A DNA stretch of 64,000 nt from Branchiostoma floridae (lineage: Eukaryota; Chordata; Leptocardii; Amphioxiformes; Branchiostomatidae). Shown here one piece after another: positions 1 to 64,000 of the stretch (position 1 is its first letter; each line of letters opens with the position of its first letter). The translations under genes and the position numbers were made by a program. The notes below the pieces were generated by a model. That model did not search any database. It was not told the DNA's origin and saw nothing but the letters and a program-made list of their open reading frames with translations. The DNA is taken from positions 2,457,591-2,521,590 of the forward strand of contig NC_049983.1 of the NCBI RefSeq assembly GCF_000003815.2. Reading direction: 5' to 3'.

Positions 1-594
1 GTGCGTTAAAGACTTAAAATCAGTGTCGCATTGTCCTTGACTTTGCAATACTTCATACTAAAGCTAGGTGGCGCACCAAGACAGCGTACCATAGCCATAA
101 AATGGCGCTCTCCCTGCGACTTAAAATTTAAAAATCAGCCTTACGAATAGTAGAGAAAATAAACTAAATGCAATCTTTTTTACGCTTCGCGTGTTTTGTT
201 GTCTTTTAAGTCACACTTTTGCACACATTTTTTACGATGTACACCCAGTTTGAATTCGAAGGCTACAAACATCCGTTTTAGGTCGCAGTAAAAGCGCAGC
301 GCGATCGCGATCTGTCGGAAATCGGGCCGTATTAGGGTTGGTAGACTCGTTGGGTTATTCTGGTTTATTCTACTGTGTGACATGGGCATAACACGTAATT
401 TACATGTCATAATAGAGTTGTCTTGTCACAGCACACACAGGTAACCTGCGCTATACAAATTACGAGACCTAACTAGTACATGTCATCACACATGTTGACT
501 GACAGAAAGTCAGACTACAGAGACACACCACGCTCCAGTCGTGCCTTTTCATAGAACAGCTAGTGTACCTTTTCTGTCGTCTGACACTCGGTCA

Positions 595-628
595 AAAATG
601 GCGGGAATTTAAAATTTCCCGCCATTTT
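595..628. promoter_or_regulatory. Palindromic E2F-like double site
   Basis: A near-perfect 34-bp palindrome: AAAATGGCGGGAA on the left and TTTCCCGCCATTTT on the right. Each arm contains the E2F-type core (TTTCCCGCC / GGCGGGAA) fused to a CGCCATTTT element. In the paralogous block at 8.57-8.61 kb only the right arm is intact. Confidence 0.5.
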
Positions 629-693
629 CAACTTCCTCACCAAACCGGAAAAACAACAGCACACCTGTCATACCTGATTATGGTTCGAAACGA

Positions 694-701
694 TGACGTC
701 A
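694..701. promoter_or_regulatory. CRE (ATF/CREB) site
   Basis: Perfect palindromic TGACGTCA within the NLR promoter block, about 145 bp before the leader splice donor. It is conserved at the same relative position in the second block (8665-8672). Confidence 0.5.
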
Positions 702-1269
702 CTCCAGGAACCCGCAATTCCCGACATTATTCCCTACTGCTTGTGGACAGAGTCACACACCAAACGGACGCCATGTTGTTCTCATCGTCTTGAGAAAAGA
801 CACTCGCTGTGTTATTAAAAGGCGGACAAGCTTAGAAGACTCAAGGTGAGATTTTAAGATATTTGTCTGATTTCTTTGTTGGTCCGCGATTTTCAACGTT
901 GGCTATGTTCTATTGTGCCGGGAAAGGGAGTTTGTTGAGGAAGGGAGTTTGCCGTGATAGCGAGGGAGGGAGGGGCAGAAACTCGCCACAAAAAGATATT
1001 GCAAATTTGACACGTACGTACAGGATGTACCGCTATAAGGTCACCATACTCATGTTACTGACTAGCCTACAATTCTTCTGGTATTTGTCTTTTATTCAAG
1101 GACGCTATTGTACAGATATCATATCCTACGTTATCATATCAGGTTGCAATATCACGTTATATCATGCATTATTTTTCAGAGTCCATAATGTAATAACGAC
1201 ATCAACAAATTTTAAAGTTTTGGCTTGCTTGGGAAAATATATTCCGTGCCAACAAAATGTTGACCATTC

Positions 1270-1295
1270 TGACGTCACACATCCAAGATGGCGGC
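1270..1295. promoter_or_regulatory. Second CRE plus YY1-like site
   Basis: TGACGTCA (1270-1277) is followed 8 bp later by AAGATGGCGGC (1285-1295), a good match to the YY1 core. They lie between the leader exon and the coding start, 240-265 bp upstream of the ATG. They could form an alternative downstream promoter. There is no second copy in this window. Confidence 0.4.
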
Positions 1296-1533
1296 CGCCG
1301 TCAAGCGCCCTTTGCCGAACAAAGTCCGAATTCGAAGAAGCCAAAGTCTACAAAACTGTTACACCCGAGTTGCGTCATACACTGAGTGGCGTTTTCTGGG
1401 CGAAATTTTCGTCCTTTTCTCAAATGGTTATATTTCTGAGTCCTGACTTACTACAACGTGTAAGGTACAGAAACTGGAGAAAGTGTAGCAGTTCGATCCT
1501 GGCTACGGTCATCAGGATATTCACACCGCCGCC

Positions 1534-2449
1534 ATGGCCCTGAGTAAGCCTAGCAGCCCGGACCCGGTCTACACCCCAGGTACGGCTCGGGGGGCTAAAC
1601 TGGCAGCTCTGCTGGTGGACGAGGGGACTTCGCTGGTCAGGAAGATATTTGAAGATGAAATCCACAAAATGCACCCTCCAAGCCTTCAAAAGCAGCTGGG
1701 AAAGCACAAGAAACATCTCATTGGATTATATAACTTAAATCCTGGTCAGAAGAAAGCTTTGTATCCAGTCAACGGTTATATGCCAGATAGTGTACAGGGG
1801 CTAGACATATCACTCTTAGAATTCCTATTGAAAGAACTGTGTACAAACGCACCGTACTCAGGTCCGAGGAACAGACTTCGGCAATACAGGAACAAAAATT
1901 ACGGGCACATTTCAAGCACGGACCTGTCTGAAGAAGACTTTGACAGACTGTGGAAGGAACTGACGGAAATCCTTGTTGACCTCGGCGGGGACAGAGACAA
2001 GATTTCAGAAAGACTTAACACCAGTATCGACCCGGAACAGGAAGCAAAGCACTTCAACCTACTAGAGAAACTTTACAAGGATGACATGGAGGTCAAAGAC
2101 CTTCTCCTGGCTCAGGGACATAGTCTGAGAAAATGTCAAGAAGACGTTTTGGATCATGGAAGGAGCCTGCTAAAAGGACAAGAAGCTGTCTTAAATCAAG
2201 GAGAGGGCCTAAAAGAAGACATTTTACATCAAGGCGACAGCCTTAAGAGGGGGCAAGGTAATCTTTCAGCTCAAGGTGAATGTCTAAAGAAAGGTCAAGA
2301 GACTCTTTTCGCCCAAGGAGAGAGACAAATATATGGACAAGAAACAATTTTGGTGGAGTTGAGAAAGTTGCCAGAGAAACTCCGTGATGCTCATACCCCA
2401 GACCCAGGAGCGGACTCAGGACCACCTGAAAACTCAACTTCCATGACAG
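1534..2449 (+). CDS. HEPN-NACHT receptor (NLR-like), exon 1: HEPN and coiled-coil repeat
   Basis: Codes for residues 1-305 of a predicted 1168-aa NLR-type receptor. The ATG lies in an optimal Kozak context (GCCGCCATGG). Residues about 25-150 form a DZIP3-type HEPN domain with the ribonuclease-type motif RN-x4-H (R119, N120, H125). Residues 190-273 are six repeats of 14 residues, one shortened to 11, with pattern QG-x2-LKKGQE, and are probably coiled-coil. The exon ends at ACAG before GTAAGC and leaves one base of a split Gly codon. The unspliced frame would stop six codons later. Known for the family: HEPN domains bind or cut RNA, and NACHT proteins are intracellular sensors. The ligand is unknown. 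A possible upstream acceptor is at 1514-1515 for the leader exon. Confidence 0.88.
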
Positions 2450-2694
2450 GTAAGCTTTGTAACAGTTAGTACAATCTCTACATATGAAAGGAAACATGAA
2501 ATGTTTAACCCCAGATCCACATTACCACGGGTATACATGTTTTCTTGCGGAAAAAAACTGAATCTGATGGACTCTGACTTTACAATCCCTAAATCTGTTA
2601 GCATATCGTCAATATACGCTCAAGAAGTATCATAATGATAGAACTATCTGAGGTATAGTTATATGTAAAACAAATGCACGCTGTACATGTACAG

Positions 2695-5285
2695 GATTGG
2701 CTGGTGCCCCTGATGACGTCATCACCTGCCTGAAGGACCTGTACTCTACAGAGTATGAGCATGTGCGGCCTCTGCCGTGGTGCGAAGACTTCAACCTTCA
2801 ACTTGAAAGCATCTACACCAACCTGCAACTCCAGCGAAGGGACAGTAGGGGGCACTTCGAAGACACCGGCGCTATCGTAAGCTTAGGTGATATTTACAAT
2901 GCAAGGGAAGGTGAAGATAGTCATAGTAATCTCAGAAAGGTACGAGTAGAGGGGGACCCTGGTATTGGGAAGTCGTGCTCTTGTCAGAAGCTTGCCTATG
3001 ATTGGTCCTGTGGGAAACTGGACAGGTTTAAGCTTGTGTTCTTTCTGGAAATGCGACACTTAGCTGGAACATTAAAAGATGCTATTTTTGAGCAGCTCCT
3101 ACCAAAGGATGCCAAAACCACCTCTGACCAGCTCTGGTCCTATATCCAAGATAACCAGGATGATGTTCTCTTCATCCTGGACGGTCTAGATGAGCTCAGT
3201 AAGGCAGCTAGGGAAGTCACAGATGTGGTGGACTTGATTCAAGGTAAAATCCTCAGGAACTGCCATGTCCTGGTGACTTCCAGGCCGTACCACTGTGTCA
3301 AAGATCTGGACAAATGCCATAAGTTTTACAAAATCGTAGGCTATAGCAAGAAAAATTCAGAGGGTTTCATACAAAGATACTTCCACGAGTCTCCAGAATC
3401 TGCTTCTAAGCTAGTGAAACAGATACAAAGTAACACAAATCTATCAGAAATTGTAGTTAATCCCCTCAATAATGTACTTATTTGTGCTGTTTGGGAAGAT
3501 AACAACAATCAGTTACCTTACAGCAATGCGGAACTTTATGAAATGATTGTTTTCTCCATTGCTAAGCGATTCTGTACAAAGAATACCCTTCCCATGGAGG
3601 GGGACGAACTTCCTTCCATCATAGAAGAAGCCTTGCGAGGCCTGGGAAAACTGTCTTGGGAGGGTCTAGAGCAGGAGCAGCTCCAGTTTAACATAGATGA
3701 GATCATAAAGAAGTATGACGCAGCGGCTGATAACATGTTGAATATGGGCCTCCTGACCAGAGATTACTCTTTCTCAAGAATCAAACGCACTCGCATCTGC
3801 ACCTTCCTGCACAAAACGTTTCAAGAATACATGGCCGCCCGCTACATCAGTGGCACGGATGAAAGTAGCAGAGAAGAGAGGATGGCATGTCTTCGTATCA
3901 TGTTTGGTTTGACAAACTCTAGTCACATCGACAGGGAGGTAATTTTAAGTAGCCGCCGTAAATACAGGGAGATTCAAAACTGGTTACTTTTGATCATGGG
4001 TGAGAATGCAGACCTGCTGTTTGACATGTTTGCAGAGGAGCTAAACAAAGCCAAAACTGATAAGGACAGGGAAGTTTTAACGTTTTTGTGTATTACCTGG
4101 CTTGGCAAAAGTGCTGCAGGTGGTAAAATGGCTGAAATTTTAGCACCTTTTCTGTCTCAGCACGTAACTAACAACCTGGGTGAATTGAGTGATCATTATG
4201 ATCATATCAGTTGGTTTGTAGGGTTGACATACGTACTGAACTGTCAAAAGAAACTCAGTGTGAGTAACAATCCAAGGATGATACAGCACCTGACAGTCAA
4301 TTGCAGTCATATTGCTGCCGGTTCTTCACAAGAAGAGAAACTCGACTTGTTGGAAGACACATTATCAGATTATAACAAGATGCGCTCTGTGACATTATTT
4401 GAGACTGGCGGTGGGAGTAGGGCTGTCCACCACAACTTCTCTCCATTTCGCACATTCATACCTCGGTGTGGAACAGAAACTGTGTCCATTTGTGTCAACA
4501 CTAACAATCCATTATATCTGTACCTGCTAAGTTCATTGGAGCAGCTTTCAGAGGCGCCAATGGTAGAGCATGTCAGAATCGATGTAGGTACTTTCCTGAG
4601 AGAAATGAATATGGACGGGCCAGATGTAGACTTCTCAGAATATGACAGGCTTTTGGCACAAATGATAAGAAGACAGAGCTGCCTTTGGTCCATAAGGCTA
4701 GAGATAGGTAGTTGGCATCGTCACGATACTGAAATCAGCGGGTTCGGTAACCTTACAGAGACCCTACAAAGCATCTCCGAACATGCAAGACTTGAGGTCG
4801 TTGAGTTCGAACTTCCACGGAACGATGTGTTGATGACGTCCTCAAATACAAAATTCGAGATGATCGGTATGATTAACAATGTGCAAATGGTAAAGTACAA
4901 AAGACACGAGACATTCGATGTTGAGCCGATGGTGCACGAACTCACAGACTGTATAAAGAAGAATAAGGCCCTAAAGACACTGAGGCTTAGATGGAAACTC
5001 TGGGATAACACAATTATAACCAATAAAGTTTACCACGGAGTCTGCAGTAGCCAGACCCTCTCCAGCCTGTGTTCCGCGATTCAGAGGAATCGAACTTTGG
5101 AGACGCTGGAGATTGACGGGATGTTGTCTGAGTCCCAGTCAGGACGACAGGCAAAGATAGTTGCCAAGTTACAGGGTAATAAACCTAGCAACTATAAGAA
5201 ACTCAAAATAACTATGTCTGACCGCACGCCTGTTCAGGATTTTGTCATGTTTCCAGCTGCTTGGGTGGGGTACCATGAGCAATAG
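2695..5285 (+). CDS. HEPN-NACHT receptor (NLR-like), exon 2: NACHT ATPase and C-terminal region
   Basis: Follows a 245-bp intron (acceptor TACAG at 2690-2694). Two bases complete the split Gly codon, giving residues 306-1168. The NACHT P-loop GDPGIGKS is at 392-399, Walker B LFILDGLDEL at about 464-473, a sensor-type VLVTSRP at 497-503, and the winged-helix segment FLHKTFQEYMAA at 676-687. From about residue 700 to the end the sequence is mainly helical, with two or three LRR-like stretches (TLRLRWKLW, TLETLEIDG), so the sensor part is short for an NLR. The frame is open to TAG at 5283-5285 with no lesion, so the gene appears intact. It is probably a cytoplasmic nucleotide-driven sensor that relays to the HEPN domain; that link is inference. 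Confidence 0.92.
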
Positions 5286-5382
5286 AACATGTTTGGAACC
5301 CAGTGGTCCATCATAAGACCGGGAGTAGCGAAAGTCTTCATAGTCACTCTAAAGGGCACAAAAGGTGACCTTTTGAATTTAG

Positions 5383-5508
5383 AAGTGCCCTCAAAATCAT
5401 TTTGAAGATGGTTACATGCAAGATTACAACCGATACAACCGATACAATTCGAAAGTGCCCTCAAAATCATTTTGAAGATGGTTACATGCTACATTACAAC
5501 CGATACAG
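5383..5508 (+). repeat. 70-bp tandem duplication in the NLR 3' region
   Basis: AAGTGCCCTCAAAATCATTT at 5383 recurs exactly 70 bp later at 5453 and runs through GATGGTTACATGC to ATTACAACCGATACA. It lies about 100 bp after the NLR stop and is probably in the 3' UTR. A weak ATTAAA stands at 5582-5587 before an A-run. Confidence 0.75.
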
Positions 5509-6007
5509 TATAATCAATATAATGACAATGTTAATGATCGTTATTGCATATCCATCACCTACACGGGCTGAATGTGCACAAATTAAAAAAAAAAAACTTT
5601 AAGTAGAAGTATACAGAAAAAAACGTTACATTCTATCCAAAGCTACATTAAACTAGAGTTAGGGATTATATCGGACAGTGGTAATCATCAGTTTAATCAA
5701 TTATAATTTCTCCATTGAACCCAATCTTAAATTGATGCAAAGGTTATGCTACACGTATTAAACAGATTTCTAGCAATTGTTTAATATGAAGACCTTTTAA
5801 TGTATATCTTTTCCCGTTATTTTGTTCGCTAGATACTAAAAATTGTACAATGACAAGAGCACGACTATTCCTAATATTTTCCATATGACACAAACGTTTG
5901 TTTTATTTATTGTTAAGTATCTCTTTTCAATTAGTCCATCAACATTTTAAACATCATATTTATAAATTGTAGATGTTATCATTGCATCCATATTGTTCAC
6001 GGATGAT

Positions 6008-6085
6008 TATGATAGATGATAATAATCTTTATTGCATGTTCATGCCCGTGGGCTAAATGCACAAATGACCACACGTGGTCTACTG
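6008..6085 (-). repeat. LINE 3'-end fragment
   Basis: Contains ATTGCATGTTCATGCCCGTG followed by GGCTAAATGCACAAATGACC. Versions of this stretch recur at 5545-5585, 22637-22702 and 57752-57785, the last directly behind a LINE zinc-finger tail. It is read as the 3' UTR end of that LINE family. Confidence 0.5.
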
Positions 6086-6748
6086 GGTGAAAAAAAATAA
6101 AAACAACTAAGGTTATACAATAGTTTCAGCTAAACTAAGTGGAAAATGATCTAAGATATCATTTATCTCCATACGATACATCACATCGTTAATCCTTAAC
6201 GATACATCTAATAGTTTCTTCTCTCTTTTTAACATTCTTGTCGCAGAGCATTTGTAATAGACACGAAAGTCAAATGAAATGATAGCATTAAATTGTTCAT
6301 GTTCTTTCCATGTTGAGTATTGGAAGATTGTATGTGTTTGTGTATTAAAGAGCTGTTTTTGCCTAACTGAATGCCAAGTGCCGATCTTTGACAGCTGTAT
6401 GCTGTTTTGTAGCGCCACCTAGCGTTAGTACAGAGTAAAGCAGTCTGTTACGAATCGCTTAAAAGGCAGGTGTCAAAACGCTTATAACTAACAGTGTGTT
6501 TTATGTAGAAGCTAAAATATGATAACTCAAATACTGAACTAGACTCTTTGGTTTGATTGATTGTTTGGGTATGAGCGATAAACCGTGGTTTAAATAAAAC
6601 ATCGCGTAGGGAGTGGTCGGCTCCATGTGAGACTAGATAAATCATATTATAGTTTATCCCGCAAAACGTAGATGTCATCCGTAGTATATCATGGGTACAA
6701 GGATGCACTGTACGGTGTCTCTTTCTACGTCTGTTTGGTCGTCTATTG

Positions 6749-6893
6749 AATAATCTTTGCCATTATTGTACTTTTGATAAAGTAAAAGATGAGCAACAAT
6801 TCATATTAGATCGTAGACTGTGTCATAAGGAAATAATTGCATTTTTGTATTGTGTGACAGAAAATGGTCAATTTTCAAGTATATTTATGTTTT
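6749..6893 (+). pseudogene. LINE C-terminal zinc-finger tail, remnant
   Basis: Reads NNLCHYCTFDKVKDEQQFIL then about 30 more residues to a stop. The pattern C-x2-C-x6-KDE-x2-FIL-D matches the cysteine-rich tail after LINE reverse transcriptases. No upstream RT domain is present, so this is a truncated copy. Confidence 0.6.
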
Positions 6894-7251
6894 GATGCGT
6901 TTAGGCAAATTCTAAATAAATCAGACACAACTATTTTCATATCCGCGCAAGTACAAAAAAACGAGAAACACCCAATAACCATAGTATAACACTACTATAC
7001 ATTATTATGCTGTTTATACTCTTCTGTGTACCAAATATGTGCTATACATTTGTTAAGTTATTTTCGACCTGCATCTATCCCCTCTAGGCATGGTTGTACT
7101 AAAAGTCTTTGATCATTAAACAGCCCCCTGGCGGAACACATCAACTTTGCAGGTATAATGTTATACTGAAGGACATGTAAATGTCCTAGATTTGGGTCTG
7201 ACGCTGTAGAAATCCCCATCTCCTGATGAAGAATGCGAGCGTGCGCGTTTT

Positions 7252-7380
7252 GTATGTGTGTGTGTGTATGTGTGTGTGTGTGTGTGTCTGTCTGTCTGTG
7301 TGCCTGTATGTGTTTGTGTGTGTTGTGTGTGTTTGTGTGTGTGTCTGTTTGTTTGTGTCCACGTGTGTGTGTGTGTGTAT
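7252..7380. repeat. (TG)n microsatellite
   Basis: An imperfect TG repeat of about 130 bp with TCTG and TTTG interruptions. The long open frames across it on both strands are low-complexity Cys/Val or Thr/His artefacts. Confidence 0.95.
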
Positions 7381-8043
7381 TGTCGTGAAATTTATTTGTG
7401 TGTACATTTCTATTTTTCGTTTCGACAAATAGCCGACAAGGTCCCGATTTGAAAATGTAACGTTAGCCTTTAGAAGTTAAAAGTTGAATATGTGGGTTTA
7501 GGCCAAATACTTTCTTGTGGGGTGGAAAGTTTTATGGACCCAATCAGCAGTCTTATAGCAGTGTTTGCCCACCATAAACACAGTCCTTTTAGATGTGTGA
7601 ACAACACTGTTTTGAGGTAATTTGTCTCTATTATACGCCCCTGTCACATAGACAACACTAGCCCCGGTCGGATTTGTTGATTGCCATGCAGAAGGTCGCC
7701 CGATTATAAAATCGACGGAGGGTGGGGCGCATTTTCTTAGAATTTCATATTTTAAGGGGCTAGGTGACCGTCGAACATTGGCCCACCCCACGTAAGAATC
7801 GCGTAATAATTGACTTAGCACAGGGCTTATTATTGCCGAAAATCTCACTTTACCCTTTTTACCTGATAGACGCTCTCACTGTGACCTAAATTTTACAGAT
7901 CTCTCAACAAATTGCTCACGAAAAAATGCTTTTTGTACGCTTTGCTTCTTTCGTACTGATTGTTTGCTTTTCAGTCACACTTTTGGATTTTGTATGATAT
8001 ACCCAGTTTAGTGTGATCGTGATCTATCGGAAAGCGGACCAAA

Positions 8044-8298
8044 AGCCGGGTTCACACATGCGTACATATGGAAGTCACAGCCTCTACCAGGCTCCACAGG
8101 TCGCTGGAAAAACGGTAGAAATCGGACAAATACAGACACATAATATGCCAGAGTGGTTAGCTGTCGTGACACCCAACGTCGCTGGCATGTTGTGTGGCTG
8201 TATTTGTCTAATTTCTATTATTACTCCCGCGGTAGAATAAAAACTTACATACGGGCCTATGAACGGACATTAATATATACGCACGTGTGAACCAGGCT
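8044..8298. mobile_element. 255-bp inverted-repeat element (MITE-like)
   Basis: The ends are imperfect inverted repeats: AGCCGGGTTCACACATGCGT on the left, and on the right the complement of AGCCTGGTTCACACGTGCGT. The element interrupts promoter copy B and is absent from copy A, so A gives the approximate empty site. No coding capacity. Confidence 0.8.
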
Positions 8299-8467
8299 TC
8301 AGGGTTGGTAGACTCGTTGGGTGGGCTATTATGATAACCCTACTGTGTTGACATGGGCGTAACATGTAATTTACATGTCATAACAGAGTTGTCTTCCCAC
8401 AGCACACACGAGTTACTTGCATTATACACATTACGAGCCGTAACTGGGACATGTAACGTCACGCATG

Positions 8468-8567
8468 TTGACTGACAGAAAATCAGACGACAGAAACGCC
8501 TCGCTAAAGCCGCGCTTTTTTATAGTGCAGCTAGCGCAGCGTTTCTGTCGTCTGACCTTCAGTCAAA
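8468..8567. repeat. Conserved promoter hairpin, copy B
   Basis: Left arm TTGACTGACAG...CAGACGACAGAAACGC and right arm GCGTTTCTGTCGTCTGACC...AGTCAAA pair over nearly 30 bp around a loop of about 40 bp. Copy A has the same structure at 495-596 with more mismatches. Confidence 0.65.
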
Positions 8568-8664
8568 ATAGCGCGAATTTGAAAAAATTCCCGCCATTTT
8601 CACCTCCCCACCAAACCGGAAGAACAACAGCATACCTGTCATACCTGGTTATTGTTCGAAACGA

Positions 8665-8672
8665 TGACGTCA
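8665..8672. promoter_or_regulatory. CRE in promoter copy B
   Basis: Perfect TGACGTCA in the same local context as copy A (GAAACGA on the left, CTCCAGGAACCCGCAA on the right). Confidence 0.45.
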
Positions 8673-8848
8673 CTCCAGGAACCCGCAAACCCTGTCATTA
8701 TTCACTATTGCTTGCGGACAGAGTCACACAACAAACGGACGCCATATTGTTCTCATCGTCTTGGGAAAAGATACTGGCTCTTTTCTCAAAAGGCGGACAA
8801 GCTTAGAAGACTCAAGGTGAGATTTTAAGATATTTGTCTGATTTCTTT

Positions 8849-9907
8849 TAACGCTCTATGTAATACTTGAGCGTAGTACAAACATGGTCGTTATAAAATT
8901 GTGTATAACCCTGGGTCATCTAAGGTCACCAGCTACAACAAGAGTTGTGCAGCTGTATTGATGTTGTTTCGGTGTTGGTACCAAATTGTAAAGTACTGCA
9001 TATATGTATAATATGACTAACGGTTTGTTTGCAACCTGCACGCTGACCAAGGCATGCCACTATTTCGTGGATTTCATCCATTTTTCATGCGTTTTTAAGA
9101 ATACATTGTCTTTTCCGTAAGGCGTAGGCAGGCCATTAATAATTAATTCGTAGGGAAGCGGTTTATATTCATACTGGTAGTCAGGAGGTAAAAATTTCAC
9201 GTAAAGCGTTGTCGTTCTACTTCACGTAAAGCGTAACTGAGCCTAAAAAAGTCCGATAAGTCCCCTTAATCATAGTCTGGTCTTCCAATGATATTTCGTA
9301 AACCATAGCGGAAACACCAGCAATGGTCTTTCCGACTATTTCGTCATCAAACTTGGTTTATATACAAGTATAAAAGCAAAGTTTCTCCCTCAAAATGCAG
9401 TAAATAATGTTTCAACTAAGCACCCCTCTCCCCACCACACAAACATACACACAAATAGTTTAGGACGAGGAACCATCCACATCGCCTAAGGGCAACATGA
9501 TTAAAATTCCAATGCTGAAACGGGGACCCCTACTATTCCACAGTAAAGGAAACGCCTTCTTAGTGCCTACATTCTTGTCAACACCTGTGTCTTTACAAAT
9601 ATGTACAACGGAAATAAGACAATAATCGATATAGAATATCGATCGAATGTCCAGAAAGATTGAAAGCCAAGCACGCGATTTTGTAAAGTTGGGAGTTAAG
9701 TAGTCAGTTGAAGTCAAGCAAATCTTCATCCTTATTATATACTTGTTAATCGTATGCGATGATAGTAGAAAAGTTATATAATTGTTTCGCCTGTCTATTT
9801 TTGCTTCCTTTTGTTTTAGTTAAGCCCCAATTAAAAATGGAAAATATCAGATACCAATCCGACGCTAGTACTGCAGTCAAATGCTAACGTATTATTTACT
9901 TAGATCT
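8849..9907. other. Intergenic, no gene recognised
   Basis: AT-rich single-copy-looking sequence. A minus-strand open frame at 9460-9729 (89 codons) shows no domain, signal peptide or strong start context. A short doublet, TTCACGTAAAGCG, occurs twice near 9197 and 9221. Confidence 0.4.
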
Positions 9908-10451
9908 TAGGCCACAGCAAGTAAATTTTATGGATGACATCAGCGCGCACATTAATTTTCGCCTGATTTAAAGAAAAAAAAAAAGATTTTCTTTTTCTTT
10001 TGCAGGGATGGTCAACATGATAATAAAATACAAAAATGAGCAAATATGTTGTGTTGTAGCCTAATAATTGTACTTGTGGAGGTGACACTTTTGAGGTACC
10101 CAGGTCTGTAGTTCTTGAAATGAAACTTATTGGATAGTTGTAAAAGTGACACATATATGGAAGCTATGAGTGTGGTTACCAACTTTGTTGGTAATGTCTA
10201 CCACACTAATGTCACTTTTACCACACCAGTACATGTCTTCAATACAGAAATGAATGCCTTGCTGGCTCTGATACAATGTTTTGTCCCTTTTATTCTTTTA
10301 CAACATTCATCACAACTTTATGGTGCCTATGTTTGAAAATGTAGCCATCTTGTTTTTTTTTTCACCCATCATGTTTTTTTTTTCGCCCTAATCGCACTAA
10401 TTTTGCAGTCTGTAGAGGATGTCATCCATAAAATTTACTTGCCGTTGCCTT
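9908..10451. mobile_element. 545-bp TIR element with nested inverted repeats
   Basis: The terminal arms pair over about 33 bp (AAGTAAATTTTATGGATGAC on the left, its complement at 10418-10444). Inside, 10141-10226 forms a second hairpin (AAAAGTGACA...AGTGTGGTTACCAAC with its complement). There is no ORF of note. Class unassigned; it behaves like a non-autonomous foldback or MITE. Confidence 0.75.
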
Positions 10452-11040
10452 ACGGTAAACACAGAGCATAATACTACGGCGACCTCGTATGGGGTGTTGT
10501 TACTACAAGCACGTAAGTCTCCTCGGACATTTCAAGAATGTGATAAGAGATCTCAAGAACCCCTTAGGAGTCTTCTTGCCCCTCTTTATTGAATCAGCAC
10601 TCAGTCATGCAAGGCAAACATTTGTGCCTTACCAAGGTCAAATAGGACAAAAGCGTTGACCTCGGGTATCTTAACGATGGCTACGGAAATGAATATTCTT
10701 TAATTCATTCATCTATCCTTGCTGTGTACAAATAGGCAAATATATCAAAGAATGTTTATACCGTAGAACCAATAGTGTAAATGACACGCTAGACTTAAAA
10801 TGTTCACCTATTCATATCTATGGATTTTCATATAACGTTGTGTCTGTTTATATGTTTTTTAAGTAGTGTACGTAGTAATGGACCTTGCGAAAGTCGCTGT
10901 ACTTTTGTGGTGTCAATAAAGATTGACATTCTATTAGAACTATGCAGATCTTCGAATGAAATCCAGGAAATGTAGACAACAGCTAGTGCATTCTTCAAAA
11001 GGCCGAACCTCCAGTAAAATATATAATTTATATAATGCAT

Positions 11041-11125
11041 ATTTCTGTATCTGTTTCTGTATCTATTTCTATATAGCCGGTATAACCGCCCTTTGGCTTA
11101 ACACACCAGCGTCTTTCACCGTATT
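11041..11125. repeat. Dispersed repeat with AGCCGGTATAACCGCC core
   Basis: The block TAGCCGGTATAACCGCCCTT then TGGCTTAACACACCAGC recurs at 24455-24690 (two and a half copies), 27250-27400 (right part) and 49122-49240. The longer copies continue with GGCACGCG...CAGCTGGTTATATTACAC. This is a dispersed family of unknown class. Confidence 0.7.
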
Positions 11126-11159
11126 TTGCTTACTATGTATGTAGTACATATCTTCTCTG

Positions 11160-11640
11160 GTCAAAAAGTTGATTCTTAATTCTAACTTATTAAGTTCGAC
11201 TTCATTTTCTGAGACAGTGGAGGGCGAACATGCATTCCCCCTTTTTTATGTGTGGTTTCTGTTATGTTTATATTGTGGTCTTGTTTTTGTCTGTAAACGC
11301 GGAGAATTCTGGATGGAAACTTAGTACACTCTATATAGAGCTTCCTTCCTTCCTGATGATAACGTTAGTAGAAGGTGACAGTTTAAAATGAAATGCGACA
11401 TATACTTTCTGATAACCATAACCCCCATCCTGAAGAAGTGGTGTGTTCCTGACGTCACTGCTGGAGATAGAAGGGTCATTAGTACTATAAACAAGGTCGA
11501 CGGAGTTCGTCCGAAAATTTAAAGGGGTAATTCCCTATAGTGCTCATTCCAGTGTTGGGTGTAAAGTGTTAGCAATTTTCTATAATTAAAATGAAGTGTG
11601 TTTCGTCTTCCACCATCTTCGGCTTACAGCAATTGTAAGT
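11160..11640 (-). pseudogene. Decayed LINE zinc-finger tail
   Basis: On the minus strand 11590-11625 reads ATGGTGGAAGACGAAACACA, as in the LINE tail at 57445. The far end of the same tail (TCTGAGACAGTGGAGGGCG context) lies at 11160-11240, as in 16640-16670. About 250 bp between them is diverged or inserted. Confidence 0.5.
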
Positions 11641-11659
11641 TATTTCGAACACAGGTACC

Positions 11660-13297
11660 TGATTGTACAGCCTTTTTTTTCTTTTTCAATATATAACAGA
11701 TATACAATAATTCCGTGTTATGTCACGGCTCATTGCGCTAATTCGTTTGCTTAAGCACCTTGAAAAGAATTATCAACACGAATGAATGACCAAATGCTCA
11801 CCTAGTCTTTCCATTGTGTACCAGCGAGCAAGAAATGTACTTTAAATAATTGCTTAGATGCTGCAACCAACACATTTACACTAACACAGAAGCACTGTTA
11901 TATTTACCTAGTAGGAAACCTTGCAAGTTCAGGTGTTTAATAGATCAATTGCTCAACCTAATAAGCCTTTCAACCAATGATAGCCTGGCATTTATCGGTT
12001 TGACCAATGAGAAAGTGAGCGGGATTGGGGGATCGGTCTATCACGTTTAACCTGAAAGAGGATCCACCCAAACTAAGCCGAAATCAAGCATGTGCTTGGA
12101 TATTATGTAATTTGATCTTTTGTTTACGAATGTATAACACCATCGTGAAATTAAAAAAAAAAAAGATTCAAGGGTGTAAAGTTTTTTTTTTTTTTTTCTA
12201 ATTGAATCTTTTGCATGCCTTGCGAAGATATATGTAGGGAACGAAAAAATGCGAAAGTGTTTAACTTACGGTATCTAACAGTGCAAAATTTGAGTCCACA
12301 CCCCTACATGTCGTCTGTATGTTTCTATATTTCTACTCTTCTGTATTCAACAGAATAGGAACTGCTGTGACATAATTGCTTCCCCTATTGTGTAGGAACT
12401 AGATCTGTTATCTAATAATTGCCTTCTTCTGTTGTTGTTGTTCCGATTGAATTGGCCGAATAGTGATGCGGTTTGTTTCAGAGCTGAATAGCAACAATGC
12501 TAGACATTTGTAGTCTGTGTCAACTTTCCAGTATGGGCAAATGCAATAAACTATAGCTACATACTTGAGTGTGTAAGTATTGTATTACTAGTGTTACAAG
12601 TGAACAGTGGAAGAAATAGAACAAAACTATGCGGTCACTAAATATCGCTATCCAAGTTTCCCAAAACAACTGTATAGTATAAGAAATTCACATGTTTTAT
12701 ATATACGCATAAATGTCCCCGCCATGTAAAAGGTGTAAGACTGCTTATCATTGTATACCGTTACGTGATTATTCAAGGGCACATGTCCCCATTTGAAATA
12801 ATAAGAAATGAAAAATTACACTTAAAATTTAAAAAAAGGTACTGTCATTGCATATGAGAAATCTCCCTATCTTAAATCTACCACTTAACAAGTAGTACAA
12901 TCCTGCATTTCAGTTTCAATAGCGAACCAATTTTTCCTCTCTACCACTAAATTGAATCGTCGCAAATATGCCCTCTTGTACAGTACTTCCATATCTTTAA
13001 TCTAGGATCCAAAATTTCAAAACATATATTTACCAGCGAGTGACACTGTTACCCACGTTCATACCACACCAAAGCTCCCATTCACACTGTATTACTTTGT
13101 GCCCGGCCAATGTATTAGGTTACAACAAAGTAAACAAGAGCTTAATTGTCGGCACGATTACTCCTAAAATCCGTACTCAATAAGATATTTAGCAACATAA
13201 GAAGGGAGATTAAGACATTATAGAACGGAGATTACGAAGACTTTCTTAATACGCCCATTGCTTTCAAGATGTATTTCGTTTGTGTACACAATGGATA
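11660..13297. other. AT-rich intergenic DNA
   Basis: No gene is recognised. It contains facing homopolymer runs (A12 near 12153, T16 near 12182) inside a small inverted repeat (AAGATTCA / TGAATCTT). The remainder is featureless at this resolution. Confidence 0.4.
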
Positions 13298-13695
13298 TTG
13301 GACGCTTCGCGGCCCTTTACCGGCTCGGCCCAACACCCTGTCAAATCAGCCCAACCCTGGCCCAACCCATACACGAAAACTAGCCCTTACTCTAGCCGAA
13401 TTAACGAAGGTGTTGAGCCGAGTTGTCAAGGGTGTTAGTAGCCCCAACTACGCTTTTCTACGTGGTTATGTGGACCACAAAAGTAACGAAATTCTATAAA
13501 CTTTAGACTTTAAAAAAGGGAAACAAAGGCTAGGAGAGAGTTTACGGGTGGGTTAACGCCCCCCACCCCCTTGACCAACGTAATCGTAAAGACTTAAGTG
13601 GCCAAGCTCTTCTGCCAAACTACGATTAGCCTATACCAAGCGTAGTTTTTCTTGTCGAGACTGGACCAGTAAGGTACAGCGCCGAAGCGTCCAAA
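13298..13695. mobile_element. 400-bp TIR element upstream of ACSL
   Basis: Left end TTGGACGCTTCGCGGCCCTT; the right end is the complement of TTGGACGCTTCGGCGC. Internal arms (GGCTCGGCCCAACACCCT with AGGTGTTGAGCCGAG) add a further hairpin. It ends about 220 bp before the ACSL start codon. Confidence 0.65.
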
Positions 13696-13913
13696 TCCCT
13701 TACAAATCTACTTGAGCGTTTACTAAAAGTAAATCTCTTTGCCTTGGTGTAACACGATCTACTGGTATCGCTAACCCAAGGGGGTCAATGGACCGGTATT
13801 CCTTTCTCTTCCAGCCAATAGTAGGACAGCCTGTGTGTACAGAGATCCGTGACAAAAGAGGTCGGGCAAGTTTTTTTCAAGACGCCATAGCGTAAGACAG
13901 CCACAGCGACAAC

Positions 13914-13988
13914 ATGGGTGCCGGTGGAACCAAGGGAAAGGAGACTACCTCAGCTACTAAGCTAGCAAGACAGAGCATAGATGTCAAG
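13914..13988 (+). CDS. ACSL: ACSL exon 1 (N-terminus)
   Basis: Residues 1-25, starting [16 protein letters not shown]. The start is in good context (AACATGG). There is no hydrophobic segment here, unlike vertebrate ACSL1/5. Gly2 and Thr6 fit the N-myristoylation consensus. Ends AAG before GTATGT, phase 0. Confidence 0.85.
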
Positions 13989-16900
13989 GTATGTTGTCTG
14001 ACTAACACTGCATACAGTATGCTATGGTCTCCTGGATCTGTGTTATAGGGTGTCGCTATGGACAACACACGAACAGGTGTTGTTAAAATGTGCACGCCCA
14101 AAATACCATGGCGTCAAACGCAAGTAAACAAAGGCACAAAAAGCTGTATTTTTGGAGGACTTATAGGCCCTGTAGCTTTAGGCTTAGGTCACATTTCTAA
14201 AGCGGGGCCCGGCCGGGATCTTTTAAGAACAGAAAAATTAAAATGTATACCTTGAAATATACACAAATCATGCCCATGAATCTTACTGTGACATTTTGTG
14301 TATTTTGATGTATTTTATGCCATTCTTTTCGCTCCCGAAAGCTGCCCGTCCGGGCCCCGCTTTGGAAATGTGACCTAAGCCTTAGAAAGTGTGACATGGC
14401 ACTTGTACTCTAGTCGTAAGGTCGGTACCCGCATACCATGCAAGCGTTACCCAAACAATGAAAAAGATACGCTTCTGTGGGCGTTGGAGGTGCCATGTTC
14501 CCTGTTATGGTATCTACGTTTGGAATCGTTACAGTTCAAGCTTGTTAAACTCTATTGTTTAACGCAAAGCACACATGTGTTTAGCGTCTACAACTCGACA
14601 GAAAACTACACAATAGTGACACGAAAGTAGATATTTTGTTTGGATTTACACAACTAAAGAAGGAATTACAGGTTTTAGGACTAGGATTTGTGGGCTAAAC
14701 GCATTCCCACAGATGCTTGAAAAGCTAGCGTTTGGTGCAAACAACTTGTTGCATACGATTTTTTCACCTTGATTTTCGCCTGTCCCATCTTTACTAGCCG
14801 TTGAAAACTGAGTCAAGTACGGAGAACTAGCTTGAACTTGTATGACCTGTGATTCTGTAGCTGCATGGGAAATTTAAAACTATGATTTAGAAGACCACAG
14901 ACGCACAAAACGTGAACAGATTCGTTCTTTATTATTTACGCAGTACGAACTGTAAATAAAGACAAACTTGCAACGCCCAGTGGCAACGCCCTAGCCTGAA
15001 AGTATTGACTGTAAACATTCTAAGCATTGTAATATGGCAGTGATAGCGTGACATGCACTGCACAGAATATACCTTCCCACCGTGTATGTTTTGTTTGGAG
15101 GTTTCTCGAAATACGTCTAGTTAGTATTTTATCGGTTGAATCTGGGTTGTGTTTTGGGTACGTTAGCCACCTGCAAGCTATACCAACAAGATTAGAGTCT
15201 TGAAAATGCCGCGAGCTGAAAAAATCTGTAAAACCCGTGGAGGAAGGAATGCCAAAAATGTGGTCCAAAAATACTTGTCTGTAATCTTTCTACACACCAC
15301 ACCTCAAAGAAATTTCGTCTGTACAATTTCGTGGTAGATTTTGGTCTGTTAGTGAGGATAGAAACGGTCTCGTATTTTGATGCCGCCGATTCGTATCGGG
15401 TTATGCTAAGTCGTTATAAGTAAGTAACAGGTCTTGCAATGTTTTGGTTTTTGAAGGTTTCAGGTGGTCGCGTGAGGACAATAGGTCGACCCAGACTTAA
15501 CAAAAGGATTCACCAGATAAAAGAGATAACAGAGATAAAAGCCGGAATGTGGGATCCGGTGGCACAAGGTTGCATATAAGATGGCGCCCGTCAAAAACAA
15601 TATACATTAGAAAGACCACATTTTCGCGAAAATGCATAATGTTTTCCCTGTCTCATTTTGTCAAGCTACTCAAACACAACGCCATACCATTAGGCTCTCA
15701 CTATATATAGTATTGTGTGCGAGCAAAAAATACATAGATCTACTTAGTTTTGGGACCAGATTATTTACTAGTAGTTAATCATACTATTCAATTAGGCTCG
15801 TGCTATAGTATTGTATATACGAGTATAAAATGGCTTGCTATCCAGTAACCTTTGAGTGACCTTGGTAATATCATATTAAAAACTATAATAATAAACTATA
15901 AAGAAAATTAGCACCATCCGCACTTCAGAATGTACATGATATTGAATGTAGTTCTTAGTATCATTTCATATTTTACTATGTCTTGCTTGTAGTTGTAATT
16001 AGTCCTAGGGCATTAACGTGGGATAACATATCATTATCATATTATACCCCCTAGGGAGAAGAGTATGCCCGGATGTCCTGTCACAACCAAGACGGGAAGC
16101 TGACGGATCACTACTTTGATGACGTCAGGACGCTTCACCAGGCCTTCATGCGAGGCGTGCGGATATCCAGTAAGTGCGACCTAAATATTAGTCTTCAGGT
16201 GTATGTATGTGTGTGTGTGTGTGTGTGTGTGTTTGTGTGTGTGTTTGTGTGTGTGTGTGTGCCTGTATGTGTGTGTGCTTGTGTGTGTTTATGTGTGTTT
16301 GTGTGTGTGTGAGTGTATGTGTATGTGTCTGTGTGTATGAGAGTACATGTGTTTGTGTGTGTGTGTGTTTGTGTAATGGTGTGTGTATGTTTTTTTTGTG
16401 TGTGTGAGTATGTGTGTTGGTGTTTGTGAGTGTATGTGTATGTGTTTTCGTGTGTGTTTGTGTCTGCGTGTGTTCCTTCGTGTCCAAAACAGCTACAACC
16501 GGAAAACCATTCCGTCTTCTCTCTAAATCATGATAATGATGCGTTTGTTGCAAGTGACAACAAAATGACAAAGAGTGTACAGTAAACAGTAAAGTAATCA
16601 ACAACTATTTTTTAAGTCCAGCGCTAAATTTTAACTTATAGGGTTTGGCTTCTTTTTCTGAGACAGTAGAAGACGAAGAATCCCACCTTTTCTGTACTAT
16701 GTGTTTTTTTAATGTTGAGAGGAGAGTGGCAATCTTTCTGTCTGTAAGCGTCGGGAGATTAGGGTGAAATTTACTGACCTCTTTGAAGAGCTCTTTTTTT
16801 CTTGATCGTATAATTTTGAGACAGGTTGAAAGAAAATGTGTTTTTCGTCTTCTGCCACATCCAACATACATTATTGACAGGTCCTTATGGAACCAAGGTT

Positions 16901-19900
16901 ATAGAAATCCCAATTTGGTCGGTCTGCCATCGCCGCCTGGCGAATGTGGAAATAACTACATGAACTGTTGATCACTAAACTGTCCTCCTCTCGTACCTAG
17001 CGAACGAGCCGTGTCTGGGGTGGCGACCCGCCGTGTTGGCTCCCTATGAGTGGATGACGTACCACCAGGTGACTGGCTTACAGCCGCTTTCAACATTCTG
17101 TTTAAAAGAAAAAGAAGAGTAGAGTAGAGTAGAATAGAGTAGAGTAAAGTAGAGTAGAGTAGAGTAGAATAGAATAGAATAGAATAGAATAGAATAGAAT
17201 AGAATAGAATAGAATAGAATAGAATAGAATAGAGCAGAGCAGAGCAGAGAATTGTGAGTAGAGTAGAGCGGAGTATCTAGAACACCAAGTAGGGTAGCGT
17301 AGAGGAGAGTAGAGTAGAGTAGAGTAGATAAGAGTGGAGTAGAGTAGAGTAGAGCAGAGCAGAGTATTGTGAGTAGAGTAGAGTAGAGCGGAGTATCTAG
17401 AACACTAAGTAAAATAGCGTAGCGTAGAGGAGAGTAGAGTAGAGTAGAGTAGAGCAGACCAGAGTAGAGCAGAGCAGAGTATTGTGAGTAGAGTAGAGCG
17501 GAATATCTAGAACACTAAGTAGAGTAGCGTAGAGTAGAGTAGAGTAGAGTAGAGTAGAGTAGAGTAGAGTAGAGTAGAGTAGAGTGGCGTAGAGTAGAGC
17601 AGAGCAGAGTATTGTGAGTAGAGTAGAGCGGAGTATCTAGAACACTAAGTAGAATAGCGTAGCGTAGATGAGAGTAGAGTAGAGTAGAGTAGAGCAGAGT
17701 AGAGCAGAGCAGAGAATTGTGAGTAGAGTAGAGCGGAGTATCTAGAACACTAAGTAGAGTAGCGTAGTGTAGAGTAGAGTAGAGTAGAGTGGAGTAGAGT
17801 AGAGTAGAGCAGAGCAGAGCAGAGTATTGTGAGTAGAGTAGAGCGGAGTATCTAGAACAATAAGTAGAGTAGCGTAGCTTAGCGTTCCGAGTAGAGTAGA
17901 GTAGAGCTGAGCAGAGTATTGTGAGTAGAGTAGAGCGGAGTATCTAGAACACTAAGTAGAGCAGCATAGCGTAGAGTAGAGTAGAGTAGAGAAGACTAGA
18001 CTAGACTAGAGTAGAGTAGAGTAGAGCGGAGTAGAACACTGAGTAGAGTAGCGTGGAGTAGAGTAGAGCAGAGCAGAGCATATGTAGGATAGGGTAGGAT
18101 AGGGTAGAGTTACAGTAAGGTAAAGTAGGACAGTAGAGTAGTTTAGAGTAGTTTAGAGTAGAGTAGAGTAGAGTTAGGCAGAGTAGAGTTCTTCGGTAAG
18201 GCAGAAATCTTGGCTTCCGGCTTAGGCCGCTCTTCAAGTTCAAGTCACTGACACTTCAGCTTTAGGTGACCTGACAACTTCTCACCGTAAATTACGAAAT
18301 TTACTTCAAATCTACTCTGCAAATTCCATTTTATTTCGTCGTAGATAAACGAAGGGATACAATGCCTCTAAATGACAATGCGTTATCAGTACATATGAGG
18401 TGTATGCAACGGTTTCATAGTTTGAGCCACAGAAAATATACTCTACTTCCCCTCTACTTACAGGTGTATATCAGAGCTATTAACTTCGGTTCCGGTCTGG
18501 TCCACAAGGGTTTACAGCCTGCGACTACAACCTCCCTGGGTATATTCTCTCAGAACAGACCAGAGGTGAGTTCGTTTGCTTGTTTGTTTGTTTGTTTGTT
18601 TGTTTTGTTTTGTTTTGTAAGGTATCTAATTGTCTTTAATAAATAAAGGGAAGAGCCTTAGTTATTCAAACGTGTTTAATATCCATTTTGCCCAGGACAA
18701 CTTGAAAATGAATTAGGTTGTTTGTACGCAAAAAATGTTTTCGATTCATCAATCGCATTGCTGTTTTTCCTTTTGATGTAGTGGGCGATTGCCGAGCAGG
18801 GTTGTAACATGTTCTCCATCGTGGTTGTACCGCTGTACGACACTCTGGGAGCCGAGGCCGTCCAACACATCATTAACCAAGGTGTGCATGCCTCCCTTTT
18901 TGCTCACATTTTTTTTTAATTTTCTCTCTCTGTGATGATTTCTTCATCAGATCATTAAAACTTTATCATACTTTTATATCTTTCATGATATTCAAAATTT
19001 ATGAATTGAGACGTCACTGTACTGATTGTTGTCTAACGAAAAGGGGCCTGATTTTTTAGTTACGCATCATGTCTAACAAAAAAATCGTGTCTAGCAAAGG
19101 AAAATTCAGCTTTTTTGCTGACTATATTTTTTAAACCCGTGTGCCCTCATTCCCTGCCCAGCCGAACTCCGCACGGTGGTCTGTGACGTTCCCGACAAGG
19201 TGGCAAAACTCCTGAGTTACGCAGAAGGAGCCAAAGATAACATTCTGGAGCGTATCATCATCATGGACCCGATCACGGACCAACAGATGCTCGGTCAGGC
19301 CGAGGAACTGGGCATTGAGATACTGTCCATGCAGGACGTCGAGGTAGGTGTTGGTCTTTGCTAAGCTAGGGCTTAGAGAGGGAGCATGTCACCCCGCAAG
19401 GGTCGGTATTACCCCGCCGTGTACCGTACGCACATCGACCGATGATGATGATGATGATGAGATAGGGAGCTTATTGAGAGTAGGAGGGAGATAGGGAGGA
19501 GAGGAGATAGGGAGGAAGAGGGAGGGAATGACAGAGAGAGAGAGAGAGAGAGAGATGGGCACAGAGGAAGAGAGGTAGGGAGAGACTGAGGAGGAAGAGA
19601 AAGATAGGGGAGGACATGTGAGGAGAGGAAGGGTAAAATATTAAGGAGGGAGGGAAGAAGAGAGACTATGAGGAAGGGGAAGCGAGGAGATGGGGGAGGA
19701 GGAGAGGAATGGGGAAGTAAGGGGGAGGGAAGAAGATAGAGACCGACACGGGGAAGAGAGGGAGGGAGAGCCTGGGGAGGAAGAGAAAGAGAGGGGAGGA
19801 CAGGTGAGGAAGGAGGAAAAACAGGAGGGAGAAAGAGTGGCGAAAGGAGAGAAAGAGGGACCTACAAAGAGGAAGAGAGGGAGGGAGAGAATTTTGAGCA

Positions 19901-22900
19901 AAGAAAAGTAGGGGAGGTGAGTTGAGGAGAGGAAGGAGGAAGTTAGAGGGAGGGAAGAAGAGAGAGACCGACATAGGGATGAGAGGGAGGGACAGACTGG
20001 GAGGAAGAGAAAGTGAAGGAAATAGAGGTGAGGTGAGGAAGGAGAGAAATTAGGAGGAAGGAGAGAGACCGACAAAGGGGAAGAGAGGGAAGGAGAGAAA
20101 GAAGAGGGAGAGAGAGATACATGGGAGGAGATCTGAAAAAGGAGAGAGAGAATAAGGGAGGGAGAGAAGGAGAAAGAAAGAGTAAAGTAGAGAGAGACTG
20201 GCTTAAGAGAAGAGAATGAAGGAGATAAGGGGGAGAAAGAGATAAGGGGAAAAGAGGTGAGGAAGAAGAGAGAAGGAGGGAGGGAGAGAGGAATGGAGGG
20301 ATAGAATGGGTGAGAGACGAAAGAGAAGGGAGGGTGAGGTACGGAGGAAGAGAGAGTGGGAGGGAGAGATCAGAAATGAGGTGAGGGAGGGAAGAAGAGA
20401 GGGAGTGATGAAGAGAAGCAGAGGATGAGACACAGAGACAAAGAGAGATTACATAAAGGGAGCACTATGAAGAGCTTGTTAAAGTGCTGCGCCCAGTAAA
20501 AGCCATTTCTGATTTCAATACTGAATATGCAGAATTGTTTCTGATGGTTTGTGGTTAACATTTATGTTAATATTTCTCATTTTCACAGCAATTGGGAGAA
20601 AACAACCCACAGGAAACAGTGGTATGTCCTTCTACATCCTTACTTGTAACTGATTCAATGTTTGTTGTGCATTTGTTTTGCCTTTTGCACTTGCACTTCT
20701 ATGATATTACCCACCGAACTTCTTTAGGTGTTTTAATGTTCTTATAATACACCTATGCAGCGATGAAGTCGGATAGCAAGTGCTGTCGTAATTCGTACGG
20801 TTTTTTTTTCAGCCACCCAAACCAGAGGACCTGGCCACAGTCTGCTACACAAGCGGAACTACAGGTGTGTAGAGCAACATTCGGACATTCCACTAGCATT
20901 TCTCTTGTGGCGTCGTGTGTAGCGTAACTGGTGGAGCGTTCGGCTCGGAATCTATAGGTCCTGAGTTCAATCCCTGCCGTGCCCCCGACGTTGTGCCCTT
21001 GGGAAACGCACTTTTCACGACCTTCCTAACTTCACCAAGGTGTAAAAAATGGTACCTGACTTCGGTCGGGGAGGTAAAAGAAAATAATATATTTACGTTC
21101 TGTCTATACTGTGTATGTGGCACTGTTTATATTGAGTTACAAGTTGTCAATGACTACAGTGCCACATTGTCCTCGTTTTTCCAAAACAAATAGGAAAAAT
21201 TCTCTCAGCAACAGTGTAAAAGATATTCATCTGAACAGAATGTCCTGCAACTTTAATGAGAAGCATGGACCATATCTTTGGTCACATAATTCTGCCCTAC
21301 CACATCCAAACATAACTTAAGCTCGCTTTATATTGTATGTCATTAAAAGCGACTTTAGCGGATAATGTGGCAATGCACTCACTTATATTAACAGTGCCAC
21401 ATACACGTGTAGTACAGACAGAAGGTAAAGGTAGTCTTTTCTTTTACCTCACCGACCGAAGTCGGGTACCCATTTTTTACACCTGGGTGAAGTGAGGAAG
21501 GTCGTGTAAAATGCCAATTCTATGGGGAGCAACGTCGGGGTTGCACGGCGAGTGTCGAACTCGTGGACTCTAGATTCAGAGACGAACGCTATACCATTTA
21601 CATCACATACGACGCTACTTTGGTCACATAGGTTAAGTGGTCCTTCTACAGAGGTGGTCACTTCTACAAGTTTGATTATACTTATCATTTTCTGATGTAG
21701 TTAAAGCAGTTACTGTTCCCTCATCAGTTAATTTGCTTTCCAGGAACTCCCAAAGGTGCCGTGTTGACCCACAGTAACCTGATCGCCTGTAACGGTGGGA
21801 TTTTACACGCCTGTCAGGTAATTCCTACTTCCTTCCTGCCAACCTACCTAATAGATGTAAGTGCCTATGTCAGGGGCAGAACTCTTGCTCCTTCCCAAAA
21901 TCCTATTGAGCAGTGAACACTAATGGAAAACCGTATTGGCGATAATGTAAAAATTAGCAAGTTCAGGGTGTCATAATCTCATCCGTGAATATTCCAGGTC
22001 ATAAGAACTCACCCCACACAGCAACCCGCTATCTCAAGTGTCCAAAAGTCTAATCTTTAAACTTTCTGACCAGCGCAAGTTATTTCAGCGGTCAAAACTA
22101 CCGCCATCTTGCCTTTCCATGATATCATTTTAGGGTTACATTGGCAGTCATTGACGAAGGACAGTAGATACTATCTGAAGCAAGACTGACCCTTTTCAAA
22201 TATATTACAGTTGTTTGAGTAACTATTCTTACGTGTAAATTACTTCTTTCTTATCAATTTTATATGGGCAAAATATATTTATGAAAAGGTTTAAACTATA
22301 ATGGTGTTGTCCTCTATTTGAAATTTCAGCGTCACCTGAGCTTCAACAAAGACGACATCCACATCTCCTACCTCCCCCTGGCACACATGTTCGAAAGACA
22401 AGCGCTGGTAGGTGAAATAACACAGTAAACTTTACTTATCTATTTTCCTTTTTGTACTTATGCACGTATATTGATTTTGTGCTTTTTTATTACTCCTGTT
22501 TTATATCTTTGTCTTGAGTATGTGTTTCAAAAATAGAGAAGAACATGTTAGATGCAGCCATTAGCGATTGCAACACAGTGTCCTAGTTCCCTTTCCATTT
22601 AGCCTAGTTTAAAATCATTGTAAAATCATCTGCATTCATAAGACCACATGTGGTCCTTTTGTGCATTTAGCACTTGGGCATGAATATGCAATAAATATTA
22701 TCATTTATTATCAGGCCTTATATGATCAAGTGTTTCTTGGTTAATACTCACACAATATAATTTTATGTAAGTACAATTCACGAAAAGTTCAAAACAAAAA
22801 GCACAGTGAACTTGGCTCTACTCATATCAAAACATGCTGTCGAGGCAGCTACATAATAAGTACGAACGCCAGGTTGCATTTTGGTCAGTGTTGTCAAGTG

Positions 22901-25900
22901 CGCTTTATATCAAACAATAAACGTTATAGGGTCTACATTTTCACATTTAATGTATGCTCCAAAGTTGACGGGTGAACTACCGAGAATTATACTACCTATC
23001 ATACAGTAGTTGCTAGATTTCAACAGTTCTTCTGAAACGGAACTTTTAACAGAACAGTTCCCGTTGTCTCTCGCAGACTCTACTCTTTTCAGTGGGAGCG
23101 AAAATCGGTTTCTTCCAGGGAGATATTAAACTGCTGACAGACGACATGATGGCGCTGAAACCAACCTTCTTCATCACCGTGCCCAGACTACTCAACAGGA
23201 TGTATGACAGGGTAGGGATGTGTTTAACGCTACTTCACCTTTATCCGTTGGGTAACTTATATCCGTTGTTTTTCAAAACAGGGTATTTAAGCTCATCATG
23301 TCGACGGGTTGTGGTTTTAAACTGCGATATGCTGAACATATTGCAATTTGAAAACACCATCCGTCGACGTGATATCCCCAAATAGCCTGTTTTCAAAAGC
23401 AACGGCGTATAAAGGTTACCCAACGGATAAAGGTAAACTAGCGTTACTAGTGAAGACTACGGTAAATTTTAAGGAAGACACAAAATCTAATGCGAGACGG
23501 CGAAAGAAAAACACTGCGGGTAAGAATCACTAGATGGCTTGATAGTAAAAAAAGACACCAAAAATGTTGGAAAAAGAAATGAAGCGAGACAAAATGGAGG
23601 CACAGCCAACACGTTTTTTTTTAATTTTATTTCTGTATTTAAGAGATGCAAAAATAGTGACAAAAGTGTTCTAGAGCGGTATCACTTATTAATCAATAAA
23701 AGTTATGGCCACCAATAACAATTATGGGCACCACAATCTTTCCAAATACAAATAGTATGCCTTGAAACCAACAGTCATACAAGTATATCCTATCATAACC
23801 ATCTTTACCACCTTTCAAAAAAAATGGTTCAATGCCTAGAAGTATCTAATCATGGCATTGTACTGAGCAAACTGTTAAACAATTATGGCTACATCTCAGT
23901 GAGTGTTCACAGTTTATCAAGATGCCTTGACAGGTCGATTCTCTTCTAATACCAAGTCTTCCTCTTATGATTAAGCTTTAAAATCACATCCCGATATGAT
24001 ATGAGTAAATGACTCTTGACAAAGTTTAAATCAGAACCTAAAACATTACGGGCTAGTCACTGCCGCTATTTGGGGTATTGTTTGATTGTCTGTATTTTAA
24101 AGATAAATATTTGACTGTTGATATTCATGTTTTGGCAGGCATGGGCATTGGTTCAAGGAAGCTCTTTCAAGACAAAGATGCTGCACAAAGCACTCAATGC
24201 AAAGAAAGAGCTGCTGGCAAAGTAAGTTATGACAATCATTTATTTTCATATCCCTTTTCTATTATTAGAAGACACATAGTGTTTTAAGGTTTTATGTGTT
24301 TCTCTGCTTGTTGTTGTCGGTCACACGTAATGGTTTCTGTAACAGATGATACCGATCCTTTTATTGTCTACAGAGGCATATGTAGGAACGACACTATTTG
24401 GGATACACTCATCTTCCGCAAAGCCAGGGTGAGTTAAATGATCTTATGTGTTTGTATCTGAATAGCCAGTTAACCGTCCTTCGGCGTAACACACCAGCTT
24501 CTGTGTCAATATCTATATATAGCCGGTATAAATGCCCTTCGGCATAACACACCAGCTTCTGTATCAGTATCTAGTATATAGCCGGTAGTACCGCCCCTCG
24601 ACGTAACGTACCATTTTCACAGGCCCGATGCGCGACTGCAACTGGTTAAATTACACTGAACGACCTGTCACCCTAACCTCTCAACATCTTTAGCTGAATA
24701 CTGTATATTCAAGATTCCCCTAGCCCATTCTCATTGAAATGTGCAAAATGCTGTGGCCAGGCTTTACGACTTGATATGAAAATAACAGTCAACATCTATT
24801 ATATTTTACGAAAGATGCACCACACTATTATCATTGGTTGATGGCTTGGAATGAATCATTCCACCCACTAAACAAGGGGGGGGGGTGCCTGAGAAGACAT
24901 AAAGAATTCATATACCAGCCAAATACGTAACAATTAAAAACATACAATAATTGTTTAGCAGGTAAAGTATGAAGCTACCCATGCCCTCTAACAAATTAGA
25001 TCGCTACTTTCACTGTGTGGAATGGATTATGCTTGTCGGCAAATTTAGTAACACGGTCGTAACATTTAGTATCGATTGCATCTAACCGTTGTTCTTTTGT
25101 ACCTTACAGGCCCGAACGGGTGGAAATGTGCGGTTCGTTGCGGTCGGTGCCGCACCCCTGTCTGAGGAAGTCCTCACGTTTGCAAGATGCCTGTTCGGAT
25201 GCACGGTAAGATATATTGTCGTTCTGTAAAGGATTTTCATTTTAAAAGCTAAGAGCAAAACCCGACGTACGTGCAAATACGTGCTGTCTAGGTGCCAAAA
25301 CGTGGGCAATCGTTTGGGATCCGTAAGTGGTAAGTACCTCCATACTAACTCGAAATGAATCCGACGGATTTTGGAGCACGCAGGCACGCCGTAGAACTCA
25401 CGTGCAGGCAAAACGTGTGCCATCGGGCTGCGAATTCGCCCGTCGTACGTGCCAGTATGGGCGACGCGCCTGCCCTGTACAGCCTGGACGTTTTCAGAAA
25501 TACGTGGAGGACGTGGCCGCCCCAAAAAACGTACGGACAAATTGAACGTACGGCGAGTTGTGCTCTGAGCTCAAACGTCATTTCATCTTGCGCATGTTGG
25601 ATTACAGCGTGAGTGAAATAGTGAGTGAGTGAGTGAGTGAGTGAGTGAGTGAGTGAGTGAGTGAGTGAGTGAGTGAGTGAGTGAGTGAGTGAGTGAGTGA
25701 GTGAGTGATATTAAGTAAGTGAGTGAGCGAGTAGACTCAGTAGACAATGATAGAAGAGAAACTGAAACACCATTCCAAAATGTTGAACTCATTTTCTTTA
25801 TTCTTTATCTGTCGTATAATAACTGACCAGGTGTTGGAAGGGTACGGACAGACGGAGTGTTCGGCAGCCGCAACAACCACTATGATGGGCGACTACACCA

Positions 25901-28900
25901 CTGGTAATGTTTCGATATGTTGTTGCCGTTATGGGGAGGGGGGTGGAGGGGTTGTCCGACACTAACTTCTAACTTACAGTCTAAAGGAAATGGAAGTTTT
26001 AGCTGTCACAAGAGTTACTGACAATAGTTTTTCCTATAATTTTAGCTGTTACTAGAGTTACGGACACGTGACTTGAATAACCGGCTGATAGGACTACAAA
26101 GCCTGTACCTTCCCCCGTCTGTGTTTAGCAAAGATATATTTGCAAGCTTGTCTGTCAAGAGTCTTCTCATTAGTTTTTACTATTTTAGCTGTCACTAGAG
26201 TTACGGACACGTGACTTGAATAACCGGCTCATGGGGCTACAAAGCCTGTACCGTCCCCCATCTGTGTATCTGTGTAAAATATATTTGTAAGCTTGTCTGT
26301 CAAGAGTATTCTCATTATCATCGTTTATATATCAAGCGCAGTCAAGTGTTAAACAAAAGTATATGAAAACTCCTTACCTTAGATCATAACTTAGATCAAA
26401 CAAAAGCATAACAGAATAAAAAGACTCTTTTACACAACCATTGGTTTATTCACACCGACGTTTCGATGACCGTCTGAACTGGTAACATTTTACGTTCTGC
26501 CCGCCCAGGCCACGTGGGTGCACCGATCCAGTGCTCCATGATCAAACTTGTGGACGTGCCGGAGATGGACTACTACGCCAAGCAACACAAAGGAGAGGTA
26601 GGGTTTATCATGTTTACCGTAGGGAAAACATAGTGTTTTTTTCTGGTGTGTGCTTCTTCCTTCTTTTTTCTTCTGTCATGAACCAATCAGAGATTAGAAC
26701 TGTCGGTGTTCCATCAAATAGGAACGACATATTAGCTGTACAGGAAATATGACCAAAATAGCTGTTACGGCAAATATAAACCTAATAGTATAGTAATGAA
26801 TTTAAAAGCTTGACAAAAGGTAAATCACTAGGTGATAAACATCCTAGCTTTTCCTAGGAAACGGTTCCTTTCTTGATTTTAAAATGTTTTCTTTCATCTT
26901 CAACTTTCAAATACTTATGGAAAAAGAAATTTTAAAAAAGCCCACTTTAGTTAAAATCTTTTGAACTGAAGCTAGATTTGAACCGAAACTTTTCCTCCAC
27001 TAACTGTGACATTGTTTGGTTTTCCGAACGTCTCAGGTTTGCTTCAAGGGCCCGCATGTGTTCCAAGGGTACCTGAAGAACCCTGAGAAGACGGCGGAGG
27101 CGATCGACTCAGACGGCTGGCTACACACTGGGGACATCGGAGCCTGGCTACCGGTGGGCAAACCTACTGTACTTTCGTTGTTTGTTCTGTAATTCATATA
27201 TATAGAGAGAAAGATAAACAGTATACTAGTAGGCAAAAGACTTCCATTCTGTATCGATGTCTGTATCTTATAAATTATAATATATTTCTAATATATAATA
27301 GCAGTAGAAACGCTCTTCACACACGAGCTTTTCAGGCACGCGACTCTGTCAGCAGCTGGTTATATTACACCGAATACCTGTCACACATGTATAACCTTTG
27401 TACATCTGACTTCAAATATTGTTTGGCTCTAGTGAAAATGCGCCTACTGTATGTTAATGAGTTTCACATTATGATGGTTCTAGGAGATAAAGAAATAAAT
27501 TATCTTTTGTTAAAATGTATGGTACATGAAGGCATCATTGGAAATACAGAGTGAACCAATCATACGCTCACCTGCTAAGAGGTCTTTCTCTCTCTTGCCG
27601 TGCTTTTCAGCACCTTATAACAGCGATCGTCAGCCAGAGGCCTCTCCTCACTGGGCGTTTCGTTCCCGAAACTCTGGAACCCCCCTTGCTTAACTGCTAC
27701 ACTTGCTTCGTGTTGTTTCTTTCTTCCATCCGTTTTCTTCTAATCGTCTGCCAGACTCTGGACTGGACTTTGGCTAACTCTTCACCTTCAGGTTGCTCTC
27801 CACCTGTTCTCTTCCGAACACTTGACTCTGTGCAGCTTGTTCCTATCACGGCTTCAGTCATACTTTCCTGATCTACTGTACAGTATACCCAGCTCCCACT
27901 GCTAGCTCTTCCTCTGGCTGGTTCTCACTAGAGACTTCTCCTGACACCACAGGGCTACTGCTGCTGCTCGGCGCTGGAGCTTCACTTATTTGGTCCTGGG
28001 GACTGTGGTTATATACCTGCCCCACGTCCTCCGTCGTCTGACAAGCTGTCTGCAATGCTGAGCGACTGTGCTGCTTCATGCCAAGACAGCCCTTATGCCC
28101 TTAGTGTATCGTCAAACCTCTATAGGTGGTGACTTTGCTCCAGCCACAGCTGCAGATCCTCAGCACCACGTCTATTTTGCCCGTTGTTGTTTGGCGGCTG
28201 CACTTAGCCTTAGCATGACTATTTGTAGTTTTTGCCGTGCACATGAGGTCCGGAGTTGGGCTTTGGGCTATTGCGGCACGCGGCGCATCATCACACTAAA
28301 CGGTTAATTATTTTGTTTTGTTGAATATTTCAGTGTGGACAACTGAGAATCATTGACAGGAAGAAGGACATCTTCAAACTTGCACAGGTAAATCCTTGGC
28401 CTGTCCAATTCTCTCATGAGATACACAGACCAGGCAATGCTCTATATTTGTTACTAACTGATTGTCATAATTCAAAATTGAAACGTTTAATATATCCAGC
28501 AGAACACAATGTTTTGGATGACTTTCGTACCTTTTTGGGGTACCAATTGCCATTCACATAGAATCTCATTGAGAAGCTTCTAAAGATTTTAGATAAGTAC
28601 TAAAGGTTTCCTTTCCTTCCTTAGAGCCTTCGCTTCTTGGGATATTACATGTAGATTGTTGGGAAATTGTTAGAACTATTCACTTATAAATCTCTTTGGC
28701 TTATCTCAGGGAGGTCCCGGCGTTTTCCTTAAAATTACTTTGAGGTATCAGAGGCAAGTGATGAGGTTGTTCTTCATGTAGATCTTCTTCAGTAAATTTG
28801 TATGTCGCCATTTATAAAGAATTTCCATAAGATATTATAGGTAGATTCGGATATTGACCTTTACGTAGAACCTTCTTTATGGTGTTACATTTAGATATTC

Positions 28901-31860
28901 TGCTTGTCCTTTACACAAATTTTTCTGAGATATCATCGGAAGATAGTTGCCCATCACTTCGAACTTCGAACTGAATTTCACAAGATGATTCTGGGGGTGC
29001 CCATTGCATAGAACCTCATTGAGATAATGCAGATATTTTTTTCTGTGGTTTCTCTTCGCATAGAACCATCTTGAGATATTACAAGAACATTCGTAGGCCC
29101 CTTTCAGATATCAATGGGAGAGTCATTCACAAAGAACCTTCCTGAAAAATACAGTGTGCTCCTCGAGATTCATTAGTCACATATGTATCCAGTTACTATC
29201 CATTTTCTTCCAACAGTGACTGTTTTAAAGGTAGAGTACGTACCTCCAAATTTTCGATATCTCGCAACACATCTTGGTCACGGAGAATGACCTAGTCTCA
29301 ATCTCGCGAGGGAACACGAGACTAGGACAGGTTTGTCTTCGTTGTTAACGTCTGCATTTAAATTTCTATCCCCAGGGAGAATATATCGCACCGGAGAAGG
29401 TTGAGAATGTGTACGTCAGAAGTCCGCTGGTGGCGCAGGTCTTTGTGCACGGCGTCAGCATCAAGGTGTGTTTTATAATACAGTAGAAGCCGTTTAATTG
29501 CACAGCCTGTGTATTTCGTGCAATTATCCGGCTGGTGCAATAATGCAAAGCTATCCAGCTGGACCGCACCGGTTGGGATTTGGGGATTCCATGCAGTTAA
29601 CGGAAGTGTGCGTTGATCAGTTGTGCGATTAAATCTATTTTACTGTATACTGCGTATTCTTTTGCACAACCGGTAATGATGTCTCCCATCTTCCCATCTG
29701 ACTAAGTTTCGATGCCTATCGGGCATCTTCCTCAAAAATTCTAACTGGACTGCTGCTTCTCGTCGCTCTATGTAACCGAGTGTACATAGGTGGCGCTTTT
29801 GCGGCGTAAACACGATCCCAGTGTTGACCACAGTTTTTTTACCGTTTGTCTACTAGTCCAGCCTGGTGGCCATCGTTGTCCCTGACCCGGATGTACTTCC
29901 CGGCTGGGCCAAGAACCAGGGCATCGAGGGAGACATGGAAACACTCTGTGCTAACAAGGTAACGATCGAACGGCTGTAGCCAAAAGAGTTAGGATTCAGT
30001 AGTGTTTCATGTTCCATCCTTTCACGTGCCCCCATTTTAAAACTTGATGGTTTATAACGTTCAGCTAGTTCTTTATAGTATTTCTGAACAATAAACGTAG
30101 AAAAGTTGTGAACATTTTCCTAAAATTGTTATCTTGATAATGCTCCACTGTACTAGTAAAAGACGGGTAGAAGGAAACTGGTTTACCTGTAGGATACTAA
30201 TAGTATATAAAGTTATATTGAAATTTTGCCTTGGTAGTGAATTAATAAGATAGAACCATCTATGGAATTTTTCATTAGAAGGCAGAATCATAAATTTCTC
30301 TCACTATTGAGTTGAGATATAATTTCCTTTTTCACTAGTATACCATTCTCTTTCTAGTTATAAACGACATAGAATCCCCCTCATCTCATTTTTCACTAGA
30401 AGATATATGAAGACAGATTTTAGCATTCTTATTGGGTTGCAACATCTGTGATGAGGTGTATAGCCAGTTATTTCTAGTTGTAAGAAGATATTGTTATTGT
30501 TGTAATCTAAACATGATTTATGCTCTTGTTTTTTACAGGATGTTAAGGACGCCATCATGGCGGAATTCAGTCGAATGGCGAAGGAAGGGGGACTCAAGTC
30601 ATTTGAACAGGTACATAACGCATACGAGACAGTTCATCAAGGAACTTGTATTAAACTATCAACATTATAGCGACTATCTAACTAAGTACTAGCTAGCAAA
30701 TCTTATTTAGTTATTGAAGCCGTACTGATTTGGCTATATTGATGACATCCTCCGAGAAGTCCAAAACTCATATGAGCGTGGACATAGAAAAAAAACGAGA
30801 AAAAAAAAACTTTATCCAAAAACGTTGCATTTATTTTTTGATCTTAGCAGGTACAACAAATGCATATCCTTTCGGTATTCTATGATATTAGTATCCTTTT
30901 TCCGATATCTCTTTCTTCAAGTTACGGCAGATGTGTGCTCAATTTAAAGCTTCTTTGTACAATTTACAAAGACTTTTTCTTAAAAATGAATGAAAATTAT
31001 GGAGCGGATGAATGTCATCGAAAAATCAAATCAACATGGTCTAAGTACTAACAAAGTAAAACCATATCCGTAACTTCAGTGCAATCTCAGGAAAGATCAA
31101 AATAGAACGTTTCTTCAAAACGTACACAATTCGTAACCTGAACTTTGAACCTTGAACTCTATTACACCTTCAAAACGGTTCCACAATTCGGTGAGGCCGC
31201 GTGCAGAAGGTTTGAAGGTGGCAGAGCACATTTTCGGCCTATGGAAATATTTATAGCTAAGGACCTCAAGATGACTGGCTTCCACGCGGAAAATTATAGT
31301 AGGGTGCACTTTAAATACACCAAAAACGGATATGTTTCAATTCAGGGTACAAGCCACAAACTATTGAAAAAACAACTAAGTCCTGTCGGCGTATCGACTT
31401 CTCACGCCCACTCTGAAACGCCGCCATGTGGAAGGCTCATAACTGCAGCCAGCTTACACTTGAGGGGCAGTTGTTTAATGGGGCGCATTTTTACACGAAA
31501 TAGAAAATATTCCGTGACCACGCAGCACAGGTTATATATGCCCCTCAAATAAGTCTTTTTACCTCTCCTTCAACAAGTTTATCCGTACTACATGTACCCG
31601 CGTCTTGGACCCCGCGGGTCACGCATAAATACTGTGTTCTGCTACTACAATTGCATAAACCTCAGTGACAGTCCCTACCTTGACGTCATTTACGCTGACC
31701 TTTGCCCCCGTCTCGTTCTCAGGTGAAGCAGATCCACCTACACCACAAGCTCTTCACTTCTGACGATGACCTCCTGACCCCGACCTTTAAACTCAAAAGA
31801 CCTCAGGCCCGGAAGTACTTCGCCAAGGAACTGGAGGAAATCTATGCCTTGGTGCCTTGA
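13914..31860 (+). CDS. ACSL: Long-chain acyl-CoA synthetase (ACSL1/5/6 type), whole gene of 22 coding exons
   Basis: Activates long-chain fatty acids to acyl-CoA with ATP through an acyl-adenylate, at cell membranes. Twenty-two exons, all bounded by AG and GT, join without frame error into 660 codons. Human ACSL1/5 are about 680-700 residues. Visible motifs are YTSGTTG-TPKG (237-247, split by intron 8), YGQTE (421-425), DGWLHTGD (496-503) with IIDRKK (515-520) of the ACSL signature, and LTPTFK near the C-terminus, whose Lys638 matches the catalytic lysine of the adenylate-forming family. TSGTTG rather than TSGSTG favours ACSL1/5/6 over ACSL3/4. The N-terminus has no membrane anchor but starts MGAGGTK. 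The exons are listed separately. Confidence 0.97.
14178..14386. mobile_element. Foldback MITE in ACSL intron 1
   Basis: Arms of about 37 bp: TTTAGGCTTAGGTCACATTT then AGCGGGGCCCGG on the left, and CCGGGCCCCGCT then GGAAATGTGACCTAAGCC on the right. Length 210 bp, no coding capacity. Confidence 0.85.
14387..16054. other. ACSL intron 1, remainder
   Basis: AT-rich intron DNA with no recognised gene or repeat beyond short simple tracts. Confidence 0.4.
16055..16169 (+). CDS. ACSL: ACSL exon 2
   Basis: Residues 26-63 plus one base of codon 64. Includes [20 protein letters not shown], the conserved region before the adenylation core. Acceptor CCCTAG, donor GTAAGT. Confidence 0.95.
16200..16475. 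repeat. (GT)n microsatellite in ACSL intron 2
   Basis: About 275 bp of imperfect GT repeat with TTTG, TATG and GAGTG interruptions, beginning 30 bp after the exon 2 donor. Open frames across it are artefacts. Confidence 0.95.
16605..16880 (-). pseudogene. LINE zinc-finger tail in ACSL intron 2, frameshifted
   Basis: Minus-strand reading includes [20 protein letters not shown], clearly related to the KELFEEATKFHPNFLIFTD stretch of the 57.4-kb tail. The upstream VEDE...HF part is in another frame, so the copy is broken. Antisense to ACSL. Confidence 0.65.
17001..17068 (+). CDS. ACSL: ACSL exon 3
   Basis: Residues 64-86, [20 protein letters not shown] then YHQ, matching the ACSL NNGPCLG...PYEWLSYKQ region. 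Acceptor ACCTAG, donor CAG before GTGACT. Confidence 0.95.
17117..18195. repeat. AGAGT pentanucleotide satellite with higher-order units (ACSL intron 3)
   Basis: About 1.1 kb of GTAGA/AGAAT pentamers. A distinct insert (ATTGTGAGTAG, GAGCGGAGTA, TCTAGAACAC) recurs seven times, with TCTAG at about 17276, 17396, 17506, 17636, 17741, 17861 and 17943, giving higher-order units of roughly 80-130 bp. Confidence 0.93.
18464..18565 (+). CDS. ACSL: ACSL exon 4
   Basis: Residues 87-120, ending in [10 protein letters not shown], the conserved FAQNRPEW region whose Trp begins the next exon. Acceptor TTACAG, donor GTGAGT; phase 0 at both ends. Confidence 0.95.
18782..18881 (+). CDS. ACSL: ACSL exon 5
   Basis: Residues 121-153 plus one base. 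Contains [20 protein letters not shown], matching the IVPLYDTLG block of ACSL enzymes. Acceptor TGTAG, donor GTGTGC. Confidence 0.95.
19162..19343 (+). CDS. ACSL: ACSL exon 6
   Basis: Residues 154-214, [20 protein letters not shown] onwards to ILSMQDVE. Corresponds to the linker before the ATP motif and is the longest exon of the gene. Acceptor GCCCAG, donor GTAGGT. Confidence 0.95.
19455..20455. repeat. 1-kb purine-only tract in ACSL intron 6
   Basis: Almost pure A/G on the + strand (GGGAGG, GAGAGA, GAAGAG mixtures) for about 1000 bp. A GATGAT repeat at 19441 precedes it. Such tracts can form triplex (H-DNA). Open frames across it (poly-Ser/Pro/Leu on the minus strand) are artefacts. Confidence 0.92.
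20589..20621 (+). CDS. ACSL: ACSL exon 7 (33-bp microexon)
   Basis: Residues 215-225, [11 protein letters not shown]. Eleven codons in phase 0 at both ends, so it could be skipped without a frameshift. Acceptor TCACAG, donor GTATGT. Confidence 0.85.
20813..20864 (+). CDS. ACSL: ACSL exon 8 (ATP/AMP motif, first half)
   Basis: Residues 226-242 plus one base: [17 protein letters not shown]. The intron splits the glycine that follows within the P-loop-like ATP/AMP-binding motif. Acceptor TTTCAG, donor GTGTGT. Confidence 0.96.
20908..21140 (+). mobile_element. tRNA-derived SINE, copy 1 (ACSL intron 8)
   Basis: Pol III boxes are visible: an A-box-like TAGCGTAACTGGTGGAG and a B-box-like GGTCCTGAGTTCAATCCC. 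They are followed by GTGCCCTTGGGAAACGCACTT, ACGACCTTCCTAACTTCACC and TGACTTCGGTCGGGGAGGTA. Further copies, on the minus strand, lie at 21380-21640 and 56640-56880. The tRNA head is degenerate and not a functional tRNA. Confidence 0.75.
21380..21640 (-). mobile_element. tRNA-derived SINE, copy 2, inverted
   Basis: Reverse orientation of the same family: TACCTCACCGACCGAAGTCG, then CTGGGTGAAGTGAGGAAGGT, then a degraded B-box and A-box region. With copy 1 it forms an inverted pair about 240 bp apart in the same ACSL intron. Confidence 0.72.
21744..21817 (+). CDS. ACSL: ACSL exon 9 (ATP/AMP motif, second half)
   Basis: Residues 243-267, [20 protein letters not shown] then LHACQ. Completes the TSGTTG-TPKG motif. 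Acceptor TTCCAG, donor GTAATT. Confidence 0.96.
22330..22407 (+). CDS. ACSL: ACSL exon 10
   Basis: Residues 268-293, [20 protein letters not shown] then FERQAL. The [11 protein letters not shown] block is a hallmark of the family. Acceptor TTTCAG, donor GTAGGT. Confidence 0.96.
22637..22702 (+). repeat. LINE 3'-end fragment in ACSL intron 10
   Basis: GACCACATGTGGTCCTTTTG then TGCATTTAGC...GGGCATGAATATGCAATAAA, matching the 6.0-kb fragment in the opposite orientation. It ends in AATAAA and an AT tail. Confidence 0.5.
23077..23211 (+). CDS. ACSL: ACSL exon 11
   Basis: Residues 294-338. Contains [20 protein letters not shown] and [14 protein letters not shown], both near-universal in ACSL enzymes. 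Acceptor TCGCAG, donor GTAGGG. Confidence 0.97.
23225..23445. mobile_element. Foldback MITE in ACSL intron 11
   Basis: Long inverted arms of about 60 bp: TAACGCTACTTCACCTTTAT then CCGTTGGGTAAC on the left, and GTTACCCAACGG then ATAAAGGTAAACTAGCGTTA on the right. It begins 14 bp after the exon 11 donor. Confidence 0.88.
23446..24138. other. ACSL intron 11, remainder
   Basis: Intron sequence without recognisable gene or repeat, moderately AT-rich, with a short polypyrimidine run near 23615. Confidence 0.4.
24139..24221 (+). CDS. ACSL: ACSL exon 12
   Basis: Residues 339-365 plus two bases: [20 protein letters not shown] then AKKELLA. This is the variable region after the RLLNR motif, so support rests on frame continuity and splice sites (GGCAG, GTAAGT) more than on conservation. 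Confidence 0.85.
24374..24428 (+). CDS. ACSL: ACSL exon 13
   Basis: Residues 366-384, [19 protein letters not shown], matching the GIIRNNSLWDRLIFHKVQ region. Acceptor TCTACAG, donor GTGAGT. Confidence 0.94.
24455..24690. repeat. Dispersed AGCCGGTAT repeat, two and a half copies (intron 13)
   Basis: Tandem units GCCGGTATAAATGCCCTTCG then GCATAACACACCAGCTTCTG at 24520 and a diverged version at 24580. The first unit at 24462 is partial. They are followed by the GACTGCAACTGGTTAAATTA tail. Same family as 11041-11125. Confidence 0.7.
25110..25205 (+). CDS. ACSL: ACSL exon 14
   Basis: Residues 385-416: [20 protein letters not shown] then FARCLFGCT. Matches the VRLMVTGAAPVS block of ACSL. Acceptor TTACAG, donor GTAAGA. 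Confidence 0.96.
25248..25570. mobile_element. 320-bp TIR element in ACSL intron 14
   Basis: Ends are inverted repeats (AGCTAAGAGCAAAACCCG on the left, complement of AGCTCAGAGCACAACTCG on the right, each followed by CGTACG). A sister copy at 60951-61262 is matched over most of its length (AGGCAAAAC, CATCGGGCTGCG, GGCGACGCGCCTGCCCTGTA). No transposase. Confidence 0.85.
25621..25710. repeat. (GTGA)n microsatellite
   Basis: About 21 GTGA units in ACSL intron 14. Confidence 0.97.
25831..25903 (+). CDS. ACSL: ACSL exon 15 (YGQTE motif)
   Basis: Residues 417-440 plus one base: [20 protein letters not shown] then DYTT. YGQTE is adenylate-forming motif II, which contacts the adenylate. Acceptor GACCAG, donor GTAATG. 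Confidence 0.97.
26043..26320. repeat. 140-bp tandem duplication in ACSL intron 15
   Basis: TTTTAGCTGTTACTAGAGTT then ACGGACACGTGACTTGAATA at 26041 recurs about 142 bp later at 26183, with few differences, through AAGCTTGTCTGTCAAGAGT. Confidence 0.88.
26509..26597 (+). CDS. ACSL: ACSL exon 16
   Basis: Residues 441-470: [20 protein letters not shown] then [10 protein letters not shown]. Matches the GHVGAPMPCN...LVDVEEMNY block. Acceptor GCCCAG, donor GTAGGG. Confidence 0.97.
27037..27153 (+). CDS. ACSL: ACSL exon 17 (ACSL signature, first half)
   Basis: Residues 471-509. Contains [20 protein letters not shown] and [14 protein letters not shown], the start of the fatty acyl-CoA synthetase signature. 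Acceptor TCTCAG, donor GTGGGC. Confidence 0.97.
27250..27400. repeat. Dispersed repeat, right part (intron 17)
   Basis: GGCACGCGACTCTGTCAGCA then GCTGGTTATATTACACCGAA and ACCTGTCACAC, the right half of the AGCCGGTATAACC family. Confidence 0.6.
27560..28300. other. ACSL intron 17, GC-richer insert of unknown origin
   Basis: More GC-rich than the flanking intron. One + frame near 27650 reads [10 protein letters not shown], resembling the FP-x2-WN-x-LP motif at the end of CR1-type LINEs, so it may be a decayed LINE end. The minus frame 27873-28079 is Ser/Pro-rich and unassigned. Confidence 0.3.
28334..28387 (+). CDS. ACSL: ACSL exon 18 (ACSL signature, second half)
   Basis: Residues 510-527, [18 protein letters not shown]. 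Completes the signature. Arg518 is the conserved arginine of the hinge region. Acceptor TTTCAG, donor GTAAAT. Confidence 0.97.
28545..29160. repeat. Degenerate minisatellite in ACSL intron 18
   Basis: A loose motif of about 50-70 bp (CAT-x-ACATAGAACCTT, then TGAGATATTACA, then TAGATTC) recurs with heavy divergence at about 28550, 28620, 28860, 29010, 29060 and 29130. Confidence 0.5.
29193..29340. mobile_element. Half of a foldback element (intron 18)
   Basis: TTACTATCCATTTTCTTCCA then ACAGTGACTGTTTTAAAGGT and CAATCTCGCGAGGGAACACG match the left half of the element at 31914-32295. The right half is missing. Confidence 0.7.
29376..29465 (+). CDS. ACSL: ACSL exon 19
   Basis: Residues 528-557: [20 protein letters not shown] then [10 protein letters not shown], the [11 protein letters not shown] block. 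Acceptor CCCCAG, donor GTGTGT. Confidence 0.97.
29481..29645. mobile_element. Tc1/mariner-type (pogo-like) MITE with TA duplication
   Basis: Begins CAGTAGAAGCCGTTTAATTG and ends AATCTATTTTACTG, flanked on both sides by TA. Subterminal GTGCAATTA motifs resemble pogo/Tigger MITEs. Length 165 bp, in ACSL intron 19. Confidence 0.75.
29857..29958 (+). CDS. ACSL: ACSL exon 20
   Basis: Residues 558-591: [20 protein letters not shown] then [14 protein letters not shown]. Matches the AIVVPDVE...WA region. Acceptor TACTAG, donor GTAACG. Confidence 0.96.
30539..30610 (+). CDS. ACSL: ACSL exon 21
   Basis: Residues 592-615: [20 protein letters not shown] then SFEQ, matching KDVKKAIL...GLKPFEQ. Acceptor TTACAG, donor GTACAT. 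Confidence 0.96.
30611..31722. other. ACSL intron 21
   Basis: No exon or clear repeat. An open frame at 31145-31552 (135 codons, +) has no recognisable domain and lies inside the intron. A small inverted pair (TTGAGGGGCA near 31455, TGCCCCTCAA near 31540) suggests a fragment of a foldback element. Confidence 0.4.
31723..31860 (+). CDS. ACSL: ACSL exon 22 (C-terminus and stop)
   Basis: Residues 616-660 and TGA at 31858-31860. Contains [20 protein letters not shown] then FKLKRPQ, with the catalytic-type Lys638 in LTPTFK. Acceptor TCTCAG. The product ends EEIYALVP. Confidence 0.97.
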   Translation: MKQIHLHHKLFTSDDDLLTPTFKLKRPQARKYFAKELEEIYALVP

Positions 31861-31913
31861 AGATTACCATTTACATATGATATGATGCTAGTATACATTA
31901 CTCGGTTATTACT

Positions 31914-32295
31914 GTTACTATCAATTTCCTTCCAACAGCGACTGTTTTAAAGGTACAGTACGTACCAAATTTTCGATGTCTCACAGCACATCTTGGTCTT
32001 TGGAGATTGGTCTTTTCTCGATCTCGCGAGAGAACACGAGGCTAGACCAGGCTTGCGTAGATCATCTGCGAAGCTGTAACGAGCTCCCCAAGTCCAACCA
32101 ACTCCTTCTCCGCAAGGAGGCCGGGGGGGGGGGGGGGGGGGCAGAAGATTTACGAAAGCCTGGTATAGTCTTGTGTTCTCTTGCGAAATAGACTAGACCA
32201 TTCTCAGTGACCAGGATTTGCGGTCAGACATCAAAAATATGTAGATACGTAAAAACCTTTAAAACAGTCACTGTTGGAAGAAAACTGATAGTAAC
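31914..32295. mobile_element. Complete foldback element in the probable ACSL 3' UTR
   Basis: Left arm GTTACTATCAATTTCCTTCC then AACAGCGACTGTTTTAAAGG; right arm CCTTTAAAACAGTCACTGTT then GGAAGAAAACTGATAGTAAC. Inner arms (CTCGCGAGAGAACACGAGGC, TTGTGTTCTCTTGCGA) also pair, around a G19 run (32123-32141). It starts 54 bp after the ACSL stop codon. Confidence 0.85.
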
Positions 32296-32925
32296 TGTCA
32301 ACGATATGCGGTTACTACTAAGCAGTATAATATAGAAGTAGAATTTCAGTAACTATACAGTAATACAGATTCTTTAACCACTACAGTAATGTAAAAATGA
32401 GGACCTTGTTTGTACAAATTATCAGAAAATGCTAGAATGGCCATTTTTTTTTTCTTTTATGATAGAAATGTCTACTTTTATCATTTGAGTGGAGGAGATG
32501 ACCAACTAATATGATTTATGTAAATGCGGATACGAAGCATCTCGTACTTTTGATATCATATACTATGCATGAAAAGATTAACGTCATGGTGGCTATTCGT
32601 GGGTATTGGAGTTTGATGAATACATGCATTAACAATTAGAGTAATGTTTGGTGATAATGGGAAGTCATGAGTTTATACTTCTGTATCATCAATCTGTTTG
32701 TAAGTTTACAAAAAGAGTTTGACTGGTATGTATGAGTAAAACACTGCCTTTTTCAATGAATGTACATTAGCAAACGTATAACTTTTGCACAGTTGCACCC
32801 CAAAAAAAAACAGGTCTAAGATTTGCTTTCTGCGCGTCTGCAAGTCCATTTTCTTAAATCACTTAATTGGTATTAACAGTTAGTAGTTTCAAAATATGTA
32901 TTTTGATAACCTTTATTTTGCTACT

Positions 32926-32931
32926 AATAAA
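32926..32931 (+). terminator. ACSL: Candidate ACSL polyadenylation signal
   Basis: AATAAA about 1.07 kb after the stop codon, followed by a T-rich stretch. It is a good downstream candidate, but the true 3' end is not proven. Confidence 0.35.
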
Positions 32932-34245
32932 GTCATTTTCCTGAATGAATTTGCAAATCGTCTGTTCTCAACTATAAGATTGATCAGTACTAAATAACGA
33001 AAACTATTAAGAACTGTTAGATCCACCACACAAGAGTCAAAGCAGAAAAATGTAACGAAATTAGATTTCCTTAGTAAATGATGCCTTGTAACCAGTGGCA
33101 ATGAGATTCAGGATAAAGAATATTAGGCAACATTATATAGTAGTGTGGACTCATTCCTCAACTAACCAACATCTATCGCACTACAGTCATCCCTCAGTTA
33201 GACATCTGGCGCCGCATAGTTCAAGTTTCTGAACCTTTATTCAGCCTGTCGGCCAAACCGGTTTCGTTGCGTACAACGTCTTCAGTGGCTAGAGGCTTCA
33301 CGACACAATTACAAGTACAAGTTCGTGAAGCTCTCACTTGTACAATATTTCCAGTGCATAATGCCCTGGTGTCATTCCAGTGCATATCGCCCTAGTACAT
33401 GGTGCCCTACGTATACAGGGATTTTCGCTATGCATGCCCTTACTTGATGTATTACATGGTAACAGTACATTCCCCCGTGGTACCTCACAAGAAGACAAAC
33501 AGCTTTGTATAATCCTCATTCCACTACAAATAGTCGTTTTGTCTGACATGCCTAAATTGAAATATATAAACACGTGACACACATATTGTATATAGAAATA
33601 TAACGTTAAAACAGACTTAAATGTTGTTACGGATATGAAAATATCCTGCAGTTTGATATATAATACAATGTTTCCAAAGAGAGCATATATAGAACCTTTG
33701 AAAGTTTAGTAAAGATAACATGTGCAAACGGCTTTTGACTGCTACATTTAAACAAACAAAACAACAATGTTACAATTATGTCGATGAAATTGTCTTGATG
33801 AACATGTTAAATGGTTTGAACATTTTATCGTGTTTCAGTCCTTTTTTTGATCAGATTTGAAAAAAAAGAACTAACGAAGTTTTCGACTAACCAACCCCAG
33901 TCTTAATTTTTACAACGTGTATCACGTAATCTCACAGGAACGGTGAACTGCTCATTTCTTGGTAAAGTTGGTTATAAAGAATAGTCATAAATTAAGGTTA
34001 GTCAATTTCTGCGTCGGAAAATACAGTTTAATTTTAATCTAGTATGCATTTTTTCAACTAAGATGAAGTTTTAAGTTGCGTTTCAGTACCTGTTCTTTAT
34101 GCGCAATCCTTCTTTGGACCACCTCATATATGGTGGTTATGTCATGAGAGGAAGCTGCTTCCCCTTCGTCCTTCCCATAAATTAACCGAGAAGTAGTTCT
34201 TACCGCTTTCTTATCCTTATACATTATGTAAACAGCAGCAAATGG
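32932..34245. other. Intergenic, AT-rich
   Basis: No gene is recognised. A fragment near 33230 (GAACCTTTATTCAGCCTGTC) shares its GAACCTTTATT end with 34620-34640 and 46788-46806, suggesting a dispersed 3' end of one element family. Confidence 0.4.
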
Positions 34246-34248
34246 TTA

Positions 34249-34990
34249 TTTTTTATACGTATTTGGACCCACCCCAGAGGACATTAGCTTTTACGTGTTT
34301 GTCCTCCCCATAGATTATCTGAGAAGTATCTTTTATTGATTTATCATTTTTATACAATACCTGAGCAGCAGCGGAGGCTTCTCGTTTCTTCTCATTATTA
34401 TAGATGGATTTAGAAGAAGCAGATTTTGCTTTATCATCTTTATCATCGTCCATACCATCTTCAAGATGATCAGGCACTGCATCTGCATCATTGTTCTCAA
34501 CAATTCAATATGAGGCTTTAGGTCAGGATTATCAGATACTGGTCTGTCACCATCATTCTTCAGCATATCAGTGTGTTGCACATGTGCAGACTGAAAAGAT
34601 GCTTCGCTATTATTTGTTTGTTTGAACCTTTATTTATTCATGAAAGCTCAAATCGACCTGCAGGCCGCTTTTCATTGAGGTCATTACGGAAGAGGCAATT
34701 ATGTTTACATATATTAAATTGGTCATCAGTTGCAGGTTCAATAAAAAGTGGGTTCTTTTCATCATTTTCACACACGGTTACGGAATGAATAGGAACTTCT
34801 TCATTATCATTTTCATATGTGTTTGTGTGAGGCCCCGATACAGAGTTAGCAGGCAAAACTTCATCGTTATTTTCATAATTGTTTTTGTCTGACTCAGGTA
34901 TAGGAACTGCTGAAAATGATTGTGCCCTTTTGCGGAATACTCGTATGTGTACATAAAACTATTTGGTACGTCCAACAACTATAACTAAAG
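34249..34990 (-). pseudogene. Tyrosine-rich acidic tail segment, receptor-like, broken
   Basis: Minus-strand frames contain a loose repeat of about 16-18 residues: NNYENNDEVLPANSVSG, TNTYENDNEEVPIHSVTV, ENDEKNPLFIEPA, then after a stop (about 34637) LKNDGDRPVSDNP and ENNDADAVPDHLEDG. The last part holds spaced tyrosines (SIYNNE, VLYKND, IIYGED, SKYV) and ends at 34253. Such tails resemble cytoplasmic regions of immune-type receptors with phosphotyrosine docking sites. No membrane segment or ectodomain is found beside it, and a one-base frame change lies near 34505. It could be 3' exons of a gene upstream (above 35 kb) or a relic. Confidence 0.4.
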
Positions 34991-35189
34991 TTGTAATCTC
35001 AGAAAAGGCACTTTCCTCGATTTTCCTCATTTTACTCAGATGTGATTGAGTACCAACCCTCCGTTAGTGACAAATATTTTTACCATTGATATCAATGTAC
35101 AACAGTACTTAACGTACTGGGAGCCAGGTGTATGGGGTTACACCCGCCGAAAAAACGAAAGTAAACCCGGATAATGCCGGCAGTGACTA

Positions 35190-35352
35190 GTATGTCTGAC
35201 GTGACGGTAGCTCTCCTCGGCCGAGGCTGCTGTGATTGGCCAGGGAGAGTCATGTGACCGGCGAGTGGTGAAATTCCCCACTACCTCGCCAGATGGCGCG
35301 GTACCACCATGTGTACTTATATATAAAGGCCGGTGCGTGGTACTTACTTTCT
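35190..35352 (+). promoter_or_regulatory. Candidate TATA/CCAAT promoter
   Basis: An inverted CCAAT box (GATTGGCC near 35233), a GC-rich palindrome (CCTCGGCCGAGG near 35215), then TTATATATAAAGGCC near 35317-35331. The spacing is right for initiation near 35350 on the + strand. No coding sequence is recognised in the next kilobase, so the target is unknown. Confidence 0.4.
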
Positions 35353-35359
35353 TCAACAA

Positions 35360-36169
35360 TGTGTTATTGAAGTAATTGCAATAATCTCTAACCTGCTGTA
35401 TGAAATCGTCCTATTGTAGATAGGCTTGCTTGCTGCTCGCGAATATATATGTATAGGAGAACAGGTTCAGATAGGTTGCGTATGGATAATTTTTCAAACT
35501 GAATCCACTGAAATCGTGCGTAGGTTTAGTTCGATGATTTAAAAAAAATCAAACGTTAAACCCTCTGCTCATTACTGCACTCTCAACTGCACCTGTAGGT
35601 GTAACGTATAAGGGTGTGGTCTGTCTAGACCAGTGAACAGTGCAAGTAACACGAAACTTTGCACATCAATGAAAAATCAAATCCGCCTTAAGTCGGTTAA
35701 AACTGCACATTTCATGTTTCTTTTAGCTATCACAAAAAGGACATGAACGTTTTGTTTCACTTTTATCTTTGCAGGCTTAGAAAAATAGAAATGTTCTCTG
35801 TATGAAGAGGAAAACTTTGTTCACACATACACAGTTGCTTTGACTCATGTATATGTATGTAAGTATTAAAGGAGTGTGAATCACTGTGTTTGAGTGCTTC
35901 TATGTTGTTGTTATAAGAATCACTTCAAGACTATAAAACTTTCTCTAACATTGCAACAGAAAGACTTCACGAACGTGGAACCGGTATTAAAGCTAGAACC
36001 ATTCAGTTTTTTACTGATCGGTCTTTTAACATAAAACAAGACAGCAAAAACAAAGACAGCAAACCGATGCACACTTTTAAAAGTTAACCACCTTTAAGGA
36101 AGAATAATCTTTAAAAGTCATCATACCAGTCGGACAAAGAAACTATGATTAATATACATTAGTAATTAA
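35360..36169. other. Intergenic, AT-rich
   Basis: Downstream of the candidate promoter; no ORF or known repeat recognised. Confidence 0.35.
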
Positions 36170-36228
36170 GGAGAGCCACACATCGAGAACGTTAAAGAAC
36201 CAATCGAATTAAATAAATAAATAAAAAA
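36170..36228 (+). mobile_element. Truncated SINE 3' fragment
   Basis: GAGAGCCACACATCGAGAAC then GTTAAAGAACC and an AAATAAATAAATA tail, matching 36589-36620 of the complete SINE just downstream. Confidence 0.6.
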
Positions 36229-36382
36229 CGAGTAGGGGTCATTTCTGGTTTTTGTGGTTCAAAACCTACAGTCATTTTACTGCACATAGGGCAATTGCTG
36301 TCGTAATGAGGTAACCTGAGTTAGCGCCGAATAGAAACCGCTCTAGACCCCTGCTATTTAGCTCAACGTATTGCAAGTTCGT

Positions 36383-36879
36383 GGTGGGACCGCGTGGCGC
36401 AGTGGTAGCATGTGCGGATCTGCACCGAGAGGTGGCGGGTTCGAATCCGCCTGCCGTGCCACCGATCTTGTGCCCTTGGAAAAGGCACTTTACACGACTT
36501 TCCCCACTTTACTCAGGTGAGAGTGAGTACCTGGCTTCGGCTGGGGCCGTCCCTCGGATAGGACGTTAAATGGAGCTCCCTTGTATGGGGAGAGCCACAC
36601 CCCATGCACGTTAAAGAACCCCCACACGTGCGATGGTGCGGTGTGGATGGAGCAAACCATTCTGTCTGGAGTTGGTGATTCACTACAAATCAACCGGACG
36701 GAGGCCTGGTGAACCTTCGTGTCGTATCAGCCGCACGGTGATTTACATCATTCACCATGCCCCGGTGAGGAGAAAAATGCCTATTGATACAGCACAACAT
36801 GTTGTGCTGCCCCTACGGCTAATTAATCAGCCTACGGCTGATTAAAATGCTATGGGACGAATGAATGAAAAAATGAATG
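36383..36879 (+). mobile_element. Complete tRNA-derived SINE with 13-bp target-site duplication
   Basis: The head carries pol III boxes (GTGGCGCAGTGGTAGCATG and GGTTCGAATCC). It is followed by a conserved body (GTGCCCTTGGAAAAGGCACT, GATAGGACGTTAAATGGAG, GCACGTTAAAGAACCC), a private 3' region and an ATGAATGA tail. Identical 13-bp direct repeats ATTGCAAGTTCGT stand at 36370-36382 and 36880-36892. The first and last bases of the tRNA part do not pair, so it is not a tRNA gene. Confidence 0.92.
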
Positions 36880-36892
36880 ATTGCAAGTTCGT

Positions 36893-37852
36893 CACAACTC
36901 AGTCCCTGGCTGCATATAGATAGTTGTCGGCCCACCCAGTAACAATCATCATTTGACGTGCTTACGCTGTAGCTAGACCACACCTTATACGGGTGACATG
37001 CTCTTTGGAGATTGATACAGGAGGAGGCGGCTCCGTATCTCCCGTCTAGGGGGCTGGTGTACGTCAACGTAAGGCGAGAAGAAGGTTTGCTAGGCCTCCA
37101 TCCGGTTATTTTTGTATTCGACCCCACTTTCGTATTTCCAAACGGCTTACTGTACGATCACCAAATTTGCAGGAAGGGTTGTGCTAATCGTGTTTTATAA
37201 TTCCTAATTTTTTTATATCATTATGACGAAATATGACGTAATTATGACGCCATTCATTGATATTTTTGGCTAAAACGGGGAATTCCCATAATACCTTAAT
37301 ATCTCACTCAAAAAGTTACCGATAAAGGTTTCTTATTAATATTCAAGTGTTATAAGACTTCTGTTGTCAAAAGCCGACGCAACGACGTCAAAATTACGAC
37401 ATAGAATGACGCCACCTGTAGTTTAGCTATCCGCCATCTTGGATTATCAACCTTACATTTTTCATTAGCATAATGTATGAATATCTAATTATAAATGTTC
37501 AACTAAGATGTGTTAGATATGAAAGATATATGAAAAGAAATTTAGTTTAGCAGAATAAATCTTAAAATCCAATTGCTTAAACCAAAATTAGTGATTTTTG
37601 TAAAATTTGCCTTTCAGAAACTCGTTGCCATGGCAACACGAAAAATTATACACTTACCTTTTTTTAAAAGTTGTTGCCAACAATATTTTAGGATAACTCA
37701 CAAAGTTTGGTTGATCTAGCACAAGCCGTTTGGGAGCTATAGGAGGTCAAAGTTGGCGCTGGCAATTTTTAGCCACCCCCCCCCCCCCCCCCCAGTCTGG
37801 ATAGGGTAGTTAATTGTTTACTCACGTTATACAATCGGTCACATGATGGCTT
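36893..37852. other. Intergenic
   Basis: No gene recognised. A C-run of about 17 bp lies at 37777-37793. Confidence 0.4.
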
Positions 37853-38341
37853 ATGCCTAGGTTACATATAGCCGAATTTGGCTCCCGAATCTCTCCCGAC
37901 TATGGTTTAGGAGTGATTCGGGAGCTAGTCGGCTGTAGTCGGCTGGCGTTCGGCTGAGTCGGCTGGCGTTCGGCTGAGTCGGCTGGTGTTCGGCTGCTCC
38001 ATCCGAATGTTTTGAAATGTTCAAAACATTCGGCTCTGAACGGCAACTCTGGAATGGGTCGGTTGGTGATCGGGTGGTGTTCGGCACGGTCGGCTAGTGT
38101 TCGGCTGGTGTTCGGGAGTAAGTCAGCAGTCAAATTAAATCTTAACCACGCCATAAACATTGCTGATTTACTCCCAGATTGTTTCCAACTTACCAATGAT
38201 TCACCCCAAGACCTTAGACAAATCTCTGCTAACTCATTCTCAAGCAAAAAGACTATTGCCAGAACGTAGACGAATCACTCCCGAACTTCACACGACCGAC
38301 ATCCAGCAAAAAGCAAAGCCGGCTATGTGTAACCTAGGCAT
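37853..38341. mobile_element. 490-bp TIR element with internal 20-bp repeats
   Basis: Ends ATGCCTAGGTTACATATAGC and the complement of ATGCCTAGGTTACACATAGC. Inside, a 20-bp unit (GTCGGCTGGCGTTCGGCTGA) repeats about three times near 37930-38000 and decays to 38115. Unassigned class, no transposase. Confidence 0.85.
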
Positions 38342-38529
38342 TACTGATAACCAGCTTTTGTTATAGTTTTATCATTTTTGAGGCTACCAACAATTGTGTT
38401 GGACACATGATTATCTAGTTTAATTTGTATGTCATCTTCAACATTACAAAAGTGATGGAATAGATCACCACCAAAAATATTTTCTATTCACCAGAGTTTG
38501 GTATTGTCGTTTGCGGTTTGTAGTGTCAA

Positions 38530-39494
38530 AGGGCCTGGGCATTTCTTTGAGCAAACTGCATGAATATTCATGAGTTTGTAACCTTTGGGATCAGCATATT
38601 ATTGCTACTACGTCCAATGGATTGTTATCTTTTGAGGAAAAGCAAAGTTCTAAACACACCTAACTAAACATCATCATCTTCAACATCTTTTAGCTCATGT
38701 AAGTTGAGGGGATTTTGAAAGCTATGTCATGTAATAGAGGTACAGGCCAGCCATGTGTGGGCACTCACCCTGCAAACTTTTAGATCAACAGTGACCCATT
38801 TCCAACGGACGGAGTGAAAACTTTTGTTGTCTTTTGATGACAAATGGATGTAAACTATTTTTTTTCTCTTAGTCTGAAATTCAGAAACATAACTTGAATG
38901 TACAGATGTTCGTACCCAGACAATATTGGAAAACTTCCCATTGTTATAACTGACAAGCATAATTACATTGATTGATGATTGGGGTCTGTAATTAAGATTC
39001 TGTCTATTGTTCAGGCAAACAGAGGTGTCATTATCTTAATTTGTTTTTCTCGTAGTGTTTTACCCCCAGGAAGACATACACCTGAAGGGCCTACCGCAAT
39101 CACACAGGTGAGCAATTATGGACAAAGGTGGTTATCGCAGTTGTCTGTTCGCGATAGATAAGTCGATGGCTTGATTTTCCTCACGCGTTTATGAAAATAA
39201 TTTTTGACTTTGTTAAGTTGAGTACAGTATGGTAAGTTAGCTATATATCAAACAGATTATCCACAACTCCTATTATCACACAAACTCCGAGCCCCTCTTT
39301 ATGAAGTGACACATTTGTAACAAAAGGAAGAGTAAATGATTGATCTTCGTCATGCCTAATTTGAGGCCAATCCTGGCGCCACCATGGGAAGCGAGTGTCC
39401 TTCTATTGGTGTTTTCAATGTCTGTGCCGTGCCTGATATATCCGTGTTAGAACGTCTTTCTGTATATTAATATGTGTATCTAATGTATCTAACA
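38530..39494. repeat. Tandem host module, copy A, left part (split by the 12-kb insertion)
   Basis: Shares with 51879-52520, in order: TATTCATGAGTTTGTA, TTCAACATCTTT, GTGACCCATTTCCAA, a GTAACAAAAGGA stretch, TTCGTCATGCCTAATT, CACCATGGGAAGCGAGTGT and GATATATCCGTGTTAGAACG. Much diverged, so the duplication is old. No coding exon proven. Confidence 0.7.
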
Positions 39495-40670
39495 GCACTT
39501 CATATTAATTCGTCACTTTTCAGTGTTTCCACAACTGAATCACAGGTTAACAAGCGGGTTATTGGGCATTTCATTAACCCTTGACATATTTATGTAGAGT
39601 GTTATCCCCGTCATTGCTACGTGTATAACACTAAAAAAAATCTCCACGCTGTCACGGCAAACTGACGTTTTGAAAACAATAACGTAAAAGCACATCCGAG
39701 GGGAATTCTGTTCTAAGTTACATATTAATCCGTCACTTACAAATGTGAATCGATTTATCTGTGATTCTGCTTTTGATTGCTTCAACGGTTTTTTACCTAC
39801 CTTCTCTGACAACAGACAGCTGCACATGCAAAAAAGGTCACTGATATAACGCCTGAAAACTACGGACAACTGCGGATCAAAATAGGGTCCTCAGGGCCCT
39901 CGCGCGGCGACAAATTCGTTCTAGTTTTCTACTACACGTTCGCGACATCTTCCGAACCGTTAGATCACTGTTCCAGGACTACTCCAGCTAATACGGTGCG
40001 AATAATTGTTTTGATGCGCGATCATTCATACATAACATCCTGCACCCTCCCCACGTCAACTGTAAACTAATATCTTTGGTTCAAAGGTCCAAACTACGAG
40101 TTTGAAAAATTCCCAGAGGCCGGCTAACGAAAAACAAGCCGACACGCGCCGGTGATCATTGATGTAGCAAACTCATGTCTGCATGAAACCCAACACTCCC
40201 ATAAAGTTCGCTACAGGCTGTGAAGTCAGCGCGAGGCCTGCCCGATCTGACGATATGTAAATCGCTGAATGCATCATAACACCAACATAATTGAAAGCGA
40301 ATTTCTCATTGCTTGTCCAAAAATAAACCAAGTAGAATACAGCTAGCGGTCCCAAAAAAAATCGAGGATGTGGTAAAAATATACATGTTGTATTAATGAC
40401 GCTGCACTGAATTACTAGTAATTGAGGGATTTTTCAAGTGTTTTGAGATCACATGCGGTGTCTAGGTCATCATATCTGTTTCCGGGGTCACCATGCTTGC
40501 CGATACTTTTCGGCATTCTTGTGACAGATTTGTGGCATTTTGTGCGCTCATACGTAAAGGCGATTGGTATAAAATGAAGTATTTACTCTCATTACCAAAC
40601 GAAGCAACTGAGATCGTCAACGTTGACGTGACTTGGAATGCAACGAGCGGCGTAAACAATCGCTTATTTT

Positions 40671-40831
40671 AATCATGTAGTCCACGCGGAAGTGGAGACG
40701 GCGTAAGCAATCCAATTAAGAACAGGTGAAACCGAACAGGTGATAATTAGGGATGCCACGTAGACAGATAAATGTGAACAACACGCACACACGAGGCAGT
40801 TACACACGAACACGGGACAGAGACGCACGTT
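40671..40831 (+). repeat. 161-bp direct repeat R1
   Basis: Begins AATCATGTAGTCCACGCGGA and ends GACAGAGACGCACGTT. It is identical or nearly so to 50256-50416 in the same orientation, 9.6 kb apart. Weaker similarity (GCGAAAGACGCTGGAGGAAG) continues after both. Confidence 0.9.
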
Positions 40832-41040
40832 CGTCACCGAGCGAAAGACGCTGGAGGAAGGCAGCACTGTGCAGCGACCTCGACCCCCAAGCGTAATCTC
40901 ACCGCCCCGCCCGATAGAGACAGCGGAGGGGCAAGCCTTACAGCCGGTTAGGGAATGCAAGGTCTTGACCAGTATGATCAGTCGAGAGAGTCTAGCCACA
41001 AGAGCCGCGTCAGAACCTTCAGGAAGCAATGTGTCGTAGG

Positions 41041-42520
41041 TGAGCGTGGGAGGAATTGGGCGGAATGGTTGCCCTGTGATTGTAATATGAATTCATTTCC
41101 ACATGTGTAACATTGGATTTGAATTGGATGGAGTATTCTCCAGTAATGTGAGTTAGCGCTTTCCACTTTGGAAGCGGGAATTGGGCGGAATGGTTGCCCT
41201 GTGATTTTAATATGAATTCATTTCCACGTGTGTAACATTGGATTTGAATTGGATGGAGTATTCTCCAGTAATGTGAGTTAGCGCTTTCCACTTTGGAGGC
41301 TGGAATTGCATGGGCGGAATGGTTGCCCGGTGATTTGTATATGAATTCATTACCACGTGTGTAACATTGGATTTGAATTGGATGGTGTATTCTCCAGTAA
41401 TGTGAGTTATCGCTTTCCATTCTTAAAGCGGGAATTGCATGGGCGGAATGGTTGCCCGGTGATTTGTATATGAATTCATTACCACGTGTGTAACATTGGA
41501 TTTGAATTGGATGGTGTATTCTCCAGTAATGTGAGTTATCGCTTTCCATTCTTAAAGCGGGAATTGCATGGGCGGAATGGTTGCCCGGTGATTTGTATAT
41601 GAATTCATTACCACGTGTGTAACATTGGATTTGAATTGGATGGTGTATTCTCCAGTAATGTGAGTTATCGCTTTCCATTCTTAAAGCGGGAATTGCATGG
41701 GCGGAATGGTTGCCCGGTGATTTGTATATGAATGCATTACCACGTGTGTAACATTGGATTTGAATTGGATGGTGTATTCTCCAGTAATGTGAGTTATCGC
41801 TTTCCATTCTTAAAGCGGGAATTGCATGGGCGGAATGGTTGCCCAGTGATTTGTATATGAATTCATTACCAAGTGTGTAACATTGGATTTGAATTGGATG
41901 GTGTATTCTCCAGTAATGTGAGTTATCGCTTTCCATTCTTAAAGCGGGAATTGCATGGGCGGAATGGTTGCCCAGTGATTTGTATATGAATGCATTTCCA
42001 CGTGTGTACATTGGATTTGAATTTGACGGAGTATTCTGCAGTAATGTGAGTTAGCGCTTTCCATTTTGGAAGCTGAGATTGGGCGGAATGATAGCCCGGA
42101 AATATTTAAATGAATTTGGTACCATGTGTGACATTGGATGTGGATTGAACGGAACATTGTTCGGTAATTTTAGTTGGCACTTGCCATTTTGGAAGCGGGA
42201 TTCGGGTCGGATTGTGCGCCCAGAATTTTTTGGATAAATTTGGTGCCACGTGTCTAACATGGACTGGAAGGGATTGGTAGGGACATTGTGAGGTAAATTG
42301 ATTTAGATTTTGGTGCGCTTTCCATTTTGGGAGTAGGATTTTGACGTAATTGTATCGCGTGTGTTACATTTAATGTGGATTCGACTAAACATTGTTCGGT
42401 GATTGGAGTGTAAATCCTTGTGCGCCTTCCATCTTGAACCGGGATGTGGGCTTAATTGATTAATTACCCGGGAATTGTAATTGGAATCCAGTACTATATG
42501 TGTAATCAAGGAGCTTGGTG
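41041..42520. repeat. 129-bp satellite (about 8 good copies plus decayed flank)
   Basis: Unit spacing is exactly 129 bp (for example GAATTGCATG at 41303, 41432, 41561). Units from about 41300 to 41950 are nearly identical. Those after 42060 become progressively diverged. Because 129 is divisible by three, a minus-strand frame of 330 codons stays open with a 43-residue repeat; no protein family is recognised. Confidence 0.93.
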
Positions 42521-42701
42521 TAACCTAGGAAGCGACTGATTTTGGCCACGTAATTGGCCATTTTAGACTGAGTCGGTGGCATTGGCGAAAATCATTTGTA
42601 CAATGGGTAGAATTTGGCCACGTAATTTGTAATGTGGATTAATTAGCATAGAAATCGCAAGCTTGTCATCTGCTAGTAGCAAGCGGGCAATTAATTAAGT
42701 T

Positions 42702-42975
42702 TAAGGGAGATACGTGTCATGCACTCTGGCGAACAGGTCATTCTGAGCCTCAGTAAACTGGGGCGCTGACGCGCCTCCTGTCCTCCAAATGTTGTTCCTA
42801 GTTCTAAGTGATGCTTTATGCAAATGGTATGAAATATTGCCTTGGGAGATAGGGAAGTTTGGAAGTAGACCCTAGTCATACTACCCACAGTCAGTGACAT
42901 CTCCCTGCATGTCACCCGTTCAGTAGATTTGGAGGGGAGGTGCGTCAGCACCACAGGAACCACTCCGAAGGCAAG
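42702..42975. repeat. Hairpin module, copy 1
   Basis: Left arm GGCGCTGACGCGCCTCCTGT then CCTCCAAAT; right arm ATTTGGAGGGGAGGTGCGTC then AGCACCACAGG. The loop of about 140 bp contains TTGGGAGATAGGGAAGTTTG. Other copies lie near 43530, 46340 and 47115. Confidence 0.75.
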
Positions 42976-43529
42976 ATTTGGTGATGACATCAAAATTTAC
43001 AAGGGGTGGGCCTTGTGACATAACTTAGTTTTAATAAGGGCCAAAAGCCAGCTGTGGTATCTGGCGCGCCAAGTATATGGCCTTTGAATGTAGCCGTAAA
43101 ATAGGGTAGGCACTGTATAATGCCTGTAGTTCGTAGTTCTAACACTAGGGTTGCGTATTTATTGACTTGCTTGCTGGTTTTGAATTTCGTCGTTTAATAC
43201 TGTCGGTTTTGGGCGTTTACCATTAGAGCGTTTTGTTCAGGTGGGTATTTTGCCTAGTTTCTGTTTCATTTTGTGCGCAGCCTGTTGTACTGTGGAGAGC
43301 ACTGTGGTTATTTGCTGGTGTAGAAAGAGAGCATAAATCCGCAGACACAATCTGCCGTCCCTGGAAGCAGGTACAGGAAATCATAGGCTGGTGTCTTGGT
43401 AATATGGGTGTCATTTAAGGTCTCTTTGCAGCACTGCCGGCATTGAATGTGAATGCATTCAGCTAAGTAATTTGGAATTTTAGGCTGACCAATGGCATTG
43501 GCGAAAGACAGTTGTGCAAGTGACCTTTT

Positions 43530-43650
43530 ATGCCCATGGCATAAAATATTGCCTTAGGAGTGGGAGGGGTTTAGACCACATATCTCGCTGCTATCCACTA
43601 AGTAGAATTGGAGGGGAGGTGCGTCAGCACCACAGGTCTTACTCCAGAGG
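43530..43650. repeat. Hairpin module, copy 2 (right arm only)
   Basis: AATATTGCCTTAGGAGTGGG then AGAATTGGAGGGGAGGTGCG and TCAGCACCACAGG. The left arm is not present. Confidence 0.6.
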
Positions 43651-44799
43651 CAGGGTTCTTTGGGTACTTTATTTGGTTGTGCTCTGTTGCGTAACTCAGT
43701 TTTCAACAGTGCCAAAAGTCTGTGGTATTGGGTAAGCCAAGACTTTGAGTCCAGTCTCAAAACAGTGCAGGCACTTTGACGCCTGTAGTTCGTAAGTCTG
43801 AGACAAGGGCAGCCTCTTAGGGTTACGGTGCTGTGACCAGACGTGTATGTTTTACCCTGGTTTCAGTTTCTCTTCTTACGCAGTTTGTTTCTTTTGGGCG
43901 GTTGTTTTGTGTAATCAATGAAAGCAAGTCCGGAATGGAAGGACTTTGGCCACGTTACTTGTAATTTGGGGCTGGAAGGAATGTACAATCACGGAAATGA
44001 GGGGATTTCGCCACGTACGTTGTTTTAATTTGGACTGGACCGTAGGAGCCCGGGCCAGAGGAAAACAGATTAGGAATGTATGGAATTTGGCCACGTACAT
44101 GTAATTCTATCATTATTGATGATTAATAGTATCGCAACCCGTTACCAACATGTCTGAACAATAAATGTGGCATAATTGTCATGTAGCAGGATTGCTAGGA
44201 CTTCAAGTTTGGTATTTCAGTAGGAAGAAAACGGATTTTAAATGCATACCTTGGACACATTGTTACGGCACGATGCAACTTCAACATTACAAGAGATTTG
44301 CACCAGGTAATGGTCATCGATGGTATTTTGGTTTTGTAGGATAACCCGCGGGACCATGTGGGTGGCGAAGGGGACACGGGATGTTTGTGCCAGGAGCTCG
44401 AGTCTGTGACGCCAGGGCTTCCTCTGATATGAACCACCGTGTATGAACCGAGAGTCACACAGGTCCCACCTCTACAGCGGTCAATATTTTTGCGTATACA
44501 CTTTTTTGTTTAAACACATTGTGGTTTGGCGTTATGCTACTGCTGACGCTTTCTACTACGGGACGGGTCGCCTTTTATTCAATCACCGTAGTAGTGTTAA
44601 GGTAGCGCATGTGTAATACTTTTATCAAGTTTACAAGTAACCGACACCAGAGTTGTAGGACATGTTGCTCCTAATCACGATCATGGATCATGACTGGCAT
44701 TGCAGACAAGATCGATGTAATTCATCTGAGTTGCTGTCTTTGTTGTTACCATCTGAATTTCATCATACTACCCATCTGGTCAATATGCTGAAACAGATG

Positions 44800-45840
44800 C
44801 GTTGTGATCAAGATGACGAGATATATGATGTGATCAATATGATGAGACATGTGATGTGATCAATATGATGAGACAGGTGATGTGATCAATATGATGAGAC
44901 ATGTGATGTGATCAATATGATGAGACATGTCATGTGATCAATATGATGAGACAGGTGATGTGATCAATATGATGAGACATGTCATGTGATCAATATGATG
45001 AGACAGGTGATGTGATCAATATGATGAGACAGGTGATGTGATCAATATGGTGAGACAGGGGATGTGATCAATATGGTGAGGAGACAGGTGATGTGATCAA
45101 TATGGTGAGACAGGTGATGTGATCAATATGGTGAGACAGGTGATGTGATCAATATGGTGAGACAGGTGATGTGATCAATATGATGAGACATGTCATGTGA
45201 TCAATATGATGAGACAGGTGATGTGATCAATATGATGAGACAGGTGATGTGATCAATATGATGAGACAGGTGATGTGATCAATATGGTGAGACAGGTGAT
45301 GGTGAGACAGGTGATGTGATCAATATGATGAGACATGTGTTGTGATCAATATGATGAGACAGGTGATGTGAATATGATGAGACGTGATGTGAATATGATG
45401 AGACGTGATGTGATCAATATGATGAGTTATGTGTTGTGATCAATATGATGAGACATATGATGTGATTAATATGATGAGTCATGTGTTGTGATCAATATGA
45501 TGAGACAGGTGATGTGATCAATATGGTGAGACAGGTGATGGTGAGACAGGTGATGTGATCAATATGATGAGACATGTGTTGTGATCAATATGATGAGACA
45601 GGTGATGTGAATATGATGAGACATGTGATGTGAATATGATGAGACGTGATGTGATCAATATGATGAGTTATGTGTTGTGATCAATATGATGAGACATATG
45701 ATGTGATTAATATGATGAGTCATGTGTTGTGATCAATATGATGAGACATGTGATGTGATCAAGATGATGACAGATATGATGTGATTAATATGATGAGTCA
45801 TGTGTTGTGATCAAGATGATGAAACATGTGATGTTATCAT
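44800..45840. repeat. 26-bp satellite with 239-bp higher-order unit
   Basis: Unit GATGTGATCAATATGATGAG plus ACAGGT, period 26 bp, about 40 copies. A block beginning GGTGAGACAGGTGATG at 45301 recurs at 45540 with the same internal variants, giving a 239-bp higher-order repeat. Confidence 0.95.
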
Positions 45841-46339
45841 ACTATGTCAAGTATTTATAGTCCATGTTGGTGTCAACATGAGAAAGGCCAACAATGTTTC
45901 CATTCGTTCAGTGCTACTCTTGATGTCAGCTGGCATTGGCATTGCAAGAACTAATATTGCTAGTACATCAGATGTAACATGTAACAAAGGTAATGTTACA
46001 CCGAGAGAGATGAGAAAACTGACAATGGGCAAAGCTATTTGTAAACCAGGTTGTTTGGTGAATGCCCAATAAACGCTGATACCGAGGTTGTGGCCCTTGT
46101 GAGGCCTCTTCGGCTCAGAATACACGCTTAGCTGAACCGCATATATGAAGCAGTCGTACAGGTACCGTGGTAGTTATAAGTTACCTGCCGGATATTCATC
46201 GGCAAGCTCATGAGGAGTTATATGGAGGGATGGATTACCGTACAACTATTGTCAGCTGTAAGCAAAGCATAATTGAGGAAGTTGCGGCGGTATCAGCATG
46301 GAAATGTAAGTTGCTTCAAGTGTAGTACTTCCATTTGCG

Positions 46340-46640
46340 CACTAAGGTTAACTTTGGAGGAGTTAGCCATGCACCCTAGCTGGCGATCAAATCGCTCTGA
46401 GACTCAGTACCTGGGGTGATGGCACGACTTCCCTCCTCCCAATTTTGTGTAATTCTGAGCGGGTGATGATTTCTGTCACCGGGATGAAACACCGTTTGGG
46501 CAGACGGGAGTGTGGGGACAGGCACCACCCCAGCCAGTTATACTTCGTTGTCCTACATGCACAAGTATATCATCTCCCCGCTGGCCAATGTGTAGCTCTG
46601 GAGGGGAGGCACGTTAGCACCGCAGGACGTGCCGAAAGTT
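46340..46640. repeat. Hairpin module, copy 3
   Basis: GTTAGCCATGCACCCTAGCT and CAGTACCTGGGGTGATGGCA on the left; CTGGAGGGGAGGCACGTTAG then CACCGCAGG on the right. The most diverged of the full copies. Confidence 0.7.
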
Positions 46641-47114
46641 TGGTTTGTGGAAAAGTAAGTTTTGGGTGGACCGGTCACTATGGAACGACATCGTGAATCA
46701 TGAGATAAAATCATGATGAATTCAGATTTCAAAATAAGAAAGTGGTCACAAAAAAAAAAAAAAAAAACACAGGTTGCATTATTTTTAGTTTGTTTGAACC
46801 TTTATTTACCTTAGTCGTAGCGCAGTAGGGCATTGCATGAAGTGGCATCACAAGACGTGGACATCGGTAAAAACAAAATTGAAAGTTGGCATTCTTTAAT
46901 CATCGTTTTATGATTCGGCTTTAGTCTCAAGAAGAAGCAAACCTTGTGTATTGTTGAAGTTTGTATTTCAAAGGGAAGCTCATGAGTCTCTATGGCATGG
47001 GTATTTGCTGTTATTGTGTATGCAGCCAGTAGGACATACTACGATCAACCGTAGGTACTACGTTCAATCGGCACAGAAATCACAAGCTACTTCAATTGGC
47101 AAGTCTGGGTGATA

Positions 47115-47380
47115 GTTTAGAGGAGGTAGCCATGCACCCTGGCGAACAGGTCACTCTGAGCCCAAGTACCTGGGGTGTTGGCGCGCCTCCTCTCCTCCAA
47201 ATTCTGTTTCTAGTTCTAACTGGGTAATGTTTCATGTCAACGTTGTATACGTAACATCTCGCATTGGGAGACAGTAAAGATTTGGAAGTAGACCCTAGTT
47301 AGTGACAAATCTCCCAATCGACCTTTGAGTAGAATTGGAGGGGAGGCGCGTCAGCACCTCAGGACCCACTCCAGAGTCAA
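47115..47380. repeat. Hairpin module, copy 4
   Basis: TAGCCATGCACCCTGGCGAA then GGGGTGTTGGCGCGCCTCCT and CTCCTCCAAATTCT; right arm AGAATTGGAGGGGAGGCGCG then TCAGCACCTCAGG. The arms pair over about 35 bp. Confidence 0.78.
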
Positions 47381-48589
47381 TTTGTACATGGCGCAATGTA
47401 AGTTTATACAGTAACTTCAGTACCTCAAAGAACAGGGGTGGGTTGCTTTCGGCAAGAAGGTTATGTTTTAGATCGCGTTTGTACGTGGATGTATATTAGG
47501 GACACTGGCAATTACGCTGTGCAAGCAATGATAACCCTATGGGGGTGTATGTCAGCCTGATTACGATTTGTTTTAAAAGTGGTGCAGGACCCGAGTTATG
47601 AGAGGTTACAATGCTGTCTGTTTAGTAAAACAGCGGAAGGTGTATTTCGTGTCCGTCATTGAATTGTTGGAAACACTACAGTTGTATAGAAAGTGGTGCT
47701 TACGAAAAAAAAAAAGGAAAATCTTGTGACCCTGAGGTTTTCAAGAAAGTAACTTAGTCAACTGTTATTGAATCATGAATGGGCCCTCACTCATGTCGTG
47801 GTACCGTTTGTTTGCCAACTAGATTAGGTATTAGGCATAAGTTGGCGCTTTTGGACCAGGGACATTACGCCATAAGGTATCAGATTGTAGAATGCAGGAC
47901 AGGGTATGGAGGCATGCGCAGTGAAATTTATGATACCTTTACAAGTGATATTGCGTAATTCAGTCACGTGGCCTTTCCCTGGAAACTAAGCGAATGCTAT
48001 AGCAACGAAAAATAACAAAAGTTGATCATGTTCGCCTCATGGACATTAGATTGAAGCTGTTAAAATGCAGTCATTGTCCCGTAATGGGTTTCTATGAAAT
48101 GACACGCTGAATGTGTGTAAAAATCAAAACTAAAACCCAAACCAGAAGGGGGCAAGGTCCACAAGTTAGGTCAGGTAGACCAGGCTAGTGGGAGTGGGAG
48201 GACAAGGCATGTATGGATTCTGAATGTTGCTCGACAAACTCTAGGGCACCATGGAATACACCGGTGTTTGTCCATTTGTCCATCTAATTTCACCTAGTTT
48301 GGCATATAGGAAGCACGGTTCACCTGCTCATTAGTTTCGAGGACGGATTTACTGCAGTTCATGAGTGGGTTTCTCTGACGACTCTCACCTGGACTGTACA
48401 GAATAGCTTTCATGACATGTGACGTTAGGGTCAATGTGTGGGTAACATTAGATTTCAACCCAACAAGTATCTCCACGAGTGGAAAGCGTGTTTCATGTAT
48501 ATCCTCAGTGTACTTGCATGTCGTACGGCTGATTGCCATTTTATATCATTGTCTTTGCCAAAACACCACAAAGCTGAATATTTAAGGCA

Positions 48590-49006
48590 TGTGTAGAGGC
48601 TATTTTGATATATGGTTCAGACTTATGGACACTAACTAAGTCTCTGTCCAAGAAACTGGATGGTAACTACACCCATCTGCTTCGTTATGCTCTGAATGTA
48701 CCCTGGCAGAGTCGCATAGGAAACAAAAAACTGTACAATGGACTTCCCCCGATCTCTAGAACTATTCAGAAAAGAAGACTGGCTCTTGCTGGCCATGTAG
48801 CACGTCACGAGGAGATGGCTGCCAAAGTTCTCCTCTGGGAACTTGATGCAAAGAGAAAAAGGGGACGACCAAACCTGATACTTAAGAAAGTTCTGGAGGA
48901 GGAGGTTGGGTTAAAGGGCTACAACCTGCTAGCTGCCATGCTTGATAGAAACGCATGGTTAAACATTGTTAATGGCACCTCGTATGAGGAGGATGACCTG
49001 AACTGA
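48590..49006 (+). pseudogene. C-terminal fragment of a LINE reverse-transcriptase protein
   Basis: Reads IYGSDLWTLTKSLSKKLDGN, then RYALNVPWQSRI, RLALAGHVARHEE and RKRGRPNLILKK to a stop at 49004-49006, with a TGAAC-repeat tail. The YGS-x-WTLTKS-x-KKLDG / LAGH-x2-RH / RGRP series is typical of the region after the RT domain in many animal LINEs. 5'-truncated and inside the 12-kb insertion. Confidence 0.8.
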
Positions 49007-49121
49007 ACTGAACTTGCCAGAATGTCTATGCCTGTGGTATAACGTCACTGCTTGAGAAGATATGTAGCTGCCTCAGATCTGGAGTTTCTCGCGATCAGAG
49101 TCATATTAATGGTAATAGTTC

Positions 49122-49240
49122 ACCTGTATCTGTATCTATACAGCCGGTATAACCGCCCTTTGGCGTATCACGCTAGCTTCGCAGGCACGCGGTGCGACAG
49201 CAGCTGGTTATGTATTACACTAAACAGCCTGTCATACCTA
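49122..49240. repeat. Dispersed AGCCGGTAT repeat, full copy
   Basis: CAGCCGGTATAACCGCCCTT then TGGCGTATCACGCTAGCTTC and GCAGGCACGCGGTGCGACAG, the best-preserved copy in the window. Confidence 0.72.
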
Positions 49241-49249
49241 GTTTTTGCA

Positions 49250-49830
49250 CACCGAGTTTTATTAGTCATTTTGTACATCATGCAGTGTCTGGACATGGTC
49301 CTTCTGTCTGCAAATGACGTCCATTGCAGTTTTGCTTTCATTTTGGTAACACTAGCTAGCATCACCGCTGTAGTTGTTTGTGCAGAATCTGGCAGCTTGG
49401 TTCGGTACCTTTTCCAGTTTATCCTTGTCTTCCTTTGTATATGGATCCCACATTGCTGCGGCATATGATATGCAAGGTTTGGTCTTACTAGTGACTTGTA
49501 TTGCAAGTGATTTTACCTTGGCTGGACATGCCCACAAGTTGCGTTTGATTACTCCCAATGTCTGTGTAGCCTTGGTTGTTAAGCTGTTAACATGGACACC
49601 CAATTTAAGTAATGGTTGCTAATGTAACACCCGGGTATGGGTGAGTTTTAGTGGGTGCTAATCTCTGACCACAGAACTGGTAAGGGGATACAGTTGGGGT
49701 TCGTTTGTTCGTTATGTGCGGGATATAACATTTATCGAGATTGAACTGCGTAAGCCAGTTCCTTGCCACTCTTCCAGGGTGTTCAGATCTCTCTGAAGTA
49801 GTGAATCATCCTTTGTAGAGAGCTCTCTGT
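49250..49830 (-). pseudogene. CR1/L2-type LINE 3' region, frameshifted
   Basis: Minus strand: TLGVIKRNLWACPAKVKSLA, then YAAAMWDPYTKEDKDKLEKV and AARFCTNNY, then in another frame SVTKMKAKLQWTSFADRR. These are the familiar post-RT motifs of CR1/L2 elements (WDPYT, KLEKVQRRAARF). A further piece near 49770 reads LNTLEEWQ. Several frameshifts; not functional. Confidence 0.78.
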
Positions 49831-49879
49831 GTAGAGATTCCAAGCTAGCTTTGGGACAAAGTAAGCTAGCATGTTGAAT

Positions 49880-50140
49880 ATGTGGAAATAGAGAGAAGGG
49901 TTTGGGGGGAGAAAGAATAGGTTTGGGAATGTAAGGTAAGGTAAGGTAAGGATGAGGTATGGGCAGATATAAGGTTTGGGGGAAATAAAGTAAGGTTTGG
50001 GAGACTTGTAAGGTTTGGGGGAGAAAAGAAGAATGAGGGGATAATGTGAGGTAGTAATGGGGAGGTAGGGTGAGATATGGGTGTAAGGAAAGGTTGTAAT
50101 TGGGTGTAACGGAAGGAAAGGATATAGAGAGGAAGAAAGA
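49880..50140. repeat. Purine-rich GGTAAG/GGTTTGGGG tract
   Basis: G/A-rich with repeated GTAAGGTAAGG and GGTTTGGGGG blocks, probably simple-sequence expansion. Confidence 0.7.
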
Positions 50141-50255
50141 CGGAGGAGGTGCAGAAACGTCCCACTTACACCCGATATCATTCCCCATACCTAACATGTG
50201 AGACGCCTTCTACACTGTAGCGGAGGACTACATGATTGAGATAGGGACATATTTC

Positions 50256-50416
50256 AATCATGTAGTCCACGCGGAAGTGGAGACGGCGTAAGCAATCCAA
50301 TTAAGAACAGGTGAAACCGAACAGGTGATAATTAGGGATGCCACGTAGACAGATAAATGTGAACAACACGCACACACGAGGCAGTTACACACGAACACGG
50401 GACAGAGACGCACGTT
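50256..50416 (+). repeat. 161-bp direct repeat R2
   Basis: Second copy of R1 (40671-40831), same orientation. It lies inside the 461-bp duplication. Confidence 0.9.
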
Positions 50417-50467
50417 TGGAACAAGGGCGAAGAAAGCTGGAAGAATAGTACCAAAGAATCCAATAAG

Positions 50468-50510
50468 GGAAAGGGGGTGGGGGTGGGGGGTGAGAGGCGG
50501 TCAGGGGGTA
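50468..50510 (+). other. G-quadruplex candidate
   Basis: GGGAAAGGGGGTGGGGGTGG followed by GGGG...CAGGGGG gives at least four G-runs with short loops. Confidence 0.55.
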
Positions 50511-51563
50511 GAGAGAAAACACAGGTGCCTGTAAGCAGTTGCCCACCCACCCGCCCTCCTTTTACGATTACGGTTACGGAGGACATACTGGAAGATTAAG
50601 ACTCCGTCAGTGCAGAAACGTCCCACTTACACCCGATATCATTCCCCATACCTAACATGTGAGACGCCTTCTACACTGTAGCGGAGGACTACATGATTGA
50701 GATAGGGACAACGTTACAGCGAGACTCGTATCGCGGAGACGTACGCACCGACAAAGAAATTATACGTACCAAGGGGAAGCTGAAGTTAGTTGAGACAAAA
50801 TTCTTCCTTCTGTTTTTTCAAAATCGTTCAAACAAATCAAAGAGAGACAGAGGTATTTGTATGCCGAAGTTACGGTACCTATTTAGAATGGAACAATATG
50901 GAACGCTATATTTATAACAACGTTTTTCTGTTTTTACCGGCTGAGATTCATGGTGTAAATTGTGCATGGATGATGTAAAATAAACTCCAGAACGGAAAAT
51001 CCCCAAACACCAACACTCTCATTTATCAATAGTCAAAACGCAACAGTTTTCAGACAACTGACACTGTTACAAGACGACAAGACGATGTCGAACTGGTAAA
51101 TTTACGTCCGAAGTTGCGGCACCTTCCGTTATGGGTAATCAAAATGGCGGCCCCCGATGCGTTCGGATGGCCGCTGAAAACCGTAATTAAGTCGCGCTGA
51201 ACATCGATTAAGGACAAAGACAGGTAAGTCGGTTGCCAACAATCGGCACTTTATTTATTCTTCTTTCCATCAATGTGTTGATGGATTAGTACGGTGACAA
51301 TGTAAAGGAGAAAATCTTAACAATGTGGCGACTGCCCGCCCTCCCATGTCCGACTCTAGATGATAAAATCGGGCCGGTTACTTCACGACGTCGTCGTTGC
51401 AACACATAAACTTAGTTACCTCAAAATTGCACATTTTAATATTGTATATCGACTTGGTACTTAGATGCAATCACAGGTCCTTACATATGTGGACTAAAAT
51501 TTTATTGGCAGGGGAGTGTTGAAAAGTGACGAATTAATATGATGACGAATTAATATGAAGTGC

Positions 51564-51878
51564 CGTTATCTTCAATTTATCTTTGTGTGTGTTTGTGTTT
51601 ATGTGTGTGGTGCATGTGTGTGCGTGTATGCGTGTGTGTGTGTGTGTAAAAAGCATACTATGAGAAGCCATGGATGAACCTTTTGATATTTCGTAGAAGT
51701 TTAGAGCTACACTTACATGAGCATATCATGTAGGTTGTTACTTTGAAAGGCGTACATAGAATGTTACCTTCAACGTTAAAACGTTAAGGAAAAAGTTTAC
51801 CAAAATGTTTCTTATGCACTGGGCAGAAAAATGTTTGCATTAAATTCCTTGCAGGATGTAGGGCCACAGGGCCCTTTC
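51564..51878. repeat. Tandem host module, copy A, right part
   Basis: Continues copy A after the 12-kb insertion. The TTTATCTTTGTGTG run, GTTACCTTCAACGTTA, TTATGCACTG and AGAAAAATGTT match 52530-52905 in order. Contains a (GT)n tract at 51585-51650. Confidence 0.72.
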
Positions 51879-52618
51879 CTTACGCCAACTTAACCACTAT
51901 TCATGAGTTTGTACCCTTTCGTGGCACATGGATTGAGTCTAACATAATTTTTTTTTAGTCTTTTAATACACCTGGCAGGACAAAGGCATTTTCAACATCT
52001 TTAAGTTCAACTCATGTAACAAAGTTGACGGGCGTTTCAATGATATGGTACGAATCTAATGGTACTTGTCGGCAAAATTGTAACATTCACCCACGTAACA
52101 TTTTGGATTAGCTGTTTCATGATCAGTGACCCATTTCCAATAAATTGGGACATACTACCCGTAATCAACAAGTCCAATTGATGAGAAAATGTTTTTTTTT
52201 CTACGCAAAGTAGGAAAGGCTTTTGCTCACTCCCTAATGTACTAATGTTGTTCCCCTAAGAAAGGAACCGACATGAAATAAAACTCCGGGCCCCTTCTCA
52301 TGCAGCCTTGGGGCAATGCTACCCTGTAACAAAAGGACCCTTAGACAAGTGCCTTCTTTCATCACGTAAAATTCTTCGCCATGCCTAATTACGGCCGATC
52401 GCCACCATGGGAAGCGAGTGTTCTTTTATCGGTGTTTTCAATGCCAGTCTGTGCTGTGACTGATATATCCGTGTTAGAACGTCTTTCTATATATCTAAAT
52501 ATTTACGTATCTAATGTATTTATCTGCAGTTTATCTTTGTGTGAGTGTATTTGTGTGCGTTTGTCTGTGTCTGTCTGTGTGTTTGTATTTATGTGTATGG
52601 TGCATGTGTATGTGTGTT

Positions 52619-52691
<73 letters not shown>

Positions 52692-52905
52692 GTGCGTGCG
52701 TGAACAGCATAACATGAGAATCCTTGGATGGACCCAGACGCTATTTGGTAGGTGCTTAGAGTTATACGTACATGGGCCTATAATGTAGGTGACACTTTGA
52801 CAGGCATACATAGCATGTTACCTTCAACGTTACAACGGTAAGGAAAAAGAAAGCCATTTTTTCTATGCACTGACAGAAAAATGTTATTTCATTGCAGGAT
52901 TGACA
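51879..52905. repeat. Tandem host module, copy B (uninterrupted)
   Basis: The complete module, running through the position where copy A is split (about 52507-52530) with no insertion. Contains a (GT)n run at 52570-52705 that creates spurious frames. Confidence 0.72.
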
Positions 52906-53165
52906 CATTTCCAATGGATTGACAGTAACAATCGTTTAGTCTTTTGATAAAAAGAAGCAAACAAAGGCGTTTTCAACATCTTTCACTATCTGCACATGTT
53001 GCAAAGTTAACAGTGTTTCAAAGATATGGTATTTAATTGTACAAATACTTGTCGGTCAAATTGTAACATTCTACCCAAACATCATTTTTGATCAGCTGTT
53101 TCATGATCAGTGACCATTTCCAATGAATCCGTACATACTGCCTAGGATCTGAGCCGACCGAGTAA
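52906..53165. repeat. Tandem host module, copy C (partial)
   Basis: Repeats part of B: TTTTCAACATCTTT, ACTTGTCGG-x-AAATTGTAACATTC and TTTCATGATCAGTGACC appear in the same order. Confidence 0.65.
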
Positions 53166-56100
53166 CAATACAGGTGATAAACCTTAGGTTGGCTGGCTGT
53201 AATGAATCTTTGTTGAGACATGACAAAAGTACAGTGACTTTCGTATGGTCGACATGTATAACAAACTACTTACAGTACAACTAAACACACATATATGGAT
53301 ATCTATAGGTATGAATAAATCAACATATAGGGTCTAGCTTTTCATTTACACTATTGGATCTATGGTATATAACGTTACATTCATGGATATATTTGCCTTT
53401 TTGTACACATTGTGGATTATCGCCTCCCAGAATGTATTTGAGTTTATCTATGGAACAGAGAGGAGCAAATTCTTTAGAGCAAGCGGAAAGTAATGTGAAT
53501 TGTCTAACCAAATCTATCAGTCACAGGGTGATGACCCCCAGTCACAGGGGTTAATGACCCCCAGGTGGCAGAGCTGCCCTGTAGAGTTGTGCTATGTATA
53601 ATGGTGGTGAAATTTGACAGAAACAAGTGAATAAAGCCAAAAGATGGTCTCCTAAGTACATGGAGACATTGTTCCCTGCTCTTAAACTCGTACATCCCCT
53701 TGTGTGACAAGAGTACAAACACAGATAGATAGATAGATAGATGGTTTATTGCGCAACAATATTCACCTTGATTTGATCATAGAGTAATAACAGACTGTAC
53801 ATATTCCTTAAGGTTCCACCAGTAATTACACAAATGTACTACATGTAGTTGTCTTTCCTGACTGTTCCACTGCCCATGTACTGCATGTGAAGTTACCCAT
53901 GTAATTCGTCCAGACTCACCAGTATATGTTATCCCTCCATGTGCAATATTACTCGACTGTACAAACTCTAGTCTTAGTGTTTGACAAATGTACTGTTGTT
54001 GTTGTTGTTGTTTTTAATTAAAAAAAAATATTCACCTTGTCTTGAACCCCTGCGGTAATAAGGGGACCCCCTCCCCTTTTAGTTTAAGCTTACTCCTGGA
54101 ATATCAAAATTAAGTCCTCTTGACACTGTCTCTGGTCCGCAGTCTGATAGGAGGGAGGATTAAAAACCAAGAACGTTGGTCCAACATGGGGTAAATCAAG
54201 AATAAACGACAGCTAACTGAAGCCTATCTCTTGCTTAGGTTAATGATTGTAAAAAGTCCATCAACTGAACAAAAATGCCCTAACCCATCCCTATGTAAAA
54301 TTGTGAGTATCAACTCAGAACATGCCCGAGGAATATCATAAATGACCCCAAAGAACCCACCCACGCGCATCCGCCGCCATTTTTATGTTGAACATAGCAT
54401 CGTATGGCAGTCAAAATCGGATGCAAATCGGCCGACTCCGTCACAAAATCACGCTACATGTTAATCATGAAAACATATGGGACCTCAAACTTTAAAATAA
54501 CGCGGTCTTTATGGGCAGCTGGGATTTGATGCTGTGTTGTCCCAATTTTGGCGGCCGCGGTTGCCTTGGCTTGGTGATCGTCTCAGGCACTTAATGTTTA
54601 CGTCAACTGGGAAAATTTTCGGTACCGAGGAAAATCGTGTCAATACTATCAGATAAGTGTTTTTCTAACATATCGTTGTACACAGAGTTTGGAGGATTAT
54701 ACCCAGCACAGATTACTAGAATCATGTTATGATGAGTCATTCTGTCAGTGACTGAACACTGTTCTGGTAAGCAGTCTCTAATCTCAGATACCACCGGGGA
54801 TGTTCCATCCCATATGAACACCCAGTGTAGTAGCTAGCAGCAAATAATGGTAGGACAAGCTCCTTCTACAATCGTTCTAGACTTTTAGTTATTTGAGATG
54901 GATACACACCTAAAAGGACAGGTGATGATGTTGAATACATCTGTTGCTTGTGATATCATGTTTTATCGCCTCGATTGTTGTTTTGTAAGGTTTATGATGT
55001 CAGAATTTGAAAATGTAGGGTTTTTCCCCCATGCTCTGTGCTAATCTGATTGGTTAATTTCATGTGCATCGCTCTTTCTGATCGGTCAGGTGTTGAAAGT
55101 TTTAACACCTGACTAGCCGGAATTCTATGTGTTATGGCATCATAACCAATGCAAAATGGGGTATTTTGATTGGTTCACGTCGCCTGGCTGAATGATAATA
55201 CCATGCAATCTACACGGGTGTAATAATCAACTGTCAATGACTACTCCGTCACCCGAGAATACAAAAAAAAAATCTTTGTACATTACTAGAGAGATATGGC
55301 CTAGCGTACAGGTGTTATATCTATAATCTTGACGACAACAGCGTTCGAACTATTCTATCATCAAGCAAATTGATCGTCACCTAAGTACCTTGTATTAATT
55401 CATCACCAGGCATACAAATTGACATATGTTGAGCAACCCAAAGTAGACCGTACAGCAGTGGCCTCTTGCGATATTACTCCAAAGTGCAGCGTCTTACCTT
55501 CCTTTGGGTGATTTAATACAGTTGCGCGGTGGCATTTGTCACGGACCGTGTGCTCGCCAATTACTAAGGCAAACCCCATTTCAAGTTTTAACTGTCTAGC
55601 AAAAAGTTACTTAGCTGCATATATCTACTAGAAATCAGATCACGGCGTCATTACGCTTTTGGACACTTCGTTTCCTATCGTTAACTTATGGATGTGCTGA
55701 GGAATACAACGAAGACCACACAGTTGCGCCCTCCAGCGATATGTTTGTAAAGTGCAACGATAGTACGTTTTGCATGCACTTTGCATATAGATGGCTAGGG
55801 GATGCTGCTACATGGTCTGAAAAATTATTGAAAGAAAATAAGGCAAGGATGTCCTTTTCTTATGTACTCTGTGACTAGGGGGTAACCTCCAGCGACAAAG
55901 TCTTGTGAACGGTTTAGCGTTGAGTGTTCGCATCTCTATCTCTATGTTCCGTTTGCCACAATCGTATGTGGTTTGGCATGTCGTCTGTAATCCGTTGCGA
56001 AATGACGTACGTTCTTTTTTTCGCGGTAGCTGTTTTTATTATGGTTGTGATAATTTCAGTTTTCACCCCTACGCCGTCCGGTTTAGTGGTTCAGGTCTTC

Positions 56101-56300
56101 GTTATGATCGTGCCTTAAGCCTTGTGGTAATTGGATATCGTCAAGCAGATGTTGTCTTCGTCGGCGTATTTGGACAGCGTTGTCATCTCGTACTTGGGTT
56201 GATTTGCGCTCTTCGCGATCTATGTATGCACTGTGTGCATTGATGGCGCTTTCTCATTACTATATGGGTGGTATGGCCATGCTTTTAGTTTCTGACTGGT
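53166..56300. other. Intergenic, no gene recognised
   Basis: Contains a (GATA)n tract at 53722-53742, a (GTT)n tract near 53993-54012, and a small palindrome TCAGGTGTTGAAAG / TTTTAACACCTGA near 55087-55114. Open frames (for example 55905-56243, +) show no known domain. Confidence 0.4.
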
Positions 56301-56639
56301 ATGAACGTGTGTGTTCATTCGACATCTGTTGTAGGGTTTTGTGACAGCAACACCGAAAGTAAGAGGGAATTACCAGGGAGAAAAAGGGTATGTTCATGGA
56401 GCGGGGGGGGGGGTATATTTTGCACCAGAGATCGAAGTGGAATTTTCATGAAAAGAAATTATATTTCTGCCATATACACAGAAATAGGCCATTGTCGGTG
56501 TGAAATTCAAACTGTAGCTAATAATTTGTATTGTTTATATTTTTGGGACTCGGAGGATCGTGTGCGTTGTATACGACATAGGTTGAGTATGATTTTTTTT
56601 TTCTATTTTGCTTTTGCACAGACGGGGACAATGCACTCA

Positions 56640-56880
56640 AGTTTTGTAACTTATATTAACAGTGCCACATACACGGTACAGACAGAAGGTAAAGGTAGTC
56701 CTTTTACCTCCCCGACCGAAGTCAGGTACCCATTTTTACACCTGGGTGAAGTGAGGAAGGTCGTGTAAAGTGCCTTACCCAAGTGCACAACGTTGGGGCG
56801 GGGCAAGGTGGGGATCGATCTCAAAACCTCTAGGTTCCGAGCTGAACGCTCTACCAGTTACGCCACGCCCGACGCCACCG
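56640..56880 (-). mobile_element. tRNA-derived SINE, copy 3
   Basis: Minus orientation: ATTAACAGTGCCACATACAC, CCTCCCCGACCGAAGTCAGG, CTGGGTGAAGTGAGGAAGGT, and a tRNA-like head at 56820-56875. Same family as the ACSL intron 8 pair. Confidence 0.75.
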
Positions 56881-57329
56881 AGTTTGATTTGGTTGGCTTG
56901 TGATCACTACTGGTCTGGCTCTACCGAAGGTAGCAGGGACGGAGTGGGTATTTTTAATTTAAGAATGTGGATAATGTCTTTGCCATACACACAGAGACTC
57001 GCTAGTTCAGCTGTTGTGGTGATTTGTGATCGCTACTTGGCTGGCTCACCGAAAGTAAGGCGTTATGATCAGGTACAGAAACAGACTGTTATGAAGGGGG
57101 GGGGGGGTATGTTTGAAGCATACACACAGATTCGTCTGTCTGTTCGGTTTGTGCTCGTCCTGTTGTCAGCTGTTCACCTTGCTCGGAATATGTCAACAGC
57201 TGTGGACCATCTGTGGTTCATGGTATGGCTGATAACTTCGCTCTACTTTGATTACGGTAAGCTAAGGTTTTACAAGACTTGTAAAACAGCACATACTATT
57301 GAAAAATAATTAGAACTAGATAATTTTGA

Positions 57330-57800
57330 TCAACGCTCGGCAATCAGCAAAATTAGAATTAGTGCCCACCCCCTTGAAATTGAGAGAGGGCGGTACAAGA
57401 AGCTACCTGTATGTAAAATAACGTGCAAACAGTGCACGTCAAACATGGTGGAAGACGAAACACATTTTATGTCAAACTGCTCTTTCTATGATCACGAAAG
57501 AAAAGAGCTGTTTGAAGAGGCCACCAAATTCCATCCAAACTTCTTGATATTCACCGACAAAAAGAAAATAATTCTCCTTCTAACTTCACAAAGCCCACAA
57601 ATAATAGAAAAGGTGGGATCTTTCGTCTTCCACTGTCTTCGAAAAAGAGTCGGACCCAATAACCCAGTTAGCTTTTTCTACTTTTAGAAATAGAGTAGAC
57701 ACCTTTGATATTGTCTTTTACTTTGTCCGAATCTCTCATGTTACCTGCAATTAGCCCACGGGCATATGAATCTTCAATAAACTTTTCCATTATCATAGTC
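57330..57800 (+). pseudogene. LINE C-terminal zinc-finger tail with 3' end
   Basis: Open from about 57330 to TAG at 57685: ISAHPLEIERGRYKKLPVCK, then CKQCTSNMVEDETHFMSNCS and KELFEEATKFHPNFLIFTD. The C-x2-C...H-x4-C finger and VEDE-x-HF motif are typical of L1-type LINE ends. The 3' UTR ends with CCCACGGGCATATGAATCTT and AATAAA. It is the reference copy for the remnants at 6.7, 11.4 and 16.7 kb. Confidence 0.75.
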
Positions 57801-58041
57801 ATCACCTATTTATGGTAATTTTATATAACTGCGGCTCAATGGCACTTTACTTTAAAATAAAACATGGTTGGTATTTTAATTACGATAATACTGTCTTTAT
57901 GTATATTTGTACGTTCAGCACCTTGTTTGTTTTTGGATTGTCAGGTTTGTTTTTTTGGTTACATTGCTAGCTGAATTGTCATGATAACCTAAAAAAAGTA
58001 CGGTGTTGTCAAGCAGCCATTTCCCAACAATCCCTGATCTG

Positions 58042-58280
58042 ATAACATCGACTATCATAATTCCAGCAAGTGCCATTATGGGATAATACCGCCACTTCAA
58101 AAAAACGTTAGTATAGAGGTCTTCCCAAGATTGTCTTCAACACCGAATGTTAAATATCTTCAATGTAATACAATTCAGATATTTGAGTGTTGAAGACAAT
58201 CTTGAGAAGGCCTCTGTAACAACGTTTTTTGAGGTGGCGGTATAATGGCACCTGGTGGAATTATGCGAATGTATGTTAAT
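58042..58280. mobile_element. Foldback element, copy 1
   Basis: The arms pair over about 80 bp (TACCGCCACTTCAAAAAAAC ... GAGGTCTTCCCAAGATTGTC with their complements) around a short AT core. The outer ends differ: ATAACATCGACTATCATAAT on the left, AATTATGCGAATGTATGTTA on the right. Copy 2 at 61624-61854 has these ends swapped, so it is in inverse orientation. Confidence 0.85.
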
Positions 58281-58665
58281 CCCTTGCTATAAAGCATTCC
58301 TGTGAGAAGGCCTCTTTTGTCTTGCGCTAATATATGCGTGCCTAAAGCCAATTATTGGCCATCTTCCTGTATGCCATCCCGTACGGGGCGGTATAACCCC
58401 AACGGTGCTATAATACACCGTATGACTATGACTGACTGGTCATCTTCTTTACTGTGCCGCAGGGAAAAAAATTAAGACATGAAAGACTGGTTCTAATGGT
58501 TCACTCATGTTGGTTGCAAAATGACACACCACATACGCAGAACCGAAAACACAAAGACCTTAAGTCGCCAGATCCGTAGTTACGGTATGCAGTAGACCAG
58601 AGACCTCCCGACAACACGGACGTTCTGAGTTTGCTGTAAAGCACTTGTTGAATCGAATCGGAAAC

Positions 58666-58735
58666 ATGAAGACTGCAGCCGTGTTGGTGTGCCTGGCACT
58701 TCTTTTGGCCATCGCATACTCCGCTCCCGTGGACA
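58666..58735 (+). CDS. Small secreted peptide precursor, exon 1 (signal peptide)
   Basis: MKTAAVLVCLALLLAIAYSA then PVD. This is a textbook signal peptide with likely cleavage after Ala20. Good start context (GAAACATGA). Ends at GGACA before GTAAGT, phase 1. I do not recognise the family. Confidence 0.75.
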
Positions 58736-58943
58736 GTAAGTACAGCGTACTTTACTTTTCTTGACTCACCCAGTTATACCCCCCTCACATGTAGCGAAAA
58801 TGTCTTCGTTTTTCTTTTCCTTTTATCACTTTCTCCCCCACCTTTATTTACCTTCCTCCTTCTCCTTTTCTTCTTCCCCTCTTTTTTATCTTCCCCCTTC
58901 CCTTTTTCCTCTTTATTCCTCCCCACTATTTCCTTTTTCTCCC

Positions 58944-59043
58944 NNNNNNNNNNNNNNNNNNNNNNNNNNNNNNNNNNNNNNNNNNNNNNNNNNNNNNNNN
59001 NNNNNNNNNNNNNNNNNNNNNNNNNNNNNNNNNNNNNNNNNNN
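58944..59043. other. Assembly gap (100 N)
   Basis: Exactly 100 N, the conventional placeholder for a gap of unknown size, preceded by a pyrimidine-only tract (58800-58943). It lies inside intron 1 of the secreted peptide gene. Confidence 0.99.
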
Positions 59044-59269
59044 TCGTCCGATCGATTTTCGCCTAATGAGAGGGGGTACGACAAGTACGAACTCAGTTTA
59101 TCATAAGTGACGCCCTGTTTTTTTTTTATAGTAGTACATGTAATTCTAAAACTTGGGGATAAGGACATTCTCAATAGAAATGTCTACCGAGACTAGGTAT
59201 GAACAACGGTAAAATTGGCTTTGAAAACTTTTGTAGCTTTCATCACATAGCCGCTGCTTTCCATTACAG

Positions 59270-59323
59270 ATCCCGGAGTCCAGAAAAGGTCGATCGAGAA
59301 AGCAGCCAAGGCTCATCCCCACG
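59270..59323 (+). CDS. Secreted peptide precursor, exon 2
   Basis: Residues 24-41, NPGVQKRSIEKAAKAHPH, with a dibasic KR at 29-30. Acceptor TTACAG, donor GTTAGT. Phase 1 at both ends. Confidence 0.65.
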
Positions 59324-59469
59324 GTTAGTTGCCATTACAAAACGTACATCTGAATTGTCGATATAACCATTGTTGTCTACCGTCTAACCCAGTTCAGTAT
59401 AACCCAGTGACTCAGTCACTTTTCTCGTAATGCACATCGCTTCTTCTTCTTTCGGTCTGACTGCCGCCT

Positions 59470-59990
59470 TCATCTTGTTGAGGATTCTGCAGCCTTACTT
59501 ATACGGAGAAGTCTACTGCGCAAACCGAGGGGGATTAGATTTTTGATTTCAAATTTCAAAGCTGACAGGGATGGCGATAATGCAGCCTCTGCCGGGAGAT
59601 TGTTCCAATCTTTGATTGTACGTGGGAAAAAGGTATTATCTCTGTATTGTGTTCGACTTGCGGAGACCTTGTAGGCCGCGGGTTGGGTCAAGCGGGAACT
59701 TCTAGCTTGTGATGCGGGAGTGGGACTTGTCTTGCAATTTATAGCTAGCTCACCCGTGTGGAACTTAAAAAAGGTGACGAGTCTGGCCTTCCTTCTCCTC
59801 TCTTGGAGCGATGGCCACTCGAGTCGTGGAGCATTTCGCTAACACTGGAGGTTTGTCGGTACCTGCCTGACACACAACGGGCGGCTCTCCGCTGAACTGA
59901 TTCGAGCTTCATTATGTCTTTCGCCGTACAGGGGTCCCAACCGGGACTGGCGAATTCCAATTATGGTCTAACTAGTGTGATATTGTGTGA
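59470..59990 (-). pseudogene. CR1/L2-type LINE 3' end in intron 2 of the peptide gene
   Basis: Minus strand reads FASPGWDPCTAKDIMKLESV then QRRAARCVSGRYRQTSSVSE, and after a frame change YRDNTFFPRTIKDWNNLPAE. These are conserved end motifs of CR1/L2 LINEs. Broken by frameshifts. Confidence 0.85.
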
Positions 59991-60299
59991 AGTCCAGTCA
60001 AACCTGGCTGGCCTACCAATTGACATACTAGTAACCAACTTTCCTACCATTTTCAGTCATAGGCCACACTTTAATAGTCCCGTCCAATTTCACATTATAA
60101 TTCAGACGTTGTCTACCGCGACCACTCCCAGCCACCATCAGTCCCCTGACGAGTTGTAGACAATAGGTTTGATTGTAGTACCGACTCTGCTTTGCATTAA
60201 CGATCAAAGACAAATCGGTTTTGATCCTACGAATAAAAACAGCATTGAAAGAGACTTTCAAACATTGTTGTTGTTGTGTTTTGTTTTGTTTCTCGACAG

Positions 60300-60374
60300 C
60301 GGCCGGGGAGAAGGCCCTGCATGAGCTGGAGTCCCTTGAAAAGAGAGTGAAGGCAAACCACCAGCTGGTCAATG
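60300..60374 (+). CDS. Secreted peptide precursor, exon 3
   Basis: Residues 42-66: AAGEKALHELESLEKRVKAN then HQLVN. Strongly helical and amphipathic, with dibasic KR at 56-57. Acceptor CGACAG, donor GTAAGT. Phase 1 at both ends. Confidence 0.7.
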
Positions 60375-60608
60375 GTAAGTCGACGAACACATCGTCTTGT
60401 CAATCTGGAGTCACAGAGCGGCTTGCTTGGTCTTTCAGCTTGGCAGTACTCAACCTCTTTCACACGTCACATTACTTGTCTAATTCATGGTATCAATTGC
60501 TATATTTTCTTGTGAGCCTAAATATCAGATCTGGTCAAAGTTTGTGAACGAGGAAGCATGCTTTATCAATGTGATATGTTGACGTTATTTTGTTACTCTA
60601 TAATACAG

Positions 60609-60695
60609 ATCCTGGGTTTCGTGAGCAGGCTAAAAAGGCTCTAGGTCTGGTCAAAAAAAGAGCCAGCAACATGGATGCTTCACAGAGAAAGAAAG
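60609..60695 (+). CDS. Secreted peptide precursor, exon 4 (3' end unresolved)
   Basis: Residues 67-95: DPGFREQAKKALGLVKKRAS then NMDASQRKK. Contains KK, KKR and RKK. Opens with DPG, echoing NPG of exon 2. The donor GTTCGT is weak; if unused, the frame runs GSSCTIIFV... to TAG at 60754-60756. Later exons may lie in or beyond the 62.3-kb gap. Confidence 0.6.
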
Positions 60696-60950
60696 GTTCG
60701 TCCTGCACAATCATATTTGTAGACAATGAGTCAGGTCTTACTCGGGGCCTTCAGTAGGTCTTTCTCCTTTCAAGAACAAGACACCATAACTTGTGACGCA
60801 CCTGGGCCAAATATGATAATTCTTAAAATCAAATCTAACCCCTTAAATTGTCGCTTATCCGCGTCTTGGGCTTCATTTTCCACCGTATCTGACACTCCTT
60901 CCGCGACTTTTTGCTTTACATAGACAGATAGTTGGACAAACGCGCTTTTA

Positions 60951-61262
60951 GCTAAGGGCACAACCGATACGTGCTGTCTACGTGCCATAACGTGTGCAGT
61001 CTTTTGGGAACCGTAAGTGGTCCCGTACGAACTCGGAGGGAATCCGAAGGAGTTTGGAGCACGCAGACACGCCGTAAAACTTTACGTGCAGGCAAAACTT
61101 TGTGTGCCATCGGGCTGCGGATTCGCCTCCACCGCGTACGTGCCAATACGGGCGACGCGCCTGCCCTGTACAGCCTGAACGTTTACAGAAATACTTGGCG
61201 GACGTGGCCTCCCAAAAAAACGTACGGACAAATTGCACGTACGGCGGGTTGTGCCCTTAACT
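60951..61262. mobile_element. 310-bp TIR element, sister of the ACSL intron 14 copy
   Basis: Left end GCTAAGGGCACAACCGATAC; right end complement of TTAAGGGCACAACCCGCCGT. The interior matches 25248-25570 in the same orientation (ACGTGCTGTCTACGTGCC, GGAGCACGCAGACACGCCGT). Confidence 0.85.
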
Positions 61263-61623
61263 TTACTGGGGCCCTCTGGGACCCAGTTCTTTGGTAGTAC
61301 CCTGCGGGCAGCAGGCTTTCCCCAGGGCATGGATACTATCTGAGAGTGTAGTGGTTCAACCTGTACATGTTTTTTAAGTATTGCCTTATCTTCTTATTCT
61401 AAGATCATTGTGGAGAGTCGAGATTCAGATCTAGAGATCACATATAATTAAAGACAACAAAATTACAAAGTTTTACTACGGTGTAGGGATTTTCTAATGA
61501 TCTTCTCTCACGAACGCCATGTACGCAATGGAGTTGTTCATGCACCGTGCGAGTGATTGAGTCAGTACGGTTTCATTGTTCGGCATGAATGCATTCCGTA
61601 GCATTCTTCAACCAGATAGAAGG

Positions 61624-61854
61624 TAACATACATTCGCAAAATTCCACCAGGTGCCATTATATATACCGCCACCTCCAAAAACGTTGTTATAGAGGTCTTC
61701 TTAAGATTGTATTCAACACGTAAATATTTAAATTGTATTAAATTTATTGTATTTAACATTTTGTGTTCAAGACAATCTTGGAAAGACCTCTATACCATCA
61801 TTTTTTGAGGACGCGGTATTATGGCACCTGGTGGAATTATGATAGTCGATGTTA
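61624..61854. mobile_element. Foldback element, copy 2 (inverse of copy 1)
   Basis: TAACATACATTCGC then AAAATTCCACCAGGTGCCAT on the left; ATGGCACCTGGTGGAATTAT then GATAGTCGATGTTA on the right. Inner arms GAGGTCTTCTTAAGATTGTA / AGACAATCTTGGAAAGACCT. Confidence 0.85.
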
Positions 61855-62164
61855 GAAGGAAACCACAAAGACAAACACGATCATTTGGAGTCTCTTCAGA
61901 CCAGCCGCACGCGTTGTTTGGAAAGTCCGCGACATTTGTCCTATTCCAGTGTTCCACTCGATTCGTACAGTAAAATGGAAATGGAAAGCAAAAACGTCTA
62001 AAGAAACAGCTCTGGCTGCCGCATTGGTTGGACTACTAATTTTGTTGGAAAAGTAGGATCATCTGGTAGAATCATATGCATCACAGATCTGAGACTGGTT
62101 ACGTGCAAACAAATTCTCCAATAGATATTGGCTAACAATATACATACAGTATCGCCTACGTTTA

Positions 62165-62330
62165 TATTCCGGTCCGACGCGTTTTACACGCGATTTAATC
62201 TCCATTAAAAGTCGTGCAAATTGCGATTAAAAGTCGTGCAAATCTCGATTAAATCGCGATTGAATCTCGTGCACTAATGAGCTGTAAACGCGTGTAGCTA
62301 TCTAATAAAAAATCTCGTGTCGTCGGTAAA
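62165..62330. repeat. Short repeats beside the gap
   Basis: GATTAAAAGTCGTGCAAAT and near copies (GATTAAATCGCGATT, GAATCTCGTGCA) alternate. Inverted motifs GCGTTTTACACGCG and TGTAAACGCGTG suggest the end of a TIR element that runs into the gap. Confidence 0.5.
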
Positions 62331-63093
62331 NNNNNNNNNNNNNNNNNNNNNNNNNNNNNNNNNNNNNNNNNNNNNNNNNNNNNNNNNNNNNNNNNNNNNN
62401 NNNNNNNNNNNNNNNNNNNNNNNNNNNNNNNNNNNNNNNNNNNNNNNNNNNNNNNNNNNNNNNNNNNNNNNNNNNNNNNNNNNNNNNNNNNNNNNNNNNN
62501 NNNNNNNNNNNNNNNNNNNNNNNNNNNNNNNNNNNNNNNNNNNNNNNNNNNNNNNNNNNNNNNNNNNNNNNNNNNNNNNNNNNNNNNNNNNNNNNNNNNN
62601 NNNNNNNNNNNNNNNNNNNNNNNNNNNNNNNNNNNNNNNNNNNNNNNNNNNNNNNNNNNNNNNNNNNNNNNNNNNNNNNNNNNNNNNNNNNNNNNNNNNN
62701 NNNNNNNNNNNNNNNNNNNNNNNNNNNNNNNNNNNNNNNNNNNNNNNNNNNNNNNNNNNNNNNNNNNNNNNNNNNNNNNNNNNNNNNNNNNNNNNNNNNN
62801 NNNNNNNNNNNNNNNNNNNNNNNNNNNNNNNNNNNNNNNNNNNNNNNNNNNNNNNNNNNNNNNNNNNNNNNNNNNNNNNNNNNNNNNNNNNNNNNNNNNN
62901 NNNNNNNNNNNNNNNNNNNNNNNNNNNNNNNNNNNNNNNNNNNNNNNNNNNNNNNNNNNNNNNNNNNNNNNNNNNNNNNNNNNNNNNNNNNNNNNNNNNN
63001 NNNNNNNNNNNNNNNNNNNNNNNNNNNNNNNNNNNNNNNNNNNNNNNNNNNNNNNNNNNNNNNNNNNNNNNNNNNNNNNNNNNNNNNNNNNNN
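62331..63093. other. Assembly gap (763 N)
   Basis: Sized run of N. Open frames across it are meaningless. It may hide more exons of the peptide gene or part of a repeat. Confidence 0.99.
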
Positions 63094-63481
63094 TTATAAC
63101 ACATGTTATAAAAACTACCAACTAAGACCACGACGCACTAGGGAACTCTATTGACATTTTTTTTCTGTCTATTCGGATAAAATGTAACTATGCAGTAGAT
63201 AAGACATGCATGCCAAAACTAATACATGTATGCAATTTCATGTGTACATTGTCGAATGGCAGAGATTTCTTGATACCGATCTTGAAAGACTAAGGCCATT
63301 TTTGTGGAAGATAGACCGCAATAACATTATCTTTTATAGCCCTGGATGTATACGTGAGGATGGCATAAATAAAGGGGGAGGGGGGGCTGCCGATGAAAAT
63401 AAGAAAATAAAGAAAATCAATGGACTCTAAGCCTTCTCACATTAGTCAGGACGCATGTGCGGCGACAGGAATTCTAGGTAA

Positions 63482-64000
63482 TATGTCAAAGCACTTACAC
63501 TACGAATTGAACGTTTACTCCCTTTCCTAATACACGAAGAAAAAACAGGATTTGTTAAACAGAGATATATAGGGACAAACATCAGGCGTATTTATGACAC
63601 AATAGATTATTACGATAAAAAGAAGGAAGCGGGATTGTTGATGTTTCTGGACTTCAAAAAAGCTTATGATAGTATCGAACACTCCTTCATACTAAAAGTA
63701 CTAGAAACTGTAAACTTTGGACACAATATGATCAAATGGGTTAAATTGCTATACACTGATATAACAAGCTGTGTGCTTAATAATGGCTATATATCTCCAT
63801 GGTTTAGTGTTCATAGAGTTGTAAGGCAGGGGGATCCACTGTCATCTAGCTTGTTTATGATCTGTATTGAAATGTTAGCTTCAGCAGTTAGAGCAGATAT
63901 AAACATAAAAGGTTTACAAGTGTATGGAAGAATACAAAAACTTTCAATGTACGCAGACGACATGACATCACTACTACTAGATATACCATCTGCACTGAAC
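63482..64000 (+). pseudogene. L1-type LINE reverse transcriptase, partial, runs off the window
   Basis: An open frame of 173 codons from just after a stop at 63479 to the window end. It reads YVKALTLRIERLLPFLIHEE and TGFVKQRYIGTNIRRIYD, then LMFLDFKKAYDSIEH (RT motif A, catalytic Asp), VRQGDPLSSSLF (motif B) and LSMYADDMT (motif C, YADD). Frame is intact over RT fingers and palm. The 5' part is missing or lies in the gap, so it is probably a truncated copy. Confidence 0.9.

Follow-up and report, generated by a model that had tools for sequence, protein, structure and literature searches.

The window analysed is a 64,000-nucleotide stretch of the Branchiostoma floridae genome (contig NC_049983.1, positions 2,457,591 to 2,521,590). 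Within it lies a 12-kb block bounded by inverted repeats, for which an earlier sequence-only reading had proposed a giant non-autonomous transposon that carries or breeds satellite DNA. The features of the block and its surroundings, in window coordinates, are as follows:

39492..40664, +: left arm of the outer TIR DNA transposon, starting ACAGCACTTCATATTAATTCGTCACTTTTCA...; preceded by TA (39490-39491), with 3 other genomic copies
40665..50710, +: nested insert of 10,046 bp with split direct repeats, very probably a non-autonomous YR-type retrotransposon; exactly this stretch is absent from the C3 copy
40665..40831, +: split direct repeat A1, 5' element end; a single mismatch to A2 over 167 nt
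41057..42065, +: tandem array of the leader, 129-bp unit present 7.9 times, decayed at its right edge
42496..43107, +: hairpin-module region 1, with 93% identity to L046 sequence lying downstream of gag
43504..43741, +: second hairpin module, partial; 87% identity to L046 over 43504-43722
44780..45839, +: 26-bp satellite inside the inner element, without a relative among the loci compared
46351..46642, +: third hairpin module; 46351-46491 has relatives among the loci compared
47114..47380, +: fourth hairpin module
48578..49003, +: LINE-like C-terminal frame, secondary debris (by eye; no Pfam match)
49171..49618, -: two overlapping LINE-like frames, secondary debris (by eye; one weak, unrelated Pfam match, E 0.077)
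50149..50249, +: split direct repeat B1, adjoining A2; 0 differences from B2 in 101 nt
50225..50268, no strand: B1|A2 junction, presumed circle-junction recombination core; 19-bp inverted arms, 18/19 paired
50250..50416, +: split direct repeat A2, directly after B1; 166/167 identical to A1
50417..50609, +: spacer x between A2 and B2, common to relatives
50610..50710, +: split direct repeat B2, 3' element end; 101/101 identical to B1
50711..51566, +: right arm of the outer TIR transposon; TA follows at 51567-51568, and C3 joins this arm directly to 40664
52373..52905, +: paralog of the host module without interruption, the empty site of the outer element by flank alignment

The perfect 21-bp inverted repeat that the sequence-only reading placed at both ends of the block is present (39495-39515 and 51543-51563) and, with a mismatch, extends to 26 nt at 96% identity (39490-39515/51543-51568). 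When the window was simulated 40 times with a first-order Markov model, a 21-bp inverted repeat with arms more than 1 kb apart never arose; the real window holds six maximal inverted repeats of this class, two of them being the outer TIR in two registers, so that inverted repeats per se are not rare here. The two ends recur together in three further genomic copies (C2, C3 and C4) of 1.06-1.84 kb, whose alignment to the window is confined to the outer arms. TA flanks both ends in 4/4 copies, the TIRs start with ACAGC/ACGGC, and a 16-bp tandem duplication (51527-51558 in the window) is visible in the right TIR of all four; the right ends of the C2 and C4 copies show 3 mismatches. The claim that the split host module exists uninterrupted in tandem just downstream, with matching flanks, also held: 39344-39506 corresponds to 52373-52537 (82%) and 51584-51857 to 52639-52900 (78%). 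Alignment of the flanks with 52375-52905 gave a gapless junction once 12,077 bp—the element plus one TA—were excised; the four best joins (39488|51566 to 39491|51569) all remove 12,077 bp, with scores of 95, 94, 94 and 94, the TA join scoring 94 rather than the top 95. The TA target duplication expected of a Tc1/mariner-type element is therefore found in the four copies and in the gapless, same-size join. Consistent with the reported lack of a transposase, the longest outer-arm frame is at most 116 aa, and the three longest yielded no transposase in Pfam, only one chance match (E 0.094). Pfam likewise returned no transposase for the four frames scanned, two per locus, in L050 and L051, which carry one outer end each; one scanned frame of L051 is an RVT_1-like piece. 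The outer element is a low-copy, ~2-kb non-autonomous DNA transposon with a TA duplication, and a literature search of published amphioxus MITE names left no candidate standing.

The C3 copy of this transposon runs continuously across the position equivalent to 40664|50711, so that 40665-50710 must have entered a ~2-kb TIR element separately and at a later time. The empty site in C3 reads ...CAATCGCT|ACGTTACAG..., placing the insertion point in the window at T|A, and the insert has no target duplication—the behavior of YR retrotransposons with split direct repeats (Ngaro/PAT). From the nesting and the structure of the insert, we conclude that the 12-kb block is very probably an older TIR DNA transposon into which a gene-less YR-type retrotransposon with split direct repeats was later inserted. 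What stands of the giant non-autonomous transposon is thus a mobile TIR element in a host repeat, and not a single 12-kb unit.

The insert is organized as A1...B1A2...B2, an order that recurs at five further loci with different flanks (by eye, 40-50 nt per side). The paired 161-bp repeats of the sequence-only reading correspond to A1 and A2 and measure 167 nt; the second split pair, B1/B2, and the separateness of 40665-50710 had been overlooked. Across six copies, A1 and A2 differ at 0, 0, 0, 0, 1 and 7 of 139 sites, and B1 and B2 at 0, 0, 0, 0, 0 and 30 of 101 sites (111 columns for the last), the decayed member being C8:11.1M, whose own B1 and B2 differ. Between the five non-decayed copies there are 0-22 differences in A (0 for one close pair) and 1-9 in B. 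The split repeats are thus in register and evolve in concert within copies: in 5/6 copies A1 matches A2 and B1 matches B2 against this between-copy divergence, as if recopied every cycle. At the B1|A2 junction, the inverted arms enclose a 6-bp spacer, GGGACA in the window, and an identical hexamer forms the 3' terminus (50705-50710). This spacer varies among copies; the two hexamers of C8:11.1M differ by one base, and L056 did not match the junction expression. Solo A-x-B units make up 9 of the 30 loci surveyed, or 7 after merging two segmentally duplicated pairs. The A-x-B pairs at C8:5.37M and C5:25.46M were considered as LTRs and discarded, since their similarity extends into both flanks, as in tandem segmental duplications.

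These ends are linked to RT and YR genes at other loci. At L045 (C6:14.75 Mb), RT/RNase H is followed by an ALOG-domain YR and then by B1A2 and B2; this locus lacks A1 and has an N gap at 4185-4284. Its YR matches the Pfam ALOG profile at E 8.6e-25 and Phage_integrase at 4.9e-6, the latter 0.2 bit under the cut-off in one Pfam scan and above it in another, while the RT and RNase H matches lie under the Pfam cut-offs (RVT_1, E 0.0034; RT_RNaseH, 1.3e-4). The decayed L056 retains a gag piece, RT, YR, B1A2 and B2 in that order. L046 reads A1, array, gag and hairpin up to an N gap at C1:22702794, and L047 reads A1, array, gag/YR and B1, being deleted and ending in an N gap; a complete coding element was thus seen at no single locus. 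In the window element itself, neither gag nor RT nor YR was matched at E 1e-3, and so it is at most a non-autonomous derivative. Compared with the ends of the window element, those of the coding relative show only 83% identity in A (over 98 nt) and 90% in B; the relative therefore need not be the actual helper. A methyltransferase-like domain, the lack of which separates Ngaro from PAT/DIRS, was not recovered from the relative's RT frame by Pfam at E<=0.1, nor from its C-terminal 210 aa at E<=10; by eye, we take this C-terminal part to resemble the methylase-like region of DIRS. No Rep/helicase was found in the scanned frames of loci with these ends.

The cargo described by the sequence-only reading—two satellites, a repeated hairpin module and the paired repeats—is present, but the 129-bp array, the hairpin modules and the paired repeats belong to the inner element and not to the TIR transposon. 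Homologous 125/126-bp arrays sit between A1 and gag in L046 and L047, which identifies the 129-bp 'satellite' as retrotransposon leader DNA; the main satellite of the block travels as part of a retrotransposon. Its monomer occurs at seven genomic places, five of which have element ends nearby on the same strand and two of which do not. Tandem arrays with a period of 22 or more were detected in 12 of the 16 family stretches run (the exceptions being L012, L027, L040 and L048), with unit sizes of 22/45, 35, 60, ~88 and 126-129 bp across the family and copy numbers that differ among sibling insertions. The notion of an element that breeds satellite DNA accordingly survives in part for the inner element, given the arrays in the leader/5' part of its relatives, and fails for the TIR transposon. 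Six Pfam families matched the frame of the 129-bp array; we set these aside as sums over repeated units, as no single stretch passes, although Arm-DNA-bind_1 exceeds its whole-protein cut-off (25.8 against 22 bits). A total of 6,022 of the 10,046 bp of the window element (60%), including the 26-bp satellite, has no relative among the loci compared. The LINE debris noted earlier is judged by eye only, Pfam having given no supporting match.

Single-sequence folding of the hairpin module gave a z of -2.9, with 0/200 shuffles as low, and a long stem is common to nine aligned modules (three of the four in the window, one of the two in L046 and five short copies; partial ones were left out). Covariation was no better than in shuffles, 146/500 of which reach the score, so we claim no selected RNA structure for the module. 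The Rfam scan of the window yielded no family at gathering scores; within 38500-53500, the three matches at E<=1 lay below cut-off and were judged chance. No tRNA was found.

These observations very probably reflect a history in which the outer DNA transposon entered one unit of the host tandem repeat, and a gene-less YR-type retrotransposon later entered that transposon without target duplication. For the latter, we infer that an RNA spanning A1 to B2 is reverse transcribed by proteins from coding relatives and that the ends are joined into a circle with the internal B1A2 copy as template. The circle junction, with its 19-bp inverted arms around 6 bp, would be the site at which an ALOG-type tyrosine recombinase recombines with the target, such that the left side keeps the old target bases and the right end is marked by the element's own hexamer. 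Repeated copying of the leader may expand and contract its tandem arrays, through slippage or strand transfer, and would be the origin of the 129-bp 'satellite'.

Other readings of the block account for part of this evidence. One giant non-autonomous TIR transposon with captured satellites would fit the perfect TIR 12 kb apart, the TA duplication and the satellites inside; it is made very improbable by the short, arms-only composition of the other three copies, by the continuity of C3 exactly where the 10-kb stretch sits and by the composite having been found once—among the best candidates scored, a B1-A2-B2 query matched at 100% only in the window, the next at 84%, and no second 12-kb composite was seen. 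We give equally little credence to the inner element being a tandem pair of rolling-circle Helentron/HINE-like elements, with A1..B1 beside A2..B2. The insertion point is T|A and not TT, the 3' inverted arm stops 6 nt short of the element's terminus as against 38-60 plus a stem loop in the elements described in PMC4067079, and both the concerted evolution of A1/A2 and B1/B2 within copies and the RT and YR genes flanked by these ends, with no Rep/helicase in the frames scanned, speak against it, notwithstanding the short inverted repeats near both ends, the central tandem repeats as in oyster and mite HINEs, and the solo A-x-B units.

A Crypton-like YR DNA element integrated twice in tandem, with no RNA step, would share the YR-type core site and the missing target duplication, yet RT/RNase H lies upstream of YR in two linked loci and the composite stands at five further sites, 4/5 with internally identical repeats; we regard this as the least probable account. 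Assignment to DIRS1-like elements proper, which have inverted terminal repeats and an internal complementary region, was rejected, as the repeats are direct and inversion is limited to about 20 nt at the tips. An LTR retrotransposon/TRIM, in which one direct repeat stands at both termini and the target is duplicated, was rejected too: here the 5' terminus is formed by A and the 3' terminus by B, and there is no duplication. A later insertion of a gene-less YR-type retrotransposon into an older TIR transposon remains our preferred reading. For annotators, a TIR pair enclosing satellites need not represent one giant transposon.

At a broader level, there is perhaps an even chance that this YR family acts as a leader/5' satellite nursery, with subfamily-specific units, copy-number change among siblings, gene-less spread and a coupling-like spacer whose arms are kept. 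On this reading, the 6-bp circle-junction spacer would behave like a Tn916-type coupling sequence and preserve a trace of past recombination, with the 19-bp arms maintained. The circle model is testable by sequence alone or by a simple recombination assay, since the family includes sibling copies and coding relatives, has a paralogous empty site and provides a candidate core for recombination, with a 6-bp spacer between 19-bp arms.

According to PMC4157794, YR retrotransposons are relatively rare, and their biology is poorly understood. Ngaro elements are defined by a 5' A1, then B1 and A2, and a 3' B2, with A1=A2 and B1=B2 (PMC9210276); this arrangement is found in the window (A 166/167, B 101/101) and at five further loci, together with the absence of a target-site duplication at the C3 empty site. 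The RT/RNase H and YR encoded by such elements are present in L045 and L056 and absent from the window element. As in Ngaro, versus the nematode form of PAT, the internal repeats lie downstream of YR in L045, L056 and L047 (B1 only, then an N gap, in the last; PMC4157794). The differences from Ngaro are the window copy without gag, RT and YR, the ALOG domain of the relative's YR and the 5' leader arrays. We found no literature report of a non-autonomous or satellite-bearing Ngaro, including in the relevant passages of PMC9210276, PMC6681497 and PMC12477816, which is no proof of absence. The ALOG-type DIRS1-like retroposons of Iyer and Aravind 2012 (PMC3537659), reported from Branchiostoma floridae, likewise place ALOG before the recombinase domain and RT-RNase H upstream of the ALOG frame; that paper gives them a methylase domain that is inactive and, for those of Ectocarpus, terminal direct repeats of 159 bp, and the passages describing them mention no split repeats, non-autonomous forms or leader satellites. 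The solo A-x-B units recall SIRE of Trypanosoma cruzi, the A2-B2 part of VIPER (PMC6681497), in another host and another element group. Ogre/Tat LTR retrotransposons likewise hold tandem arrays in an untranslated region, with turnover of both the unit and its copy number, but these are plant LTR elements with hypervariable 3' UTR repeats, whereas here YR elements carry them in the 5' leader (PMC7004042). Oyster Helentron-borne satellites are similarly satellite-like arrays dispersed inside non-autonomous mobile elements, of another transposition class (PMC7492417). In the present family, the birth of satellites is tied to the leader of a retrotransposon class distinct from the LTR elements and Helentrons of the papers cited here.

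The perfect 21-bp inverted repeat that a sequence-only reading had taken to bound a single satellite-filled 12-kb transposon is exact and extends to 26 nt with one mismatch; chance 21-bp inverted pairs more than 1 kb apart arose in 0 of 40 simulations, and the real window holds four others besides this one. The proposed downstream repeat of the host module was borne out (identity 78-82%), and removal of 12,077 bp leaves a gapless junction with that copy, the TA join scoring 94 and the best same-size join 95. Using the first 301 bp of the outer element as query against the genome (513,431,437 bases, 431 contigs), we recovered three more copies at 97-98% on contigs C2, C3, and C4 (1064, 1839, and 1068 bp, both TAs counted). 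TA lies on either side of each copy, and all four copies, the window's included, show a right TIR with a 16-bp duplication. The TIR pattern (≤3 mismatches) occurred at 21 places, against 7 for a reversed control, with both ends at four loci. In the outer arms in the window, the longest frame is ≤116 aa and Pfam returned nothing credible for the three longest; at two further loci with a single end, the four frames scanned held no transposase. The outer element is a low-copy non-autonomous transposon that duplicates TA.

Features of the window
334-877 and 8301-8848, direct repeat (550 bp, 85%) flanking the NLR-like gene on both sides
1489-2466 (+), HEPN_DZIP3 frame
2652-5282 (+), NACHT-domain frame; this and the preceding frame make up an NLR-like gene close to where the window begins
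17116-18189, imperfect AGAGT pentanucleotide array (1.07 kb, 214 units by Tandem Repeats Finder)
39492-40664 and 50711-51566, outer element
40665-50710, inner element
41057-42065, 129-bp array
44780-45839, 26-bp satellite
58043-58278 and 61624-61854, MITE-like pair of ~235-bp repeats; the pair matches in direct and inverted orientation, so each copy is itself palindromic
63482-64000 (+), reverse-transcriptase open frame (RVT_1, E 6e-20) running past the window end
The window itself lies at G000:C5:2457591-2521590. An AMP-binding match in the window was weak and under cut-off.

The C3 copy is continuous across 40664|50711, and the stretch absent from it, 40665-50710, starts exactly with A1 and ends exactly with B2; inside, B1 directly adjoins A2 with 0 bases between. 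The insertion made no target duplication, CAATCGCT|ACGTTACAG being intact on both sides. The inner element is a split-direct-repeat (SDR) element. Its paired repeats are identical at all but 1 of 268 sites, whereas the outer element matches its C3 sister at 92-96% over long pieces; judged from this divergence, the insertion is probably young, and it may be polymorphic.

Genome-wide, the B1-A2-x-B2 block (x, the A2-B2 spacer) gave at least 53 matches, with 40 of 71 candidates scored. The order A1-interior-B1A2-x-B2 occurs at five loci of 2.5-3.1 kb, whose flanks differ by eye; a second subfamily occupies two loci (C19 and C13, 1.9-2.0 kb), and the C14 locus (L012) is a further member with a damaged 5' end. 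Nine of 30 loci examined carry A-x-B without B ahead of A, also at E 0.1 (L017, L018, L020, L021, L022, L024, L025, L028, L029); A or B is split in two of them, and merging two segmentally duplicated pairs leaves seven. Solo A-x-B units lie within tandem segmental duplications at L041 (C8:5.37M) and L042 (C5:25.46M), the latter covering an open frame of 1053 aa, LRR-receptor-like by eye.

In the window element and in each of four young copies, B1 and B2 are identical over 101 sites, while the differences between A1 and A2 (139 sites) number 1, 0, 0, 0, and 0. Between copies there are 0-22 (A) and 1-9 (B) differences, the zero for A being confined to the comparison of the C5 and C1 copies. In the alignment, private changes of a copy are present in both its repeats; a sixth, decayed copy has 7 (A) and 30 (B) internal differences. 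Template-directed regeneration would predict such concerted repeats, which a passive tandem would not show.

The junction survey covered twelve elements, with the B1|A2 side of C8:11.1M taken from a separate locus reading. The decayed L056 did not match the search expression; in the other eleven, B1|A2 reads ATA-N6-TAT flanked by ~19-bp inverted arms, paired at 15-18 of 19 positions in eight listed elements. The hexamer equals that at the B2 end in 10 of 11 (one base off in C8:11.1M) and varies between subfamilies. L057 (G000:C8:1911800-1918799), a further subfamily with a 60-bp array, a hairpin region, and split B repeats, has ATA-GGAAAC-TAT, with arms wholly different from those of other subfamilies (16/19 paired, counted by eye) and the geometry unchanged. 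This layout is that of a tyrosine-recombinase (YR) core site, and its 6-bp spacer may resemble the coupling sequences of Tn916.

A Phage_integrase search placed a recombinase frame directly upstream of one B1A2-B2 block. In L045, a frame of 750 aa matches RT and RNase H, both under cut-off. A second frame, of 458 aa, carries an ALOG domain (E 8.6e-25) and a recombinase domain (4.9e-6), the ALOG part matching plant LSH3 (8p5q, E 1.4e-10). The decayed L056 retains the same order, gag piece-RT-YR-B1A2-B2. L046 runs A1, 126-bp array, gag frame with a CCHC knuckle (by eye), 79-bp array, hairpin region, and N gap; L047 runs A1, array, gag fused to a YR C-terminus, B1, and N gap. None of these loci is a complete coding element, and the description is confined to the order of parts. 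Two distant ALOG-type YR loci (L053 and L054, on C16 and C17) have open 531-aa frames; downstream of the YR lies a junction of palindromic repeats.

Genomic matches to the hairpin module number 24, counting the window's own and those of known relatives; at 80-81%, ten are full-length, including L057, and three partial ones lie elsewhere. The module's position after gag in L046, and that of a part just ahead of RT in L045, indicate that it is native to the element.

The 129-bp monomer has 21 matches at seven places, five with same-strand SDR ends (window, C1, C9, C11:30 kb, C14; A at most ~1.2 kb upstream) and two, C140 and C11:17.35M, without. Tandem Repeats Finder detected arrays of period ≥22 in 12 of sixteen family stretches, the exceptions being L012, L027, L040, and L048.

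Arrays in family stretches (period; copies; units)
45 bp; four copies; 5.0-12.0
22 bp (half of 45 bp); fifth copy; 4.0
35 bp; two copies; 11.6 and 7.6
125-129 bp; three copies; 7.9, 6.2, and 2.7
88 bp; L056; 4.2
60 bp; L057; 20.5

Arrays start ~390-1050 bp into the element in the ten stretches with readable A1; A1 was not found for the L056 array or in the 7 kb read at L057. Array period and array length thus change from one family member to another within the leader or 5' part. Among the fetched loci, no relative was found of the 26-bp satellite or of most of 43742-49891.

Ngaro-like elements (PMC2632668) and ALOG-type DIRS1-like elements (PMC3537659) are reported in amphioxus. Placement of the family with Ngaro or PAT/DIRS hangs on a methylase-like domain; Pfam detected none in the RT frame (E≤0.1) or in its C-terminal 210 aa (E≤10), where by eye we suspect one. 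For the array turnover, the closest parallel found in the literature lies in Ogre elements, in their 3' UTR (PMC7004042). The solo A-x-B units are reminiscent of SIRE, a T. cruzi element that corresponds to the A2-B2 portion of VIPER (PMC6681497).
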